Source: Planktothrix sp. PCC 11201 (GTDB lineage: Bacteria > Cyanobacteriota > Cyanobacteriia > Cyanobacteriales > Microcoleaceae). Taken from it: DNA of 64,000 nucleotides. Shown piece after piece: positions 1 to 64,000 of the stretch (positions within the stretch are counted from its first letter, which is position 1; each line of letters begins with the position of its first letter). The DNA lies in the NCBI RefSeq assembly GCF_900009135.1, contig NZ_LT797711.1, positions 1 to 64,000 on the forward strand. The letters are read 5' to 3'. A model generated the notes under the pieces. The model was not told the DNA's origin. It was given only the letters and a program-made list of their open reading frames with translations, and searched no databases. The translations under genes were made by a program, and so were the position numbers.

Positions 1-230
1 CCTTTTTCATTATATAGACCGACAAATCCACTTTTTTCCCATCGAGTCACCCAATTATATAGAGTTCTTCGGCTGATTCTAAATATTGTTATTAGTTGCT
101 CGGGAGAAAACCCCTGATAAATCAGGATTATACATTGGGCTCTATTTCTTACTTGAGGAAATTGGCTTGAGCAACTTATTCTGTTTAAAAGTTTGAACAT
201 TTCGAGATTCATTTCTTTCAGTAATATCAT
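1..230 (-). CDS. IS630-type transposase, N-terminal part (cut by window edge)
   Basis: The reverse strand reads from an ATG at 230 without a stop to base 1 (76 codons). The product has a helix-turn-helix of the kind that opens IS630-family and similar transposases. Key residues are VRNRAQCIILIYQGFSPEQL followed by SRRTLYNWVTRWEKSGFVGL, matching the usual R-R-T-v-y-n-W-v-x-R-w-e-x-x-G-x-x-G-L pattern. The catalytic DDE part would lie outside the window. An ATG seven codons in is an alternative start. It lies just downstream of urtA, where other urea-transporter genes are often found. It could be a complete insertion sequence or a remnant. Confidence 0.7.
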   Translation of the reverse strand, partial: MILLKEMNLEMFKLLNRISCSSQFPQVRNRAQCIILIYQGFSPEQLITIFRISRRTLYNWVTRWEKSGFVGLYNEK

Positions 231-344
231 GGATTTTCGAGATTTAGAGTGTTTTTTTAGTATAAATCATTATTTTCTAGTTATGTAATTAATTTTGTTT
301 ACTTACTTATCAGAAATATAGTTCTTAATCTTCTCAGAATTAAC

Positions 345-383
345 GGCTATCATTCTCCGACAATAACTCAAAGAATGATAGCC
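345..383. repeat. Perfect 12-bp inverted repeat
   Basis: GGCTATCATTCT at 345-356 is matched by its exact reverse complement at 372-383, with a 15-nt loop. There is no T-run beside it. It lies between the transposase start and the urtA terminator. It may be an insertion-sequence end or a transcript hairpin. Confidence 0.55.
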
Positions 384-432
384 GAAAATATCAATTATCT
401 TTGGCTTTTTTGCACCTAATTTCTGGCAAATG

Positions 433-474
433 AAAAAGCCCCGGTTTTTTTTTAGGGGGGATCTAAATCCGGGG
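433..474 (-). terminator. Rho-independent terminator of urtA
   Basis: On the reverse strand CCCCGG and CCGGGG (474-469 and 444-439) form a stem around an A-rich loop and are followed by a run of five T (437-433). It lies 15 bp past the urtA stop codon, so urtA probably ends as a single-gene transcript here. Confidence 0.6.
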
Positions 475-488
475 TTAAAGTTGATTAA

Positions 489-1820
489 TTATGTCGCTTC
501 CATTTTGTATTTTTCCCCTTTCTTGGGATCAGTCCAGTCACAACCAAAGCCCTTGGTCGCCGGAACAAATTGGTTCCAGGGAATCGGATCAACTGGGCCT
601 TCCGTTGCCCAAACAATATTAAATAATCCATCATCCCGTACCTGTCCCATCCGCACGGTTTTAGAAATATGATGGTTGGGGAACATCGTCACTTTGCCCT
701 CAGGAGCATCGAAACTTTGACCGATAGCTGCCAATCTAACCTTCTCTAAATCATCAGCAGTTCCGGCTTTTTCTACGGCCTGTTTCCACAAATAGACCAT
801 CAAATAAGCGGCTTCCATCGGGTCATTTGTTACCCGGTCTGGCCCATATTCAGCTTTAAACGCTTCGACCCATTTCTTATTAGTGGGAGTGTCAACGGTT
901 TGGAAATAGTTCCAAGCGGCATAGTGACCCAAAAGGAAGTCCTTCCCAATTTGTCGGACTTCTTCTTCCCCAATACTGACCGACATCACCGGATATTTTT
1001 CCGGGGTCATTCCCGCCCCCTGTAACTGTTTGAAGAAGGCTACATTACTATCTCCATTCAAACTATTAAAAATCACACCGCCATTGGGTAATGCCTGTTT
1101 AATTTTAGTAATAATTGGGGTAACTTCCGTATTCCCTAGAGGTAAATAATCTTCCCCTACGGTTGTGCCACCAATAGCTATTAACTGTTCCTTAATAATA
1201 TTGTTAGCCGTGCGGGGAAAAACATAGTCGGAGCCTACTAAGAAAAATTCCTTACCTTTATTATCAAATAACCATTGTACGGCGGGTTCAATTTGTTGAT
1301 TCGGGGCGGCTCCGGTATAAAAAATGTTTTTAGAACATTCTTGACCTTCGTATTGAACCGGATACCATAACATATGATTTCTCGATTCAAATACATCTTT
1401 TACCGCCTTCCGACTGGCAGATGTCCAGCAACCAAAAACAGTAACGACTTTATCTTGGTCGATTAATTTTTGAGCTTTTTCGGCAAAAGTCGGCCAATCA
1501 GAAGCACCATCTTCAACGATGGCTTCAATTTGTTTACCAAGTACCCCACCATTGGCGTTAATTTCTTTAATTGCCAACTTTTCGGCTTCCACAACGGTGG
1601 TTTCACTAATTGCCATCGTTCCACTTAAGGAGTGAAGAATTCCCACCTTAATGGTATCGCCGCCACCGCTGGGGGTTGCGGTTGGGGTTGCGGTTGAGGT
1701 TGGGGTTGAACTCGTGGTATTATTGTTAGCAGAGTTAGCACACCCTTTCAGGAACAGGGTACTCCCAAAGGCTGCCGAACCATAAACTAAGAATTTGCGT
1801 CTACCGAAATTTTTTTTCAC
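489..1820 (-). CDS. urtA: Urea ABC transporter, substrate-binding protein
   Basis: Periplasmic binding protein of the urea ABC uptake system (UrtABCDE), in the amide/branched-chain amino acid binding family. The N-terminus has twin arginines (R7-R8 followed by KFLVYG) and a lipobox ending in Cys27, so it looks like a Tat-exported lipoprotein. A Ser/Thr/Pro-rich linker follows. The mature part carries the typical [17 protein letters not shown]-like start and WPVQYEGQE-like motifs of UrtA. The start is GTG at 1820, because a TAA lies in frame just upstream. An NtcA-type promoter lies upstream. No urtB follows: a terminator and a transposase gene come next, so urtBCDE must be elsewhere if present. 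Confidence 0.93.
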
Positions 1821-2004
1821 GATGACTATTTAGGAATTTAACTTAATAAAGTTGCTCGAAGAATAGGTGATTTTCTTGACCCTATCTGCCATCTTAGAAT
1901 CAGTTTAATTCATGGATTACGCAGTAGATAAAAACACTTAAAAATTAATAATTGACTGCGACTCAGTGAAGATAGGGTGGGGCAATTTCCTATTCAGGCT
2001 TCGT

Positions 2005-2046
2005 ATACTAGAGGAATTCCATGGGTCGAATTGTAATCTACAATAC
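2005..2046 (-). promoter_or_regulatory. NtcA-activated promoter of urtA
   Basis: On the reverse strand GTA-N8-TAC (2046-2033) is followed after exactly 22 nt by TAGTAT (2010-2005). This is the consensus arrangement of cyanobacterial class II NtcA promoters (GTAN8TAC, about 22 nt, TAN3T). NtcA activates nitrogen-assimilation genes, and urtA is a known type of target. The predicted leader is about 180 nt. On the forward strand, toward leuS, no -10 element lies at the right distance. The remainder of the 374-bp gap (1821-2194) shows nothing else clear. Confidence 0.8.
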
Positions 2047-2194
2047 AAAATATTGATTATTGGCATAAAGACATACCCCTAACCCAGAAGAAATTAAACA
2101 GTGAAATGGAACTGGGAAACCCTTAGCTTAGGTTTGTAACCTCACCAATATGTAAAAATAATAAACAAATAAGAAAACGTATCCGGCACGAAGT

Positions 2195-4768
2195 ATGGCT
2201 GTGGAGTCTCGATATAATCCTGCATCCCTTGAACAAAAGTGGCAACAAACCTGGGCACAACAGGGGTTGTACAAAACCCCGACCGATAAAAACCGGCCCA
2301 AATTTTACGCGCTATCCATGTTCCCCTATCCGTCGGGGAGTTTACACATGGGTCACGTTCGCAATTATACCATTACTGACGTGATCGCCCGACACAAACG
2401 GATGCAAGGCTATCGTGTCTTACATCCCATGGGGTGGGACGCCTTTGGACTACCCGCCGAAAATGCCGCCATTGACCGAGGAATTCCTCCGGCGGAATGG
2501 ACGTATCAAAATATTGCCCAAATGCGGGAACAACTGCAAAAGTTGGGGTTCTCCATTGATTGGGAAAAGGAGGTCACCACCTGTTCCCCGGAATATTACC
2601 GTTGGACACAATGGCTATTCTTACAATTCTATAAGTGTGGACTCGCCTATCAAAAAGAAGCGGCGGTTAATTGGGATCCAATTGATCAAACGGTGCTGGC
2701 TAATGAACAAGTCGATAATGAGGGAAGATCTTGGCGGTCTGGGGCTATTGTTGAGCAGAAATTATTGCGGCAATGGTTCTTAAAAATTACCGACTATGCT
2801 AACGAATTACTCAACGATTTAGAGCATTTAAACGGCTGGCCGGAACGGGTTAAATTAATGCAAGCTAACTGGATCGGACAATCCATTGGGGCGCAGTTAG
2901 AATTTCCGATCATTGGGTTAGATGAAAATATCCCAGTTTTTACCACCCGTCCCGATACGGTTTATGGGGTTTCCTATGTGGTATTAGCCCCGGAACATCC
3001 CTTAGTTGCTCAGGTAACAACTCCCGAACAAAAAGCCGCCGTAGAAGCATTTATTCAGGAAGTTAAAAACGAAAGCCAAACCGATCGCACTTCTGAAGAT
3101 AAACCAAAACGGGGCGTTCCTACCGGGGGAAAAGTCCTTAATCCTTTTAATGAGGAAGAAATTCCGATTTGGATTGCGGATTATGTTTTATATGGATATG
3201 GAACAGGCGCGGTCATGGGAGTTCCAGCCCATGATGTTCGGGATTTTCAATTTGCCACTCAATATGATTTACCCATCAAACAGGTGATTGTTCCTGATGA
3301 TGCAGATAATGATAATGAGGAAAATGATCAAATCACAACTGCCTATACGGGGACAGGAATTTTAGTCGAATCCTGTAATTTTAGTGGGGAACATTCCGAA
3401 CACGCCAAACAAGCGATTATTGACTATGCTGAAGATGAAGGATATGGCAAAGGAATTATTCAATATCGGTTAAGAGATTGGTTGATTTCCCGTCAACGCT
3501 ATTGGGGAACTCCGATCCCGATTATTCATTGTCCGAATTGTGGGGCGGTGGCAGTTCCCGATCAGGATTTACCCGTAAAATTGCCGGAAAATGTTAAATT
3601 TAGTGGTCGAGGTTTATCGCCTTTAGCCCAATTAGAAGACTGGATTAATGTGCCCTGTCCGAGTTGTGGAACTCCGGCTAAACGGGAAACCGATACCATG
3701 GATACGTTTATTGATTCTTCTTGGTATTATCTGCGTTATCCCGATGCCAAAAATGATCAACAAGTATTCAATCCAGCCATTACTAATGATTGGATGTCAG
3801 TAGATCAATATGTGGGTGGTATTGAACACGCCATTTTGCATTTGTTGTATTCTCGATTCTTTACTAAAGTGGTGCGCGATCGCGGATTATTACATTGTAA
3901 AGAGCCCTTTGAAAAGTTATTAACTCAAGGAATGGTGCAGGGAATTACCTATAAAAACCGCACCACTGGAAAGTATTTTTCCGCCTCCCAAGTTAGTCCG
4001 AGTAATCCCCAAGATCCGACCACGGGAGAAAAGTTAGAAGTCTTTTATGAGAAGATGTCTAAATCTAAATATAATGGGGTTGATCCATTAGAAGTAATGG
4101 GCAAATATGGGGCTGATACCGCCCGAATGTTTATTCTATTTAAAGCCCCTCCTGAGAAGGATTTAGAATGGGATGATGCCGATGTTGAGGGACAATTTCG
4201 CTTCTTGAATCGGGTTTGGAGAATTGTTACCGAATTTGCTGAAATTGCCACTTCTAAACCCAAGAATCGAGAATTAAGTAAAGTTGAAAAAGACTTAAAA
4301 CGGGCGATTCATACGGCTATTAAAGAAGTCAGCGAGGATTTAAACGGAGACTATCAATTTAATACGGCCGTATCTGAATTGATGAAACTCAGTAATGCTT
4401 TATCAGAAGCAAAGTGTAAAGAATCTCCGATTTATTCTGAAGGCATTGAAACCCTGTTGAAATTATTAGCCCCCTTTGCCCCCCATATCGCGGAGGAATT
4501 ATGGCAATTGATTGGAAAAACGGGTTCAATTCATACTCAAATATGGCCTGAGCATGAGCCAGAAGCCTTAGTGGTGGATGAAATTACCTTAGTGATTCAA
4601 ATTAATGGAAAAACCCGTGGGACGCTGCAAGTTCCAGCGACCGCCGATCACCAAACTTTAGAAGAATATGCCCGAAATTCTGAAGTGAGTCAACGTCATA
4701 TTGGGGACAAAACTATTAAAAAAGTGATTGTTGTCCCGGGAAAATTAGTCAATTTTGTAGTCGTTTAA
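2195..4768 (+). CDS. leuS: Leucyl-tRNA synthetase
   Basis: Class I aminoacyl-tRNA synthetase that charges tRNA-Leu in the cytoplasm. Its 857 residues are normal for bacterial LeuRS. The HIGH-like motif is HMGH at 51-54 (within [11 protein letters not shown]). The editing domain is visible from about residue 220 ([36 protein letters not shown]). KMSKS is at 620-624, and the anticodon-binding part follows ([14 protein letters not shown]). The start ATG lacks a strong Shine-Dalgarno sequence. A strong terminator follows, so the gene seems to be transcribed alone. Confidence 0.98.
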
Positions 4769-4796
4769 CCCAGCACGGTTAAAATACTTTAAGATT

Positions 4797-4827
4797 CCTC
4801 CAAACTTTTCCGGTTTGGGGGTTTTTT
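4797..4827 (+). terminator. Rho-independent terminator of leuS
   Basis: CCTCCAAAC (4797-4805) pairs with GTTTGGGGG (4813-4821): nine pairs, one of them G-T, with a 7-nt loop and then six T. It lies 28 bp past the leuS stop. The rest of the gap to 5077 holds no convincing gene. Confidence 0.88.
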
Positions 4828-5077
4828 ATGCAGAATAAATAAATTAGGGATTAGGTTGGGGATATCAGATGATTGTAAATTTTTTGTCCAGACTCCAGAC
4901 TTTTGAATTCTAAATTTGATATCATGGACAATGGGGAAGTGTAAAGGAATTTTTGCCCAGACTGAGAAGATCAAGCTCAAAGCATAATCCTAGATTTCAG
5001 TAGGGTTCGCCTGTTTTTAATCAAATTTAATATTTCTATAAAAATCAACTGAGTTTAATTTACCAAAAGGGAGTTCC

Positions 5078-6091
5078 ATGTTTAATAATAGTAAAAGATT
5101 TTATGAACAAGGTTTAACAAAAGCACGCCTAGGCAATTATCAGGGTGCTTTGAAGGATTTTGATCAAGTGATTCAATTAAACCCTAATTATGCCAATGCT
5201 TATAATAATAGGGGTCTAGTTTATTATTATTTGAAAGACTATCAAAAAGCGGTGAGTGATTTAACAAAAGCCTTACAAATCGAACCTAAGTTACCCGATG
5301 CTTATGTGAATCGAGGCAATGCTTGGAGACATTTGGGCAAATATGAAAAAGCCATTCAAGATTTTAAAATCGCCCTAAGTTTTAATCCCAAAAGTGATGC
5401 GGTTTATAATAATTTGGGATTAGCGATCGCCCAATCAGGACAGTATCAAGATGCAATTGATAATTACAATCAAGCTCTATCCCTCAATCCTGAGAATCAT
5501 AAAACCTATTATAATCGCGGTCGAGCTTTTTATTTATTAGGGATCAAAGAAAAGGCTTTAGATGATTTTAATAAAACCACTGAATTAGAATTGAATTATA
5601 TTAAAGCCTATATTAATCGGGGATTATGTCATTATCAATTAGGCAATCATGATCGCGCCATTCGAGATTATAACCGAGCATTACAAATTGATCCTTATAA
5701 TGTCTATGCCTATTATAATCGAGGCTGTGTTCATCACAACTTAAAACAATATCAAGCCGCAATTGATGATTTTGATCAAGTTCTAAATATTGATCCCAAC
5801 TTTATTAAAGCCTATTTAAACCGGGGGCTATCTCGTTATAAGCTAGGAGATGAATCGGGAGCCAATAAAGACTTTTATCATGTGATGTGCGTTAATTCAG
5901 ATACCTATATTCATTATCAAGCACAACGGGGGATTTCCGATCCGAGTCCCTATGCTAAAAACTCTCCTAAAGTTGATATGCAACACGGCGGAGAATATTT
6001 TTATACTACCTTTCTGAATGGATTGTGGGATGCAGAAGACCTGGAACAAAGGGAATCAACTATCTGTGAAGCTGAATTTATCAATGAATAA
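5078..6091 (+). CDS. TPR-repeat protein
   Basis: 337-residue protein made almost wholly of tetratricopeptide repeats (about eight 34-residue units). Each unit has the Y-x-x-A-(I/L)-x-D-(F/Y)-(D/N)-x-A-L-x-(I/L)-(D/N/E)-P signature, for example GALKDFDQVIQLNPNYANAY near the start. The last 60 residues are not repeat-like. No signal peptide or membrane segment is visible. TPR arrays bind protein partners, but the partner cannot be told from the sequence. AAGGGAG lies 5 nt before the ATG. It stands alone between leuS and the convergent permease gene. Confidence 0.85.
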   Translation: MFNNSKRFYEQGLTKARLGNYQGALKDFDQVIQLNPNYANAYNNRGLVYYYLKDYQKAVSDLTKALQIEPKLPDAYVNRGNAWRHLGKYEKAIQDFKIALSFNPKSDAVYNNLGLAIAQSGQYQDAIDNYNQALSLNPENHKTYYNRGRAFYLLGIKEKALDDFNKTTELELNYIKAYINRGLCHYQLGNHDRAIRDYNRALQIDPYNVYAYYNRGCVHHNLKQYQAAIDDFDQVLNIDPNFIKAYLNRGLSRYKLGDESGANKDFYHVMCVNSDTYIHYQAQRGISDPSPYAKNSPKVDMQHGGEYFYTTFLNGLWDAEDLEQRESTICEAEFINE

Positions 6092-6120
6092 AAACTTGTC
6101 GGCTAATTCAGTCTCTGGGT

Positions 6121-6921
6121 TTAAGTGAATAACATATTTAAACTAATGAACAATAAAAATAAAGCAAAACCCGTCCGTAATTTTTCTCCTGAAATAATAT
6201 GGGAAAGTGCTGTTCCCCAAAAAGCGCCTAAGATTGCAAACGGAGCGATTAATAATAAAGCTGGCCAGTAAATATATCCAATAAACCCAGGAAGAAAAGA
6301 ATCGCCATGGGAAGATAGCAAAAAAGCCAAAGTTCCTAAAATAGAAATCGGTAAACTAAAGGAGGAAGATGTCCCCACCACTTCATACATGGGTAATCCG
6401 CAATAAATTAAAAAAGGCACACTAATTGCACCGCCTCCTACTCCGAGAAGACCCGACTTAAAACCGATTCCTAACCCGACGGCGTTGATTATAGCTAATC
6501 CAGGTAAGGAATCTGATTGTACTCGAGGTTTAAAATCTAGCAATAATTTAACAGAAATCAATAATAAAAATAATCCGAAAATTATTTTCAGTAAAGCACT
6601 AGATAAAGTATGATCTAATAAAGCACCGAATAAAACCCCTAATAGAATCCCAGGAATAATTTTCCAAAAAACTCCCCATTGCACATCCCCTTGAGAATGG
6701 TGCGCCACAATCGAAGAAGTCGCCGTAAAAGTCATTACACTCATGGAAGTGGCGATCGCACTGTGCATCACCAGATCGGTTGGAAACCCCATTAAATTAA
6801 AAATATAAAATAACCCCGGGACAACTAACATTCCCCCACCAATCCCGAGTAATCCGGCCGTTGTTCCCGCGGCTAGTCCCAATGTGGCTAATAACACCCA
6901 AGGCAAAATCCCCATGACCAT
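6121..6921 (-). CDS. TauE/SafE-family membrane permease
   Basis: Polytopic inner-membrane protein of 266 residues with about eight hydrophobic segments. It has the two-fold repeat typical of TauE/SafE: the G-x-x-x-G-L-L-G-I-G-G-G-M-L-V-V-P motif near residue 22 recurs as GLLGVGGGAISVPFLIY near residue 160. The family exports small sulfur- or carbon-containing anions such as sulfite or sulfoacetate. The substrate here is unknown. ATG at 6921 is taken as the start, and another ATG lies two codons in. It ends convergently with the TPR gene, 29 bp away. Confidence 0.85.
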   Translation of the reverse strand: MVMGILPWVLLATLGLAAGTTAGLLGIGGGMLVVPGLFYIFNLMGFPTDLVMHSAIATSMSVMTFTATSSIVAHHSQGDVQWGVFWKIIPGILLGVLFGALLDHTLSSALLKIIFGLFLLLISVKLLLDFKPRVQSDSLPGLAIINAVGLGIGFKSGLLGVGGGAISVPFLIYCGLPMYEVVGTSSSFSLPISILGTLAFLLSSHGDSFLPGFIGYIYWPALLLIAPFAILGAFWGTALSHIISGEKLRTGFALFLLFISLNMLFT

Positions 6922-7156
6922 CAAAAAATATCCAGTTTAAAGCAATAGGTCAATTGTATTGTGTCACAAATGTTTATAGTGCACTTCCCCCAAGCTGATC
7001 TTCTGTGTAACTAATTCCGATTAGTCGATGAACACTAAGCTGTAAAATAGTGCAAAGTGCAAATTGACAACAGTAACGGCCCTCAAGCCAGTGTGAGAGG
7101 GAAAAGTAATATTTGACTGTTTCCGTCCATCGCACGTCAAAAAAACCAGCAAGTGA

Positions 7157-8416
<1,260 letters not shown>

Positions 8417-8523
8417 ATCAGTTATCAGTAAACAGTTACCAGTTATCAGTGTAAGAATTTAAGAGGATGATGCCGATTAACACAGATGAAAATCCGTGAA
8501 ATCCGCGAAATCCTCTTAAATCC
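8417..8523 (+). repeat. Dispersed tandem repeats after petH
   Basis: Two cyanobacterial-style repeats. From 8417, directly after the petH TAA, runs an ATCAGTTATCAGT-type tandem (to about 8453). It matches the sequence that starts directly after the hom stop at 27573 nearly base for base. Then, at about 8470-8523, comes a tract with repeated AAATCCG units. The second tract ends at an in-frame GTG that could be mistaken for the start of the next gene. Confidence 0.75.
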
Positions 8524-8547
8524 GTGATCCCCGTTTCCCATGATTTT

Positions 8548-9507
8548 ATGCTCCCAAAAACTGGCATTGAAATGTACCAACAAAGGCTTTTTGCCCTGCA
8601 TAAAAGTCAAATTTACACCCATTCAGACTATGAAATTGACCAGCCAAATTATCAAGATTGGCTGGATATATTAAAGCAAGAATCCGATTTAATTAAAGAT
8701 AAAATTGCCAAAAAATCTGATTCATCTCGTCTGAATATTTTATTAGGAGATTCCCTAAGTATGTGGTTTCCTAATAGTTTATTACCATCGGGAACATTCT
8801 GGTTAAATCAAGGGATTTCAGGAGATACAACCAGTGGAATTTTAAAACGTCTGGATATTTTTGCCAAGAATAATCCTAATAATATTTATATTTTAGCTGG
8901 AATTAATGATTTAAAAAGACAAGTTCCCGTTGCAGAGATATTAGAAAACCATCAGAAAATACTCGATTATTTACAATACAATTATCCTGATACCCGTATT
9001 TTAGTTCAATCTATTTTTCCGACTCAATTACCAACAGAAACCCTAACTTTTTCGATTCCAAATTCTTTAATTAAACAACTAAATCAAAACTTAGCCCAAC
9101 AAGTTAACGACAGGGGAAGCATCTATTTGGACTTTCATCAACGATTTACTAATACCCAGGGAAATCTCCGATCTGAATTAACAACCGACGGTTTACACCT
9201 GAGTCCAGAAGGTTACAAAGTTTGGCAATTTGCCCTGAAACAAACGGAATCTCGCCTATCTAAAAACCGAGATCATAACTATCAAAAATGGTTACAAAAA
9301 TCATCAGAACTTCCCTTAGATGGACAATCCTATAGTTGGGTTTCCTATCAGGTTAAACCTGGAGATACCCTAGAAAAAATCACCCTAAAAGCATTAGGAC
9401 GAGAGGATTTCGATTATTGCGATTTAATCGCTATCCGAAATAACCTGACATCAGATTTTCTCCTGATCGATGATCGGATCGAAATCCCGCAATTAATCCA
9501 AAAATAG
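8548..9507 (+). CDS. SGNH/GDSL hydrolase with C-terminal LysM-like domain
   Basis: Serine esterase/lipase-type hydrolase. Block I is LLGDSLSMWFP (nucleophile Ser), block II the LNQGISGDTTSGI glycine, block III AGINDLKR (Asn) and block V DGLHLSPEGY (Asp and His). The last 55 residues read VSYQVKPGDTLEKITLKALG...IRNNL...IDDRIEIPQ, a LysM-like fold that usually binds peptidoglycan or similar glycans. The natural substrate is unknown. ATG at 8548 is preferred to an in-frame GTG at 8524 because that GTG lies in repeat DNA; neither has a good ribosome site. No signal peptide is visible. Confidence 0.8.
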   Translation: MLPKTGIEMYQQRLFALHKSQIYTHSDYEIDQPNYQDWLDILKQESDLIKDKIAKKSDSSRLNILLGDSLSMWFPNSLLPSGTFWLNQGISGDTTSGILKRLDIFAKNNPNNIYILAGINDLKRQVPVAEILENHQKILDYLQYNYPDTRILVQSIFPTQLPTETLTFSIPNSLIKQLNQNLAQQVNDRGSIYLDFHQRFTNTQGNLRSELTTDGLHLSPEGYKVWQFALKQTESRLSKNRDHNYQKWLQKSSELPLDGQSYSWVSYQVKPGDTLEKITLKALGREDFDYCDLIAIRNNLTSDFLLIDDRIEIPQLIQK

Positions 9508-9524
9508 CAGGGTTGCGGGTTTTT
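9486..9524 (+). terminator. Terminator overlapping the end of the GDSL gene
   Basis: CCCGCAA (9486-9492) pairs with TTGCGGG (9513-9519) and is followed by five T. The upstream arm lies inside the last codons of the gene. The 20-nt loop is long, so strength is uncertain. Confidence 0.55.
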
Positions 9525-9545
9525 AGGGTGGATAGCCAAACTGAA

Positions 9546-9743
9546 CTAGAGAGTTTGGCGAGAAACGAATTTTTCCAGGTCTGCCTGAGTTTGTTGTAGC
9601 ATTTGCTCACGAGAATCACGAGCTATCGTCAGGTTGGGAACTAAATTACGAGCTTGTAACGTCATGTGCAGTTGTAAATCTGCCACATAAGCACTTACGC
9701 CTTGATGATCAGAAGCTGTTGAGTATCCCATCTCTAACTTCAC
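9546..9743 (-). CDS. Small conserved-looking protein of unknown function
   Basis: 65 residues, GTG start at 9743 with GGGGAG 8 nt upstream. An ATG four codons in is an alternative. The sequence is regular and hydrophilic (DHQGVSAYVADLQLHMTLQ, ending in an acidic/basic helix with QQTQADLEKFV) and looks like a small helical protein, not a chance frame. No family is recognised. It converges on the GDSL gene. An 8-bp inverted repeat (GCCAAACT and AGTTTGGC, 9535-9559) spans its stop codon. Confidence 0.5.
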   Translation of the reverse strand: MKLEMGYSTASDHQGVSAYVADLQLHMTLQARNLVPNLTIARDSREQMLQQTQADLEKFVSRQTL

Positions 9744-10146
9744 AGGTTTTTCTCCCCTTACGCTTAACTGTGTTTTTTGGTCACTGGGTAGAAGGTATCA
9801 CGTCCGTTGCCAAACTGTATGATCCCGCAACGAAGTTTAACGGTTTTGGGGATAATCTTTACAGTTTGTTACAGATCGAGGAAGATGGGAGGCAACTAAA
9901 CGACTGACCGCTAATTATTGCAATATTGAGATTTGTTAACAAACAGGAGACTTATGGGTAAGCTTTGTGGTGTTAACAAAATTTATATTAGAGGGAAACA
10001 TTCCAGTACAGGACTAACCAACCTGGGGACACTCCAGACAAAAGATAGGGGTTAATTTGCGTTATGTATCATGGGATACAGAAAAAACGACATTTAACCC
10101 AACTCAAACTTAAAATCAATTACTCACTTAAATTAGATTCCTGGAT
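9744..10146. other. Gap upstream of the RTX gene
   Basis: 403 bp with no convincing gene. It holds the ribosome site and presumed promoter of the small reverse-strand gene and the leader of the RTX protein gene. The only open frame with an initiation signal is the 33-codon frame at 9954. Confidence 0.5.
9954..10055 (+). CDS. Possible 33-residue ORF in the RTX leader
   Basis: ATG at 9954 is preceded by AGGAG at a good distance. The product begins MGKLCGVNKIYIRGKHSS, is basic and ends at TAA 10055, 91 bp before the RTX gene. No family is recognised. It could be a leader peptide or chance. Confidence 0.2.
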   Translation: MGKLCGVNKIYIRGKHSSTGLTNLGTLQTKDRG

Positions 10147-13100
10147 ATGACACAAATTATTGGCACTGCGAGCGATGATTTTTTAACCGGGACACCCGAA
10201 CCCGATGAAATCCTAGGATTTTTAGGAAATGATACCTTACAAGGATTAGACAAAAACGATACCCTGAATGGAGGTCAGGATCAGGATTTGCTGTCTGGGG
10301 GTAATGGCAATGATCTGATGTTTGGGGATCTGGGAAATGATACCCTCGAAGGAGAAGCAGGGAATGATATTGCCTATGGCAATAGTGGGGACGATCAACT
10401 CAATGGCGGTGAAGGTGACGACCTCCTTTATGGTGGACAGGGGAATGATACCCTATTTAACAGTAGTGGAAATGATCAGCTATTTGGAGATAGAGGAAAC
10501 GACCTTCTCTATAGCGGAAGCGGGAAAAATGAACTCACCGGTGGAGGGGGTTCCGATGTATTTGTGATTGGTCGAGAACTCATTGATAGTGAAATTGATA
10601 TCATTACCGATTTTAGAATTGGAGTCGATTTACTTGGATTAACCAAGGAATTAAAATTTGCTGATTTGCGGTTTGTTCAAGTGGGAAATGATACCGTAAT
10701 TGAAGATAAGGTCAGCAATCAACAACTGATATTGTTAACCGAAACCCAAGCTACAACCCTGAATAATCAGGCCAACTTCACCCAGTCGATCGAAAGCCTT
10801 ACGCCCATTATTGAGTTTACCAATAATGATTCCTTGGTAGTCAAAGAAGGCGAAACACCGGCCCTATTTGTCAACGTTCGGCGGGCGGGCTCCCCGTTTA
10901 ATACGGTGAGTGCAAAACTAGAATTGCAACTAGACACCGCCACTGGTAGTGACGTTAACCTAGAACCCGTAGAAATCGTTTTTAAACCTTACGAAACTTT
11001 TAAAATCGTTCCTATTCCTTTAACCGTTATTGATGATCGAGAAACCGAACCGAATGAAAGCTTTAAGTTAATTTTAGCCAATCCCACCGGAGGAGCTACC
11101 CTAGGACAATCCCAGGAAATTGTTGTCACCCTACAAGACAATGATAGTAGTTCCCCAGGAACTGTCCCTCCCACCAACTCAACGCCACCGATCGTTTTTC
11201 CCATCGGGCCCTTTCCCTCCGCGATTAGTCTGTCAGTTGCTCCCTCTACTATCCTCGAAAACAGCGAAGAAAACTTTGTTTATACCTTTACACGGGCGGG
11301 AGGTTCCTTAGACCTACCAATTAACGTTAACTTCACCGTGGGAGGAACGGCGAAACTAGGGGAAAACTATACCGTTATTGACAACCAAACCTTTACGAGT
11401 ACCGGAGGTAGCATTTCCTTCCCGGCAAATGGTACCATCGCCACCCTAAAACTCGCTCCCATCAATAATGATAAATTTGAAGAAGACCCCCTAACTATCG
11501 ATATCACCTTAAAAGAATCCGGCTTTTTATACACCGCTAATCCACAACAATCCACCGCCATAGCTAGTATCGGGAGCGAAGATCTTCCGCCCAGACCCCC
11601 GGTTTATAACTTTAGTCAGCCGGAATTTCCCATCTTTGAGGGTGATCCTGGCTTTCCTCAGCAAGCCACTATTACGGTTAATCGTACTTTTGATACCAGT
11701 CAGCAATCGAGTGTGAGAGTTTTGCTTACCCCGGCTGGACAGAATGGCGGAACACCTGGGGTTGATGTCGAACCCACGGAAATCGTCCTACAATTTGCCC
11801 CTGGTCAGACTGAGAATACCTTCCAAATCCCGATCATTGGTGATAACGAAATTGAACCTTCAGAAACAATTATCCTATCCTTTGCACCAGACGGTTTTCT
11901 CCCCACGGGACAAGCGGGAACCCTTAATCCCACAACCAACTTAATTATTAATGACGACGATGGCCCCACTACCTATGATTTCAAAGAACCCCTATTCAAA
12001 ACCCTTGAAGGTAACTCCAGTAATATTACCCAACTGGTAGAAATTGATCGTTCTGGGGATATTAATGTTAACTCCTCTGTGGAAGTTAATATTACCGGAG
12101 TCAATGCTATCCCCAATGTAGATTTTGTTCCCGGGCCAATCACCGTCAACTTCACCCCGGGACAAATCGCTCAAACTGTCCCGATTACCATTATCGGCAA
12201 CCTCACACCCAATCAAAACAGAACCCTGAATCTCTCCCTCAATCCCCCCCTAGGAGCTTTGGTGGGGAACCAGCATCCCACCGCAGAGTTACTGGTGGTT
12301 GACGATGATAATGTTCCGACCTACGACTTCACCACTAATACTTATCGAGTTCGGGAAGGGAATAGTGATATTACCTACAGTGAAATTACTATTGTTCGCT
12401 CAGGAAAGGTTGATATTGACTCCTCGGTGACGGTGGACTTAAACCCCGCTGCCAAAAATGGAGCGACCCCAGGAGATGATTTTACCCCGAGTACCATCCC
12501 GGTGCAATTTGCACCTGGGGAAATTAGTAAAACGGTACCGGTTACGATTAAAGGGGATCAAACATCTGAGTCTACCGAAACCGTAATTCTGTCCTTTTCT
12601 AACTTCGATAACGATGGACAAACGGGAACCACAGTCCCGCAAGCGGCTCTGATCATTGATGATGATGATTCCCCACCTAGCTATAACTTTACCCAGAACA
12701 ACTACAGCGTAGATGAAGGAGACACCACTAGCCTGTTTAATGAAGTTCAGGTGGTTCGCTCAGGAGATATTAGTCAAACCTCTAGTGTGGATGTGGTATT
12801 TACCAGTGAGACGGCGATCGCTAATACCGACTTTACACCAGGGCCCCAAAGAATTCAATTTGCTGTTAACCAAGACAAACAAATTGTCCCCCTGGGAATT
12901 ATTGGGAACACCCGGGTGCAACCTGACCGTGACTTTCAACTCTCCTTTGCTAATTTTGACAAAAACGGACTCGCGGGAGACATTATCCCTACCAGTACCG
13001 TGACCATCAAAGATGACGACAAAGCCACTCTCAGTTTAACCACCGTAGAAGCAACGGCCACCGAACCTGTCACCACAAAAGTCCCCAATGAACTACCCAA

Positions 13101-14505
13101 AAACGGGATTTATCGGATTAGTCGCGCCCCGGACACCTTTGGGGATTTAACGATCAACCTCACCCTAAAACCCGATAAAATTAGCGCGGCGGACTATACT
13201 TTGACCACCTCGACGGGTCAAACCGTAGCGGTCAGTAACACCTCCACCGCTACGCTCACCCTTCCCAACAATCAATCCAGTATTGATATCATCCTGACTC
13301 CGATTGATGATGTCCCAGCCGAAGCCGATGAATCCCTCACCCTAGTCTTAGCGGACGGCAATTATAAGATTGCTCCCAAAGAAAATACCGCAAAGGTGAC
13401 AATTCTGGCCAATGATACCGCCGTGACTCAACTGGGAGATACCACCAGCCAAGCCCCGGCAGACTATGCCACCCTAGTAGAAGGTTCCTTACGTCAGGCG
13501 ATTCTTAACGCTGAATCTTTACCAGGGGAAGATAAGATTACCTTTGTTGACAAAGCCGCTGCTGGGGTGATTAATCTGGCTGGGGCTTTACCCGGGGTCG
13601 GTAGCGATGTGATTTTTGATGGGCCAGGGGCCAATAAGCTCACGATTCGTCGAGATACGGGCGGAGACTACAATATTTTCACCGTTAATGGCGGGAATGT
13701 CACCTTTGAAGGATTGAAACTGAGCAATGGTTTCCCCGCCGGGACGATACCCAATACAAGCAGTACGACCACAGGGAGTCGGGGCGGTGCGATTAATATT
13801 ACTTCCTCTACCAGTAAGGTGAAGGTGATCGACAGTTGGCTCGATGCAAACCAGGCGAATAATGGGGGGGCGATCGCCAACTCTGGCCAACTCACGGTTC
13901 AAAATAGTACCATCAGCAATAACATAGGTAGCAACGGTGGTGGAATTATTGTGATTGATGGTCAAGTCCAAGTTATTAATAGCACGATTGCTAACAACAA
14001 AGGCAACATCGGTGGTGGCGTGTTTAACTCTGTTGCGGACTTGACGATTACCAATAGTACGATTGCCTTCAATAATGCGACCGGAAACAGTGGCGGGGTC
14101 AGAAATATTGGCGGTGTAGCCAACCTGAAAAACACAATTATCGCCAGTAACACCTCCCCCCTTGACCCCGACGTGGGAGCATCCATAGAATTTGCCTTTA
14201 AGAGTGGTGGCAATAATATAATTGGAGACGGAACTGGAGGACAGGGTTTAGTCAATGGAGTGAACAATGATCAAGTTGGTAGCAGTACCACCCCGATTGA
14301 TCCTTTACTCAGTCCCTTACAAAATAACGGTGGTGGCACGCCTACCTTGGCTCTAGCTAGTACCAGTCTTGCCATTAACAAGGGAAGTAATAGCTTTATT
14401 GCCCCATATACAGACCCGGGACAATTTGATCAACGGGGGGCAGGCTTTAACCGAATTATTAATAACATTATTGATATCGGAGCCTTTGAGTCTCAACTGT
14501 TCTAA
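10147..14505 (+). CDS. Large RTX / Calx-beta / beta-helix surface protein
   Basis: 1452 residues, no signal peptide. N-terminus (about 1-140): tandem RTX calcium-binding nonapeptides (GNDTLQGLD, GGNGNDLMFGD, GGEGDDLLYGG and others) with the closing GSDVFVIG...DIITDF segment. About 230-1070: seven or so Calx-beta-like domains, each opening with a phrase such as YNFTQNNYSVDEGD or YDFTTNTYRVREGN and ending near the next with DDD. About 1100-1452: a parallel beta-helix with repeated N-S-T-I-x-N-N turns, ending in IDIGAFES (choice-of-anchor Q type). RTX proteins usually leave by type I secretion and act outside the cell in adhesion or surface-layer roles. No secretion genes are adjacent. The stop codon is fused to a repeat. 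Confidence 0.85.
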   Translation: MTQIIGTASDDFLTGTPEPDEILGFLGNDTLQGLDKNDTLNGGQDQDLLSGGNGNDLMFGDLGNDTLEGEAGNDIAYGNSGDDQLNGGEGDDLLYGGQGNDTLFNSSGNDQLFGDRGNDLLYSGSGKNELTGGGGSDVFVIGRELIDSEIDIITDFRIGVDLLGLTKELKFADLRFVQVGNDTVIEDKVSNQQLILLTETQATTLNNQANFTQSIESLTPIIEFTNNDSLVVKEGETPALFVNVRRAGSPFNTVSAKLELQLDTATGSDVNLEPVEIVFKPYETFKIVPIPLTVIDDRETEPNESFKLILANPTGGATLGQSQEIVVTLQDNDSSSPGTVPPTNSTPPIVFPIGPFPSAISLSVAPSTILENSEENFVYTFTRAGGSLDLPINVNFTVGGTAKLGENYTVIDNQTFTSTGGSISFPANGTIATLKLAPINNDKFEEDPLTIDITLKESGFLYTANPQQSTAIASIGSEDLPPRPPVYNFSQPEFPIFEGDPGFPQQATITVNRTFDTSQQSSVRVLLTPAGQNGGTPGVDVEPTEIVLQFAPGQTENTFQIPIIGDNEIEPSETIILSFAPDGFLPTGQAGTLNPTTNLIINDDDGPTTYDFKEPLFKTLEGNSSNITQLVEIDRSGDINVNSSVEVNITGVNAIPNVDFVPGPITVNFTPGQIAQTVPITIIGNLTPNQNRTLNLSLNPPLGALVGNQHPTAELLVVDDDNVPTYDFTTNTYRVREGNSDITYSEITIVRSGKVDIDSSVTVDLNPAAKNGATPGDDFTPSTIPVQFAPGEISKTVPVTIKGDQTSESTETVILSFSNFDNDGQTGTTVPQAALIIDDDDSPPSYNFTQNNYSVDEGDTTSLFNEVQVVRSGDISQTSSVDVVFTSETAIANTDFTPGPQRIQFAVNQDKQIVPLGIIGNTRVQPDRDFQLSFANFDKNGLAGDIIPTSTVTIKDDDKATLSLTTVEATATEPVTTKVPNELPKNGIYRISRAPDTFGDLTINLTLKPDKISAADYTLTTSTGQTVAVSNTSTATLTLPNNQSSIDIILTPIDDVPAEADESLTLVLADGNYKIAPKENTAKVTILANDTAVTQLGDTTSQAPADYATLVEGSLRQAILNAESLPGEDKITFVDKAAAGVINLAGALPGVGSDVIFDGPGANKLTIRRDTGGDYNIFTVNGGNVTFEGLKLSNGFPAGTIPNTSSTTTGSRGGAINITSSTSKVKVIDSWLDANQANNGGAIANSGQLTVQNSTISNNIGSNGGGIIVIDGQVQVINSTIANNKGNIGGGVFNSVADLTITNSTIAFNNATGNSGGVRNIGGVANLKNTIIASNTSPLDPDVGASIEFAFKSGGNNIIGDGTGGQGLVNGVNNDQVGSSTTPIDPLLSPLQNNGGGTPTLALASTSLAINKGSNSFIAPYTDPGQFDQRGAGFNRIINNIIDIGAFESQLF

Positions 14506-14592
14506 TTACGAATTACGAATTACGAATGAGTGGGGCGGGTTTAGAAAGGTTATCTGTGAGTATCAGAAATTTGTAAAGAACCCGCCCCTACA
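14504..14592. repeat. AATTACG triplet repeat and GGGGCGGGTT hairpin element
   Basis: A short tandem of AATTACG units begins inside the RTX stop codon (14504 on). Then GGGGCGGGTT (from about 14532) and GAACCCGCCCCTAC (14578-14591) form the inverted ends of a dispersed element also seen at 17138, 18282, 19848 and 27703. The hairpin lies 8 bp past the end of pnp and could help end its transcript. Confidence 0.7.
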
Positions 14593-14599
14593 GTCTGAT

Positions 14600-16750
14600 C
14601 TATTTCGTTGCCGCAGTCCGGGCAGCCGCAGCTTCATCGGGGTGAATATTCAGACGGGTAAGATTAATCCGACCCTTACTGTCAATTTCCCGAACTTTGA
14701 CAATCACTTCATCCCCGACCGAGACTTCATCCTCCACCCGAGGAACCCGGTAATCTGCCAACTGGGAAATATGAATCATTCCCTCTTTACCGGGGAGTAA
14801 TTCCACAAAAGCCCCAATTGGAATAATCCGAGTAATTCGGCCCACATACACATCCCCAGCATTCAGTTTGCGGGTCATTCCCTGAATGATTTGATAGGCG
14901 CGGGCGGCATTTTCGCTATCGGTGGAAGCAATTGTGACCGTACCATCATCATCAATATCAATCTTGACTCCGGTTTCTTCCGTAATCCCCTTAATGGTTT
15001 TCCCACCAGGCCCAATTACCAAACCAATCAAATCGGGATCAATTTTCAAGGTTAATAACCGAGGGGCGTAGGGCGATAAATCCGAACGAGGTTTGCCAAT
15101 TACCTCTAACATTTTTTCCAGGATATGCAGTCGGGCAGGTTTTGCCTGATAAATGGCATCCGCCACCGTCTTCATCGGCAACCCGGTGATTTTCATATCC
15201 ATTTGTAGGGCAGTGACTCCGGTATCTGTCCCCGCCACCTTGAAATCCATATCTCCTAAAAAGTCCTCGATTCCTTGGATATCGGTGAGAATCCGAACTT
15301 CTTCCCCTTCTTTAATTAATCCCATCGCCGCCCCACTCACGGGTTTAGAAATGGGAACCCCGGCATCCATCAAGGCCAAAGTTGATCCACAGACCGAACC
15401 CATGGACGTTGAACCATTAGAAGATAAGACCTCTGAAACCACCCGAATTACATAGGGAAACTGATCCTTAGAAGGTAATACCGGAACTAAGGCCCGTTCT
15501 GCTAAAGCTCCGTGACCAATTTCCCGACGTCCGGGCGATCGCATGGGTTTGGTTTCTCCAACCGAATAAGGCGGAAAATTGTAGTGGTGCATATAGCGTT
15601 TTTCTTCCTGGGGATGCAAGTCATCCAAATCCTGAGCATCTCCCGGCGTCCCCAAAGTGGCAATTGATAATACTTGAGTTAAACCGCGATTAAACAAACC
15701 ACTGCCATGTACCCGTTTCGGCAAACAACTGACCTTACAGGATACCGGACGCACCTGATCCAAGCTGCGACCATCCACCCGCACACTATCTTGAACAATT
15801 TGCTGACGCATCAAGGTTTTGGTGATGTCCTTGAAAATCTGACTCACCAACTTAGAATCCTCTGCCACCGCCACCCGGATCGGATCATCTTCGGGCAGAG
15901 CTTCAATGGGAGCTACGACCTCACTTGCCTTGATTTTATCCAGGTTGGCATCCCGGGCGGTTTTATCCAGGTCATGTTGCTGGAGAACTTGTTTAACAGG
16001 GAGAGTCACGCGATCCCGAACAAACTGGATTAACCCTTGATTTCCCTCTGGGGGTTCCCCAGGTTTGACCTCAATTCCCAAGTCTCGCATTAATTCCTCT
16101 TGGGCCTTGATTAAATCACAAACCGCCTCATAACCAAAGTCGATCGCTTCGATAATATCCTGTTCCGGTAGTTGGTTCGCACCTGCTTCCACCATCACCA
16201 CGCCATCGGGGGAACCCGCCACGACTAAATCCAAATCCCCATTTTTCACTTCCCGGTAAGTCGGGTTAATAATAAAGTCATCTCCGACTAAACCCACCCG
16301 TACCGCAGCCATCGGCCCAAAAAAGGGAATTCTTGCCAAAATTACTGCTACAGAAGCACCTGTCACCGCTAACACATCCGGTGGTACTTGTTCATCCATC
16401 GACAGGGTTGTGGCCACCACCTGAATATCATCCCGCAACCAATGAGGAATCAGAGGACGTAAGGGACGGTCAATTAAACGACTGGTTAAGGTAACGCGAT
16501 CGGGTGGACGACCTTCCCGACGTAAGAATCCCCCTGGAATTCTTCCCCCCGCGTACAGTCGCTCCTCGTAGTCCACCAACAAGGGTAGAAAGTCCAATCC
16601 GGGTCTACCTTCGGCGCGAGTCGCAGTCACTAGAACTGATGTATCTCCCGACTCGATTAACACGGCTCCACCTGCCTGTGGCGCAAGTAAACCTATTTTG
16701 AGTCGAATATCCCTTCCATCAAACGATATCGACTTAATGATCTCTTCCAT
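14600..16750 (-). CDS. pnp: Polynucleotide phosphorylase
   Basis: 3'-5' phosphorolytic exoribonuclease and RNA polymerase-like enzyme for mRNA turnover in the cytoplasm. 716 residues, a normal length. Two RNase PH domains are visible: the first opens [20 protein letters not shown] and contains [20 protein letters not shown]; the second contains [30 protein letters not shown] ([17 protein letters not shown]) and S1 ([20 protein letters not shown]) RNA-binding domains follow. ATG at 16750 is chosen over longer frames because [13 protein letters not shown] is the family start and an AAGGAAG site lies 9 nt upstream. Confidence 0.97.
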
Positions 16751-17353
16751 GTATTTTATCTTCCTTCTTCTTCCACTATTCTCTCTCTGTCGCCATCGTA
16801 ACACGGTGATGAGCATGGGTAGGGAGTGTATAAACACTCGCCGTCAACCCTTCCTTATGAACAGTTAACAGTCTTCTAGCCACGATTTCACAAGCAACAG
16901 AGGGAGTTTTAAAGTTGGACTGAGGTTTCTGATCTTCAATCCCATCCGACCTCACCGATTGAGGTTGATTTTGACTGAATCCTTGTGTTTTAGAAACCTG
17001 AGTTCAGTTCTTCATTATAGTTGCTGACCATCTCAATCCTCTCTATATTGGGTCAACAAATGTAATCTTAACGGGACTGACCACCAAACTACCTATCCTC
17101 GATTATCGGGGTTGGGGCTAATTTTAACTCGTTAATACTGTAGGGGCGGGTTCTTAACAATTCTTTGATTCTAACCGATCACCTGACTAAACCCGCCCCC
17201 TTCTGAGGCTTTTTTTAACTTAGAATAATGGCATAATATTACTACCGAATTAGTGCCATGTCTATTTCTAAGATTTAGTATTCCCCGGATACCGGATTTA
17301 TAGCAGTTATCAAGGTACTTATGACCCTTGATCAGCATAAGTTCGATAATCTT
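16751..17353. other. 603-bp gap between pnp and the protease-like pair
   Basis: The pnp promoter must lie in the left part. No gene is supported. The right part holds repeat copy A (17138-17240). TATTCC-like AT-rich sequence with no clear signal fills the rest. Confidence 0.5.
17138..17240 (+). repeat. Dispersed repeat, copy A
   Basis: About 100 bp starting CTGTAGGGGCGGGTTCT and ending near ACTTAGAATAATGG. It is almost identical to 18282-18380 (copy B). It contains the GGGCGGGTT/AACCCGCCC inverted ends plus a T-run, so it can form a terminator-like hairpin. Same orientation as copies B and C. Confidence 0.85.
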
Positions 17354-17737
17354 TCACATAGAATTTACCATATCTAATGTCAAAATACCCCTAGATTTAT
17401 TGACAACTAACTCCATCATTTCTAGCCATTGAGAACCTATTAAAATTTCAGGCAGTTCATCGCCAACATGAACTGGGATAATAAATTCTTCTCCATCCAG
17501 AATTACTTTGCCTTCATAGATATTAAAAAACTCATCTCCCCGCGCTGTCTGCATCTCGACTTGGGGAGCAATTAAAGACCATTGTAAGGCTTGTAGGTCT
17601 TGAGAATTAATTGCCAGCCAACCTGTGGTAAAACCAGTGTCGAACAACACTTCTATTGGAAAGGATTCACCATGAGTTGCAATTAATTCAATTTCAAAGA
17701 ATAACTGCCCATTTTCACCAAATGTACCTGCGATCAT
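17354..17737 (-). CDS. Retropepsin-like aspartyl protease-type protein
   Basis: 127 residues with the single-domain aspartyl protease (clan AA) pattern. A beta-rich stretch leads to LFDTGFTTGWLAI (catalytic-type D-T-G), and later come PVHVGDELPEILIGSQWLEMM and a hydrophobic G-rich loop. The active enzyme would be a dimer. Small cyanobacterial genes of this kind are common and uncharacterised. Its ATG overlaps the stop of the upstream gene by 4 bp (17734-17737), so the two are probably translated together. Confidence 0.65.
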   Translation of the reverse strand: MIAGTFGENGQLFFEIELIATHGESFPIEVLFDTGFTTGWLAINSQDLQALQWSLIAPQVEMQTARGDEFFNIYEGKVILDGEEFIIPVHVGDELPEILIGSQWLEMMELVVNKSRGILTLDMVNSM

Positions 17738-18057
17738 ATCATGCCACAGGTTCCTCTTTCATTGAGACGAAATGCGGTCATTTTAATATTTTGTTCGCCA
17801 TAAATCTCGCGTATTTTTTCAATTAACTTGGGTAATTGGGGTGCAATTAAATAATCTTCACTATCAGGTTCGATAGCAATGAAATAATTATAATATTCAT
17901 CTATTAATTGGGGGCGTAGTCTTTCAAATATCGCTCGGCAACGCAGACCTAATTGAGTTCTTTCTGCTTTGCGTTTTGCTAATTCTTCGGGGGGGATAGT
18001 ATTTTCTTTTAAGATTCTACCCCGTCTTACTTGTCGCTTCTCTGATAAGTTCGTCAT
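17734..18057 (-). CDS. Uncharacterised partner of the aspartyl protease-like gene
   Basis: 107 residues, highly charged. A basic N-terminus (RRGRILKENTIPPEELAKRK) is followed by a predicted helical part (LRCRAIFERLRPQLIDEYYN) and a short C-terminal end. No membrane segment or known family is recognised. The 4-bp overlap with the downstream protease-like gene suggests a two-gene unit. The unit lies between repeat copies A and B. A role as antitoxin or protease partner is only a guess. Confidence 0.6.
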   Translation of the reverse strand: MTNLSEKRQVRRGRILKENTIPPEELAKRKAERTQLGLRCRAIFERLRPQLIDEYYNYFIAIEPDSEDYLIAPQLPKLIEKIREIYGEQNIKMTAFRLNERGTCGMI

Positions 18058-18175
18058 GTTTTTAATAAAGTAAATTTTACTATGTTTTATTATAGCTAAT
18101 AAATATTATTTTGTCAAGTTAGGGATGGGAGAGGTGCGATCGCTTGTACCTTGTTATTAAAGGGATGGAAAAAGG

Positions 18176-18380
18176 GCGATCGCGCTTTGAGATTGGGGGT
18201 AGGAGAGATGCGATCGCACTTTTGGTGATTTGGGATATGGGAAAATAGGACTAATGAGTTTCTAATTAATGATCAACCATCCTGTAGGGGCGGGTTCTCA
18301 ACAATTCTTTGATTCTAACCGATCACCTGACTAAACCCGCCCCCTTCTGAGGCTTTTTTAACTTAGAATAATGGTATAAT
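18176..18380 (+). repeat. Dispersed repeat, copy B (composite)
   Basis: Starts at a HIP1-like GCGATCGCGCTTTGAG. The first ~130 bp match copy C (19742-19867). The last ~100 bp (from 18282) match copy A (17138-17240). The right edge carries ATGGTATAATACCAT, a palindrome containing TATAAT, 26 bp before the antitoxin ATG, so the element may supply that gene's promoter. Confidence 0.85.
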
Positions 18381-18405
18381 ACCATTGATAACAACCGCAC
18401 ATACT

Positions 18406-18738
18406 ATGAGCAAAGAAAACATGATGCTGACACTGGATAGCGAGAAAAAAGCAGCACTTTCGGCGATCGCAACTCTAATGGATCGGGATTTAAGCGACGT
18501 AGTGAATGAAGCTATCTCAAACTATCTGGAAATCAATCAAAAACTCCTGACAGAAAGCACAAAAAATCTGGAAAAATCAAAGGCTTGTGACTTGATTGAT
18601 GAGGGAGAAAAAAAGAGACCTATTGATTTACAATCTCGCGGTATAAATCGACAACAAGCAGCCAATTTGTGTGCTAGACTGCAAAGTTTTACTGAAGATT
18701 GGAATTGTCCAGAAATGGATGTCTATGATGCCTTATAA
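18406..18738 (+). CDS. Ribbon-helix-helix antitoxin-like protein
   Basis: 110 residues from ATG 18406. Part one, MMLTLDSEKKAALSAIATLMDRDLSDVVNEAIS, is a ribbon-helix-helix (CopG/ParD-like) DNA-binding pattern. The tail QQAANLCARLQSFTEDWNCPEMDVYDAL looks like the toxin-binding end of cyanobacterial antitoxins. Expected role: repress its own promoter and neutralise a toxin. No intact toxin follows. A nine-codon frame overlapping its end (MPYNRGG, then stop) faintly resembles the start of a MazF-type toxin. Other starts (TTG 18385, ATG 18421) are possible. Confidence 0.65.
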   Translation: MSKENMMLTLDSEKKAALSAIATLMDRDLSDVVNEAISNYLEINQKLLTESTKNLEKSKACDLIDEGEKKRPIDLQSRGINRQQAANLCARLQSFTEDWNCPEMDVYDAL

Positions 18739-18782
18739 TCGCGGTGGATTGAGTTGAAAATACATAGTATGTCACCTAATTT

Positions 18783-19169
18783 TTAGAAAAACTTTACCAT
18801 TGGATAGGAAAGAATAGCTTTATCTTCTGTCATAATGGTTAAATCATGCTCTAAAGATTGACAGAGTAAAACACGATCAAAGGGATCATTATGTAAGGCT
18901 GGTAATTTAGCTAATTGAGTAATCGTAGTTTCAGCAATAGATAAACTAGAAATTAAATGTTTTTCACGCTGTTGGGGAAGGTAAATTTTAGGAGATTCTG
19001 GTAATGGTAATTTTCCTAATTGATATTTAATTATTGCTTCCCAAACCGAAACTACACTGAGATAAATCTCGTTATCTTGATTACTGATAGCATCATAATA
19101 TTGGTCTGCTAGTCATTTATTATTAGTAATAAACCACAGAAAAATATGAGTATCTAAGATAATTTTCAT
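18783..19169 (-). pseudogene. VapC-type PIN-domain toxin with an in-frame TGA
   Basis: The frame from ATG 19169 to TAA 18783 has 129 codons and reads as a full PIN-domain toxin except for TGA at codon 19 (19115-19113). It opens KIILDTHIFLWFI (first acidic residue in LDTH) and continues YLSVVSVWEA, then LPALHNDPFDRVLLCQSLEH with the D-P-F-D-R acidic motif and ends LTIMTEDKAIL. PIN toxins of this type are RNases. The ATG overlaps the antitoxin stop by 4 bp, as in an operon. A single nonsense change from CGA or TGG-like sense is the simplest reading; a sequencing error or readthrough is possible. Confidence 0.85.
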
Positions 19170-19411
19170 GGATTGGTAAATAAGTTAATAATTTCTTCAG
19201 GGAGGGGATCATTAAAATCATCTGGTACAACAAATTCACCCTCACATAAACCAATAGGACGGCGTTCTTTTTGAGGTGGTTTTGTTAGTATCGGTTTGAT
19301 TTCAGCAATAGGTTGATCAGCTTGAGTAATGATCAAGCTGTTACCTTCTTGAATCAGTTTGATAAATTCTGATAAATTGTGCTGAATGTCATCTATATTT
19401 AGGGTAATCAT
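19166..19411 (-). CDS. Phd/YefM-type antitoxin
   Basis: 81 residues. N-terminus MITLNIDDIQHNLSEFIKLI is the Phd/YefM pattern (short beta strand, then helix), followed by G-N-S-L-I-I-T-Q-A-D-Q-P-I-A-E-I-K-P, the family hallmark. The acidic C-terminal tail (VVPDDFNDPLPEEIINLF) matches antitoxins paired with PIN toxins. It should bind the operator and neutralise the downstream toxin. The gene is intact although the toxin is broken. The 4-bp overlap indicates one operon. Confidence 0.85.
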   Translation of the reverse strand: MITLNIDDIQHNLSEFIKLIQEGNSLIITQADQPIAEIKPILTKPPQKERRPIGLCEGEFVVPDDFNDPLPEEIINLFTNP

Positions 19412-19460
19412 GGCATTATTTTTGGTTACTGATTTCTAATTGAAAATCCAGAAAAAGTAA

Positions 19461-19523
19461 TTAAGGCTGTTGTTGTAATTGAGTCATTAATGGGTCAGGA
19501 ATTTCTAAAGTTACTAGATTCAT
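19461..19523 (-). pseudogene. Short antitoxin-like remnant
   Basis: A 20-codon reverse frame reads MNLVTLEIPDPLMTQLQQQP and stops. Its opening resembles small cyanobacterial antitoxins that begin with a beta strand and helix, and it lies just upstream of the antitoxin above. It is too short to be one of them whole, so it may be a decayed copy. Confidence 0.35.
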
Positions 19524-19741
19524 AAAATTAACTATTAATTATAGTTATTAATTGATTTTAACTGAAATTAATCTTTACTGTCCATACTCTTAAATTAAAA
19601 GCGATCAACAAGGATTTGATATGTCTTGATTATAACGAATTAATTATTATTTTGTCAATTGACTCCTCTAAATACGCTAACGTCTGATGAAATTGCCAAT
19701 CAGCTTTTATATGTGTAAATTAAGTGTTTATTGAAAAATTA

Positions 19742-19867
19742 GCGATCGCGCTTTGAGTTTGGGGGATGGGAGAGGCGCGATCAAACTTTTGGTGATTTGG
19801 GATATGAGAAATAGGACTAATGAGTTTCTAATTAATGATTAACCATCCTGTAGGGGCGGGTTCTCAA
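19742..19867 (+). repeat. Dispersed repeat, copy C
   Basis: About 125 bp matching 18176-18305 with few differences (shared blocks include GCGATCGCGCTTTGAG, TTTTGGTGATTTGGGATATG and ATAGGACTAATGAGTTTCTA), ending in CTGTAGGGGCGGGTTCTC. After that it decays. It occupies most of the otherwise gene-free 19524-19971 stretch, where nothing else is seen. Confidence 0.85.
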
Positions 19868-19971
19868 AAAATCTTCAATTTAAACCCATGATCTGACTAA
19901 ACTTGCCATCTCTTTAACTCACGTTGTAAATTTTCATGAAAACTGAATTTATTACGATTTTTGAAATACTT

Positions 19972-21939
19972 TCAAATCGCCTCAACTTGCCAATCTTCAG
20001 AACTTAATCCGGCTCTTTCAATGGCTTTTAAGCAAAATGAATTAATATCTTCCGCACATAAGTTAACCTCAATAAAAGCCCCATTTTTTAGTTTTCTGGT
20101 GTATCTTAATTTTTGATTATTCCAATTTACTAAACGAGGATAGTCTGTAATAAGTTCCTGAAACTTATCTTCATCTAATTCGGCAACAACGTTTAGGGTT
20201 GTTTCTAATACATCTCGCCAATTTTTAACAGTATATTTTTTGTTAAGTACAGACAATACTGTGGGTTTTGTTCCTCTAACTTTACCCACAGTATTGTCTT
20301 TAACCTCCCCAAAGTAAGGCCATATTTTTAGACAGATTTCTGCTAAAGATTCTGATCTATCTTCAATATCCTCCTTCTTCCAGGTGATTTTATTTTTAAA
20401 ATACTCGTTTAATTCTAAATGACTTTCTAACAAAATGTCCCGTTTTTTATCAAAAGGTTTATTAGAAAGTTCAGGATTATATCCTGTGAGAGTTAAGTTT
20501 CCCAGTGTATGCAGCAACAGTTGGTGAGTTGTTTCCCAATCTTCGCCTAAAGATTTTTCCCAATCTTTATTGAGCTTTTGAGGCATAATGTGTTCGATTG
20601 AAAGATTATCGAAAGATACACCTTCTTTATGGGCAAATGACTGTTCGATTGATTCTAAAATTAGTTTAGCCTTTTCTGCCTTCACCCTAGTTGCATAAAG
20701 TTCCACTTCTTTTAACATCAATTTAAACTTATCATCGCTGGGATAGTTTTTTTGGGCAAGAATTTCTTTTAACCCATCCATAAAATTTTTATCAATTTTT
20801 TGTTTAATTTGACTGTATAAAGAAGGAAACATTTTGTTGAGGGAGTTGGTGGGAAAGTTACAAACAAAACGACGAATAATAAAGTTTTCCAGAATCTTTA
20901 AGATTTCTACAAATTCATCAGCAGTAAATTTACCGTTGCTGTAATCATCGTAACAATTTAGTAAAAATGGATAGACCGTAGTTAATTCTAGTCTTTTTAT
21001 TCGCATCAGAAAATTACTAATAGCTTTGTTGATTTCCTTATTTGGCTCAATTAATTTATTATAGTAGTCGGCAAAAATAGCTAAATCTTCTAAAGATTCT
21101 AAAGCATTTTTAGCATTAACTTTATCCTTTAATGTCAAATAAACTTGATCTTTTTTAACTTCTCGACCATATTTCATTAAATAATGACGGATAAATTCAG
21201 TCAAATTATCGCCTAAAGCGTCTTGCATTGGTTCCCAATATTGAGCATAAATTTCCTCCTGTTGTTCCACATGAATTTTCATAAAGAAGTAGTTTCTAAT
21301 TAAATCAGCTTCGCTTAAAGCTTTTCCTTTCGCATTTAAACTTTCAAAAACCAAGTGCGGATTTTCGTCTGGATCTAAAACAATACTAACTAAGGAAAGA
21401 CCACTAATAATCACTGTTGTAATTAAACTTAATTCAATTTCTCTCTGACGTAATTTTTTATCAAAGAAGCGATAGCACTCATTAATTAAAGATTTCTCAG
21501 GGTTAGCAGAACTTTCATCAATAATCTTATGAAAATTGCAACGATCTGCCTGAGTAGGTTGTAGCTTATATTTTTCTAATCCTATTTCATAAGGATTAAT
21601 TAGAATGGTATTATTAATTTTTTCTGCTATTTTATGTATTTGTTGTTGTTTAGCATGATCACGAACAACAGCCAATAAAATTAAAATAGTTATCAGTCTT
21701 TGTTGTCCATCAATTAATAAATATTTAGACACTCCTTCCGGCACAGAAACCGTTTGCATAGTCACAATAGAACCCATAAAATGAGGTCTTATTGTTTCCT
21801 GTTCTGTCAAATCTATCAGATCCTCCCACAAATTTTCCCATTGTTGACGTTCCCAGCTATAGAAACGTTGAAATAGGGGAACAAGATATTGTTGGGTTCC
21901 TTCTAAAATCTTTTGTAGCTTGGTTTCCGATGCTTTCAT
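19972..21939 (-). CDS. DUF262/DUF1524 (GmrSD-like) protein
   Basis: 655 residues. The N-terminal DUF262 (ParB-like/GmrS) domain has the DGQQR motif at 77-81 inside KYLLIDGQQRLITILIL. The middle is helical. A DUF1524 (GmrD, HNH-like nuclease) part contains IEHIMPQ with His450, followed by LGNLTLTGYNPELSNKPFDKKRD. Fused DUF262-DUF1524 proteins include type IV restriction enzymes that attack modified phage DNA, using NTP. Nucleotide use and target here are inferred. A ~110-residue C-terminal extension follows. The gene lies alone next to the toxin-antitoxin island, consistent with defence. Confidence 0.85.
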   Translation of the reverse strand: MKASETKLQKILEGTQQYLVPLFQRFYSWERQQWENLWEDLIDLTEQETIRPHFMGSIVTMQTVSVPEGVSKYLLIDGQQRLITILILLAVVRDHAKQQQIHKIAEKINNTILINPYEIGLEKYKLQPTQADRCNFHKIIDESSANPEKSLINECYRFFDKKLRQREIELSLITTVIISGLSLVSIVLDPDENPHLVFESLNAKGKALSEADLIRNYFFMKIHVEQQEEIYAQYWEPMQDALGDNLTEFIRHYLMKYGREVKKDQVYLTLKDKVNAKNALESLEDLAIFADYYNKLIEPNKEINKAISNFLMRIKRLELTTVYPFLLNCYDDYSNGKFTADEFVEILKILENFIIRRFVCNFPTNSLNKMFPSLYSQIKQKIDKNFMDGLKEILAQKNYPSDDKFKLMLKEVELYATRVKAEKAKLILESIEQSFAHKEGVSFDNLSIEHIMPQKLNKDWEKSLGEDWETTHQLLLHTLGNLTLTGYNPELSNKPFDKKRDILLESHLELNEYFKNKITWKKEDIEDRSESLAEICLKIWPYFGEVKDNTVGKVRGTKPTVLSVLNKKYTVKNWRDVLETTLNVVAELDEDKFQELITDYPRLVNWNNQKLRYTRKLKNGAFIEVNLCAEDINSFCLKAIERAGLSSEDWQVEAI

Positions 21940-22081
21940 ATTTTTTAGGTATATTTCAACTAAAATTATTTAAGGCTTGATGTTAATGGTTTACTAATAA
22001 GGCCATTTTTCTAGTCCTTTCTCGTCAGTTGGGTTAACCTAAGAGAACCTAACATCTTTTTCCAATCACAATTTTATCAAT

Positions 22082-25000
22082 ATGGCAATTTTACATGGAA
22101 GTTGGTGCATGACGCCGGGTGGGTCTTTCTTTCTATGGGGAGAAACCTGGCGACGAGTCCCGTCAGAGTCCTTTTATTCAGAAGCAATTTTCCCCTATCC
22201 TTTTGCTTTAAATGATACAGAATTATTGACTCAACTATTGTTAAAAAATATTGGGTTATCAAATATTCCATCCCAACAAATTATAGCGTTACCAACAGAT
22301 ATTTCTGAATCTGGGGAACTCACTCCGATTTATTCTGCTACAACTAATATTCCTAAATCCTATCTTTATCCTTGGCAAATTACTGGAATTAGTCTCAACC
22401 CTCAACAAGCGTTTCAATTTTTACAATCTCTACCCTTGAATACCGTTATCACAACTGATTCCGACCTGGGGGAAGATCTACGTTTTTGGTCACATATTGC
22501 CCGTTGGAGTTTGGATTTATTAGCCCGATCTAAATTTTTACCCGGATTAATTAAACAATCTGATCAAACTATTATATCTCAATGGCAACCGCTTCTTGAT
22601 AGTGCGATTGATCAAGCTAGATTATTACGTTTTGCCCAACAAATGCCAACGGTTTGTCGAGTATATCAGGAGTTAATAGAAGGTGATAGTTTGGCGATTA
22701 ATTTACCCCTGTCTGCTGAGGATATTATTATTAATTTTTTATCGATAATGATTGATCAACAGGTGAGAAATATAGCTAAAGAAGTTGATCAAAAAGCGAT
22801 TGTATCACTTCCAATTTGGCAAAAATGGTTACAGAGTTTAGGACAAAAAGAAAATACTATTAATGCTGAATTAACAGAAATAGAATTCCTAGAAACCACT
22901 TTAAAAAATTGGACTTCTCCCCTACAATATTCTTTATCTGAATTTAATCTATTTTCGACGGCTTTTCGTTTACATCCTCCCACAGAATATAATCCTAATT
23001 GGCAATTAGAATATTGTCTACAAGCTATTGATCAACCTGAATTTATTGTTAATTCTAATATTGTTTGGAATCATCCTGTTGACTCATTTAATTATCGAGG
23101 GAGAACCATTAAACATCCCCAGGAAACCCTGTTAAAAGGCTTAGGACTGGCTTCAAAATTATATCCGGTAATTGAAACCAGTTTACAGCAAGCACGCCCC
23201 CAAAGCTGTAGTTTAAATCCTTTACAAGCTTATCAATTTTTGAAAAGCTATGCTTGGCGCTTTACTGATAGTGGTTTAGGGGTAATATTACCTCCGAGTT
23301 TAGCAAATCGAGAGGGGTGGGCGAGTCGATTAGGATTAAGTATTAAAGCAGAAACCCCTAAATTAAAAACCAATGAAAGATTAGGATTAAAAAGTCTATT
23401 AAACTTTAAATGGCAATTATCAATTGGTGGTCAAACCATGACTAAGGCGGAATTTGATCGCTTAGTTGCTAAGGAAAGTCCGTTAGTAGAAATTAATGGG
23501 GAATGGGTAGAATTACGCGAATCGGATATTAGATCGGCAAAGATATTTTTTAGTCAGCGCAAAGATGAAATGACGCTTTCCTTAGAAGATGCGTTAAGGT
23601 TATCAACGGGAGATACTCAAATGATTGAAAAATTACCTGTTGTTAATTTTGAAGCGGGAGGAAAATTACAGGAATTATTAAATACTTTAACCAATAATCG
23701 TAACTTAGAACCGATTCCGAATCCTAAAGATTTTAAAGGGGAATTACGACCTTATCAAGCTAGAGGTGCAGGTTGGTTGTCTTTCCTAGAACAATGGGGT
23801 TTAGGAGCTTGTTTAGCTGATGATATGGGATTGGGAAAAACCATAGAATTTATTGCTTTTTTACTACATTTAAAAGAACAGAATAGTTTAGAAAATCCAG
23901 TTTTATTGGTTTGTCCAACATCGGTTTTAGGAAATTGGGAACGGGAGGTTAAAAAGTTTAGTCCCACCCTAAAAGTTATGGTTCATCATGGCGATAAACG
24001 GGCTAAAGGTAATAATTTTACTAAAATAATTCAAGATAAAAATTTAGTGATTACCAGTTATCCCTTAACTTTCCGAGACGAGAAAGAATTGCAAGGAGTA
24101 ACTTGGCAAGGACTGGTATTAGATGAAGCTCAAAATATTAAAAATCCCGATGCTAAACAATCAAAAACCGTTAGAAATATCAACGCATCGTTTAAAATAG
24201 CACTAACAGGAACTCCGGTAGAAAATCGCCTCTCGGAATTGTGGTCAATTATGGATTTCTTGAATCCAGGGTATTTAGGACAACGACTATTTTTTCAACG
24301 ACGGTTTGCTATTCCCATTGAAAAATATGGGGATACGGATTCTTTGAAGATTTTGCGATCGCTCGTACAACCCTTTATTTTACGTCGCTTAAAAACCGAT
24401 AAGGATATTATTCAAGATTTACCGGAAAAACAGGAAAATATAGTATTTTGTCCTTTAACAACTGAACAAGCAACCCTATATCAAAAAATTGTTGATGACT
24501 CCTTAGAAAAAATTGATGATGCGGCAGGAATTCAACGTCGAGGAATGATTTTAGCTTTATTAGTCAGACTGAAACAAATTTGTAACCATCCGGTTTTAAT
24601 CGAAGCTAAAGTTAAAAATAGTAAAAAATCAGATATAATTAAAACTCAATATTCAGGAAAATTACAACGTTTAACAGAAATGTTAGATGAGGTTTTAGCA
24701 GAAGGCGATCGGGCTTTAATTTTTACTCAATTTGCTGAATGGGGAAAGGTATTACAACCCTATTTAGAACATTATTTTAACCGAGAAATATTATTTCTAT
24801 ATGGAAGTACCTCAAAAAATAAGCGAGAAGAAATGATTGATCGCTTTCAAAATGATCCGCAAGCTCCCCCGATTATGATATTATCGTTAAAAGCCGGAGG
24901 AGTAGGATTAAATTTAACCCGGGCGAATCATGTTTTTCATTTTGACCGATGGTGGAACCCAGCAGTGGAAAATCAAGCGACAGATCGAGTTTTTAGAATT

Positions 25001-25210
25001 GGTCAAACCCGCAATGTACAAGTCCATAAATTCGTTTGTACAGGAACATTAGAGGAAAAAATCCATGATTTAATTGAAAGTAAAAAAGCGTTAGCGGAAC
25101 AGGTTGTTAGTGCGGGAGAAGATTGGTTAACAGCTTTAGATACTGATCAACTCAGAGATCTATTAATATTAGATCGGAACTCAATTATTGAAGAAGAAAT
25201 CCCATTATAG
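22082..25210 (+). CDS. SNF2-family DEAD/DEAH helicase-like ATPase
   Basis: 1042 residues. The N-terminal ~500 residues form the SNF2-associated region typical of bacterial Snf2/RapA-like proteins. The motor follows: Walker A DDMGLGKT at 580-587, Walker B DEAQ at 681-684, motif III LTGTPVENRL, and in lobe two LILTQFAEWG-like and LSLKAGGVGLNLTRANHV then DRWWNPAVENQATDRVFRIGQ (motifs V and VI). These enzymes translocate on double-stranded DNA and remodel protein-DNA complexes. The next gene encodes a SWIM zinc-finger protein; this pairing recurs in bacteria. It starts 142 bp from the divergent DUF262 gene. Confidence 0.93.
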   Translation: MAILHGSWCMTPGGSFFLWGETWRRVPSESFYSEAIFPYPFALNDTELLTQLLLKNIGLSNIPSQQIIALPTDISESGELTPIYSATTNIPKSYLYPWQITGISLNPQQAFQFLQSLPLNTVITTDSDLGEDLRFWSHIARWSLDLLARSKFLPGLIKQSDQTIISQWQPLLDSAIDQARLLRFAQQMPTVCRVYQELIEGDSLAINLPLSAEDIIINFLSIMIDQQVRNIAKEVDQKAIVSLPIWQKWLQSLGQKENTINAELTEIEFLETTLKNWTSPLQYSLSEFNLFSTAFRLHPPTEYNPNWQLEYCLQAIDQPEFIVNSNIVWNHPVDSFNYRGRTIKHPQETLLKGLGLASKLYPVIETSLQQARPQSCSLNPLQAYQFLKSYAWRFTDSGLGVILPPSLANREGWASRLGLSIKAETPKLKTNERLGLKSLLNFKWQLSIGGQTMTKAEFDRLVAKESPLVEINGEWVELRESDIRSAKIFFSQRKDEMTLSLEDALRLSTGDTQMIEKLPVVNFEAGGKLQELLNTLTNNRNLEPIPNPKDFKGELRPYQARGAGWLSFLEQWGLGACLADDMGLGKTIEFIAFLLHLKEQNSLENPVLLVCPTSVLGNWEREVKKFSPTLKVMVHHGDKRAKGNNFTKIIQDKNLVITSYPLTFRDEKELQGVTWQGLVLDEAQNIKNPDAKQSKTVRNINASFKIALTGTPVENRLSELWSIMDFLNPGYLGQRLFFQRRFAIPIEKYGDTDSLKILRSLVQPFILRRLKTDKDIIQDLPEKQENIVFCPLTTEQATLYQKIVDDSLEKIDDAAGIQRRGMILALLVRLKQICNHPVLIEAKVKNSKKSDIIKTQYSGKLQRLTEMLDEVLAEGDRALIFTQFAEWGKVLQPYLEHYFNREILFLYGSTSKNKREEMIDRFQNDPQAPPIMILSLKAGGVGLNLTRANHVFHFDRWWNPAVENQATDRVFRIGQTRNVQVHKFVCTGTLEEKIHDLIESKKALAEQVVSAGEDWLTALDTDQLRDLLILDRNSIIEEEIPL

Positions 25211-25214
25211 CCCC

Positions 25215-25278
25215 GTTGTTGCGCTTAAGCGCATCTTATCTTATCTTATAAAAATTATGTGCGCTAAAGCGCAACAAC
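25215..25278. repeat. GTTGTTGCGC palindromic repeat between SNF2 and SWIM genes
   Basis: A 19-bp arm GTTGTTGCGCTTAAGCGCA (25215-25233) is matched, with one difference, by the inverted arm at 25260-25278. A related repeat cluster lies at 46806-46934. The second arm abuts the AAGGAGG ribosome site of the SWIM gene. Confidence 0.8.
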
Positions 25279-25290
25279 AAGGAGGATAAA

Positions 25291-26115
25291 ATGAGTCAAG
25301 AATGGTGGTCACAACAATGGTTAGATTTATTAGACAAATATCGGTTTAAAAAACGCTTGGAACGGGCTAGAAATTACGCGAGAGAAGGTAACGTTTTAAA
25401 TATTGAATTTAAAGATCAAAAAGTTTTAGCACAGGTTCAGGGGACTCAAATCGAACCTTATACCGTTTCCTTGTGGTTAGATATATTTAGTAATGAAGAA
25501 TGGAATTATATTATCGCCACCCTATCACAACGGGCAATTTTTAGTGCTAAATTATTAGCCGGAGAAATGCCGCCGGATATTGAGGATGTGTTTGCCGCCA
25601 ATGGGTTAAGATTATTTCCTTTTTCCCTAGATAATGTTCATTCTGAATGTAGTTGTCCAGATCAAGCTAATCCCTGTAAACATATTGCCGCAGTTTATTA
25701 TATGTTAGGCGATCGCTTTAGTGAAGATCCTTTCGTTTTATTTCAACTGAGGGGAAAAAATGCCGAACAAATTATTAATGCTTTACGACAGTTGCGAGGT
25801 CAAAGTAAAGATGAAATTAACGTTGCTACCTCGGAAGAAATAACGATAAAATTTAATCCTAATTCGTTAAAAATTGATCAATTTTGGAATTACTCTCAAC
25901 AGCTAGATTCTGCTTTAGTTGTGATTACACCGCCTCCGAGTAGTGAAACGGTACTTGATATTTTAGGGGCAATGACCTTAGCCACAATCGGGATGAAGTC
26001 TACAAATCGTTCTACATTATCTGACACAGATATTGTGATGCAATATTTAGAAACAGTCTACAAAAATGTCAGCCAGCAAGCGGTTTTAGTAGCACTTAAT
26101 CGGGAAGAAAATTAA
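25291..26115 (+). CDS. SWIM zinc-finger protein
   Basis: 274 residues. The SWIM motif C-x-C-x6-C-x-H is at Cys120, Cys122, Cys129 and His131 (CSCPDQANPCKHIAAVYY). SWIM domains bind DNA or proteins and often accompany SNF2 ATPases. The first ~80 residues (ARNYAREGNVLNIEF, VQGTQIEPYTVSLWL) are typical of the bacterial family. AAGGAGG lies 6 nt before the ATG. The gene follows the SNF2 gene by 80 bp, with a palindromic repeat between, so co-expression is likely but a hairpin lies in the transcript. Confidence 0.9.
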   Translation: MSQEWWSQQWLDLLDKYRFKKRLERARNYAREGNVLNIEFKDQKVLAQVQGTQIEPYTVSLWLDIFSNEEWNYIIATLSQRAIFSAKLLAGEMPPDIEDVFAANGLRLFPFSLDNVHSECSCPDQANPCKHIAAVYYMLGDRFSEDPFVLFQLRGKNAEQIINALRQLRGQSKDEINVATSEEITIKFNPNSLKIDQFWNYSQQLDSALVVITPPPSSETVLDILGAMTLATIGMKSTNRSTLSDTDIVMQYLETVYKNVSQQAVLVALNREEN

Positions 26116-26255
26116 TTGATCAATCAACAAAATAGGGTAATTTAGTATCTGATATGTTAAAAACCATATCAAGTAGGTGATCATATTCATCAAGATTGTC
26201 AACCTCTAATGTAAAAATGAGAAGTGTAGCCTTGCGTTAGGGATGGTTTAGAATC

Positions 26256-27572
26256 GTGGTTTTTAAAATTGGTTTATTAGGACTAGGAACAGTTGCAACC
26301 GGAGTGGTTGAAATTCTGTCCAACCCGGAGGGTCGTCATCCCTTGTTATCGGAGTTAAGTTTGCATCGGGTAGGGGTGCGATCGCTTGCTAAACCCCGCA
26401 GTGTCAATATACCCGAACATATGCTGACAACGGATTTAGAAGCAATTGTCATTGATCCGGCCATTGATATTGTGGTGGAATTAATCGGCGGTTTGGAACC
26501 AGCGCGATCGCTCATTCTACAAGCGATTGAAAATGGCAAGCATATTGTTACCGCCAATAAAGCCGTGATTTCCCGTTATGGGAGTGAAATTTTTGATGCG
26601 GCGAATAAAAAAGGGGTTTATGTGATGTTAGAGGCCGCCGTTGGGGGCGGGATTCCGGTGATTCAACCGTTAAGACAATCCTTGGCTGCGAATCGGATTC
26701 AAACAGTCACCGGAATTATTAATGGGACAACTAACTATATTTTGACTCGGATGAAAAATGAGGGGGCAGATTTCTCTGAAGTTTTAGCGGATGCTCAACG
26801 GTTAGGATATGCAGAAGCTGACCCCACCGCCGATATTGATGGCTTAGATGCAGGAGATAAAATTGCGATTCTGGCGTCCTTAGCTTTTGGAGGCAGAATT
26901 AAGTTAGAACAGGTTTATTGTGAAGGGATTAGAAAGGTGACGGCGACGGATATCACCTATGCGGAAAAATTGGGATTTGTGATTAAGTTATTAGCGATCG
27001 CAAGCCGAAATCCCCAGGCGACTCCTGAACAGGATTTATTATCGGTTCGAGTTCATCCGACTTTAGTTCCATTTTCCCATCCGTTAGCCAGTATTAATGA
27101 TGTTTATAATGCCATTTTAGTTGAAGGAGAACCGATTGGACAGGTAATGTTTTTTGGCAGGGGAGCCGGATCGGGGCCTACGGCGAGTGCTGTAGTTTCT
27201 GATATGTTGAATATTATTGCTGTTTTACAAATGCAAGAAGCAGAAGTCGTTAATCCGATTATTCCCCATGAAATGATGAGTTGTAGTCATCAACATTACT
27301 GTAAAATTGCGCCGATGGAGGATCTAGTCACCCGTTTTTATACTCGGTTTCTGACTAAGGATTCTCCTGGGGTAATTGGCAAATTAGGCACTTGTTTTGG
27401 TCAGCATCATGTCAGTATAGAATCAATTGTACAAACGGGATTTCATGAAAATTTAGCGGAAATTGTTGTAGTTACCCATGATGTTTTGGAGGGTAATTTT
27501 AATCAAGCTTTAAGTGAAATTAAAGGTTTTGATGAAATTGACAGTATTCCTAGTATTTTAAGGGTACTGTAA
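26256..27572 (+). CDS. hom: Homoserine dehydrogenase
   Basis: Reduces aspartate semialdehyde to homoserine on the route to threonine and methionine, using NAD(P)H. 438 residues: nucleotide-binding N-terminus (IGLLGLGTVATGVV), substrate domain (ITANKAVIS-type stretch, then GIINGTTNYILTRM and AEADPTADIDGLDAGDK) and a C-terminal ACT domain (from about 350; SPGVIGKLGTCFGQHHVSIESIVQ) expected to bind threonine as feedback inhibitor. The start is GTG at 26256. The stop codon is followed at once by a dispersed repeat, as in petH. Confidence 0.96.
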   Translation: MVFKIGLLGLGTVATGVVEILSNPEGRHPLLSELSLHRVGVRSLAKPRSVNIPEHMLTTDLEAIVIDPAIDIVVELIGGLEPARSLILQAIENGKHIVTANKAVISRYGSEIFDAANKKGVYVMLEAAVGGGIPVIQPLRQSLAANRIQTVTGIINGTTNYILTRMKNEGADFSEVLADAQRLGYAEADPTADIDGLDAGDKIAILASLAFGGRIKLEQVYCEGIRKVTATDITYAEKLGFVIKLLAIASRNPQATPEQDLLSVRVHPTLVPFSHPLASINDVYNAILVEGEPIGQVMFFGRGAGSGPTASAVVSDMLNIIAVLQMQEAEVVNPIIPHEMMSCSHQHYCKIAPMEDLVTRFYTRFLTKDSPGVIGKLGTCFGQHHVSIESIVQTGFHENLAEIVVVTHDVLEGNFNQALSEIKGFDEIDSIPSILRVL

Positions 27573-27656
27573 ATCAGTTATCAGTAAACAGTTATCAGTT
27601 ATCAGTGTAAGAGTTATCAGTTATCAGTGCAAGAATTATCAGTTGTCAATTGACAG
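27573..27656 (+). repeat. ATCAGTTATCAGT tandem repeat after hom
   Basis: Several imperfect units of CAGTTATCAGT begin at the base after the hom stop. The first ~36 bases match the sequence after the petH stop (8417 on) with one or two changes. The family also appears between pyrF and crtH. Confidence 0.85.
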
Positions 27657-27702
27657 TAAAGAGTTCATTGTTAGTATTTAGTGGGCTAAAAACAGTTAAC
27701 TG

Positions 27703-27764
27703 GTAGGGGCGGGTTCTTTTAGATCTTTGCTAATCACCGCGCATCTTGATGAACCCGCCCCTAC
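27703..27764. repeat. GGGGCGGGTTC hairpin element
   Basis: Perfect 14-bp inverted ends, GTAGGGGCGGGTTC at 27703-27716 and GAACCCGCCCCTAC at 27751-27764. Same ends as the repeats at 14531, 17138 and 18282 but with a different centre. The remaining bases between hom and the next gene show nothing else. Confidence 0.85.
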
Positions 27765-27846
27765 AACTGATGACTGATTAGGAGTGTAGATCCGTAGGTT
27801 ATGATAGATATATTCATATTTCTTAATTTTTGTTTACAAAATCCTG

Positions 27847-29208
27847 ATGACTGCACCAAGCATTGCCAAAACCAAGCAATTCTTTAAGAAAACCGTATTT
27901 TTTGACAACGAGCCAACCCCAGAACTGATCGCCATTTTGCTGGTGTACTTTGTCCAGGGAATTTTAGGACTGGCCCGTTTGGGGGTGAGTTTTTTCCTCA
28001 AGGATGAATTGGGAATGAGTCCGGCGCAAGTGTCGGTATTACTGGGAATTGTGGCGATTCCCTGGATTATTAAACCCCTATTTGGCTTTATTTCCGATGG
28101 TCTGCCGATTTTTGGTTATCGGCGGCGTCCCTATTTAATTCTCTCAGGACTGTTAGGAACCCTATCCTGGGTCGCCCTGGCTACAATTGTTCACACTCCT
28201 TTAGGCGCTACGGGGGCCATCGCCTTGAGTTCCCTTTCCGTGGCTATTGGCGATGTAATTGTCGATTCCTTAGTGGTTGAAAGAGCCCGTCACGAATCGA
28301 TTCATAATATTGGTTCTCTGCAATCCGCTTCCTGGGGAGCTTCGGCCATTGGCGGATTAATTACCGCCTATTTAGGAGGATTTTTATTAGAGAAATTTCC
28401 CCCACAAACCATATTTTTAATTACAGCAACTTTTCCCTTAATTACTTCCATTGTGGCGGGATTAATTGTAGAAGAATTTCAAGGTCAACCTTCTAATTGG
28501 CAAACGGTTAAATCTCAAATTAAAAATCTGCGTCAAGCCATCACCCAAAAATCAATTTGGTTGCCTACGGCCTTTATTTTTATTTGGCAAGCCACACCCA
28601 CGGCTGATTCGGCATTTTTCTTTTTTACCACTAATGAATTAGGATTTCAACCAGAATTTTTAGGGCGAGTTCGTTTAGTGACTAGCGTGGCATCCCTACT
28701 CGGAATTTGGCTATTTCAACGATTTTTTAAGTCCCTTCCCTTTCGGACAATCTTTTTTTGGTCAACAATTATTTCCACCCTATTAGGGATGACGATGTTA
28801 CTATTAGTCACCCACACCAACCGAACCCTAGGAATTGATGATCATTGGTTTAGTTTAGGGGATAGTTTAATCCTAAGCGTGATGGGACAAATTGCCTATA
28901 TGCCTGTTTTGATATTAGCTGCTCGCCTCTGTCCTCCAGGGGTAGAAGCCACATTATTTGCCCTATTAATGTCTATTTCTAATTTAGCAGGTTTAATTTC
29001 CTATCAATTAGGAGGTGTCCTCACCTATTGGTTAGGAATTACGGAAACCAATTTTGACCAATTATGGTTACTGGTGATGATTACTAACCTGAGTACCTTA
29101 TTACCGATTCCCTTAATTCATTGGTTGCCAAATAATAGTGCAGAAATCGAACCCCCAACGGTCACCATTCAACCAGCAGAACTTGATCAATTAACCGTAA
29201 ATCCTTAA
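27847..29208 (+). CDS. Folate/biopterin-type (BT1) MFS transporter
   Basis: Polytopic membrane protein of 453 residues with about 12 hydrophobic segments. The pattern fits the folate-biopterin transporter (BT1/FBT) family of cyanobacteria and plastids: LVYFVQGILGLARLGVSFFL at the start, PWIIKPLFGFISDGLPIFGYRRRPYL (family loop), and DVIVDSLVVERARHE. Relatives carry folates or pterins across membranes. The substrate here is inferred from the family. The carotenoid oxygenase gene starts 10 bp after its stop, so the two are probably co-transcribed, though no functional link is evident. Confidence 0.85.
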   Translation: MTAPSIAKTKQFFKKTVFFDNEPTPELIAILLVYFVQGILGLARLGVSFFLKDELGMSPAQVSVLLGIVAIPWIIKPLFGFISDGLPIFGYRRRPYLILSGLLGTLSWVALATIVHTPLGATGAIALSSLSVAIGDVIVDSLVVERARHESIHNIGSLQSASWGASAIGGLITAYLGGFLLEKFPPQTIFLITATFPLITSIVAGLIVEEFQGQPSNWQTVKSQIKNLRQAITQKSIWLPTAFIFIWQATPTADSAFFFFTTNELGFQPEFLGRVRLVTSVASLLGIWLFQRFFKSLPFRTIFFWSTIISTLLGMTMLLLVTHTNRTLGIDDHWFSLGDSLILSVMGQIAYMPVLILAARLCPPGVEATLFALLMSISNLAGLISYQLGGVLTYWLGITETNFDQLWLLVMITNLSTLLPIPLIHWLPNNSAEIEPPTVTIQPAELDQLTVNP

Positions 29209-29218
29209 TTAAGAGACA

Positions 29219-30688
29219 ATGAAAAATATAATTTCTCAGCCAGCAAATCCCTTATCCTACAGTATCAAAGATTGGGCAAAGGGATATCTTTCTCAACCCC
29301 ATGAATACGACTATTGGATTGAAGATATTGAAGGAGAAATTCCGACGGAACTAGAAGGAACTCTCTATCGCAATGGCCCAGGTTTATTAGATATTAATGG
29401 ACAAAGTTTTCGTCATCCCTTCGATGGCGATGGCATGATATCTGCGATTCGCTTTACCGAAGGTACTGCCCACTATTGTAATCGATTTGTCAAAACTCAA
29501 GGTTATTTAGAAGAACAAAAAGCCGGAAAAATTCTCTATCGGGGTGTGTTTGGAACCCAAAAAGCCGGAGGATGGTTAGCAAATTTTCTGGATTTAAAAA
29601 TCAAAAATATTGCTAACACAAATGTTATTTATTGGGCGGGAAAACTATTAGCATTATGGGAAGCTGCCCAACCCTATCATCTGGATACCAAAAGTTTAGA
29701 AACTATTGGAATTGATGACTTAGAGGGGATTTTAGAACCCGGAGATGCCTTTTCAGCCCATCCTCGAATTGATCCTAATTGTGAATGGAATGGCGGTGAA
29801 CCCTGTTTAGTCAATTTTTCGATTAAACCGATGTTATCAACCACCATTACAATTTATGAAATTTCTACCCAAGGAAAGTTACTGAGAAAACAGGTTCATT
29901 CTGTACCTGGATTTGCTTTTATTCACGATTTTGCTATTACTCCCAATTATTGTATTTTCTTCCAAAATCCCGTCCAGTTCAATCCCATTCCCTATTTATT
30001 AGGATTATCGGGGGCGGGAGAATGTATTAACTTTCAAACCGAAAAACCGACTAAGATTATTGTGATTCCCAGGGGTAAAAAGGGTAAAATTCAATATTTT
30101 GAAATGCCTTTGGGATTTGTGTTTCATCATGCCAATGCCTATGAACAAGATGATACTTTATTTGTGGATTCTATTTGTTATCAATCCCTATCCCAAATTC
30201 GCCCCAATGAAGATTATCGAGAGACGGATTTTAGTGTATTAGACCCCGGACAATTATGGCGTTTTTCCTTGGGTTTGACCACGGGAAAAATAGAGCGTCA
30301 ACTGATTGAATCTCGCTGTTGTGAATTCCCATCTCTCCATCCAAATTATGTCGGTAGACCCTATCGCTATTTATATTTAGGGGCCGCCCACGATGCCGAA
30401 GAAAATGCCCCCCTACAGGCAATTTTGAAAGTGGATTTAAAAATGAATCAGCGTCAATTATGGAGTGCCGCCCCGACAGGATTTGTCAGTGAGCCCATAT
30501 TTGTGCCGCGGAAAAATGCCATCGCCGAGGATGATGGATGGGTGTTAACGGTGGTGTATAATTCTGAAAATCATCGTTCCGAGATTGTAATTTTGGATGG
30601 TCGTGATTTAGGGAAAGGTGCGATCGCTCGATTACACTTAAAACATCATATTCCCTACGGTTTACATGGAACCTTCGTGCCTTTTTGA
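29219..30688 (+). CDS. Carotenoid cleavage oxygenase (RPE65 family)
   Basis: Non-haem iron dioxygenase family that cleaves double bonds of carotenoids or apocarotenoids. 489 residues. All four iron-ligand histidine contexts are visible in order: FSAHPRIDP, FIHDFAITPNY, FHHANAYEQD and the C-terminal YGLHGTFVPF. EGTLYRNGPGLLDI and HPFDGDGMI near the N-terminus are family landmarks. The substrate (full carotenoid, apocarotenal or another compound) cannot be set from sequence. It follows the BT1 transporter by 10 bp. Confidence 0.92.
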   Translation: MKNIISQPANPLSYSIKDWAKGYLSQPHEYDYWIEDIEGEIPTELEGTLYRNGPGLLDINGQSFRHPFDGDGMISAIRFTEGTAHYCNRFVKTQGYLEEQKAGKILYRGVFGTQKAGGWLANFLDLKIKNIANTNVIYWAGKLLALWEAAQPYHLDTKSLETIGIDDLEGILEPGDAFSAHPRIDPNCEWNGGEPCLVNFSIKPMLSTTITIYEISTQGKLLRKQVHSVPGFAFIHDFAITPNYCIFFQNPVQFNPIPYLLGLSGAGECINFQTEKPTKIIVIPRGKKGKIQYFEMPLGFVFHHANAYEQDDTLFVDSICYQSLSQIRPNEDYRETDFSVLDPGQLWRFSLGLTTGKIERQLIESRCCEFPSLHPNYVGRPYRYLYLGAAHDAEENAPLQAILKVDLKMNQRQLWSAAPTGFVSEPIFVPRKNAIAEDDGWVLTVVYNSENHRSEIVILDGRDLGKGAIARLHLKHHIPYGLHGTFVPF

Positions 30689-30703
30689 AGTTTAGACTCT
30701 GAT

Positions 30704-30748
30704 ACCCTAACAACGGTAAGATCGCTGATCCGCTCGATATGTTAGGGT
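30704..30748. repeat. 9-bp inverted repeat after the oxygenase gene
   Basis: ACCCTAACA (30704-30712) and TGTTAGGGT (30740-30748) are exact inverted copies with a 27-nt loop. There is no T-run on the forward strand, so a terminator role is doubtful. Confidence 0.45.
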
Positions 30749-30789
30749 AAAAACGACAGAATTAGTAGACTCTTTAGCGAGGCAGTCCG

Positions 30790-31818
30790 ATGAAGTTTAG
30801 CATCGTGATTACAACTTATAACCGCATTGCTTTACTGAAACGGGCAATTGATTCTGCATTGAAACAAACCATTCCCTGTGAAGTTGTGGTTGCAGATGAT
30901 AGTTCTTCTGACGAAACAGAAGACTATGTTCGTAATTTATCTGCTTCCTTAGCTCAACAGGGAGACCACCGTTTAGTTTATCATCGCAACTCCAGTAATC
31001 TAGGCCATTCTGCCACGATGAATGCCGGGGTTAAAGTCGCTTCTGGAGAATGGATTAAACCCGTAGATGATGATGATTATTTGGCGGTCAATTGCATTGA
31101 AGAAATGAGCAAAGCTATTGAAACCTATCAAACTAAAGTCAATCAAAATTCATCCTCCCAGGCGGTAATTTGTTCGGTCTCAGCGTCTCAAGTAGACCCT
31201 GACGGTAAAGAATTAAGTCGAACTCGCTTAACCGGCCCAGGCACAGTTTATTATATTCCCCAGGAAGATATTCACTATGGAATGTTATTAGAACAAGTGC
31301 CATTTGGAACCCCGATTCAAGTCGCCTATTCCAAAGAAGCGTTTATCAAATCCGGTGGCTGGGATTCGAGTTTGGATACTAATTGTGATGATATTGATTC
31401 TTGGATTAAAATTTCTCAATTTGGAGATGCAATTTTTATTAATCAGTGTTTAGCCTATCGTACTATTTGGCCGGGAGCTTTTAATCAAAAAATATCCCTG
31501 CAAAAGCGATTAGATACTAATATTTTAATCAAGGAAAAAATCTATAAATTGGTTAATCACAAATATCATATCCAACTCCCTAGCCTTGAACATATTAGGG
31601 ATTATCTTAAACTACATTGGAGTCTTGTGGCGTTAAAAAGAGCTAAAGTTAAAAACGCTATTTGTTTTTCCTCAAAATCCTTGTTTTCTGCTCAAGGTTG
31701 GAAATTATTAATATCTTCTCTTTTAAATCGAAGACAACAATGGTCAAAATTAAAACAAATGTCAAAAGTAGATAAAACCTCAGAAATTTTCGTCAAAAAA
31801 ATAATTTTAATTGAATAA
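30790..31818 (+). CDS. Family 2 glycosyltransferase
   Basis: 342 residues, GT-A fold. The N-terminus FSIVITTYNRIALLKRAID, the nucleotide-binding D36-D37 in VVVADDSSSDETEDY, and the metal-binding acidic run D93-D96 in WIKPVDDDDYLA fit GT2 enzymes that move sugars from nucleotide-sugar donors. The basic C-terminal ~90 residues have no clear membrane segment. Donor and acceptor are unknown. Its stop overlaps the region just before the ABC-2 permease ATG (4 bp apart), so the two are likely one transcript, suggesting export of a glycan. Confidence 0.88.
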   Translation: MKFSIVITTYNRIALLKRAIDSALKQTIPCEVVVADDSSSDETEDYVRNLSASLAQQGDHRLVYHRNSSNLGHSATMNAGVKVASGEWIKPVDDDDYLAVNCIEEMSKAIETYQTKVNQNSSSQAVICSVSASQVDPDGKELSRTRLTGPGTVYYIPQEDIHYGMLLEQVPFGTPIQVAYSKEAFIKSGGWDSSLDTNCDDIDSWIKISQFGDAIFINQCLAYRTIWPGAFNQKISLQKRLDTNILIKEKIYKLVNHKYHIQLPSLEHIRDYLKLHWSLVALKRAKVKNAICFSSKSLFSAQGWKLLISSLLNRRQQWSKLKQMSKVDKTSEIFVKKIILIE

Positions 31819-31822
31819 TATT

Positions 31823-32611
31823 ATGAAACATTTTTTAAAAATAGCTCGAACTTTCCTGTCAACCTACTATGCTTATATGGTTGAATATCGAGCCGAATTG
31901 TTTTTCTGGGTATTGTCGGGTTCCTTACCTTTTATTTTAATGGGAATTTGGATAAAAGCCTCCGAAACAGGTAATATCGGACTTAGTTCTATTGAGTTTG
32001 CTCGATACTTTTTGGCTGCTTTTATTGTCCGACAAAGTAATGTAGTTTGGGTGATTTGGGAGTTTGAAAAAGAAGTAATTCAAGGAAAACTTTCCCCTCG
32101 ATTATTACAACCGATTGATCCAGTTTGGCATCATTTTCTTAGCCATATTGCCGAACGATTTGCCCGTTTTCCCTTTATTATTGGACTAATTATTTTATTT
32201 TTTGCCCTCTATCCCGAATCTTTTTGGATACCCAGTTTAGGACAAACCTTATTATTTTTATTCGTATTAATTTTAGCTTTTATGCTGCGGTTTATTATTC
32301 AATATACCTTTGCTTTATTATCATTTTGGACGGAACGAGCCAGTGCCATTGAACAAATTTGGTATTTACCCTATATATTTTTATCAGGAATAATTGCTCC
32401 TTTAACCGTCTTTCCTCCCTTGATTCGGGAAATAACATTATGGACTCCTTTTCCCTACCTAGTTTATTTTCCTGCTTCTATTATTGTGGGATTTCCCGTT
32501 GATGTATTTCGAGGTTTATTGATAATGTTCTTTTGGGGAATTTTGTTTTTTATACTCAACCGTTGGCTATGGAAACGGGGATTAAAACAATATTCAGGAA
32601 TGGGTGCCTAG
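31823..32611 (+). CDS. ABC-2 type membrane permease
   Basis: 262 residues with six hydrophobic segments, like the ABC-2 permeases of cyanobacteria ([26 protein letters not shown] near the start; [32 protein letters not shown] toward the end). Such permeases need an ATP-binding partner, and none lies nearby. ATG at 31823 is preferred to an in-frame TTG at 31811 that overlaps the previous gene. The cargo is unknown. Next to a glycosyltransferase, a polysaccharide or lipid precursor is a guess. The stop codon's last base begins a repeat. Confidence 0.8.
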
Positions 32612-32665
32612 TAGTGAGTCCTTCAGGACTCTCTTTCTGGGAGAAAGCCCTAAAGGGCTTACTAC
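32611..32665. repeat. GTAGTGAGTCCTTCAGGACTC double-hairpin repeat
   Basis: Two small palindromes, GAGTCC-TTCA-GGACTC and AGCCC-TAAA-GGGCT, flanked by GTAGT and ACTAC. The same element (shorter spacer) is at 40076-40116. It starts in the stop codon of the permease gene. Confidence 0.85.
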
Positions 32666-32712
32666 GATTAATGGGTTATATTAATATAAATACATCACCA
32701 AAAAAAACAACA

Positions 32713-33147
32713 ATGAGACTACTCCATACAATGTTACGCGTAGGAAACCTAGACCGTTCTCTAAAATTTTACTGCGATATTTTAGGAATGAAACTACTGC
32801 GCCAGAAAGACTATCCAGGGGGTGAATTTACCTTAGCTTTTGTCGGTTATGGCGATGAATCCGATCATAGCGTGATTGAGTTAACCTATAACTGGGGCGT
32901 CGAACAATATGAAATCGGTACCGGTTATGGTCATATTGCCCTCGGTGTTGATGATATTTACGCCACTTGTGAACAAATTAGAGCCGCTGGGGGTAAAATT
33001 ACCCGTGAACCCGGCCCAATGAAACATGGAAACACTATAATTGCCTTTGTGGAAGATCCCGATGGTTATAAAATAGAGTTAATTCAGTTAGGAACTCAGG
33101 GATCAAATTCGGAAAAAGAAACGACTGTTGCGGCTTTAGGTTCTTGA
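32713..33147 (+). CDS. gloA: Lactoylglutathione lyase (glyoxalase I)
   Basis: Converts the methylglyoxal-glutathione hemithioacetal to lactoylglutathione. 144 residues from ATG 32713. Metal ligands align with the E. coli type: His5, Glu56, His74 and Glu122 (contexts [30 protein letters not shown]). A longer in-frame reading upstream runs through a repeat and the permease gene and is rejected. The start matches family members. The last ~15 residues are a low-complexity tail. Confidence 0.95.
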
Positions 33148-33207
33148 TTTTAAACAATTAAAACCCTTCCCTTAATAGGGGGAGGGGAAAATATTTAAAG
33201 TAAAGTT

Positions 33208-34068
33208 ATGCACCATCCTTTGCTTATAATTTTCGTCAAAGTCACGATTTTTTCTTTGATGTTAGCCATCGGACTCAATCTTTCTTTTGAGAAAATGCTC
33301 TCCTTCTGGCGCAAACCAGCTTTACTATTCCGTGCGCTTCTAGCCGTTGTTGTGTTAGTTCCCCTAGTCGTTATTATCCTGCTAAAACTGTTTAATTTAC
33401 CGCCAGGAGTAATGATAGGATTAGTCCTGCTAGCAGCATCTCCAGGAGCACCTCTGACCACAATGCGAGCGCAAATGGCTGGAGCGAGATTTCGTTATTC
33501 AGCCAGTCTTCAGCTAACCCTAGCTTTACTGGCCGTTTTTATTACTCCTATAACCTTAGCTATTTTCGCCATTTTGTTTAAAGGAATTCCAGAAAACACA
33601 ACGATTTTAGAAGTCGCTGAACAAGTGACTATAGTACAATTTTTACCTGTTATTATCGGTCTTTTACTCCAAAAATATGAGGCTAAATATGTAGATGTGA
33701 TCGCTAAATTTTTAACTTTTATGTCAAATGGTTTGTTTTTTGTATTAGCCATATTACTCTGTATCTTAGGATTCCCTTTATTATTGAAAGTTTGGGGATT
33801 ACCGATGATTGCGATCGCTATTCTGGTCATTGCTTCTCTCGGTATTGGACACACTTTAGGGGGGCCAGATGAGGATAAACGATCAATTCTAGCGATTTCC
33901 TGTATTGCTCGTAATGTCGGTTTGGCTCTATTTATTGCTATTTTGAATAATGTACAACAGCAGGTGATTCCGACGCTGATAGCTTATATAATTTTGGGAG
34001 CCATTTTAGGTGTTCCCTACTCTCTTTGGAATAAGCGAAAATTAGCCTCCTTAACCCCCGAAACCTAA
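33208..34068 (+). CDS. SBF-type (bile acid:sodium symporter-like) transporter
   Basis: 286 residues, about nine hydrophobic segments. SIGNATURES: LNLSFEKMLSFWRKP (family start), LVLLAASPGAPLTTMRAQ (conserved core with S-P-G), and a final ISCIARNVGLALFIAILNN matching the second conserved crossing helix. The family couples sodium flow to uptake of organic anions. Bile acids are not the likely substrate in a cyanobacterium. A DUF202 gene begins 6 bp later, so the two probably form an operon. Confidence 0.8.
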   Translation: MHHPLLIIFVKVTIFSLMLAIGLNLSFEKMLSFWRKPALLFRALLAVVVLVPLVVIILLKLFNLPPGVMIGLVLLAASPGAPLTTMRAQMAGARFRYSASLQLTLALLAVFITPITLAIFAILFKGIPENTTILEVAEQVTIVQFLPVIIGLLLQKYEAKYVDVIAKFLTFMSNGLFFVLAILLCILGFPLLLKVWGLPMIAIAILVIASLGIGHTLGGPDEDKRSILAISCIARNVGLALFIAILNNVQQQVIPTLIAYIILGAILGVPYSLWNKRKLASLTPET

Positions 34069-34074
34069 CCCATT

Positions 34075-34512
34075 ATGAGTCAGCCACCCGTCAATTCAGA
34101 ACCCCCTAAACATCTTTCTAATGATGATTTAGCAGTAGATCGTACCGAAATGGCTAAATACCGCAGTCGGGCGGCCGCAGATCGCACTTTAATGGCTTGG
34201 ATACGCACCTGTCTGTCGTTGATTGCTTTTGGTTTTGGTATCCCCACTATTGTTAGAACAATTGAACAAACCCACCTTCATCCTAATATTGACCCCGTAA
34301 GATTTTCTGTCATTGTTGGACTGTCTTTTATTAGTACGGGAATGGTAGGAATGGCTTTAGGGTTAAGGGAACACCGTCGGTTACTTCAACAAATTCAAAG
34401 CGATCGCTATACCTACGAAGCCTCTTATAGTACAGAAATTATTGGGGTTGCTTTGCTGGTCATTGGGTTAGTTAGTTTTATTGGGGTAATCGTTAAGTCC
34501 CTAATTTTTTAA
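34075..34512 (+). CDS. DUF202 (YidH-like) membrane protein
   Basis: 145 residues with three hydrophobic segments. The DUF202 core AAADRTLMAWIRTCLSLIAFGFGI (R-T-x-L-A-W-x-R-T) is clear at about 30-60. Function is unknown; related domains occur in vacuolar transporter chaperone proteins. It follows the SBF-type transporter by 6 bp. The next gene starts 38 bp on, so the three may be co-transcribed. Confidence 0.85.
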   Translation: MSQPPVNSEPPKHLSNDDLAVDRTEMAKYRSRAAADRTLMAWIRTCLSLIAFGFGIPTIVRTIEQTHLHPNIDPVRFSVIVGLSFISTGMVGMALGLREHRRLLQQIQSDRYTYEASYSTEIIGVALLVIGLVSFIGVIVKSLIF

Positions 34513-34550
34513 TCCTCTTTCGATATAACATAACCACTAAAAACCACCAG

Positions 34551-36047
34551 ATGAAATCAACTTTAAGTTCTTGTTTCAGTCTATTAACAATTTTAGTCGC
34601 CACACCTGCTTGGGCGAGTGCTGTTAATCTGGATTCTGATCCGACGGTATCCTCGGCTTTTTCAGAAGATCAGCATCAGTTTTTGATTAATTCTGATCGG
34701 CATTTTCCCGTAGATCAATATCCGCTTGAATTCAATCCAGTTGCGGTTGAAAAAATGGCGATCGCTCCTTCTCCCTCACAACAATTAACTGAAAAGAATG
34801 CAGAAGATTATAAACTCTCTCAACTAAGTTCAACCTTCTTAAATCATAGCATTAATGCCGCTGATTTACAATCGCCTGAACTGAGAACCATTAATTATGC
34901 GATCGCCCCAGAAACAACTATTCCAAATCCTCCTAATATTGAGGGAAATACACTTAGCCAAAATCCCAATAATATTGTCAATGAATTCCTAGCTGAAGAT
35001 ACACCTAGTTCAACTCCAGAAACTGAACAACCAACGAAAAAACCCGGATGGAGATTTGAAGTTGAACCGATGCTATTTGTGCCCTTTAATATTCAGGGTT
35101 ATGCCATTGTTGGAGAAGGTGCAAGTGTAAATCGAGTTGTTTTAGTTGACTTAATTACGGCTGAAATTACGAATCGAATCTTAAATCAATTACCCAAAGA
35201 TATAATTGAACAAACCGTTAATAGAGTTTTAGAACGTCTACCATTTGATCGCAGTAATACTCGGTTAGAAGACCGCATTGCTCAAGGAGTGCGCGATCGT
35301 TTAAAACAACGGGGAGAAGACCTAACAGCACGTTTAGAAACTCAAATTCGAGAAGGAGTACAAACAATAGTCAATCGAGTTCCTTACGGTCAAGTTCCGA
35401 TTCAAGTTGATTTTAATTTGGGTATAGGAAAAATGCTCGACCTTAATTTTACTAGACTTTTACAGTTAGGAACCCGTTTAGAAGCTTGGAATGGAGATAT
35501 CGGATTAATCTTTCAGGGGGTATATACTGAAATCGGTTTGACGAATAAAGGTTCGCAAATTGATATTGATTTTGATACGGAATTATTAACCTCAGAAATC
35601 TTATTAGCATGGCATTTAGGAACCCTTCCGCTAACATCTGTTAAAGATACCTCAAAACCAAATAATGTCTATCCTTCCCTTGATTTTGAAGTCTATGGAG
35701 GGACTCGTTTTGGCTATCTCGATACGAATTTTAAGTTTAATCCCGGCCCGGAAATTAACTATCGACCGGATTGGTTTGATCCGGCATTAGGAGCGCAAAT
35801 TACACTCAATTTAGCCGATAATCTTAAAATTACAACCAGAGGCGGAACCGCAATTACAGGGGGAAGTGAAGCCCAAGCAAATTGGGATTTATTGGTGGCT
35901 TTAGATTGGCAAATATCGCGGGATTTAACCTTATCTACAGGTTATCGTTTATATCAATTAAAAGTTGAAAAAGAAGGGAATATTGGAACTTCAACGGTTA
36001 AAATGACTTCTCAAGGAATGCGTTTAGGATTAGCTTGGTCTTTCTAG
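34551..36047 (+). CDS. Secreted, probable outer-membrane beta-barrel protein
   Basis: 498 residues. Signal peptide at about 1-22 (hydrophobic stretch then PAWAS). Residues 25-165 are low-complexity and disordered. A region of amphipathic helices follows (NRILNQLPKDIIEQTVNRVL, RLEDRIAQGVRDRLKQRGED). The last ~230 residues alternate polar and hydrophobic residues (VDFNLGIGKMLDLNF, LEAWNGDIGLIFQGVYTEIG) and end in MRLGLAWSF with a terminal Phe, the usual mark of outer-membrane barrels. The name of the family is not recognised. It may act in transport or as a structural protein. Confidence 0.6.
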   Translation: MKSTLSSCFSLLTILVATPAWASAVNLDSDPTVSSAFSEDQHQFLINSDRHFPVDQYPLEFNPVAVEKMAIAPSPSQQLTEKNAEDYKLSQLSSTFLNHSINAADLQSPELRTINYAIAPETTIPNPPNIEGNTLSQNPNNIVNEFLAEDTPSSTPETEQPTKKPGWRFEVEPMLFVPFNIQGYAIVGEGASVNRVVLVDLITAEITNRILNQLPKDIIEQTVNRVLERLPFDRSNTRLEDRIAQGVRDRLKQRGEDLTARLETQIREGVQTIVNRVPYGQVPIQVDFNLGIGKMLDLNFTRLLQLGTRLEAWNGDIGLIFQGVYTEIGLTNKGSQIDIDFDTELLTSEILLAWHLGTLPLTSVKDTSKPNNVYPSLDFEVYGGTRFGYLDTNFKFNPGPEINYRPDWFDPALGAQITLNLADNLKITTRGGTAITGGSEAQANWDLLVALDWQISRDLTLSTGYRLYQLKVEKEGNIGTSTVKMTSQGMRLGLAWSF

Positions 36048-36186
36048 TTTAAACACAAACCCACTGAAACTGATTAAAGGTTTGGCTTATGGATTGGAAT
36101 TTTAAAATTTTAATCCATTCTCTTCCGTACTTAGGAAGGCTTTGATATAATCAGAATATCCAATAATATCTTAAAATTGCATAACT

Positions 36187-36411
36187 ATGCAGACCATCAC
36201 CCTTGAAGTCAGTCCCGAAATTGCCGAAGCTTATCAATTTGCTTCCTTAGAGGAACGTCAACAGATTCAGCAAATTGTTAGCCTTTTACTCAAGAGAGAA
36301 AATGAAAATGATATTGATTTTTTAAGAAAAATAATGGATGAAATTAGCGACAGAGCAATGGCGAGAGGCTTAACACCAGAAATTTTAGAATCAATTATTA
36401 ATGAAACCTAG
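36187..36411 (+). CDS. Small antitoxin-like protein
   Basis: 74 residues: ITLEVSPEIAEAYQFASLEERQQIQQIV (short strand then helix, common in cyanobacterial antitoxins), then an acidic helical C-terminus. The next gene starts inside it with an 11-bp overlap (ATG at 36401), the usual arrangement for a toxin-antitoxin pair. The antitoxin is intact but the partner toxin is cut short. Confidence 0.7.
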   Translation: MQTITLEVSPEIAEAYQFASLEERQQIQQIVSLLLKRENENDIDFLRKIMDEISDRAMARGLTPEILESIINET

Positions 36412-36613
36412 ACAATATTTAGTTTTAGATACCAATATTCTAGTCAGTGCGGTTCTGTCTAAAGCAAGTAAAGCACGTCAAGCCTTAGACAAAGCACAAA
36501 ATATAGGGAATATTTTAATGTCATCTTCTGTCTTACTGGAACTAGAAGAAGTTTTATTTAGACCTAAATTTGACAAATATGTGACTCAAATAGAACAGTG
36601 CGTTACTGCATGA
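36401..36613 (+). pseudogene. Truncated PIN-domain toxin
   Basis: 70 residues: RQYLVLDTNILVSAVLSKAS is the start of a COG1569-type PIN toxin (first acid in LDTN), and LLELEEVLFRPKFDKYV is the conserved middle. It then stops at TGA 36613. Intact members run to about 140 residues and keep a second acidic motif that is missing here, so it should lack RNase activity. No continuation is visible in other frames before the convergent AraC gene, suggesting deletion. Confidence 0.7.
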
Positions 36614-36630
36614 TTCAGCCAGTCTATAAG

Positions 36631-37659
36631 TTAGCTCTCGCCTTCCCATGTTTTTTTCAACGTTTCTGAAGGTAACTCCCCAAATAATTGTTTATAATCC
36701 CTCGAAAAATGCCCCATACTCCAAAATCCCCAATGAGTTGCAATTCCTGAAATTGTAGTTTGGTTAGGATCGCAGGTTTTTAGAGTTCGTCGTACTCCAT
36801 TTAATCGCTTGATTTTGAGATATTCCATCGGACTCATCCCAAACAAATCGTGAACACCATAAGACAATGTTCTGGGACTGGTTTTGACGGCTGTATACAG
36901 ATCTTTTAACGTTAGAGGTTGATCAATATTTGCTATCATAAAATCTTCCACTTCTTTGATCATCTGATAACGTCCCAATTTAGGAATCCCCGAATCAAAA
37001 AAATCCTGATCAAACCGCAGGGTATCAATTAAAAGCGGTAAGCAATCTTCAACGATTAGCTTTTGGGTTTGCAGTTGCTGTAGCCAAGTTGGGTTGGTTT
37101 GAAGTAAATAAAATAATTGTTGTAAGTAAGTTTTAAAATTACTCAGTTTATTGGGATCAATATGAACTATATTTTTATGGAAAAACGTATCATTAAAGGA
37201 CTTGTATTTCATAAGATCGGTGTATTGGTGAAATACATTAGTGCTGACTACAACTATTCCGACTCGACAGAGTTTCTGATTAATAATATAGGTTTCACGA
37301 GTCGGATCTAATCCAAATAAAACCTTCTGATTCAAACGCTGATTATGGGCGATTAATTCTTGATCTTGAGAGGTTAAAAGTGTTCCAAAAGTTAGAGTAT
37401 TTGGGGGCTTATCTCCGACAATTTGCATAGCTTGATTAGCAGAAGCATAGATGAGTTGTAAACAGCCAAATTGAGCGATCGCTAATTCCCCTTTAAATTT
37501 TCCCTGACTGAGTTGATTTGCTGTCAAGTTCCAGGTTTTGAACGCCTCAGTCCATTGATCAAAATCTTCAAATAATTGATGCAAACAAAACGGATTAAAT
37601 TCATCCCTCATCGGGACTATATTTGGGGTAGTCATAGAATATTTATTTTTGTCAATCAC
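36631..37659 (-). CDS. AraC-family transcriptional regulator
   Basis: 342 residues. The C-terminal ~100 residues form an AraC DNA-binding domain with two helix-turn-helices (LTLKDLYTAVKTSPRTLSYGVHDLFGMSPMEYLKIKRL, then ISGIATHWGFWSMGHFSRDYKQLFGELPSE). The N-terminal part is an effector-binding region without a recognised ligand; the length and layout resemble PchR-like regulators. The start is GTG at 37659; ATG at 37635 (MTTPNIV) is nearly as good. It converges on the broken PIN gene, so its target may be itself or another locus. Confidence 0.85.
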   Translation of the reverse strand: MIDKNKYSMTTPNIVPMRDEFNPFCLHQLFEDFDQWTEAFKTWNLTANQLSQGKFKGELAIAQFGCLQLIYASANQAMQIVGDKPPNTLTFGTLLTSQDQELIAHNQRLNQKVLFGLDPTRETYIINQKLCRVGIVVVSTNVFHQYTDLMKYKSFNDTFFHKNIVHIDPNKLSNFKTYLQQLFYLLQTNPTWLQQLQTQKLIVEDCLPLLIDTLRFDQDFFDSGIPKLGRYQMIKEVEDFMIANIDQPLTLKDLYTAVKTSPRTLSYGVHDLFGMSPMEYLKIKRLNGVRRTLKTCDPNQTTISGIATHWGFWSMGHFSRDYKQLFGELPSETLKKTWEGES

Positions 37660-37826
37660 ATTTTAGTAATTGTGTCAATATATTAAGATTGCAAATTTGG
37701 TATACCATCATTTCTAAAATCTTACGATAATATTAGGGGATTTCAGAATTAGGAGGTAAACTAGCTAAAAAGAGGCGACAAAACCCCTACGGGAGTTTGT
37801 CAATAATCTGGTTAATTTGTCATCTT

Positions 37827-38507
37827 ATGGAATGGTCGTTTTTAAGAAACTTTGCAATTACCCTATTTGCCCTTTTAAATCCTTTAGGGATGCTGCCAAT
37901 TTTCATTAGCTATGTGGGTCGTGAGCGACTAGGGGTGCAACGCTGGTTAGCCTTGTTTATTTCTGGCACTGTGTTGGGCTTGCTACTGTTATTTATGTTA
38001 ACAGGCGCATCTGTCCTGCAATTTTTTGGTGTCACCCTGAATTCGTTTCGGATTGCGGGAGGCATCCTGTTATTAATTATCGGGATTAACATTGTAAATG
38101 GAGTAGCCTCCAAGACCACAGAAATTAACGTTACCAAGGCAAAAGAAAGCGATCTAACCCAGGCCCAATCTATCTATCGCCAAATTGTGATCCCGATGGC
38201 GATGCCTTTATTAGTGGGGCCCGGTGTAATTGCCAACGTCATACTTTATGCTAGTGAAGCAGAGGCAAAGAAAGGGAGTGGATTGCTTCTCGGATTAATC
38301 TTAATGACGATTTTAGTCAGTTTCTTCGTGTTCGTTATTCTCTTATCGGGTAGAGAGTTACAGCGCATGATCGGAGATACGGGACTCAGTATTGCTCAAC
38401 GAACTCTTGGACTATTTGTCGCGGCGATCGGTGTTCAATTTATAGTTACAGGTTTAACCAATATCATTGTTGTTCAAATTGTGCCTGAAATTTTGAAACT
38501 CCGATAA
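37827..38507 (+). CDS. MarC-family inner-membrane protein
   Basis: 226 residues with six hydrophobic segments and the MarC/NAAT (UPF0056) pattern: FAITLFALLNPLGMLPIFIS at the start, GGILLLIIGINIVNG in the middle, and PMAMPLLVGPGVIANVILYA in the second half. Function in bacteria is unclear; some relatives carry amino acids. ATG at 37827 is chosen over an upstream TTG (37797) because MEW-x-F starts family members. No strong ribosome site is visible for either. Confidence 0.85.
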   Translation: MEWSFLRNFAITLFALLNPLGMLPIFISYVGRERLGVQRWLALFISGTVLGLLLLFMLTGASVLQFFGVTLNSFRIAGGILLLIIGINIVNGVASKTTEINVTKAKESDLTQAQSIYRQIVIPMAMPLLVGPGVIANVILYASEAEAKKGSGLLLGLILMTILVSFFVFVILLSGRELQRMIGDTGLSIAQRTLGLFVAAIGVQFIVTGLTNIIVVQIVPEILKLR

Positions 38508-38561
38508 AGCTACAGTCGATTACTATATCAATACAATTCTAACTTCAAGGAGAAATAAAAA

Positions 38562-40064
38562 ATGACCGATAAAAAACCGAACATTGTCGTTATTTGGGGG
38601 GACGATATTGGTCAATCTAACCTCAGTTGTTATACTCACGGTTTGATGGGCTATAAAACCCCTAATATTGATCGAATTGCCAAAGAGGGGATGCTATTTA
38701 CCGACTCCTACGCCGAGCAGAGTTGTACCGCCGGGCGATCAGCTTTCATCACGGGTCAATGCGTTTTTCGCACAGGTTTAAGCAAAGTCGGGATGCCGGG
38801 AGCCGACCTGGGGATGCGTTCCGAAGATCCGACTATTGCCGAACTTCTGAAGCCCCTGGGTTACGCCACCGGACAATTTGGTAAAAACCACCTGGGCGAC
38901 AAAGACGAAATGCTGCCCACCAACCACGGCTTTGACGAGTTTTTTGGTAATCTCTATCACCTGAACGCAGAAGAAGAACCGGAATTACGAGACTATCCCC
39001 CGGCCGCCGACTTTCCCAACTTCAAGAAAAATTTTGGCCCGCGCGGTGTCCTCGACTGTAAAGCCAACCCAGACGGGACTCAAACCATTGTCGATACGGG
39101 TGCGCTGACCAAGAAACGGATGGAAACCATTGATGATGAAGTGCTGGCCAAAGCCAAGGATTTTATTGATCGCCAGGTGAAAGCAGGTATTCCCTTCTTC
39201 CTCTGGTTTAATACGACCCATATGCACTTCCGCACCCATGCTAAGGCTGAAAGTGTAGGGCAGTCTGGACGCTGGCAGTCAGAATACCACGATGTGATGA
39301 TTGACCATGACAAGTGCGTTGGGGAATTGCTCAATTATCTCGATGCCCTCGGGATCACCGATAATACATTTGTCATGTATAGCACCGATAACGGCCCCCA
39401 CATGAACTCCTGGCCTGATGCCGGGATGACCCCTTTTCGGAGTGAAAAAAATACGAACTGGGAAGGGGCCTTCCGTGTCCCCAAGTTGGTGCGCTGGCCA
39501 GGTGTGATTCAGCCGGGTAGTGTCTCGAATGAAATTGTTAGTCATCTGGACTGGTTGCCAACTTTTTTGGCGATCGCAGGTGATCCAGACATTAAAGAAA
39601 AACTACTCACAGGCTACCAAGCGGGGAATAAAACCTTCAAGGTACATCTGGATGGCTATAACCTAGTGCCTTATCTCAAAGGCGAGGTGGAAAAAAGCCC
39701 ACGAGTCGAATACTTTTACTTTAGTGATGATGGCGACCTGATGGCATTGCGCTTTGACCACTGGAAGACGGTTTTCATGGAACAACGGGTAAAAGGGACT
39801 TGCCAAATCTGGGCCGAACCCTTGGTCACGTTGCGAGTTCCGAAACTGTTTAATCTCCGCACCGATCCCTATGAGCGTGCAGATATTACCTCAAATACCT
39901 ATTGGGATTGGATGTTTGATCACATTCCTTTAGTATTGGCTGCCCAGCCTATAGTTGCCAAATTTATCGCAACTTTCCAAGAGTTTCCCCCACGCCAAAA
40001 AGCTGCCAGTTTTACGGTTGATCAGGTGATGGAAAAAATTACCTCTGGTATTGCCAGTCGTTAG
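38562..40064 (+). CDS. Arylsulfatase-type sulfatase
   Basis: 500 residues, alkaline-phosphatase fold. It hydrolyses sulfate esters. Metal ligand D14-D15 in VVIWGDDIGQSN. The active-site motif SCTAGRS has Cys55 (to become formylglycine) and Arg59; it is C-T-A-G-R, not the more common C-x-P-x-R. TDNGPHMNSW and the histidines of TTHMHFRTHA are further family ligands. AAGGAG precedes the ATG. The substrate is unknown. The gene is GC-richer than its neighbours (about 57% in a sampled 60-bp stretch at 39001 compared with ~40% around), so it may be acquired. A maturase for the Cys is not in the window. Confidence 0.9.
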   Translation: MTDKKPNIVVIWGDDIGQSNLSCYTHGLMGYKTPNIDRIAKEGMLFTDSYAEQSCTAGRSAFITGQCVFRTGLSKVGMPGADLGMRSEDPTIAELLKPLGYATGQFGKNHLGDKDEMLPTNHGFDEFFGNLYHLNAEEEPELRDYPPAADFPNFKKNFGPRGVLDCKANPDGTQTIVDTGALTKKRMETIDDEVLAKAKDFIDRQVKAGIPFFLWFNTTHMHFRTHAKAESVGQSGRWQSEYHDVMIDHDKCVGELLNYLDALGITDNTFVMYSTDNGPHMNSWPDAGMTPFRSEKNTNWEGAFRVPKLVRWPGVIQPGSVSNEIVSHLDWLPTFLAIAGDPDIKEKLLTGYQAGNKTFKVHLDGYNLVPYLKGEVEKSPRVEYFYFSDDGDLMALRFDHWKTVFMEQRVKGTCQIWAEPLVTLRVPKLFNLRTDPYERADITSNTYWDWMFDHIPLVLAAQPIVAKFIATFQEFPPRQKAASFTVDQVMEKITSGIASR

Positions 40065-40075
40065 GGGTATCACCC

Positions 40076-40116
40076 GTAGTGAGTCCTTCAGGACTCAGCC
40101 CTAAAGGGCTTACTAC
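40076..40116. repeat. GTAGTGAGTCCTTCAGGACTC double-hairpin repeat, second copy
   Basis: Same element as 32611-32665 without the middle spacer: GAGTCC-TTCA-GGACTC next to AGCCC-TAAA-GGGCT, flanked by GTAGT and ACTAC. It lies between the sulfatase and pyrF. Confidence 0.85.
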
Positions 40117-40142
40117 GGTTTGAGTACAATTTATAATTGAAA

Positions 40143-40853
40143 ATGAGCTTAGATAAAATTATTGTTCCCTTGGATGTTCCCACAAAAGAAGATGCGATCG
40201 CCCTGGTGGAAAAACTGCCTCAAGTCACCTTCTGGAAAGTTGGTTTAGAATTATTTGTTAGTTGTGGCCCAGAAATTTTAACTTTCCTCAAATCTCAAGA
40301 AAAACGCATTTTTCTGGATTTGAAATTCCATGATATTCCGAATACCGTTGCTGGCGCTTGTCGGTCTGCTTCTCGATATGGTGTGGATTTAATTACCCTC
40401 CACGCAACGGCCGGAAAAACAGCCCTGAAAGCCGCACAAATCGCCGCCGAAGATGGCGCAAAGGAGGCGGGTTATCCCGTCCCTAAATTAATCGCTATTA
40501 CCCTATTAACCAGTTTAAATTCTAGGGATTTAGCCTTTGATTTAAAAGTGCCTTTAGAATTACCGGAATATGCCTTACAAATGGCCTTATTAGCTCAAGA
40601 AAGTGGGTTAGCGGGGGCCGTTTGTTCTCCCCAGGAAGTCGCCCAACTCCGTCAAACCTGCGGGGATGAGTTTCTATTAGTTTGTCCGGGGGTACGTCCG
40701 GTTTGGGCAGATAAAGGCGATCAACAACGAACTTTTACCCCCTCCGAAGCGCTCAAAGCCGGGGCAAATTATCTGGTTATTGGACGCCCGATCACCGCCG
40801 CCGATGACCCGGTTACGGCCCTAGAACGTATTATTGAATCAGTCATCAGTTAA
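40143..40853 (+). CDS. pyrF: Orotidine 5'-phosphate decarboxylase
   Basis: Last step of UMP synthesis. 236 residues from ATG 40143. The catalytic network D59-x-K61-x-x-D64 is in [31 protein letters not shown] and [19 protein letters not shown] are the phosphate-binding end. An upstream TTG adds only two codons. The last codons and stop (ESVIS, TAA) fall in a dispersed repeat, so the C-terminus may have been reshaped by it. Confidence 0.95.
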
Positions 40854-40900
40854 CAGTCATCAGTCATCAGTCATCTAATAACTGATAACTGTTAACTGAT
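40838..40900. repeat. CAGTCATCAGTTAACAGT repeat between pyrF and crtH
   Basis: Tandem ATCAGTCATC units followed by an inverted AACTGATAACTGTTAACTGAT part. The left end includes the last codons and stop of pyrF; the right end borders the stop of convergent crtH. Same family as 8417 and 27573. Confidence 0.85.
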
Positions 40901-42444
40901 TATAGTCCCAGGTCAACGGCGACCCGATGGGCGCAGGCGAAGCCGGAGAAAGCGACAGCGTTTAATCCTTGGCCGGGGAAAGTGCTATCACCGACACAAT
41001 ATAACCCCCGGATGGATGTGCGGTTAAAGGGCATTCCTAGGAGTCCTTTTAATTTATGGGTGGGAATGGGGCCGTAGGTTCCATCCTGTCGGTTTAAAAA
41101 GCGACGATGCGATCGCGCGGTGCCCACTTCCATATAGTCTAAACCCGCATCTAACCCGGGGAAAAGTATTTCTAAACGATCAATAATTCTGCCCGCCGCC
41201 TGTTCTTTTTTGGCTTCATATTCTGATTCGGGTAATTTTTCCCAATCATCAATCCAACTAGGGGTAAAAGCATGAATAATATGATAGCCGACCGGGGCTA
41301 AACTCGGATCTAATAAAGTTGGAATTGACACAAAAATTGTGCCCTCGGGTTCCTCCATTTTATCCCAATTTTCCACAATAATATGGTGACAATCGGTTTC
41401 TGGGGGAAGGATGGAGGCTTCTACCCCTAAATGTAAACTCAAGAAACTGGGGGATTTTTGATAACGTTCTCGCCATTTTTTTTCCGCCCTAGGCATAGAT
41501 TCCAGGGGGATTAATTTACCAAAGGTATCCCAACGGGTGGCATTAGAAACGATTCTTTTCGCGCGATAAACTTTACCATCAACGAGTTCTACTCCCACTG
41601 CTTTTCCATTTTCTAATACAATTTGTTTAGCTCGGGCTTTATATTGAATTTGTCCACCAAATTTTTCTAATCCCTCGACTAATTTAATCGCAATTTGACC
41701 AACTCCACCTTTGGGATAGTTAATTCCTCCATAATGGCGATCGGAAAATACCATTCCGGCGTTGATCATTGGGGTTAAATCGGCGGGAACCACTGACCAG
41801 CAGTAACATTCAATATCAATAAACTTTAAAACTTCAGGATCAGTAATATAACGTTTGGCAATATCTCCGACATTTTGGGGTAAATACTGGACTAACCCTA
41901 AACATGATCCCGGTTCTTGGAAAAATACCCGCATTAAATAACGGGGTTCTTCCAAAGATAGCAACTCCATGGAGTTCAGACAGTTAAAGACGTTCCAGCA
42001 TTCATCATAAAATTTACGAATCCCTTTTTCTTCCTGGGGGAAGCGGGTAATTAGTTCTTGCAAAAATTTCTCATAATCTCGATGTACCCGTAATTTGAGA
42101 TCATTGGGTAGGTGATAATGAATTTGAACCGGATCGGGAATGGTTTCTAGGGTGACATCTACAGCTTGCAGGGCGCGGGTAAGTAGGTTGGTGGTTCCCT
42201 TGTCCCCAAAGCCAAAAATCATGGATGCACCGACATCAAATCGATATCCGTCCCGTTCAAAATATCCCGAACTTCCGCCCGGGATGATATAGCTTTCCAG
42301 GACGAGAACTTTCGCACCCTTGGCCGCTAATTGGGTCGCAGTCACCAGTCCTCCAATACCAGAACCAATGACAATTACGTCAAATTCCTGATCTGAGTCA
42401 GAACTAAATTCAGCAAAAGACTGGGATAGGTTAGAAACAGGCAT
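40900..42444 (-). CDS. crtH: Carotene isomerase (CRTISO type)
   Basis: FAD-dependent enzyme that turns cis-carotenes (prolycopene) to all-trans forms. 514 residues from ATG 42444. Rossmann motif [18 protein letters not shown] and the following [29 protein letters not shown] are diagnostic of CrtH. The C-terminus has [20 protein letters not shown]. Membrane-associated in thylakoids in known cases. It converges on pyrF with a repeat between. Confidence 0.95.
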
Positions 42445-42795
42445 GACTGTCAACTCTCTTAAGCATTTCCTGACTGTACAGTGTAGCGTCTTACGCCCAA
42501 ATCAGAGAGTTCAATTTTCACCGTTTTCAGGAAAGGGGAATCACAATCAAGAAATTCGGGGTCAGCCTACCATTGCCGACTGCCCCGTTTGCCGATCCTT
42601 TTGAGAGGAGAACACTGAAAGTTAATATAGCTTTGTTGATAATTATTGTCAACACCTTGGGAAATTTTTTTTGCCTTGAGTGGGATAGGGGACTGGCGGG
42701 GGATAGTTTTGTGGCTCTGGATTCGGTGTACAATCAACGATTAATATAGTTAGTTTTAAGTCGGGAGTGTCGTCCCAGATAAATTTGTAGCCAGT
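42445..42795. other. Gap between divergent crtH and ilvN
   Basis: 351 bp holding the promoters of both genes. A possible -10, TACAAT, lies at about 42729 for ilvN, but no good -35. No gene is supported. Confidence 0.4.
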
Positions 42796-43326
42796 ATGAA
42801 ACACACCCTATCTGTTTTAGTGGAAGATGAAGCCGGAGTCCTGACGCGCATTGCGGGTTTATTTGCCCGTCGGGGGTTCAATATTGAGAGTTTGGCCGTG
42901 GGCCCGGCGGAACAATCGGGGATTTCTCGAATTACAATGGTGGTTCCTGGGGATGACCATATTATTGAACAGTTGACCAAACAACTCTACAAACTGATCA
43001 ATGTTCTGAAGGTGCAGGATATTACGGAAGTTCCCTGTGTGGAACGGGAGTTAATGCTATTGAAAGTTAATTACAATAGTAGTACCACTCGTTCTGAGAT
43101 TATTGAGTTGGCCCAGATTTTCCGGGCGCGGGTTGTGGATATTGGGGATGATTCCCTAACCATTGAGGTAGTGGGCGACCCGGGAAAAATGGTGGCTATT
43201 GTCCAGGTTTTAGGTAAGTTTGGAATTCGGGAAATTGCTCGGACGGGCAAAATTGTCTTGGTGCGCGAGTCGGGGGTCAATACGGAATTCCTGAAAAGTA
43301 AAGCTTCGGTGGAAGCGAGATTTTAG
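42796..43326 (+). CDS. ilvN: Acetolactate synthase small (regulatory) subunit
   Basis: Regulatory subunit of the first step of branched-chain amino acid synthesis. 176 residues. The N-terminal ACT domain ([35 protein letters not shown]) is the classic valine-binding fold. The C-terminal ALS domain follows ([33 protein letters not shown]). The catalytic subunit is not adjacent. A 28-bp palindrome lies 25 bp after the stop. Confidence 0.97.
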
Positions 43327-43351
43327 CTGAAACAGCAGAATCTTAAACCAA

Positions 43352-43379
43352 GTAGGGGCGAATGGCCATTCGCCCCTAC
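43352..43379. repeat. Perfect 28-bp palindrome after ilvN
   Basis: GTAGGGGCGAATGG and its exact complement meet without a loop (43352-43379). It resembles a common class of cyanobacterial dispersed palindromes. As RNA it would be a tight hairpin. Confidence 0.8.
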
Positions 43380-43515
43380 CGTGGCTTCTCAGATTTGTCG
43401 GACGTTTTAACTCGGATTTGATTAACAAATTGGGGTTGAGCGTCCTATTTTATTGGGTTTTAGGGGGTTGTAATGTTTTGTAAATTTTTTTCATCCGTTG
43501 TCGCACGAAGCTAGA

Positions 43516-43547
43516 AAGCCTAATTCCATCAGAATAGGAGCTTTTTT
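43516..43547 (+). terminator. Likely terminator upstream of the CRISPR promoter
   Basis: CCTAATTC (43519-43526) pairs with GAATAGG (43532-43538) with one bulge, and a six-T run follows (43542-43547). It would end ilvN transcripts before the array. Confidence 0.45.
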
Positions 43548-43569
43548 AAGATTTTTATGGATTTGGGGG

Positions 43570-43598
43570 TTGACTCGTTAGGAGAATTCGGTTATAGT
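43570..43598 (+). promoter_or_regulatory. CRISPR leader promoter
   Basis: TTGACT (43570-43575), a 17-bp spacer, then TATAGT (43593-43598): a near-consensus sigma-70 promoter. Transcription would start near 43605 and enter the first repeat about 128 bp later. The repeat ends in GGAAAC, as in other cyanobacterial arrays transcribed in this direction. Confidence 0.75.
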
Positions 43599-43732
43599 CT
43601 TGAATATCGAGAAATTTACAGGTTCGGGCAGTTGAAAACAACCTATTTTAGTTTTTATACCAGCCATACATCCGTAGTCTCGCGCAAACGCACTTTGAAA
43701 ACTAAATAGGGTAAGGTTTCCAGAAGGGTAGG

Positions 43733-44975
43733 GTTAGTTTCTATCTTTTCCCCGCAAGGGGACGGAAACAGTTAGTGTATGTCCTTAAGTTTTACCTATT
43801 AATGTTAGTTTCTATCTTTTCCCCGCAAGGGGACGGAAACTACCCGTTGTGTCCTTCCACTTTAACTTTCGGTTTTGCGTTAGTTTCTATCTTTTCCCCG
43901 CAAGGGGACGGAAACTAGGTATCCCTTTAGCTACTAAGGCTAATGGTTCTGATGTATTAAAGGAGTGTTAGTTTCTATCTTTTCCCCGCAAGGGGACGGA
44001 AACGACGTATACCCCCTTTAATGGGTATACCTTTCTCATGTTCAGTTAGTTTCTATCTTTTCCCCGCAAGGGGACGGAAACGTTTTACGGTTAACACCTT
44101 CAGCAGCAGCAGCAGCTTGTCCTGTTAGTTTCTATCTTTTCCCCGCAAGGGGACGGAAACTTCAGGGTATAGAAACGACCCATTCATAATTCAAATCTTA
44201 GTGCATGAGTTTGGTTAGTTTCTATCTTTTCCCCGCAAGGGGACGGAAACCATTAGGCGGGTCTCTCTCATCATCTAAGAAAAGTTTGTATGTGTTAGTT
44301 TCTATCTTTTCCCCGCAAGGGGACGGAAACCAGACACTCAAGTGTTCGACAATATTGAGTGTCGATTTCTAGAAGGGAAGTTAGTTTCTATCTTTTCCCC
44401 GCAAGGGGACGGAAACTCAAGTATCCAATTGATTAAGTCCCTTTGGCTATCTATATCCAGTTAGTTTCTATCTTTTCCCCGCAAGGGGACGGAAACAGCT
44501 GTTGAACATGAAGGTGTTTGGCAATTACCAGAAGCAGTGTTAGTTTCTATCTTTTCCCCGCAAGGGGACGGAAACAATCAGAGTAGCTTGATATACTGAC
44601 ATTACAGAAGCAGTGTTAGTTTCTATCTTTTCCCCGCAAGGGGACGGAAACTTCTTCTCCAACCGACACACCAACAAAAACTTGAACTCCTTTAGTTAGT
44701 TTCTATCTTTTCCCCGCAAGGGGACGGAAACTACATAGTAATCAGTAGGAAATGATGCAAGACTTCCATCCATGTTAGTTTCTATCTTTTCCCCGCAAGG
44801 GGACGGAAACAATGAAAGTATTTTCCCATACTTGGATGAATTTAGCCATGGTATTGTTAGTTTCTATCTTTTCCCCGCAAGGGGACGGAAACTTCAGTGA
44901 TGTTGAGAACATCGTAACTTGGAGTGTTGTAAACACCTGTTAGTTTCTATCTTTTCCCCGCAAGGGGACGGAAAC
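43733..44975 (+). CRISPR. CRISPR array: 16 repeats, 15 spacers
   Basis: Sixteen identical 37-bp repeats, beginning GTTAGTTTCTATCTTTTCC and ending GCAAGGGGACGGAAAC, start at 43733, 43804, 43879, 43967, 44045, 44124, 44214, 44294, 44380, 44460, 44539, 44615, 44695, 44774, 44856 and 44939. The centre CCCC-GCAA-GGGG is a hairpin. Spacers run from 34 to 53 nt (34, 38, 51, 41, 42, 53, 43, 49, 43, 42, 39, 43, 42, 45, 46). The -GGGGAC-x-GAAAC end matches Synechocystis-type arrays, so the forward strand is probably crRNA sense and the leader is on the left. No repeat is degenerate. No cas gene is in the window, so processing would depend on Cas proteins elsewhere. Subtype is not assigned. Confidence 0.98.
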
Positions 44976-45158
44976 TCAGAAACTGTAACAACGCTCAAGT
45001 GGTAATCTGTCAGGCATTTAAACGGCTACACATCCCCATAATTAAGGGTTTTTGGTCTTTTTGCAAAAAAAGTTGATTTTTAAGTCATTTTTACAAAAAA
45101 TTGTTAAAATAGAGAAAGGTGAGCGATCGCGCAGTGTCGAAACTCATCAGAAACCATC

Positions 45159-45599
45159 ATGAATCAAGAAGATTGTTTAGCCGTTTATCAGGCACTTGTA
45201 GAGATGCTAAACTCTATAAAATTGGGGTGGGTAACCGAACAAGTTGCCGATGTAATTAGTGCGGGAAAAACTACCGAAGAATTGGTATCAGGACGGAAAT
45301 CTCCTGATTTAAAGTTAAATTATTATACACCCCAAGAACAACTATTACTTTTAATTAATGCGATTGAGAAATCCGTCATTAATACCGGAGAAATCGAAAC
45401 AGAAATTCTGGATATTTTCAGCCATGAAGCCCAAAATAGTGATTTAAAACCAGAATTGAGATTTACCTCCTCGGTGGATGGAAAAGGTACAGTGTTTAAA
45501 TATAGTATTGAATCTGTTAATAGCCGCCAACAACACCGCCAAGAATTAAAAAAATTGCTGGAACAATTACGTCAGGAGATGGAAACCGATGTCGATTAA
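45159..45599 (+). CDS. Unknown protein, first gene of a CRISPR-adjacent operon
   Basis: 146 residues, no known family recognised, no membrane segment. The N-terminus is helical (DCLAVYQALVEMLNSIKLGW), the middle acidic, and the end a charged coil (RQELKKLLEQLRQEMETD). It starts 184 bp after the last CRISPR repeat, with GCGATCGC in the leader. It overlaps the next gene by 11 bp, so both proteins are probably made together and may interact. Confidence 0.7.
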   Translation: MNQEDCLAVYQALVEMLNSIKLGWVTEQVADVISAGKTTEELVSGRKSPDLKLNYYTPQEQLLLLINAIEKSVINTGEIETEILDIFSHEAQNSDLKPELRFTSSVDGKGTVFKYSIESVNSRQQHRQELKKLLEQLRQEMETDVD

Positions 45600-46260
45600 T
45601 ACCGCTTTATTAGATAAGATAAATCAACAGTTAAAACAAAGTTTAAATCCCGATCTGCAAACCCTTAGAGATCTTGAGGATTGGTTTAAATTCTACATTT
45701 TCAATATTATTATCAAAGCCGCTCGGAATGAAGGAGCCTTAGTTTATTATCAAGATGTTTTGAAAAGAAATCCAGAAACCTTAGTGTTTCGCAGACGGGC
45801 GGGACAAATTTATGATCTGACCCAACCCTATACCCACGCCGTGATTGAATTTGAACAAAAACCGCCCTTAGAAATTCATTTGGGTGTGAAAATTCATGGG
45901 CGTTTAAGGGTGTTATATGATTGTGATGTTTGTGTTCTTTATAAAATGGAGGCCGAGAGTTGTCGGACGAATCAACGGGAACCCCGGGCATCTCGAATTT
46001 TTATGGCGATCAACTGTCAGCATTATGCCTCGGAATTGCGACTAGAATTTGCCCAAACTTTTCTAGCTTTTTCTTCGGAATTAAGGGTAGCGGGGGATTG
46101 TTATTTTGTTTCTAATAGTTCTTCCCCGGCCGTTGGTAAACTTTTGGCCAGTCGCAAACGAAAATGGGAATATGATATTGTGCCGAGTGAAACGAATAAT
46201 GTCAATCGGTTAATGTATGAATTTCAGACAAAATTTAAGGACTTCAAAGCCAAAAGTTAG
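45589..46260 (+). CDS. Unknown protein, possible restriction-endonuclease fold with altered active site
   Basis: 223 residues; AGGAG precedes the ATG inside the upstream gene. Residues about 80-175 show a beta-strand/Asp/beta-strand pattern: GRLRVLYDCDVCVLYK, then RIFMAINCQHYASELRLEFAQTFLAF. In PD-(D/E)XK enzymes the last part would read like V-E-C-K-H-Y; here E-x-K is N-x-Q (INCQHY). The fold call is by eye and unproven. If right, the protein may bind DNA or a partner without cutting it. It ends 93 bp before psbQ. Confidence 0.65.
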   Translation: MSINTALLDKINQQLKQSLNPDLQTLRDLEDWFKFYIFNIIIKAARNEGALVYYQDVLKRNPETLVFRRRAGQIYDLTQPYTHAVIEFEQKPPLEIHLGVKIHGRLRVLYDCDVCVLYKMEAESCRTNQREPRASRIFMAINCQHYASELRLEFAQTFLAFSSELRVAGDCYFVSNSSSPAVGKLLASRKRKWEYDIVPSETNNVNRLMYEFQTKFKDFKAKS

Positions 46261-46353
46261 CCAAATGTCCCCGAATCTGCAACAATATTAGAATCCCTGA
46301 TCGGAATAGATTGGGGATGTGTTTTTTTTAGTAACCTGAAAAACAGTTAGGAT

Positions 46354-46800
46354 ATGAAAGTTTATCGTTCAATTTTGGCCTGTGTCTTAGCCCTAGTCAC
46401 AACGTTTGTGGTCGGTTGCAGTTCTCCAAAAGCGGCAATTCCCACCACCTACACGGAAATTCAAATTCAACAGATCCAAAAACATAACACTGATATTTTA
46501 GCCCTGCGCGATCGCTTTACTACCGAACTTCCCCGGTATATTAGCACTCGGAATTGGGTACAAGTGGACACCTTTGTGCATGGGCCATTGGGTTCATTGT
46601 TGCAAGAAATGAATTATATTACTAAAAATTTGTTGCCCGATGTCCAGTCGAAAGCTCGTGAATTGTCCAGAGAAGTGTTTGAACATTTAGTAACGGTTTC
46701 TAAAGCCGCAGAAGCCCGTGATCCCATTCAAGCGGCTTCGGGATATCAAGAAGCTCTGAAAGATTTAGATTCATTCTTGAGTTTAGTCCCCAAAGCTTAG
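46354..46800 (+). CDS. psbQ: Photosystem II lipoprotein CyanoQ
   Basis: Lumenal extrinsic subunit of photosystem II that supports oxygen evolution. 148 residues with a lipoprotein signal (hydrophobic 6-20, then VVGC with Cys22). The mature part is a four-helix bundle (LALRDRFTTELPRYISTRNWVQVDTFVHGPLG, LSREVFEHLVTVSKAAEARD, ending LKDLDSFLSLVPKA) that matches CyanoQ. This is among the clearest cyanobacterial markers in the window. Confidence 0.9.
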   Translation: MKVYRSILACVLALVTTFVVGCSSPKAAIPTTYTEIQIQQIQKHNTDILALRDRFTTELPRYISTRNWVQVDTFVHGPLGSLLQEMNYITKNLLPDVQSKARELSREVFEHLVTVSKAAEARDPIQAASGYQEALKDLDSFLSLVPKA

Positions 46801-46805
46801 TCAAT

Positions 46806-46934
46806 TTGTTGTTGCGCCGTTGTTGCGCCGTTGTTGCGCTTCAGCGCACTCTTATTTCCCAGGGCTAAAGCCCAACAACTTATAAGAGGGGCTAAAGCCC
46901 AACAACGGGCAAGAGGGGCTGAAGCCCAACAACG
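46806..46934 (+). repeat. GTTGTTGCGC and GGGCTAAAGCCCAACAAC repeat cluster
   Basis: Three GTTGTTGCGC units, then three copies of a GGGCT(A/G)AAGCCCAACAAC hairpin unit separated by about 10 bp. Related to the palindrome at 25215. A long open frame runs through it into the next gene but is repeat sequence. Confidence 0.85.
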
Positions 46935-46950
46935 TTTTTTAAGATTTTTT

Positions 46951-48072
46951 ATGAATTCTATTGTTATTATTGGTTGCGGTGTAGTCGGAGCTACCATTGC
47001 CTATGAACTCTCCCAAAATCCAGATTTAAAGATTACTGTTATTGATCAAAATCCTCCGGCTCAAGGCTCAACAGGGGCGGCTTTGGGAGTTTTGATGGGA
47101 ATTATTAGCCAAAAAACGAAGGGAAGGGCGTGGCGACTGCGAGAGTTTAGTATGCAGCGTTATGAAACCCTAATTCCCGAATTAGAAGGGATTACGGGTA
47201 AAATTATTCCTTTTAATCGCCAAGGTATTTTATTATTATCCTATGGGGAAGATGAATTGGAAAAATGGCAAAATTTAATCAATTTACGTCGAAGTCAAGG
47301 ATTAGAATTGCAATGGTTAGATCCGGATCAAATTCAGGTTAAATATCCCCAGATTAATCCTGAAAAAGTATTAGGTGCGGTCTATTCTCCCCGGGATCGA
47401 CAAGTTGATCCAACGGCTTTAACTTTGGCGTTAGTCGAGGCGGCTAAAAGTCGGGGGGTGACATTTCAATTCGGTGTTAAGGTAGAATCTTTAGAAACTA
47501 TAAAAACAGCAAATAATCAGCAGGTTTGTCAAGGCTTGAAAACCAGTACAGGAGAATTTAAAAGTGATTGGGTTGTGTTGGCGACGGGGTTAGGAACAAC
47601 GCCGTTAATTTCTGCAATTCCTAGGGAAAATGAGCCAGAAAAATTAATTAATATTCGTCCAGTTTTAGGACAGGCTTTGCAAGTTCGTTGTCTGGAAACC
47701 TTGGGAAATTTAGGATTTGAACCTATAATTACGGGGAATGATATTCATATTGTCCCATTAGGAAATGCGGAATATTGGATTGGGGCAACGGTGGAATTTC
47801 CCGAACACGGAGATGAGATTTTAGCGAGTTCTGAACTATTGGATTTAGTGTTAAAAGGGGCGATCGCAATCTGTCCGGCTTTGGAAAACGCCACAATTAT
47901 GAAGCAATGGTCAGGGTTACGTCCCCGCCCTGACGGGATTCCAGCCCCTGTGATTGGGAATTTACCCGGGTTTGAGAATATTCTATTGGCTACTGGACAT
48001 TATCGCAATGGTGTGTTATTAGCACCAGCAACGGCGGATCAAATTCGTGGGATGATCAGGGTTGAGGGTTGA
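46951..48072 (+). CDS. FAD-dependent oxidoreductase (DadA/glycine oxidase type)
   Basis: 373 residues from ATG 46951. Rossmann motif SIVIIGCGVVGATIAYELS, then QGSTGAALGVLMG, and a C-terminal WSGLRPRPDGIPAPVIG...LLATGHYRNGVLLAPATAD typical of D-amino acid/glycine oxidases (ThiO/DadA group). Likely oxidises an amine or D-amino acid with FAD. Substrate unknown; ThiO-like thiazole synthesis is one option. A longer frame to 46831 passes through repeats and is rejected. Confidence 0.85.
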   Translation: MNSIVIIGCGVVGATIAYELSQNPDLKITVIDQNPPAQGSTGAALGVLMGIISQKTKGRAWRLREFSMQRYETLIPELEGITGKIIPFNRQGILLLSYGEDELEKWQNLINLRRSQGLELQWLDPDQIQVKYPQINPEKVLGAVYSPRDRQVDPTALTLALVEAAKSRGVTFQFGVKVESLETIKTANNQQVCQGLKTSTGEFKSDWVVLATGLGTTPLISAIPRENEPEKLINIRPVLGQALQVRCLETLGNLGFEPIITGNDIHIVPLGNAEYWIGATVEFPEHGDEILASSELLDLVLKGAIAICPALENATIMKQWSGLRPRPDGIPAPVIGNLPGFENILLATGHYRNGVLLAPATADQIRGMIRVEG

Positions 48073-48289
48073 AAAAAGGCACGCTCTAAAATAAATCAAC
48101 CCGTAGCAGGATGACATAATTCCCATAAATCCCTCAAATTCCCCTAAGTATAAATACTCGATCTTGTTTTTTTAAAAAAAGCTGTAGCTTACGTTACAAA
48201 ATTTTAAGATTTTTACCTATTTCATCCACTTTCAATCAAAGGAACTATATAATGAGGGGGTAAGCACAAAAGATTATCTAAAAAAGTCC

Positions 48290-48445
48290 ATGTTAAACAC
48301 AAACCTACGCAAAAACTCCATTAAACTGTCTGACGTCCATCGGGCTAATATTCAAAAAAGACTGGAACACCGCTTGGAAGTTGCTAGAGCTAATGGAGAC
48401 GAGAATTTAGTTCGTGTTCTGGAAGCCGAAATGCGCCAGTTCTAA
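48290..48445 (+). CDS. Small 51-residue protein of unknown function
   Basis: ATG 48290 to TAA 48445. Charged and helical, with SDVHRANIQKRLEHRLEVAR and ENLVRVLEAEMRQF. A TATAAT lies at 48248-48253. The regular helix pattern makes a real gene likely. No family is recognised. The rest of the gap from 48073 shows nothing else. Confidence 0.6.
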   Translation: MLNTNLRKNSIKLSDVHRANIQKRLEHRLEVARANGDENLVRVLEAEMRQF

Positions 48446-48540
48446 GAATTGTCCCTTCCTTGATCAGATATTTGTATTCAGCTAGGCAGTGGTAAAACCC
48501 ATTTGCGTTAACCTTACTCCTAGAAGAATTTATGAGTGAA

Positions 48541-49749
48541 CTACCCACACTTCTCTACGAGTAAGTGTGTGCTTCTAGCATCAACGGGAGGGGCATCAAA
48601 AGAAACAGAAGTTTGTTCTGGTGACTGACATCCCCTCAGACTAGCAGTATCGCTGGTTCCCAACGACAAAATCCGCAAGGCTTCATTCTTGATATTTACC
48701 GCAGCATTGATATCACGGTCATGGGTAGTTTGATAATGCTCACAAGTCCAACTTCTAATATCAAGTGGTAAACTACCGACTTTGTTTAGACAGACGTTAC
48801 AAGTTTTAGAAGAAGGGAAAAATCTATCGATTTCGATATAGGTTTTACCTTCTTTTTCTGCTTTGTACTTGAGCATTGTGCCAAACATTCCCCAACCACA
48901 ATCGCTAATTGATTTAGCTAACTTATGGTTTTTAACCATATTCTTAACTGCTAGATCTTCTACAGCAATAACTTGGTTTTCGTTAACTATCTTGCGGGAT
49001 AGTTTGTGTAGAAAATCTTCTCGACAACGAGCAATCTTGGCGTGGACTTTAGCTACTTTTAATTTAGCTTTTTGTCTGCTATTACTTCCCTTCTGTTTAT
49101 GGGATAATTTTTGTTGTTTACGTTTTAAGTTGCGCTGATGTTTAGCAAAATGTTTGGGGTTGCTATACTTGTCCCCATCACTGGTAATGGCAAAATGGGT
49201 TAACCCTAAATCAATCCCAATTGCTTTTCCATTGGTTGATAGATTGGGCATTTCCTTACCATCATCAACCAAAACGGAAGCATAATAATTTCCATCGGGA
49301 TTCTTTGAGATAGTAACGGTTTTAATTACGCCTTGAAATTCCCGATGGCGCAAACAATAAACCAACCCAACTTTCCCCGGTAGTTTTAGATAATCTCCCT
49401 CAAATTTAACGTTTTGGGGATAACTGATTGATTGCTTACCGTGTTTAGATTTGAATCGAGGTAATCTTGTCCGTTTCTCAAAGAAGTTTTTGTAAGATAC
49501 GGATAAGTTAAGAGCGACGACTTGTAGCGACTGAGAGTAGGCATCTGTTAACCAAGGATATTCCTTTTTTAACTCAGGTAACAATCCTTGAATAGCTTTC
49601 CTTGATAATCCTTTCCCTGTCGTTTTGTAGGTTTCTTGACACAAGTTCAGGGCATAATTCCAATACCAACGGCAACAACCAAAACTTTTAGCTAAGGCTG
49701 TTTCCTGCTCGATATTTGGATATATACGATACTTGTATGCTTGAAACAT
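48541..49749 (-). CDS. tnpB: TnpB-family RNA-guided nuclease of an IS605-type element
   Basis: 402 residues from ATG 49749. OrfB/TnpB: YKYRIYP at the N-terminus, RuvC parts GIDLGLTHFA (Asp180), VAVEDLAVKNM (Glu264) and HDRDINAAVN (343-350), zinc ribbon C-N-V-C near 320. The ribbon's second half reads WTCEHYQTTHDRD: Tyr339 (TAT, 48735-48733) stands where family members have Cys, so the zinc site may be broken although the RuvC triad looks intact. TnpB proteins use a guide RNA from the element's end. An upstream TTG (49761) is an unlikely start. Confidence 0.93.
   Translation of the reverse strand: MFQAYKYRIYPNIEQETALAKSFGCCRWYWNYALNLCQETYKTTGKGLSRKAIQGLLPELKKEYPWLTDAYSQSLQVVALNLSVSYKNFFEKRTRLPRFKSKHGKQSISYPQNVKFEGDYLKLPGKVGLVYCLRHREFQGVIKTVTISKNPDGNYYASVLVDDGKEMPNLSTNGKAIGIDLGLTHFAITSDGDKYSNPKHFAKHQRNLKRKQQKLSHKQKGSNSRQKAKLKVAKVHAKIARCREDFLHKLSRKIVNENQVIAVEDLAVKNMVKNHKLAKSISDCGWGMFGTMLKYKAEKEGKTYIEIDRFFPSSKTCNVCLNKVGSLPLDIRSWTCEHYQTTHDRDINAAVNIKNEALRILSLGTSDTASLRGCQSPEQTSVSFDAPPVDARSTHLLVEKCG
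48546..48569 (-). other. Right-end hairpin of the tnpB element
   Basis: CACACTT at 48546-48552 and AAGTGTG at 48563-48569 form a 7-bp stem in the last codons of tnpB. In IS605-type elements this region is also the guide-RNA scaffold. Confidence 0.45.
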
Positions 49750-49790
49750 TGTTATTTTCAAAACCCTTTAATAAAGTCTAACATATAATT

Positions 49791-49825
49791 GTTAATTTTG
49801 TCGGGGTTGACCGAACAAAATTAAC
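49791..49825 (-). other. Left-end hairpin of the tnpB element
   Basis: GTTAATTTTGTCGG and CCGAACAAAATTAAC (one bulged base) form a ~14-bp stem 42 bp upstream of the tnpB ATG. It fits the subterminal hairpin at the left end of IS605-type elements. Confidence 0.5.
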
Positions 49826-49908
49826 TTGGGGGAGTCCATGTATCCCACGCTGATTTCTAGTTATTTTTTGTTTTGTGAAATTCAGCGTGGGACTTATCGC
49901 TCCCCCAA
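49826..49908. repeat. Nested long inverted repeat (compound hairpin)
   Basis: Outer arms TTGGGGGAG (49826-49834) and CTCCCCCAA (49900-49908), inner arms TCCCACGCTGA-TTTC and GAAAT-TCAGCGTGGGA (49843 to 49892). It begins at the base after the left-end hairpin of the tnpB element. It could be a small non-autonomous element or a structured RNA. Confidence 0.75.
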
Positions 49909-49935
49909 ACCCCCTCGTCAGTTAAAAATTCCCAA

Positions 49936-49966
49936 AGCCTGGTTATGTAAAATCACCAGGCTTTTT
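49936..49966. terminator. Terminator hairpin, probably bidirectional
   Basis: AGCCTGG (49936-49942) pairs with CCAGGCT (49956-49962); T run to 49966 on the forward strand. It also sits 46 bp past the aminotransferase stop on the reverse strand. Confidence 0.65.
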
Positions 49967-50012
49967 GGTGGTTTATCTATAATAATAGCGAGCGAGGACG
50001 GTTGCAGTGCTG

Positions 50013-51185
50013 CTATCTATTAATCTTAGATTGAACAAATTCCTCTAAACGTTTGATGCCTTTTTCAATCGTAGTTAAATCCGTTGCGTAGGATAAACGA
50101 ATATGGTCATCATTGCCGAAGGCGTGACCGGGTACGGCGGCTAAGTGTTTTTCTTCTAGTAATAAATTACAGAAGTCAACGGAATTTAAACCCGTTTTGT
50201 CAATATTAATGTACATATAAAATGCCCCGTCAGGTTTGAGACAACTAATCCCCTGAATTGCATTTAATAATTTGAACATAACTTCTCGCCGATTTGCAAA
50301 AGCTAAACGCATTTCTTCTACACAGTCGAGGGAGTTTTCTAAAGCTGCGATCGCCCCATATTGAGCAAAAGTACAAACATTAGAGGTACTATGACCTTGT
50401 ATACGAGTGGTGGCTTTAATAATATCTATATCCCCCGCTAAATATCCTAAACGCCAGCCCGTCATGGCAAAGGATTTAGCAAAACCACTACTAATTAAAG
50501 TACATTTATAGCTTTCAGGATGGGCGGCGGCAATACTTAAATGTTGAGCATCATCATAAATAATTTTAGAATAAATTTCATCGGAAACTACTAAAATACC
50601 CGCTTCCACAACCACTTCCGCTAAGGCGCGAATTTCCGCCGGGGTATAGACCATTCCCGTCGGGTTAGAAGGCGAATTTAAAACAAAAAGTTTGGTCTTG
50701 GGTGTAATCGCTTGGCGTAACATTTCCGGGGTAATTTTATAACCGGTTTCCGCACCCGTTGGCACAATAACTGGAATCCCTTCGACCAGTTTTACCATTT
50801 CAGGATAACTTAACCAATAGGGAGACGGAATAATCACTTCATCCCCAGGATCAACCACCGCCACCATCAAATTGTAGAGGGAATGTTTGCCCCCATTAGT
50901 AACAATAATATTGTCACTTTTATAGTCTAAACCGGTTTCTTTACTTAAGGTTTGGGCAATTAAGGAGCGTAACAGGGGTTCCCCTGCTGCTGGGCCATAG
51001 CGAGTTTTACCTTCATCCAGGGCTTTTTTCGCCGCAGCAACAATATGTTTCGGGGTATCGAAGTCCGGTTCGCCTACGCTAAAATTTAAGACATCCATCC
51101 CCTCAGCTTTCATTGCTTTTGCCTTCGCTGAGATCGCCAGCGTTACAGACGGCGGAACTTTTTCTACTCGCGCTGCTAGCTTCAT
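50013..51185 (-). CDS. Aspartate-type aminotransferase
   Basis: PLP-dependent class I aminotransferase, 390 residues. Lys237 in [21 protein letters not shown] forms the PLP bond. [34 protein letters not shown] and [12 protein letters not shown] are family blocks of the Igamma/Ib aspartate aminotransferases of cyanobacteria. It exchanges amino groups between aspartate (and possibly prephenate) and 2-oxo acids. ATG at 51185. It appears monocistronic. Confidence 0.93.
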
Positions 51186-51595
51186 ATTTTAATAATCTCT
51201 GATTTTCTGTTTCAATCTTTAGATCTTAGGAGGGGGATTGCATCGTGGCAACCCATTTGTTACAGGATGGTAACATTATATTATGATTACCACGGTTTTT
51301 CTACCACAAATCTTAATCTGTTGAGGTTAAGCGGTGATTATTTAGGATTAAATATTAAGAAAATCGAAAATTTTGATCAATTTCTGATTTATGTAATTCG
51401 ACAAGTTAACTCAAAACTTTATAGTATTTCCCATCTTGATTAATACATTTAAGTGTTTATTTTCTCCTTAACTCTGGAATTTTTTTGGCAATATAAGAAT
51501 TACTGCATAAGAGTTTTGAGCGAGTATCAGATCTCGCTCCTCTGTACTCTTGCAAGTTTTTAAACCCGCTTTGATCGGCTTAAACCCTTGCCAAT
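51186..51595. other. Gap upstream of the aminotransferase
   Basis: 410 bp. It contains short inverted motifs (GTTAC-AGGATG-GTAAC at about 51254; GGTAA and TTACC nearby) that could be regulator sites. No full NtcA box is found. No gene is supported. Confidence 0.4.
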
Positions 51596-52063
51596 CTAAC
51601 GATGATGTAGGGCTTCCGTATTTTGAGGATTGATTCTCAGCGCCTGATCATAATCTTGGATGGCTCCCGTGCGATCGCCCAATTTCAATCGAGCTAACCC
51701 TCGTTTAACATAAGCATCATCATTATTCGGGTCAATTCTAATCGCTTGATCACAATCTGCAACTGCACCCCGATAGTCTCCGAGTTGCCGTTTTGCATTA
51801 CTTCTACCCACATACGCATTGACATCTTGAGGATCAAGACCAATCAACAGATTATAGTCTTGTAATGCACCTCGGTAATCTCCTATTAAATAACGGGAAT
51901 TTCCCCGATTTAAATAGGCTGTTGTGTTATTCGGATCTTGATAGAGAAGTTGGGAATAATCTTCAATCGCTCCGTGATGATCCCCTGACAATGCTTTAAA
52001 TAAAGCCCGACTTTCCAAATCTTGTAAATTTGATATCGGCACTTCATTCATTGCCGTGACCAT
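51596..52063 (-). CDS. Small TPR protein
   Basis: 155 residues with about four tetratricopeptide units (ALSGDHHGAIEDYSQLLYQD, GDYRGALQDYNLLIGLDPQ, GDYRGAVADCDQAIRIDPNN, GDRTGAIQDYDQALRINPQN). No signal peptide. Likely a protein-binding scaffold. A 27-residue membrane peptide gene lies 42 bp upstream in the same direction. Confidence 0.85.
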   Translation of the reverse strand: MVTAMNEVPISNLQDLESRALFKALSGDHHGAIEDYSQLLYQDPNNTTAYLNRGNSRYLIGDYRGALQDYNLLIGLDPQDVNAYVGRSNAKRQLGDYRGAVADCDQAIRIDPNNDDAYVKRGLARLKLGDRTGAIQDYDQALRINPQNTEALHHR

Positions 52064-52105
52064 TGAGTTAAAAAATTGTTCTTGCTTCCTAGCTTCTAAT
52101 AATGT

Positions 52106-52189
52106 TTAACCTAAAGGGGTTCTGTTGAACCATTCATACAATAACCACCATAAAACCAGGCCAATAATAATACTGATTAAAATGTCCAT
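52106..52189 (-). CDS. 27-residue single-span membrane peptide
   Basis: ATG 52189 with AGGAG 10 nt upstream, stop at 52106. Sequence MDILISIIIGLVLWWLLYEW then FNRTPLG: one membrane span with a short tail. Small-subunit-like peptides of this shape accompany membrane complexes. No family is recognised. Confidence 0.5.
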   Translation of the reverse strand: MDILISIIIGLVLWWLLYEWFNRTPLG

Positions 52190-52272
52190 AAGATGATGAC
52201 TCCTATTTGCTCTCGTAATGTGAATGGGGCTGGTTTAATGAGATTCCAGAATCACCGTTGCAGTTAATCATC

Positions 52273-52442
52273 GCTTTAACCTCGTGACAATTTGTACAAG
52301 TTGTAAATTTTGACCTCTCTATCTATTGCTGCCTAACAAATGATTTACGCAAATTTCCTGAAAATTTTTGATCAGGTTTCGGTGGGGGAGAAGAAACCCT
52401 GTTTCTAGGGTTTGCAACAAGGACTCAAGGGTTCATCGGCTA
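52273..52442. repeat. Direct repeat L flanking the sacsin-like gene
   Basis: 170 bp that match 56852-57040 (repeat R) at roughly nine bases in ten, in the same orientation, apart from a ~20-bp insert in R. Shared blocks include CCTCGTGACAATTTGTACAA and GCCTAACAAATGATTTACGC. On the reverse strand its right end still encodes A-D-E-P-L-S-P-C-C-K-P-stop, a copy of the last 11 codons of the DUF928 gene. Confidence 0.9.
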
Positions 52443-52463
52443 TCATATAACATTAGTTCAATT

Positions 52464-55400
52464 CTAATTCAATGGTTTGAATTGATTATCATCTATTGGA
52501 CAATAGATTTTGACGTTTGGATGAGGTATAGAGTCTATTAATCTTTTCCAGTTGATTAAAACATCATTTTGAACAGGGTATTGAGGATCGCTGCGTTGCA
52601 AACCAATTAGAAAATCAATTTTTTCACTTTTGTAAGGTGCTGATGTTAAATCTTGTTCCTTCAGTTGTGAAAAAATGCTAGTGAAGGTAGACCAAACTTG
52701 CATGACACGAATTATTTTTTCAACTGAACTACTCGTATGAACAACAATTAGAAGTTCATATTTTTCTCGATTTTGAATATTCATCATTGTTGTCCATTCA
52801 TTCATAGTTATGCGAATGACAGGAGTGCTAATAGCTTTCGCCTCCACTTTAAGCAATGGCTTCAACCCTTGTTGTTCTGTTGGTTGGGTGCAAAGAAAGT
52901 CAAACCCAGCAGGAGCTTCTTGTTTAACTATCTGTTGATAACCCAGCCATTTATAAAAAAGTTGTGACCATTTTTCCCCTAAAGCACCATATTCTGGATT
53001 GCCTGTACCTTCATATCCTGATGTAATAGTAGTTGTTTCATGGGAAGTTTCTTGTACTGAAGGTTTCTCAATTTCATTGTTTTCTTCATCAGGAGGAATG
53101 GGATCAGAAGTTGGTGCATAACCAAGAGCATCAAGAATTTCAGATGCAGCCTTGGGTGTTTTTGCCATAATCACTTCTTTGATACCTGCGGCAAATTTTC
53201 CAGCTTCTGCATTAGGATTAATCGCATAAGCAATTTCCCGCGCTATGTGAGGCCAGGGTTCAACTCCATTTTGTAATTGATAGTACAAAATATATTGATG
53301 ATTTCCTTGGCTATAGTCAAGATAAACTTGTACTATTTCTTCAGTGCTTGAATGTAACTCAAAGTGATAACGGACTTTAATCAAGCTGACTTTTTTAACA
53401 ATTAATTTTTCCAAGCAATCCAAATTTACAGCTTGAGAATTAGTCAAAAGCTGCCCTTGAATAACTCGCTTGATCAAAGATTTTCTATTTTTCAATCTTT
53501 TGGTTATGACTGGATCTACATTAGGATTGGTAGGCTCTAGTTGTGTTAATTTTGTTTGTATTGCCTGACTTAAAGGACGGACACCAACAGCTTCCATTGC
53601 ATACCAAGATTCTGAGGGTCTAGGAATAACATTTTCGTTACTCTGGAGAAAAGTTAACTTTTCCAATAAATTCGGACGATCTACAAAAAATATCTGCTCA
53701 GGAATCGTTAAAAGTCGTTTAGCATTGGGAATTACTTTTTGGATACTCAAATTTTTAAATTTTTGTAGCTCGTTGTTATCATTTCCAAAACTATTTTCAA
53801 TTTTAGCCTGGGTTAAAACTTTCCAACAATCAAGGAGTACCTTATAACTTTCGTCATCTAAGCAAAAATTATCATTTTCAAAATTTTTGCTAATTTCTTC
53901 AATCACGAAAATAGCATCAATTGGTTCTGGAGAGTCAGAAACCCCTAATTTTTGAAAAAGCGGATAATAAGGGTGTAAATGATCAGGTAAATGATAACGA
54001 TATTTGCCAAAAGGATGATCATTCCAAAAAACTTTTTCAGGTTGAACATATTGGCTAGTTGCCAGATGAATAGTTGGGTTATTTTTTAGCCTTTCAAAAT
54101 TAGTATCATCGATCTGATCAATGTTATTTTGTAAAAATTCATAGACTCGATGATCCAGTAAGTGACCTTGCCCAGAACAGGTTAATAGATGTTCAATCAC
54201 TTGCTGGAGTTGAGGTTTAGCTTTAATCCCTAAAAAATCACTAAATTTATTAGCTTCAGCTTGCAGTTCAACCCTACGATCAATATCCAGAAATTTTACT
54301 TGAGTATCAACTAGATAATGGGAGGAGCTAGTAAAGATTTGATCGGGACAATACCATCGTGTTTCATCTCCTTTTACGGGCAACCAAGCCATAGATTTTA
54401 AAGAATTTATTGACTCAAGTTCTAACGTTCTTGATTTTAATGCTTCCCATCGTTCAGTCAGATGTTCAAAAATTTCTTGCATCTGTTTTCTTGTAGTTAC
54501 TTTCGGCTCCTTTGCTTTCAGGGCATTAATGATTTGACAGATATGAATCAGGCTGGGTTGATCAACTACTTGTAGCCATTTCAAGAACTTTTGAGCTTTT
54601 TCTGCACAATTCTTTGGTAAGACAGCGATTTGGTTTTTCAAAGTCCAATTGCTAAAAAGTTTCCGAACAGATTCACTGTCTAAGTAAGCTTCATCAGCAG
54701 ATCGAAACTGACCATCTTTGCATTCAATTAGAGGACATTGAGATAATAGTTGTCGAATCTGTTTGTTTGCTTCAATTTCTTCCAGATGCGTTGCTAATTG
54801 ACAAACTAATTGACGGCACGCTTCCGGCAAAATTTGTTTTTCTTGGAAAGCTTTGGGAACTTGTTCACAAGCATACTCTGAAAAAGTTAAATATTTTGCC
54901 CCTAGATTTACCAAAAAATCTATGTGTCCACGCACATATTGAATATCCACCAATGAAGCTAAATTTAATGTGTCTTGAAAAGAACCAGGAATTGCCAGAC
55001 CTTCTAAGGGGCGAAGTCGATCAGAACTAGGGAAAATGGACAATTTGCGAACACGATGTAACAGACTTTCAGATCGTAAAATATTTTGTTGATGATTTTC
55101 TAACCATCCGATAAGTTCAGGTATAAGGTTCCGATTATTATGCCATTGTTTTTCTAATTGTGATGTACTAATTTTCTCTAACAATTCAATAGCTTTATCA
55201 ACACTGAATTTAGCAACTAAATCTTCAATTTCTTTGGGATTACCAGATGCTAGAAAAGGTTGCGTCACACCTAAACTTTTAAATAAAGTAGCTGATTGTG
55301 GTTTGGCGTGGCACAAGTTAATAGGAGGATATAGTTGGTTATCATCACTCAGGGCGATCGCACATTTTTTTAACTTATCTTTAGCACTTGTATCTTTCCC

Positions 55401-56846
55401 AACTGACTGACGAGTAAATAAAATTCCAACTTCTTTTGCTAACTGCTTTCGCTGAGTTTCAGACTTGATCCAATCAGGTACTTGATTTATAGGTATTGCT
55501 TTATCTAATCCCCACGCAAAAAGAGCATCTGCTAACATTGAGGCATCTAGTGAAATCACTCCAACTTTCTTGAGCAAACGAGAATAAGAGCGCAGATCAA
55601 AATGTACAATTGAAGAACGTTTGATTTTATCCAAAGCTTTCTCTAAAACTGCGGAAAGTTCATATTCTTCTTTAGCATCTAGTAAGCACACCTGTTGAGG
55701 GGACTGCCATTTTTTTGCTGACGTAAAAATTATTTCTGAAGACTTAACTTTAGGACTTAGTTTTTCCCAGAAAAATTTTAATAATGGATGCTGAGATTGT
55801 ACCTCAATCTGGCTTAATAAACTCCAGAGATGTTTATGACCGAGAATATTTTTCAGATGTATTAGGTTTTGCTGAATGATCTCGGCAGCTGAGAAAATTG
55901 CTAATTTATTCCATGTACTTTGATCGTCTTGTTCTAAGCGAATTCCTTTGCGATCAGAAGTTGGGAAGAAATCTGCATTAATATGAAAAGGCAGTTCAGT
56001 TTTTTGTTGAGTTGGCAAGAAAGCATAGTAAAAGCCAGAAAAATTATCTTGATTGCTATCAGGAATAGCGACAACAACATCTGCTCGACGTTTCGTTTTG
56101 ATAGTCAACTGAGAGTTGGCTTTTAATACATTAGCATATTCATTAAAATTCCCATCAAGAAGATACCAGCCTTCCTGAGTAGTAGTCTTCTTTAGTTGAT
56201 TATTAACTTCAATGATAGTTTTTGTTTCATTTTTTATTTGTGAAACTTTTATAATTAAATTATTATCAATTTGAATTTCAATTTTTTTAAGATTTTGTAA
56301 AAAAATCAGTGACTTTGGAGCAACTTCAATCAGATCTTTTAAAAATTGAGCAACTGAAGCTGGAGAAATAATTCCTACTTCTAAGTTCTGACGAATTTGG
56401 GTATCTGAACTAGCCCAAGGAAAACAGAAACGAGTACCTGGAGATGATTTCTCTAACAGAACTTGTTTAATTATAGAATTAGATTCTTTTTCAGGATAAA
56501 AAGTCCAGTGCTTACCAGAAGATATAATTTCTGGGTGATCAGTAATTTGATAAACTGAGGTAAAGCCAATTCCAAATCTACCTATTGTCCATTCTTCATC
56601 CCGTCTGTCACCTCCAGCTAGTCTTTGCATTTTTTTAAAATCTTGTTCACTAAATTCGCTATCATTTTCAACAATCAGCGCATCCGTACAAATATTGAAT
56701 CTGATCCAAGATGACTTAGAATCTTCTGCATTTTGAATCAACTCATAAGCTAATGTGAAAAATCCACTCAGATTCACTAGCTCTGTTCTTAAAAAATCTA
56801 AGATATCGATGCCTTGTGATAAGTATTCAGGAGATGAATTATTCAT
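52464..56846 (-). CDS. Sacsin-like GHKL ATPase with DUF3883-type nuclease end
   Basis: 1460 residues, no neighbour in operon. N-terminus: sacsin/Hsp90-type ATP-binding domain with ELIQNAEDS (Asn39, Asp42) and GRFGIGF (89-95). A long helical middle region without recognised motifs. Near 1270 comes an acidic linker, then a DUF3883 (NO VEIN C-terminal)-like PD-(D/E)XK domain: GALGEKWSQLFYKWLGYQ, GFDFLC (Asp1316), VEAKA (Glu1335, Lys1337). Similar ATPase-plus-nuclease proteins lie in bacterial defence islands; a single-protein antiphage role is inferred. It stops 22 bp from repeat L and starts 6 bp from repeat R, so its promoter must lie in the repeat or further upstream. Confidence 0.85.
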   Translation of the reverse strand: MNNSSPEYLSQGIDILDFLRTELVNLSGFFTLAYELIQNAEDSKSSWIRFNICTDALIVENDSEFSEQDFKKMQRLAGGDRRDEEWTIGRFGIGFTSVYQITDHPEIISSGKHWTFYPEKESNSIIKQVLLEKSSPGTRFCFPWASSDTQIRQNLEVGIISPASVAQFLKDLIEVAPKSLIFLQNLKKIEIQIDNNLIIKVSQIKNETKTIIEVNNQLKKTTTQEGWYLLDGNFNEYANVLKANSQLTIKTKRRADVVVAIPDSNQDNFSGFYYAFLPTQQKTELPFHINADFFPTSDRKGIRLEQDDQSTWNKLAIFSAAEIIQQNLIHLKNILGHKHLWSLLSQIEVQSQHPLLKFFWEKLSPKVKSSEIIFTSAKKWQSPQQVCLLDAKEEYELSAVLEKALDKIKRSSIVHFDLRSYSRLLKKVGVISLDASMLADALFAWGLDKAIPINQVPDWIKSETQRKQLAKEVGILFTRQSVGKDTSAKDKLKKCAIALSDDNQLYPPINLCHAKPQSATLFKSLGVTQPFLASGNPKEIEDLVAKFSVDKAIELLEKISTSQLEKQWHNNRNLIPELIGWLENHQQNILRSESLLHRVRKLSIFPSSDRLRPLEGLAIPGSFQDTLNLASLVDIQYVRGHIDFLVNLGAKYLTFSEYACEQVPKAFQEKQILPEACRQLVCQLATHLEEIEANKQIRQLLSQCPLIECKDGQFRSADEAYLDSESVRKLFSNWTLKNQIAVLPKNCAEKAQKFLKWLQVVDQPSLIHICQIINALKAKEPKVTTRKQMQEIFEHLTERWEALKSRTLELESINSLKSMAWLPVKGDETRWYCPDQIFTSSSHYLVDTQVKFLDIDRRVELQAEANKFSDFLGIKAKPQLQQVIEHLLTCSGQGHLLDHRVYEFLQNNIDQIDDTNFERLKNNPTIHLATSQYVQPEKVFWNDHPFGKYRYHLPDHLHPYYPLFQKLGVSDSPEPIDAIFVIEEISKNFENDNFCLDDESYKVLLDCWKVLTQAKIENSFGNDNNELQKFKNLSIQKVIPNAKRLLTIPEQIFFVDRPNLLEKLTFLQSNENVIPRPSESWYAMEAVGVRPLSQAIQTKLTQLEPTNPNVDPVITKRLKNRKSLIKRVIQGQLLTNSQAVNLDCLEKLIVKKVSLIKVRYHFELHSSTEEIVQVYLDYSQGNHQYILYYQLQNGVEPWPHIAREIAYAINPNAEAGKFAAGIKEVIMAKTPKAASEILDALGYAPTSDPIPPDEENNEIEKPSVQETSHETTTITSGYEGTGNPEYGALGEKWSQLFYKWLGYQQIVKQEAPAGFDFLCTQPTEQQGLKPLLKVEAKAISTPVIRITMNEWTTMMNIQNREKYELLIVVHTSSSVEKIIRVMQVWSTFTSIFSQLKEQDLTSAPYKSEKIDFLIGLQRSDPQYPVQNDVLINWKRLIDSIPHPNVKIYCPIDDNQFKPLN

Positions 56847-56851
56847 GCTTT

Positions 56852-57040
56852 GCTTTAACCTCGTGACAATTTGTACAAGTTGGAAATTTTGACCTGTCTA
56901 TCTATTGTTGCCTAACAAATGATTTACGCAAATTTCCTAAAAAAATTTTGAGCAGGTCTGGGTGGGGGAGCAGAAACCAGGTTTCTCGGAGAAACCTGGT
57001 TTCTAGGGTTGACAACAAGAACTCAAAGGTTCATCGGCTA
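56852..57040. repeat. Direct repeat R flanking the sacsin-like gene
   Basis: 189 bp matching repeat L (52273-52442), with an extra palindromic block AGGTTTCTC-GG-AGAAACCT. Its right 38 bp are the last codons and stop of the DUF928 gene. An inverted repeat with arms GAAACCAGGTTTCT and AGAAACCTGGTTTC (56973-57003) overlaps the stop and may end that transcript. Confidence 0.9.
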
Positions 57041-57743
57041 AACTTTCTAACCCAATCGAATTTAATAACTCTTTCCACTCCTGTAAAATCTTTGGATCTT
57101 GAGGTTTTTCCTGCCGCAATCCTGCTAATAAAGTTAAGGTTTCATACCATAATCCGTTTTGAGCATAGACTTGAATTTGTTCTAGGGGTGTATTGGCTTT
57201 TTCTAACTGACGGATTAAATTTTCACTGGGGTTAATTCGGGCGATCGCTCCTTCAACTCCATCATCCTCAGCCCGCAATCTAGGATTACATTGATAGAAA
57301 AATCGCCAACGATATTGTTTACCCACTTCTAACATTGGTGCGGATGGAGGTAACTTAAATTTGACAATTCCAGGGGTTCCGGTGAGAGGCATTTTTTGCT
57401 GAAAAATTTTATTATCTTCTTCATCTAACAACACAAATTCTACCTCTCTAGGGGGATTTGAACTGTAGGGAACATAAATCATAAATGTGGGATATCCTGA
57501 TAATGTTAACACGATATTGGATTTAGGAACCAATGCAGTTAAGGGTTTAGAAACCGCCGGACAATTGGTTCGACTGGAGGAACCCTGACGATCTTCATTG
57601 GGTTCGCCCCGATCTGGAGGTTGAAATTCAACGGCGACTTGTTGAGCAGATAAAGGGTGTTGGGCAACCCCAGATTTTGTTGAATTTAATGGGATTAAAA
57701 TTCCAGCTAAAACAAATAATAAAAATAAGTTTAGGTGCTTCAT
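57003..57743 (-). CDS. DUF928 protein, secreted
   Basis: 246 residues from ATG 57743. Signal peptide at about 1-27 (hydrophobic, ending GVAQ). The DUF928 body is visible: FMIYVPYSSNPPREVEFVLLDE, GIVKFKLPPSAPMLEVGKQYRW and WYETLTLLAGLRQE. Function is unknown; in cyanobacteria DUF928 genes often sit beside CHAT-CHASE2 genes, as here (94 bp gap). Last gene of the sigma/DUF1822/CHAT-CHASE2 series. Its 3' end is part of the repeat that flanks the ATPase gene. Confidence 0.85.
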   Translation of the reverse strand: MKHLNLFLLFVLAGILIPLNSTKSGVAQHPLSAQQVAVEFQPPDRGEPNEDRQGSSSRTNCPAVSKPLTALVPKSNIVLTLSGYPTFMIYVPYSSNPPREVEFVLLDEEDNKIFQQKMPLTGTPGIVKFKLPPSAPMLEVGKQYRWRFFYQCNPRLRAEDDGVEGAIARINPSENLIRQLEKANTPLEQIQVYAQNGLWYETLTLLAGLRQEKPQDPKILQEWKELLNSIGLESLADEPLSSCCQP

Positions 57744-57837
57744 GGATGACGGTAAAATGCTGTATTTTTTAGTAATGGGTAGAATTAAATCCGCCCTTAT
57801 ATCTTTATTGACCCACAATACAGGTTTTACGCAATTC

Positions 57838-60132
57838 TTATATTTTTTTATTAAACTGCAATCGCCACACCCAAACCCCCGCTCCCACCAACCCAAATAA
57901 CGCCGGAACCACAGGAACCCAAATCGCCACCAAAAACAACCCCCAACACACCGCGTATAAGACAGTGGCCGTGGTTGCGAAGGTAATCAGGATTCTGGTG
58001 CGATGGCGGGTCAACAGAGCCGAAACCCCCCCTAACAGCGTCCAAAACCCAATCCAGAGTGCATCTGTCCATTTTGACCCCACTTGTAACAACGGACGAT
58101 TATCTAAAACCGCAGATAGAAGATGACTAACCATTTGTGCCTGAATGATTAATCCTCGCACTTCTTGATCTGGGCTGTAGGGGGTACGATGACCTTCATC
58201 TTGAACGCTGATGCTATTAACACCGACTAAAACTAATTTATCTTTAATTAAATTGGGATCAACTTCGCCATTAAGAATTTGTGTAAACGTTACTTCTGGG
58301 GCAATGGGTTCTGATAATCTATAGTTTAGCATAATTTGATATCCTTTTCCATCCGATTTTGGATAAAATCCGATATCAGATTTCATCGGTTTTAAAATCA
58401 GATTACCCAATTTAATTTGATCTTGTGGCAAGGTTTGGGGTTGAATTCCTTGTTGTTTTAAATAATGAAAAGCGAGTTTAATGGCTAAAGAAAGTTGGGT
58501 TTTACATCCCTGGGAATTATTGATAAATAAAAGTTGACGGCGTAAAATGTGATCAGAATCGCGCATCACATCATTAAATCCAACTTGCAAAAGGGGAGCA
58601 TCGGGCGGAGCAGCAAGACCGGAATCATTTTTATACGGTTTTTTACAAATTAAAAATAGATTATTTTGGGTTCTAAATTGATTAATTAAGTTTTGATATC
58701 CCGGTTCAACGGGTAGATCTCGATAAAGATTTAATCCAATGGTTCGGGGTTGGTATTGGGCAAGTTTTTGTAAAAATTCCGTGAGAATTTGATCGGTAAC
58801 AGTCCCGTTTTTGAATGCTTTAATTTCTGCTTCTGTGATGGCGACTAACAATAAACGATTATCCTGTTTTTCCATAGGGCGCGATCGCATCATACTATCA
58901 TAGGCTTTTAATTCCCAAAATTGTAAGCCTCCTCCCTGACGAATTAAACAGACTAAAAGAGTAATAGTTAAACTGATTAATCCGATTTTCTTAATTTTAG
59001 TTAACTCAAAACTTGGTAAACGATGTAGATTTTTACGACGTTTTAAATCTTGCCAACTGACAGAAACAATAGCCGGATTTTGACAAATAACAGGCAACCA
59101 ACTACCACAGGGAAAGCGATTTTCTAAGATGTATAACCGTTCTCTTGCTTGTCGCACTGCTAAATATAAAGATTGACCTTGAGAAAATGCCTGTAAAAAA
59201 TGTTTTAAAAAAGTTTGCGCTACAATATCCGGTACAGGTTCGCGCATAACAATAGTTTGAGGAATATTTAATTGGGCGAGTTCCGTAGCTAAACCTAAAC
59301 CATCACAGGAATTAAAAATAGCAATTTGTAACCCGTTTTCAATCGCTTTTTTAAACGCAGGTAATAGCATTTTAATAGAGACTTTATCTTGATGATTGAT
59401 TTTAAAAGTTCCCGATCTTTCCTGGTCTTGACTGTCACTATGTCCGGCAAAAAACAGAATATCCCAACCTTTACTATCCCATAAAGCCTGATCCAGTTGT
59501 TGTGCATTAGGTTCAATTAAAAAAATTGTTTCTGTCTGGGGTAAAGCGGTTAAAATCTTTTGATCTTCTGCAATATTAATTCCCGTTTTATTCCCTAAAA
59601 TCGCTAAAATTCTAATTTTTGAACCTGGGACAGATACGGAGGTTTTGCGAGTGTATTGGGGCTGACTGAGAGCTAATTCAGCGCGAGGATAATCGTGGAA
59701 AAAATGCCATAATTGCCAGGGTAAATGTCGGACTTGGAAATCCGAGGTTTCTAAAATAATTTGAATTTCATCAGTGGGTTGTAACGCTGAACGTAACTGT
59801 TGATCAATGGTGCGAAATTCAGCAAAATTAAGCCATTGATTAAACTGATAAATATATTGGTTACAGATTTCCTGAAGTTCGACTTCAGAAACATGGGTAA
59901 TATCTTCTTGTTCTAATTCAATTCGAGATGGAATGCCTAAAGTGTGATAGAGTTCTTGATAAATAAACCGCCAACGTTGATAAAATCTGATCAATTCTGG
60001 TGCCGCCGGTAAACAACCCGTTATTTTAATCGGACGGGGATTTTCTAAATCCGATAGTCGGGCAGTTACTAAAGGAAATCCGGCCGTTAATGACCCTTTT
60101 CCCAAATCAATGATTACAATTTTTTCTGTCAT
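57838..60132 (-). CDS. CHAT-CHASE2 membrane protein
   Basis: 764 residues. A CHAT (caspase-like) protease domain at about 170-340: catalytic His231 in FFAGHSDS and Cys276 in FNSCDG. One membrane segment follows at about 380 (IGLISLTITLLVCLI). An extracytoplasmic CHASE2 sensor domain follows (about 395-670; RLLLVAITEAEIKAF, QPRTIGLNLYRDLP). Three C-terminal membrane segments close it. CHASE2 usually senses an outside signal; CHAT domains cut partner proteins. A signal-gated protease is the inference. Confidence 0.93.
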   Translation of the reverse strand: MTEKIVIIDLGKGSLTAGFPLVTARLSDLENPRPIKITGCLPAAPELIRFYQRWRFIYQELYHTLGIPSRIELEQEDITHVSEVELQEICNQYIYQFNQWLNFAEFRTIDQQLRSALQPTDEIQIILETSDFQVRHLPWQLWHFFHDYPRAELALSQPQYTRKTSVSVPGSKIRILAILGNKTGINIAEDQKILTALPQTETIFLIEPNAQQLDQALWDSKGWDILFFAGHSDSQDQERSGTFKINHQDKVSIKMLLPAFKKAIENGLQIAIFNSCDGLGLATELAQLNIPQTIVMREPVPDIVAQTFLKHFLQAFSQGQSLYLAVRQARERLYILENRFPCGSWLPVICQNPAIVSVSWQDLKRRKNLHRLPSFELTKIKKIGLISLTITLLVCLIRQGGGLQFWELKAYDSMMRSRPMEKQDNRLLLVAITEAEIKAFKNGTVTDQILTEFLQKLAQYQPRTIGLNLYRDLPVEPGYQNLINQFRTQNNLFLICKKPYKNDSGLAAPPDAPLLQVGFNDVMRDSDHILRRQLLFINNSQGCKTQLSLAIKLAFHYLKQQGIQPQTLPQDQIKLGNLILKPMKSDIGFYPKSDGKGYQIMLNYRLSEPIAPEVTFTQILNGEVDPNLIKDKLVLVGVNSISVQDEGHRTPYSPDQEVRGLIIQAQMVSHLLSAVLDNRPLLQVGSKWTDALWIGFWTLLGGVSALLTRHRTRILITFATTATVLYAVCWGLFLVAIWVPVVPALFGLVGAGVWVWRLQFNKKI

Positions 60133-60153
60133 GTTTTATTAAGTATAGATGCG

Positions 60154-60189
60154 CCATGTAGAGACGTTGCATGCAACGTCTCTACATGG
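60154..60189. repeat. Perfect 36-bp palindrome
   Basis: CCATGTAGAGACGTTGCA followed at once by its exact complement, 60154-60189. A well-known type of cyanobacterial repeat (GTAGAGACGTTGCATG core). It lies between the DUF1822 and CHAT-CHASE2 genes and would form a hairpin in the operon mRNA. Confidence 0.9.
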
Positions 60190-60220
60190 GAATATGTAGC
60201 AAAAATTAAGGGATTTCATA

Positions 60221-61150
60221 TTAAAAAATAAATGTTTCTGTAACAGATGCTTCAGCCAAACAGACGGTAATCCTAAATTGTTCTTCTGGCATTCCTCGAA
60301 ATCGAGGCAGTTGTATATAATTATCCTGTAAACGGGATTGAACTTCCGATAAAATTTCACCTGTTTCTGATAATAAAATAAGTTGCACATTAGGAGGTAA
60401 ATAACGGTCTTGGGGGACAGGATATAGCCGCACCCTAACGGCAATTTGTCCTTCTATTTCTGGGGTTAATGCTACCCATAATACAACAGATTGACTCCCT
60501 AATTGCATTTTTAAATCAATTAATTTTGCCCCCTGAATAAAGTCTTCATCACCGCGAGATGAACTTCTTAATCCTAAAGCGGGTTGTTGAGAAACCGACT
60601 GCCAAAGTCCTGTCCATTCATCTATTAACCACAAACTTAATCGCACAGGAGTTTTAAATTCTGTGCCTTGAGGTGAATTTAAGTGAACTAATAATTCTTC
60701 GATGGGTTGTAACTGCTCCAGGGGTAATATTTCCTGATTAATAGTTGGGATAAAGCCTAAAATTTCTGCGGTTTTCAAAGTATCAAAAATCCGCACCACC
60801 ACATATCCAATACGGTCAATTTGTACTTCTGGGGGAATGCTCACCATTTGTTGTCCTTCGCGCACTGGACGACATTCTAAACGTCCGACCCCTGTTATCT
60901 GCAAATCTGCTACATTTGCACAGAGTTGGATAATAGGATTCCAACTATCACTGGTCTGTAATTCCGTGGCAATTTGCATCCATTCTAAATAACAATTAAC
61001 TCCCCAAACGGCTAAGGTATTGAGATAAACCTGTTCTCGCTTGCCTCCTTTTTGATGTCGTAAGGCAAATTGTGTGGCAATATCCCTGGCTTCTTGGGAT
61101 ATAATAATCGGTAAACTGTAATCTTCTAAATTAAAACGTTGATTAATCAT
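60221..61150 (-). CDS. DUF1822 protein
   Basis: 309 residues. The family start NLEDYSLPIIISQEARDIATQFA and the body motifs (LNTLAVWGVNCYLEWMQIATE, VGRLECRPV, GYVVVRIFD) fit DUF1822. No signal peptide. Function unknown. In many cyanobacteria it lies beside sigma-factor and CHAT-type genes. Strong AAAGGGG ribosome site. It follows the sigma-like gene by 51 bp and likely shares its transcript. Confidence 0.9.
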   Translation of the reverse strand: MINQRFNLEDYSLPIIISQEARDIATQFALRHQKGGKREQVYLNTLAVWGVNCYLEWMQIATELQTSDSWNPIIQLCANVADLQITGVGRLECRPVREGQQMVSIPPEVQIDRIGYVVVRIFDTLKTAEILGFIPTINQEILPLEQLQPIEELLVHLNSPQGTEFKTPVRLSLWLIDEWTGLWQSVSQQPALGLRSSSRGDEDFIQGAKLIDLKMQLGSQSVVLWVALTPEIEGQIAVRVRLYPVPQDRYLPPNVQLILLSETGEILSEVQSRLQDNYIQLPRFRGMPEEQFRITVCLAEASVTETFIF

Positions 61151-61201
61151 TTTTCCCCTTTTTCTAACTTCTAATCCTTCATCTTTTTTGAGAAGTGTTA
61201 A

Positions 61202-61843
61202 CTATTCAAGATATCCCTGTGACCGAGCAAAATTACGCAAAAATTTACGACAATTTCGTTCATAAAAGCTACTTAGGGTACTGACGGCAACTCCCAACTC
61301 ATGAGCCAGTTTTTCCCAGTTAGTTTCGGGCGGGAGGCGACTTAAAATTAATAATTGACAGGTGATGTCTGGACGCCCGCGAACGTGAGTATTGCGCAAC
61401 TCTCCTGTCACATCAGTTTGCACCCAGTGACGAACTTCTTCTAACATCGGCGGAATATCGGGAGGTGCTTCCAATGTATCGATCAAATTAATATTTTCAC
61501 ACAGGGGAATATCGATAGAAATATAACGATATTGCCGTTGTTTCTGTTTTCGATAACAGTCTTTTAACCGTCCTTTTAGATAAACATTTAGCCAGGTGAT
61601 TATACTCGCTCGGGCTGGGTCATACTGCGCCGCCGTCGTCGCTTCACAAAGATTTAGATATAAAAAAGTCATGGTATGTTGCCATGCGTCTTCGTAGTCA
61701 AGGGTGGACTCGTGCCACAATTTACCGGATTTTTGGATGAGGCGAATAATCTGGGTAAAACCCTTGCGACGTTCTACACTTGTGGGAGAATGTTTGCAAG
61801 TTTCAGTAGTTAATTGACGCAGTTGTTCATCAAGTCCAGTCAT
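61202..61843 (-). CDS. Sigma-70-like factor
   Basis: 213 residues. Region 2 is visible at about 48-110 (STLDYEDAWQHTMTFLYLNLCEA, YDPARASIITWLNVYLKGRLKDCYRK). Region 4-like helix-turn-helix at about 165-205 (LPPETNWEKLAHELGVAVSTLSSFYERNCRKFLRNF). Regions 1 and 3 are absent or short, as in ECF sigma factors; it is a cyanobacterial group without a named target. Divergent from the TPR-CHAT gene across 113 bp, which therefore holds both promoters. Confidence 0.88.
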   Translation of the reverse strand: MTGLDEQLRQLTTETCKHSPTSVERRKGFTQIIRLIQKSGKLWHESTLDYEDAWQHTMTFLYLNLCEATTAAQYDPARASIITWLNVYLKGRLKDCYRKQKQRQYRYISIDIPLCENINLIDTLEAPPDIPPMLEEVRHWVQTDVTGELRNTHVRGRPDITCQLLILSRLPPETNWEKLAHELGVAVSTLSSFYERNCRKFLRNFARSQGYLE

Positions 61844-61956
61844 TTCGATTTTAGTTTAGATTTAGGATTAACTTTGTTTTGATGAAATAGTAGGGGAGTC
61901 CCAATATAAGTTAAAATTCTATCAAATAAAGTGGATATTTTTTGATTATAAAGGTT

Positions 61957-64000
61957 ATGGGACTAAAGACTTGCTCTTGGGGAATGGGTGCGGTTACATT
62001 ATTGCTGCAATTACAATGGGGTTTGATTATGCCTTTAGCATTCGCTCAGTCCCATGCTGAATTAGATCAGATGTATAATAGGGCATACGAACAGATTGAT
62101 CAAGGAAATTTTACCCAAGCTATTGTTATATTAGAGAAATTATTGGCGATCGCAAAACAACAAAACAATCAATTTTTAGAAGCTGCAACTCTCAATGATT
62201 TAGCCCTAGTTTATCGGAATCAAGGTGATAATAATTTAGCATTAGAAACCTCTACAAAAGCCCTCAAAATTCATCAACAATTAAACGATGAGGCGGGTAT
62301 TAGTGTAGCTTTAAATAATCAAGCCACTGCTTATCTAAGTTTAAGTCAATATCCCCAAGCTATTCAAGGATTTGAACAGGCTTTAAAATTAGTTCAGAAA
62401 CTGGGCGAAAAGTCGGGCGAAGTTAATATTTTATCTAATTTAGGGGCGATTTATCAAGCTTTAGGACAACATCGAAACTCATTATCCTACTTTCAACAAG
62501 CCTTAATAGTAATTAAAACCCTAGATGATACCCGGACGGAAGGAATTATTCTTAATAATATCGCTACAGCCTATATTTCTTTAGGGGAATATGAACAAGC
62601 TAAACTTGCCTTTGAGCAATCTTTAAAATTAGCCAAAACAGAAAAGGATGCTCAAGGAATTGGTCAATCTATAATTAATTTAGGGGCAGTTTATGAACGG
62701 CTTAAAGACTATAATCAAGCATTAAAATTATATCAAGAAGGATTACTGATAATAGAAAAAGTCGGAGATTTAGAAGCAGTTGGTCAAGCGTTGAATAATA
62801 TCGGTTATATTTATCGAATTCAGAATCAATATCCCCAAGCTTTCGAGTTTTATAAAAAAGCCTTAGAAGTTCGCCGAAAAATCCCAGATAAACGGGGAGA
62901 AGCGGTAACATTAATTAATTTAGGTGTAGCTGAGTTTGAAGTGGGAAAATTGAATGAAGCCACTCAAACCCTCTATTCTGCCCTGGCAATTATTGAGTCT
63001 TTGCGTCCCGGGTTAAGTGATGGGAATAAAGTCTCTTTCCTTGAAACTTTTTCAAAAAGTTATGGGGTTTTACAACAGGTTTTAATTGAGCAAAAACAAA
63101 TTGAGAAAGCCTTAGAAGTTGCCGAACGCGGCAGAGCTAGAGCGTTTGTTGAGTTGGTAGCTAAAAATAATGTATCACCGGAAAAATTAACTGCAATTTC
63201 TGTTAAACCTCCTAATTTTTCAGATATTCAAAAAGTTGCTCAAATACAAAATGCCACGTTAGTTGAATATTCGGTTATTGTTGATCAATTTAAGCAAAAT
63301 TCCACCTTATTAATTTGGGTGATTAAACCCGATGGTAGCGTGCAGTTTCGGTCTGTTGATTTAACAAGTTTAAATACAGATAACCTCGTGCCTATGTTAA
63401 GTCGCGAAGAACTCCCACCGTTGCCTCCCCTAAATGAGCTCATTCGGGGAACTCGTATTAGCCTAGATTCAGGGACTTCAGGGCTAATAGCAAATGATGT
63501 GACTAATAAACAACTCAATAAATTGTATCAGCTTTTAATCGCTCCGATTGCGGATTTATTACCGGAAAATCCCCAGGATCGGATTATTTTTATTCCCCAT
63601 CAAGACTTATTATTAGTGCCTTTTGCGGCTTTAGTGGATGAACAGGGAAACTATTTAATTCAAAATCATACTATTTTAACTGCTCCATCAATTCAACTAT
63701 TACAATTAACCGCAGAGCAACAAAAACAACAGCCCAGAAATGGGGAAAAAACCGCGTTAGTGGTGGGCAATCCTAATATGCCGAAAGTAGCTTTATTACC
63801 TGGAGAAGAACCTCGATTTTTACAACCCCTTCCGGCTAGTGAAAAAGAAGCGATCGCCATTGCTAAACTACTTGAAACCGAACCGTTGTTAGGGGAAAAT
63901 GCCACGGAATCTAACGTGATTCAACAAATAGAAAAAGCCCGTTATATTCATCTGGCAACTCACGGAATTTTGAGTGACTTAACCGAGTCTGGAATTCCCG
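61957..64000 (+). CDS. TPR-CHAT protease, partial
   Basis: ATG 61957 opens a frame without a stop to the window end (681 codons). Signal peptide-like start (GAVTLLLQLQWGLIMPLAFAQS). Residues about 45-330 hold six or seven tetratricopeptide units of the longer Rapsyn/Kinesin-like kind (ALETSTKALKIHQQLNDEAG). AERGRARAFVELVAKN at about 389 is the linker motif. The CHAT domain begins near 460; His669 lies in IHLATHGIL. The catalytic Cys lies beyond the window. Caspase-like cleavage of a partner is inferred. Confidence 0.92.
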   Translation, partial: MGLKTCSWGMGAVTLLLQLQWGLIMPLAFAQSHAELDQMYNRAYEQIDQGNFTQAIVILEKLLAIAKQQNNQFLEAATLNDLALVYRNQGDNNLALETSTKALKIHQQLNDEAGISVALNNQATAYLSLSQYPQAIQGFEQALKLVQKLGEKSGEVNILSNLGAIYQALGQHRNSLSYFQQALIVIKTLDDTRTEGIILNNIATAYISLGEYEQAKLAFEQSLKLAKTEKDAQGIGQSIINLGAVYERLKDYNQALKLYQEGLLIIEKVGDLEAVGQALNNIGYIYRIQNQYPQAFEFYKKALEVRRKIPDKRGEAVTLINLGVAEFEVGKLNEATQTLYSALAIIESLRPGLSDGNKVSFLETFSKSYGVLQQVLIEQKQIEKALEVAERGRARAFVELVAKNNVSPEKLTAISVKPPNFSDIQKVAQIQNATLVEYSVIVDQFKQNSTLLIWVIKPDGSVQFRSVDLTSLNTDNLVPMLSREELPPLPPLNELIRGTRISLDSGTSGLIANDVTNKQLNKLYQLLIAPIADLLPENPQDRIIFIPHQDLLLVPFAALVDEQGNYLIQNHTILTAPSIQLLQLTAEQQKQQPRNGEKTALVVGNPNMPKVALLPGEEPRFLQPLPASEKEAIAIAKLLETEPLLGENATESNVIQQIEKARYIHLATHGILSDLTESGIP

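Follow-up and report, generated by a model that had tools for sequence, protein, structure and literature searches.

A tmtA-like gene between diverged copies of a DUF928 gene end in Planktothrix sp. PCC 11201: a possible insertion scar with long target duplication

The window analysed here, the whole stretch of DNA under study, comprises 64,000 nucleotides of Planktothrix sp. PCC 11201 (contig NZ_LT797711.1, positions 1 to 64,000). Its locus of interest lies on the minus strand and holds, from left to right, a gene at 50013..51185, which presumably encodes an aspC-like aminotransferase and which adjoins the DUF928 spacer in the sister-species genomes G006 and G007 as well, a TPR-repeat gene identified by Pfam (51596..52189) that lies downstream of repeat L (52273..52442), a tmtA-like gene (52464..56846), repeat R (56852..57040) and an intact DUF928 gene (57003..57740; PF06051, E 2.6e-62 in Pfam). 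The TPR gene has an in-frame stop at codon 28 (52106-52108, minus strand) if its start is placed at 52189, and it may be decaying. The window has 42 ORFs of at least 120 aa, 26 of which were scanned with Pfam (DUF928 with a trimmed start). Four of these 26 had no match at all and none was an integrase, in agreement with the preliminary description; the sole mobile-element product among them was an IS605-type TnpB (48541-49761). The window contains no tRNA, and no Rfam families were found at 51000-58000. Two further features of the window are recorded here. A tandem array of diverged ~80-bp repeats occupies 43717-44984 and has a shorter matching stretch in G007, and an SNF2-type helicase (22082-25210), which adjoins a SWIM zinc-finger gene, matches the ZorD and DpdE defence profiles and could be a housekeeping helicase.

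The tmtA-like gene codes for 1460 aa and is the sole ORF longer than 100 aa between L and R. The PADLOC profile of the Tiamat anti-phage protein TmtA (PDLC03969) was matched with 1004.6 bits (E 2.2e-302), residues 1-1273 aligning to profile positions 1-1274 and leaving positions 1275-1563 unmatched. The N-terminus is sacsin/Hsp90-like and ATP-binding: Pfam finds the sacsin domain, in line with the earlier description of the gene as sacsin-like, NCBIfam finds a sacsin N-terminal ATP-binding-like domain, and PDB sequence matches to sacsin fall at E 1e-8 to 7e-8, those to Hsp90 homologues being non-significant. Near the C-terminus, residues 1307-1374 match NOV_C weakly (19.3 bits, below the Pfam cut-off of 22.1). 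A nuclease function of this C-terminal domain (residues about 1233-1460) is not claimed, the candidate acidic residues not being conserved in the Calothrix homologue. Judged by the family match alone, the gene is likely to act in phage defence, and its product would be a single-gene anti-phage ATPase. Tiamat is a single-gene system. It is reported from defence hotspots of Pseudomonas genomic islands (PMC12629846). The present protein shares with TmtA the family profile and the sacsin/Hsp90-like ATP-binding region; it differs in its last 187 residues, which leave the profile and carry the weak NOV_C match.

Long direct repeats of the target lie on either side of the gene, as shown by alignment and by blastn against the own genome. 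Global alignment placed L and R in the same orientation with identity at 157 of 170 aligned columns. The two differ by 13 substitutions and by 19 gap columns, of which 18 coincide with a hairpin of greater length in R; the longest identical run is 31 bp. With R as query, blastn recovered L from the own genome at E 3.5e-52 (83% identity counting gaps), a similarity far beyond chance. R consists of the 3′ end of the intact DUF928 gene, with its last 11 codons and stop (57003-57005), plus 151 bp, and it ends just before the tmtA start codon. L, which lies between tmtA and the TPR gene, repeats the last 11 codons and stop (52405-52442) together with 132 bp downstream, and is an orphan copy that lacks the gene body. 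The C-terminal reading is ADEPLSPCCKP-stop in L and ADEPLSSCCQP-stop in R. The preliminary description had proposed same-orientation direct repeats of about 90% identity which share some 11 codons and about 130 bp, with a gene filling the space between them to within 22 and 6 bp. Orientation, similarity, shared codons and the filling of the space have all stood; the identity is corrected to 92% without gaps, the downstream lengths to those given above, and the margins of the ORF (52464-56846) to 21 bp from L and 5 bp from R.

A third copy of the repeat was not found by blastn of R against the own genome. The remaining 30 matches (E up to 10) are each 38 bp or shorter, and about half of them sit over an AGAAACC/GGTTTCT hairpin. 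As only two copies exist genome-wide, the idea that L and R represent a dispersed element was rejected. The hairpin itself does belong to a dispersed AGAAACC/GGTTTCT repeat. In R it is strong, with 16 pairs over the DUF928 stop (56971..57005, minus strand), and a 91-nt piece folds at -24 kcal/mol with a z of -3.4; the L hairpin is shorter (z -1.37). The middle 50 bp of L/R resemble, at 74-82%, a spacer found in several members of the genus beside a lipoprotein-like gene, which we take to be a lipoprotein gene; this spacer was rejected as the source of L/R since the similarity is too weak. As a separate observation, two short stretches of the lineage-specific block described below, 52321-52369 and 51464-51525, resemble, again at 74-82%, parts of a chaperone-type locus of other genus members. 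A search of the own genome, run without a positive control, did not recover the lipoprotein-like gene that belongs to this chaperone-type locus.

The duplicated gene end had been likened in the preliminary description to att sites. Integrative islands restore the 3′ end of their target gene at att sites, and the present locus shares with them a duplicated 3′ end and a gene that stays intact on the gene-body side. Nevertheless, a site-specific island or satellite that used the DUF928 end as att site and later lost its integrase is very unlikely, and the att reading is disfavoured: a single ORF fills the space, no integrase appears in the 26 of 42 ORFs scanned, there is neither a tRNA nor a short identical core, and the repeats are long (170 and 189 bp) and diverged. 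In addition, flanking direct repeats were found at 0 of 16 tmtA-like loci on other contigs (one of them a viral contig), whose gene ends were set by tblastn limits and several of which have short flanks (L075 with almost no upstream DNA; L073, L075, L076, L077 and L078 with under 4 kb of downstream DNA). The idea that tmtA is generally flanked by repeats was therefore rejected, and the same count of related loci with this arrangement also speaks against the insertion scar that we prefer below. When relatives were searched with the whole protein, 2 of 58 matched at E up to 1e-20, through the C-terminal 180 residues only. Genes of G002 and G027 that share only the tmtA C-terminus are without a long flanking repeat, G002 showing one 27-bp pair. 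The preliminary description had further expected recombination between L and R to excise exactly the gene. With 13 mismatches over 170 bases and a difference in length, the repeats are unlikely to allow ready excision, although the 31-bp identical run might still permit recombination.

The locus was compared with relatives represented by one genome per species, 8 candidates per genome being scored in the DNA search with DUF928. The gene was found at 86-91% in G004, G006, G007 and G008 and at 68% in G002 and G003. The contig of G004 stops at the locus and G008 carries a run of N nearby. G006 and G007 have a single DUF928 3′ end near the aspC-like gene, and tmtA, the TPR gene and most of the repeat are absent from the spacer between the two, ~250 bp of which are unaligned in G006 and ~480 bp in G007. 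The missing part includes the 130-bp portion of the target that lies downstream of DUF928. The 138-bp spacer part of R, present in two copies in the own genome, was matched in the other nine genomes of the genus by pieces of at most ~60 bp at 78%. As G006 and G007 lack tmtA, the TPR gene and most of the repeat, the tmtA-TPR block looks like a gain in this lineage. The block with the TPR gene and most of L (51430..52381) is without counterpart in G007, and the G006 alignment ends at 51363. Relative to G007, the gain extends from 51430 to 56989, TPR gene included, minus a 61-bp piece of L (52382-52442) that matches the DUF928 end of G007 itself. The earlier proposal that the gene integrated at the DUF928 3′ end, which now exists twice, is thus supported by G006 and G007, with their single end and no gene. 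The aspC-DUF928 spacer of G006 (L010 / L086) contains several AGAAACCCGGTTTCT hairpin units in a row, which indicates that the site is variable in other species too.

The same comparison bears on the order of events. The DUF928 end and its spacer could have been duplicated in tandem before tmtA arrived, in which case most of the second DUF928 copy would have been lost, by deletion or by replacement with tmtA. L retains only the last 11 codons, as a deletion would leave it, and long direct duplications do occur near DUF928 in G002 and G003 (L091, L092), but they do not comprise the DUF928 end itself. We consider this course of events highly improbable, since the L-R similarity ends at 52442 with no further DUF928 piece seen there, and since the stretches of G006, G007 and G008 have one DUF928 end each.

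The L-R distance is 0.081 versus a fourfold-site distance of 0.188 to G007, the nearest sister compared. Judged by this divergence, which makes the copies too old for a recent event, the duplication is not recent; it is probably younger than the split from G007, an estimate that could be distorted by constraint or by conversion. Over the final 38 bases of DUF928, L is identical to G007 and G008 at 37 positions and to G006 at 33; R scores 33 of 38 against all three genomes. R and G006 have in common an adjacent two-base change and the ending CCQP, where L, G007 and G008 read CCKP. Our reading is that L and R may be two alleles circulating in the genus. Against it stands the fact that the two copies are equally distant from G006 overall (33/38 each), so that only the two-base change and the adjoining codons make R look G006-like. 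An origin of the duplication within this lineage would likewise give L an ancestral appearance.

This leads to the possibility that the target was duplicated in place, L and R diverging afterwards, either by the filling of widely spaced break ends around a captured fragment or by a template switch that copied the DUF928 end. The lower L-R than sister distance makes an origin after the split possible, and L has kept the codons of G007 and G008. However, the two-base change common to R and G006, set against the match of L to G007 and G008, is left unexplained without later recombination, and the right flank carries a weak mosaic signal; we therefore regard in-place duplication as a rather doubtful, if serious, candidate.

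The mosaic signal was obtained by counting sites that agree with one or the other sister. For G007 against G006, the left flank gave 120:73 at 46000-48600 and 49:22 at 50000-51430, and the right flank 80:84 up to 58868 and 342:117 beyond, with a block-permutation p of 0.027 for the break at 58868. For G007 against G004, the right flank gave 145:140 and then 155:55 with a break at 61321 (block-permutation p 0.005), while G007 against G008 was non-significant (block-permutation p 0.165). Plain permutation gave p 0.0005 in all three right-flank comparisons, block permutation being the stricter procedure; the test is post hoc and its break points disagree between comparisons. The counts hint that the right flank is less G007-like near the insertion, a pattern that fits, without proving, an imported tract on the DUF928 side. 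The allele pattern of L and R and this mosaic together give a hint of import by homologous recombination.

On balance, we lean towards reading the locus as the scar of a one-off, integrase-independent insertion with long target duplication, not as an active mobile cassette. A defence gene of the tmtA type would have inserted into the spacer immediately 3′ of DUF928 and ended up between two copies of the DUF928 3′ end plus spacer, of which R is still attached to the DUF928 gene and L is the orphan. The incoming DNA would have carried tmtA linked to the DUF928 end of a sister species; homologous recombination would have taken place on the DUF928 (R) side and illegitimate joining, without homology, on the other, and L would be the resident DUF928 end left behind. 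As a result of the duplication, tmtA and the TPR gene share their upstream sequence. As an exact empty site (DUF928, spacer, TPR gene and one repeat) was found in none of the genomes searched, we infer the mechanism, that is, the donor, the crossover and the illegitimate join.

Exactly the same anatomy would be produced by a Campbell-type single homologous crossover of a circle with tmtA and one repeat copy, in which case L and R would likewise be two alleles. Such a circle would stem from excision in a strain with the same arrangement; no such earlier genome was found, and the single hit in the plasmid collection, a Calothrix plasmid bearing a distant tmtA, has no flanking repeats (L069). We consider this route improbable.

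The one-off scar has a precedent in insertion with long target duplication, which was reportedly first described by Nobusato et al. in 2000 (Gene 259:99). It is described for restriction-modification genes of Helicobacter pylori (PMC1643837, PMC3031569, PMC4978471, PMC3154945), and the phrase is also used in one plant paper for transposed Arabidopsis genes. Among the matches listed, none combined "long target duplication" with cyanobacteria, Tiamat or antiphage. The likeness lies in a defence gene placed between long direct repeats of host target DNA and recognised by comparison with a relative that lacks the gene. The present case differs in its tmtA-like cargo in a cyanobacterium, in repeats that are diverged and maybe two alleles, and in the absence of an exact empty site; a restriction-modification cargo is usual, not required, in the described cases. 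As for the joins, homology-facilitated illegitimate recombination (PMC3240628) would give the same anatomy by one homologous and one illegitimate join, with the difference that it is an experimental phenomenon there, whereas here the joins are deduced.

Repeats comparable to L/R were sought in 484 kb of the own contig, the window plus 420 kb, with tandem arrays, pairs spaced by under 1 kb and pairs lying within ORFs set aside. The long noncoding direct repeats that bracket an interval of gene size are L/R, a cluster at 17-20 kb, a pair at 165-168 kb and a pair at 229/236 kb, the last being a dispersed repeat; whole-genome copy number was checked for L/R and the 17-kb repeat only. The pair at 165542-165703 and 167533-167694 (L121:1542-1703 and L121:3533-3694) is a 162-bp direct repeat of 85% identity with one copy inside the 3′ end of an ORF, presumably RTX-like, and it encloses what are presumably an IS630-type transposase gene and the end of an RTX-like gene. 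This 165-168 kb block is absent at the same place in G001, G006, G007 and G009. The 17-kb noncoding repeat has copies at 17135-17238 (a half copy), 18176-18381 and 19742-19902, three copies genome-wide besides two partial matches of 62-65 bp elsewhere. Its copies enclose a two-gene cassette (17354-18057) and small genes, and the array adjoins a GmrSD-type restriction gene (19972-21939). The small genes at 17-20 kb have no PADLOC match, and we take some of them to be antitoxin-like. At the corresponding locus, a 6-kb stretch of G008 has one good repeat copy and a 52-bp partial copy; 17338-18083 and most of 18382-19467 are unmatched there. The first two-gene cassette recurs in G001 at 98%, at a different locus.

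The resemblance of the 17-kb cluster keeps open the idea of a recurrent process, in which defence and toxin-antitoxin-like genes of the genus would spread without an integrase by copying local intergenic DNA to both sides; we judge it improbable. How single defence genes enter chromosomes without a transposase or integrase is, in our judgement, poorly understood. If L and R are alleles of sister species, as the one-off scar would have it, they would implicate ordinary homologous recombination in such entry. If the recurrent process were true, the window would hold two of its products, tmtA at 52-57 kb and the array at 17.1-19.9 kb, and defence and toxin-antitoxin-like genes would move through the genus as single genes or small cassettes.
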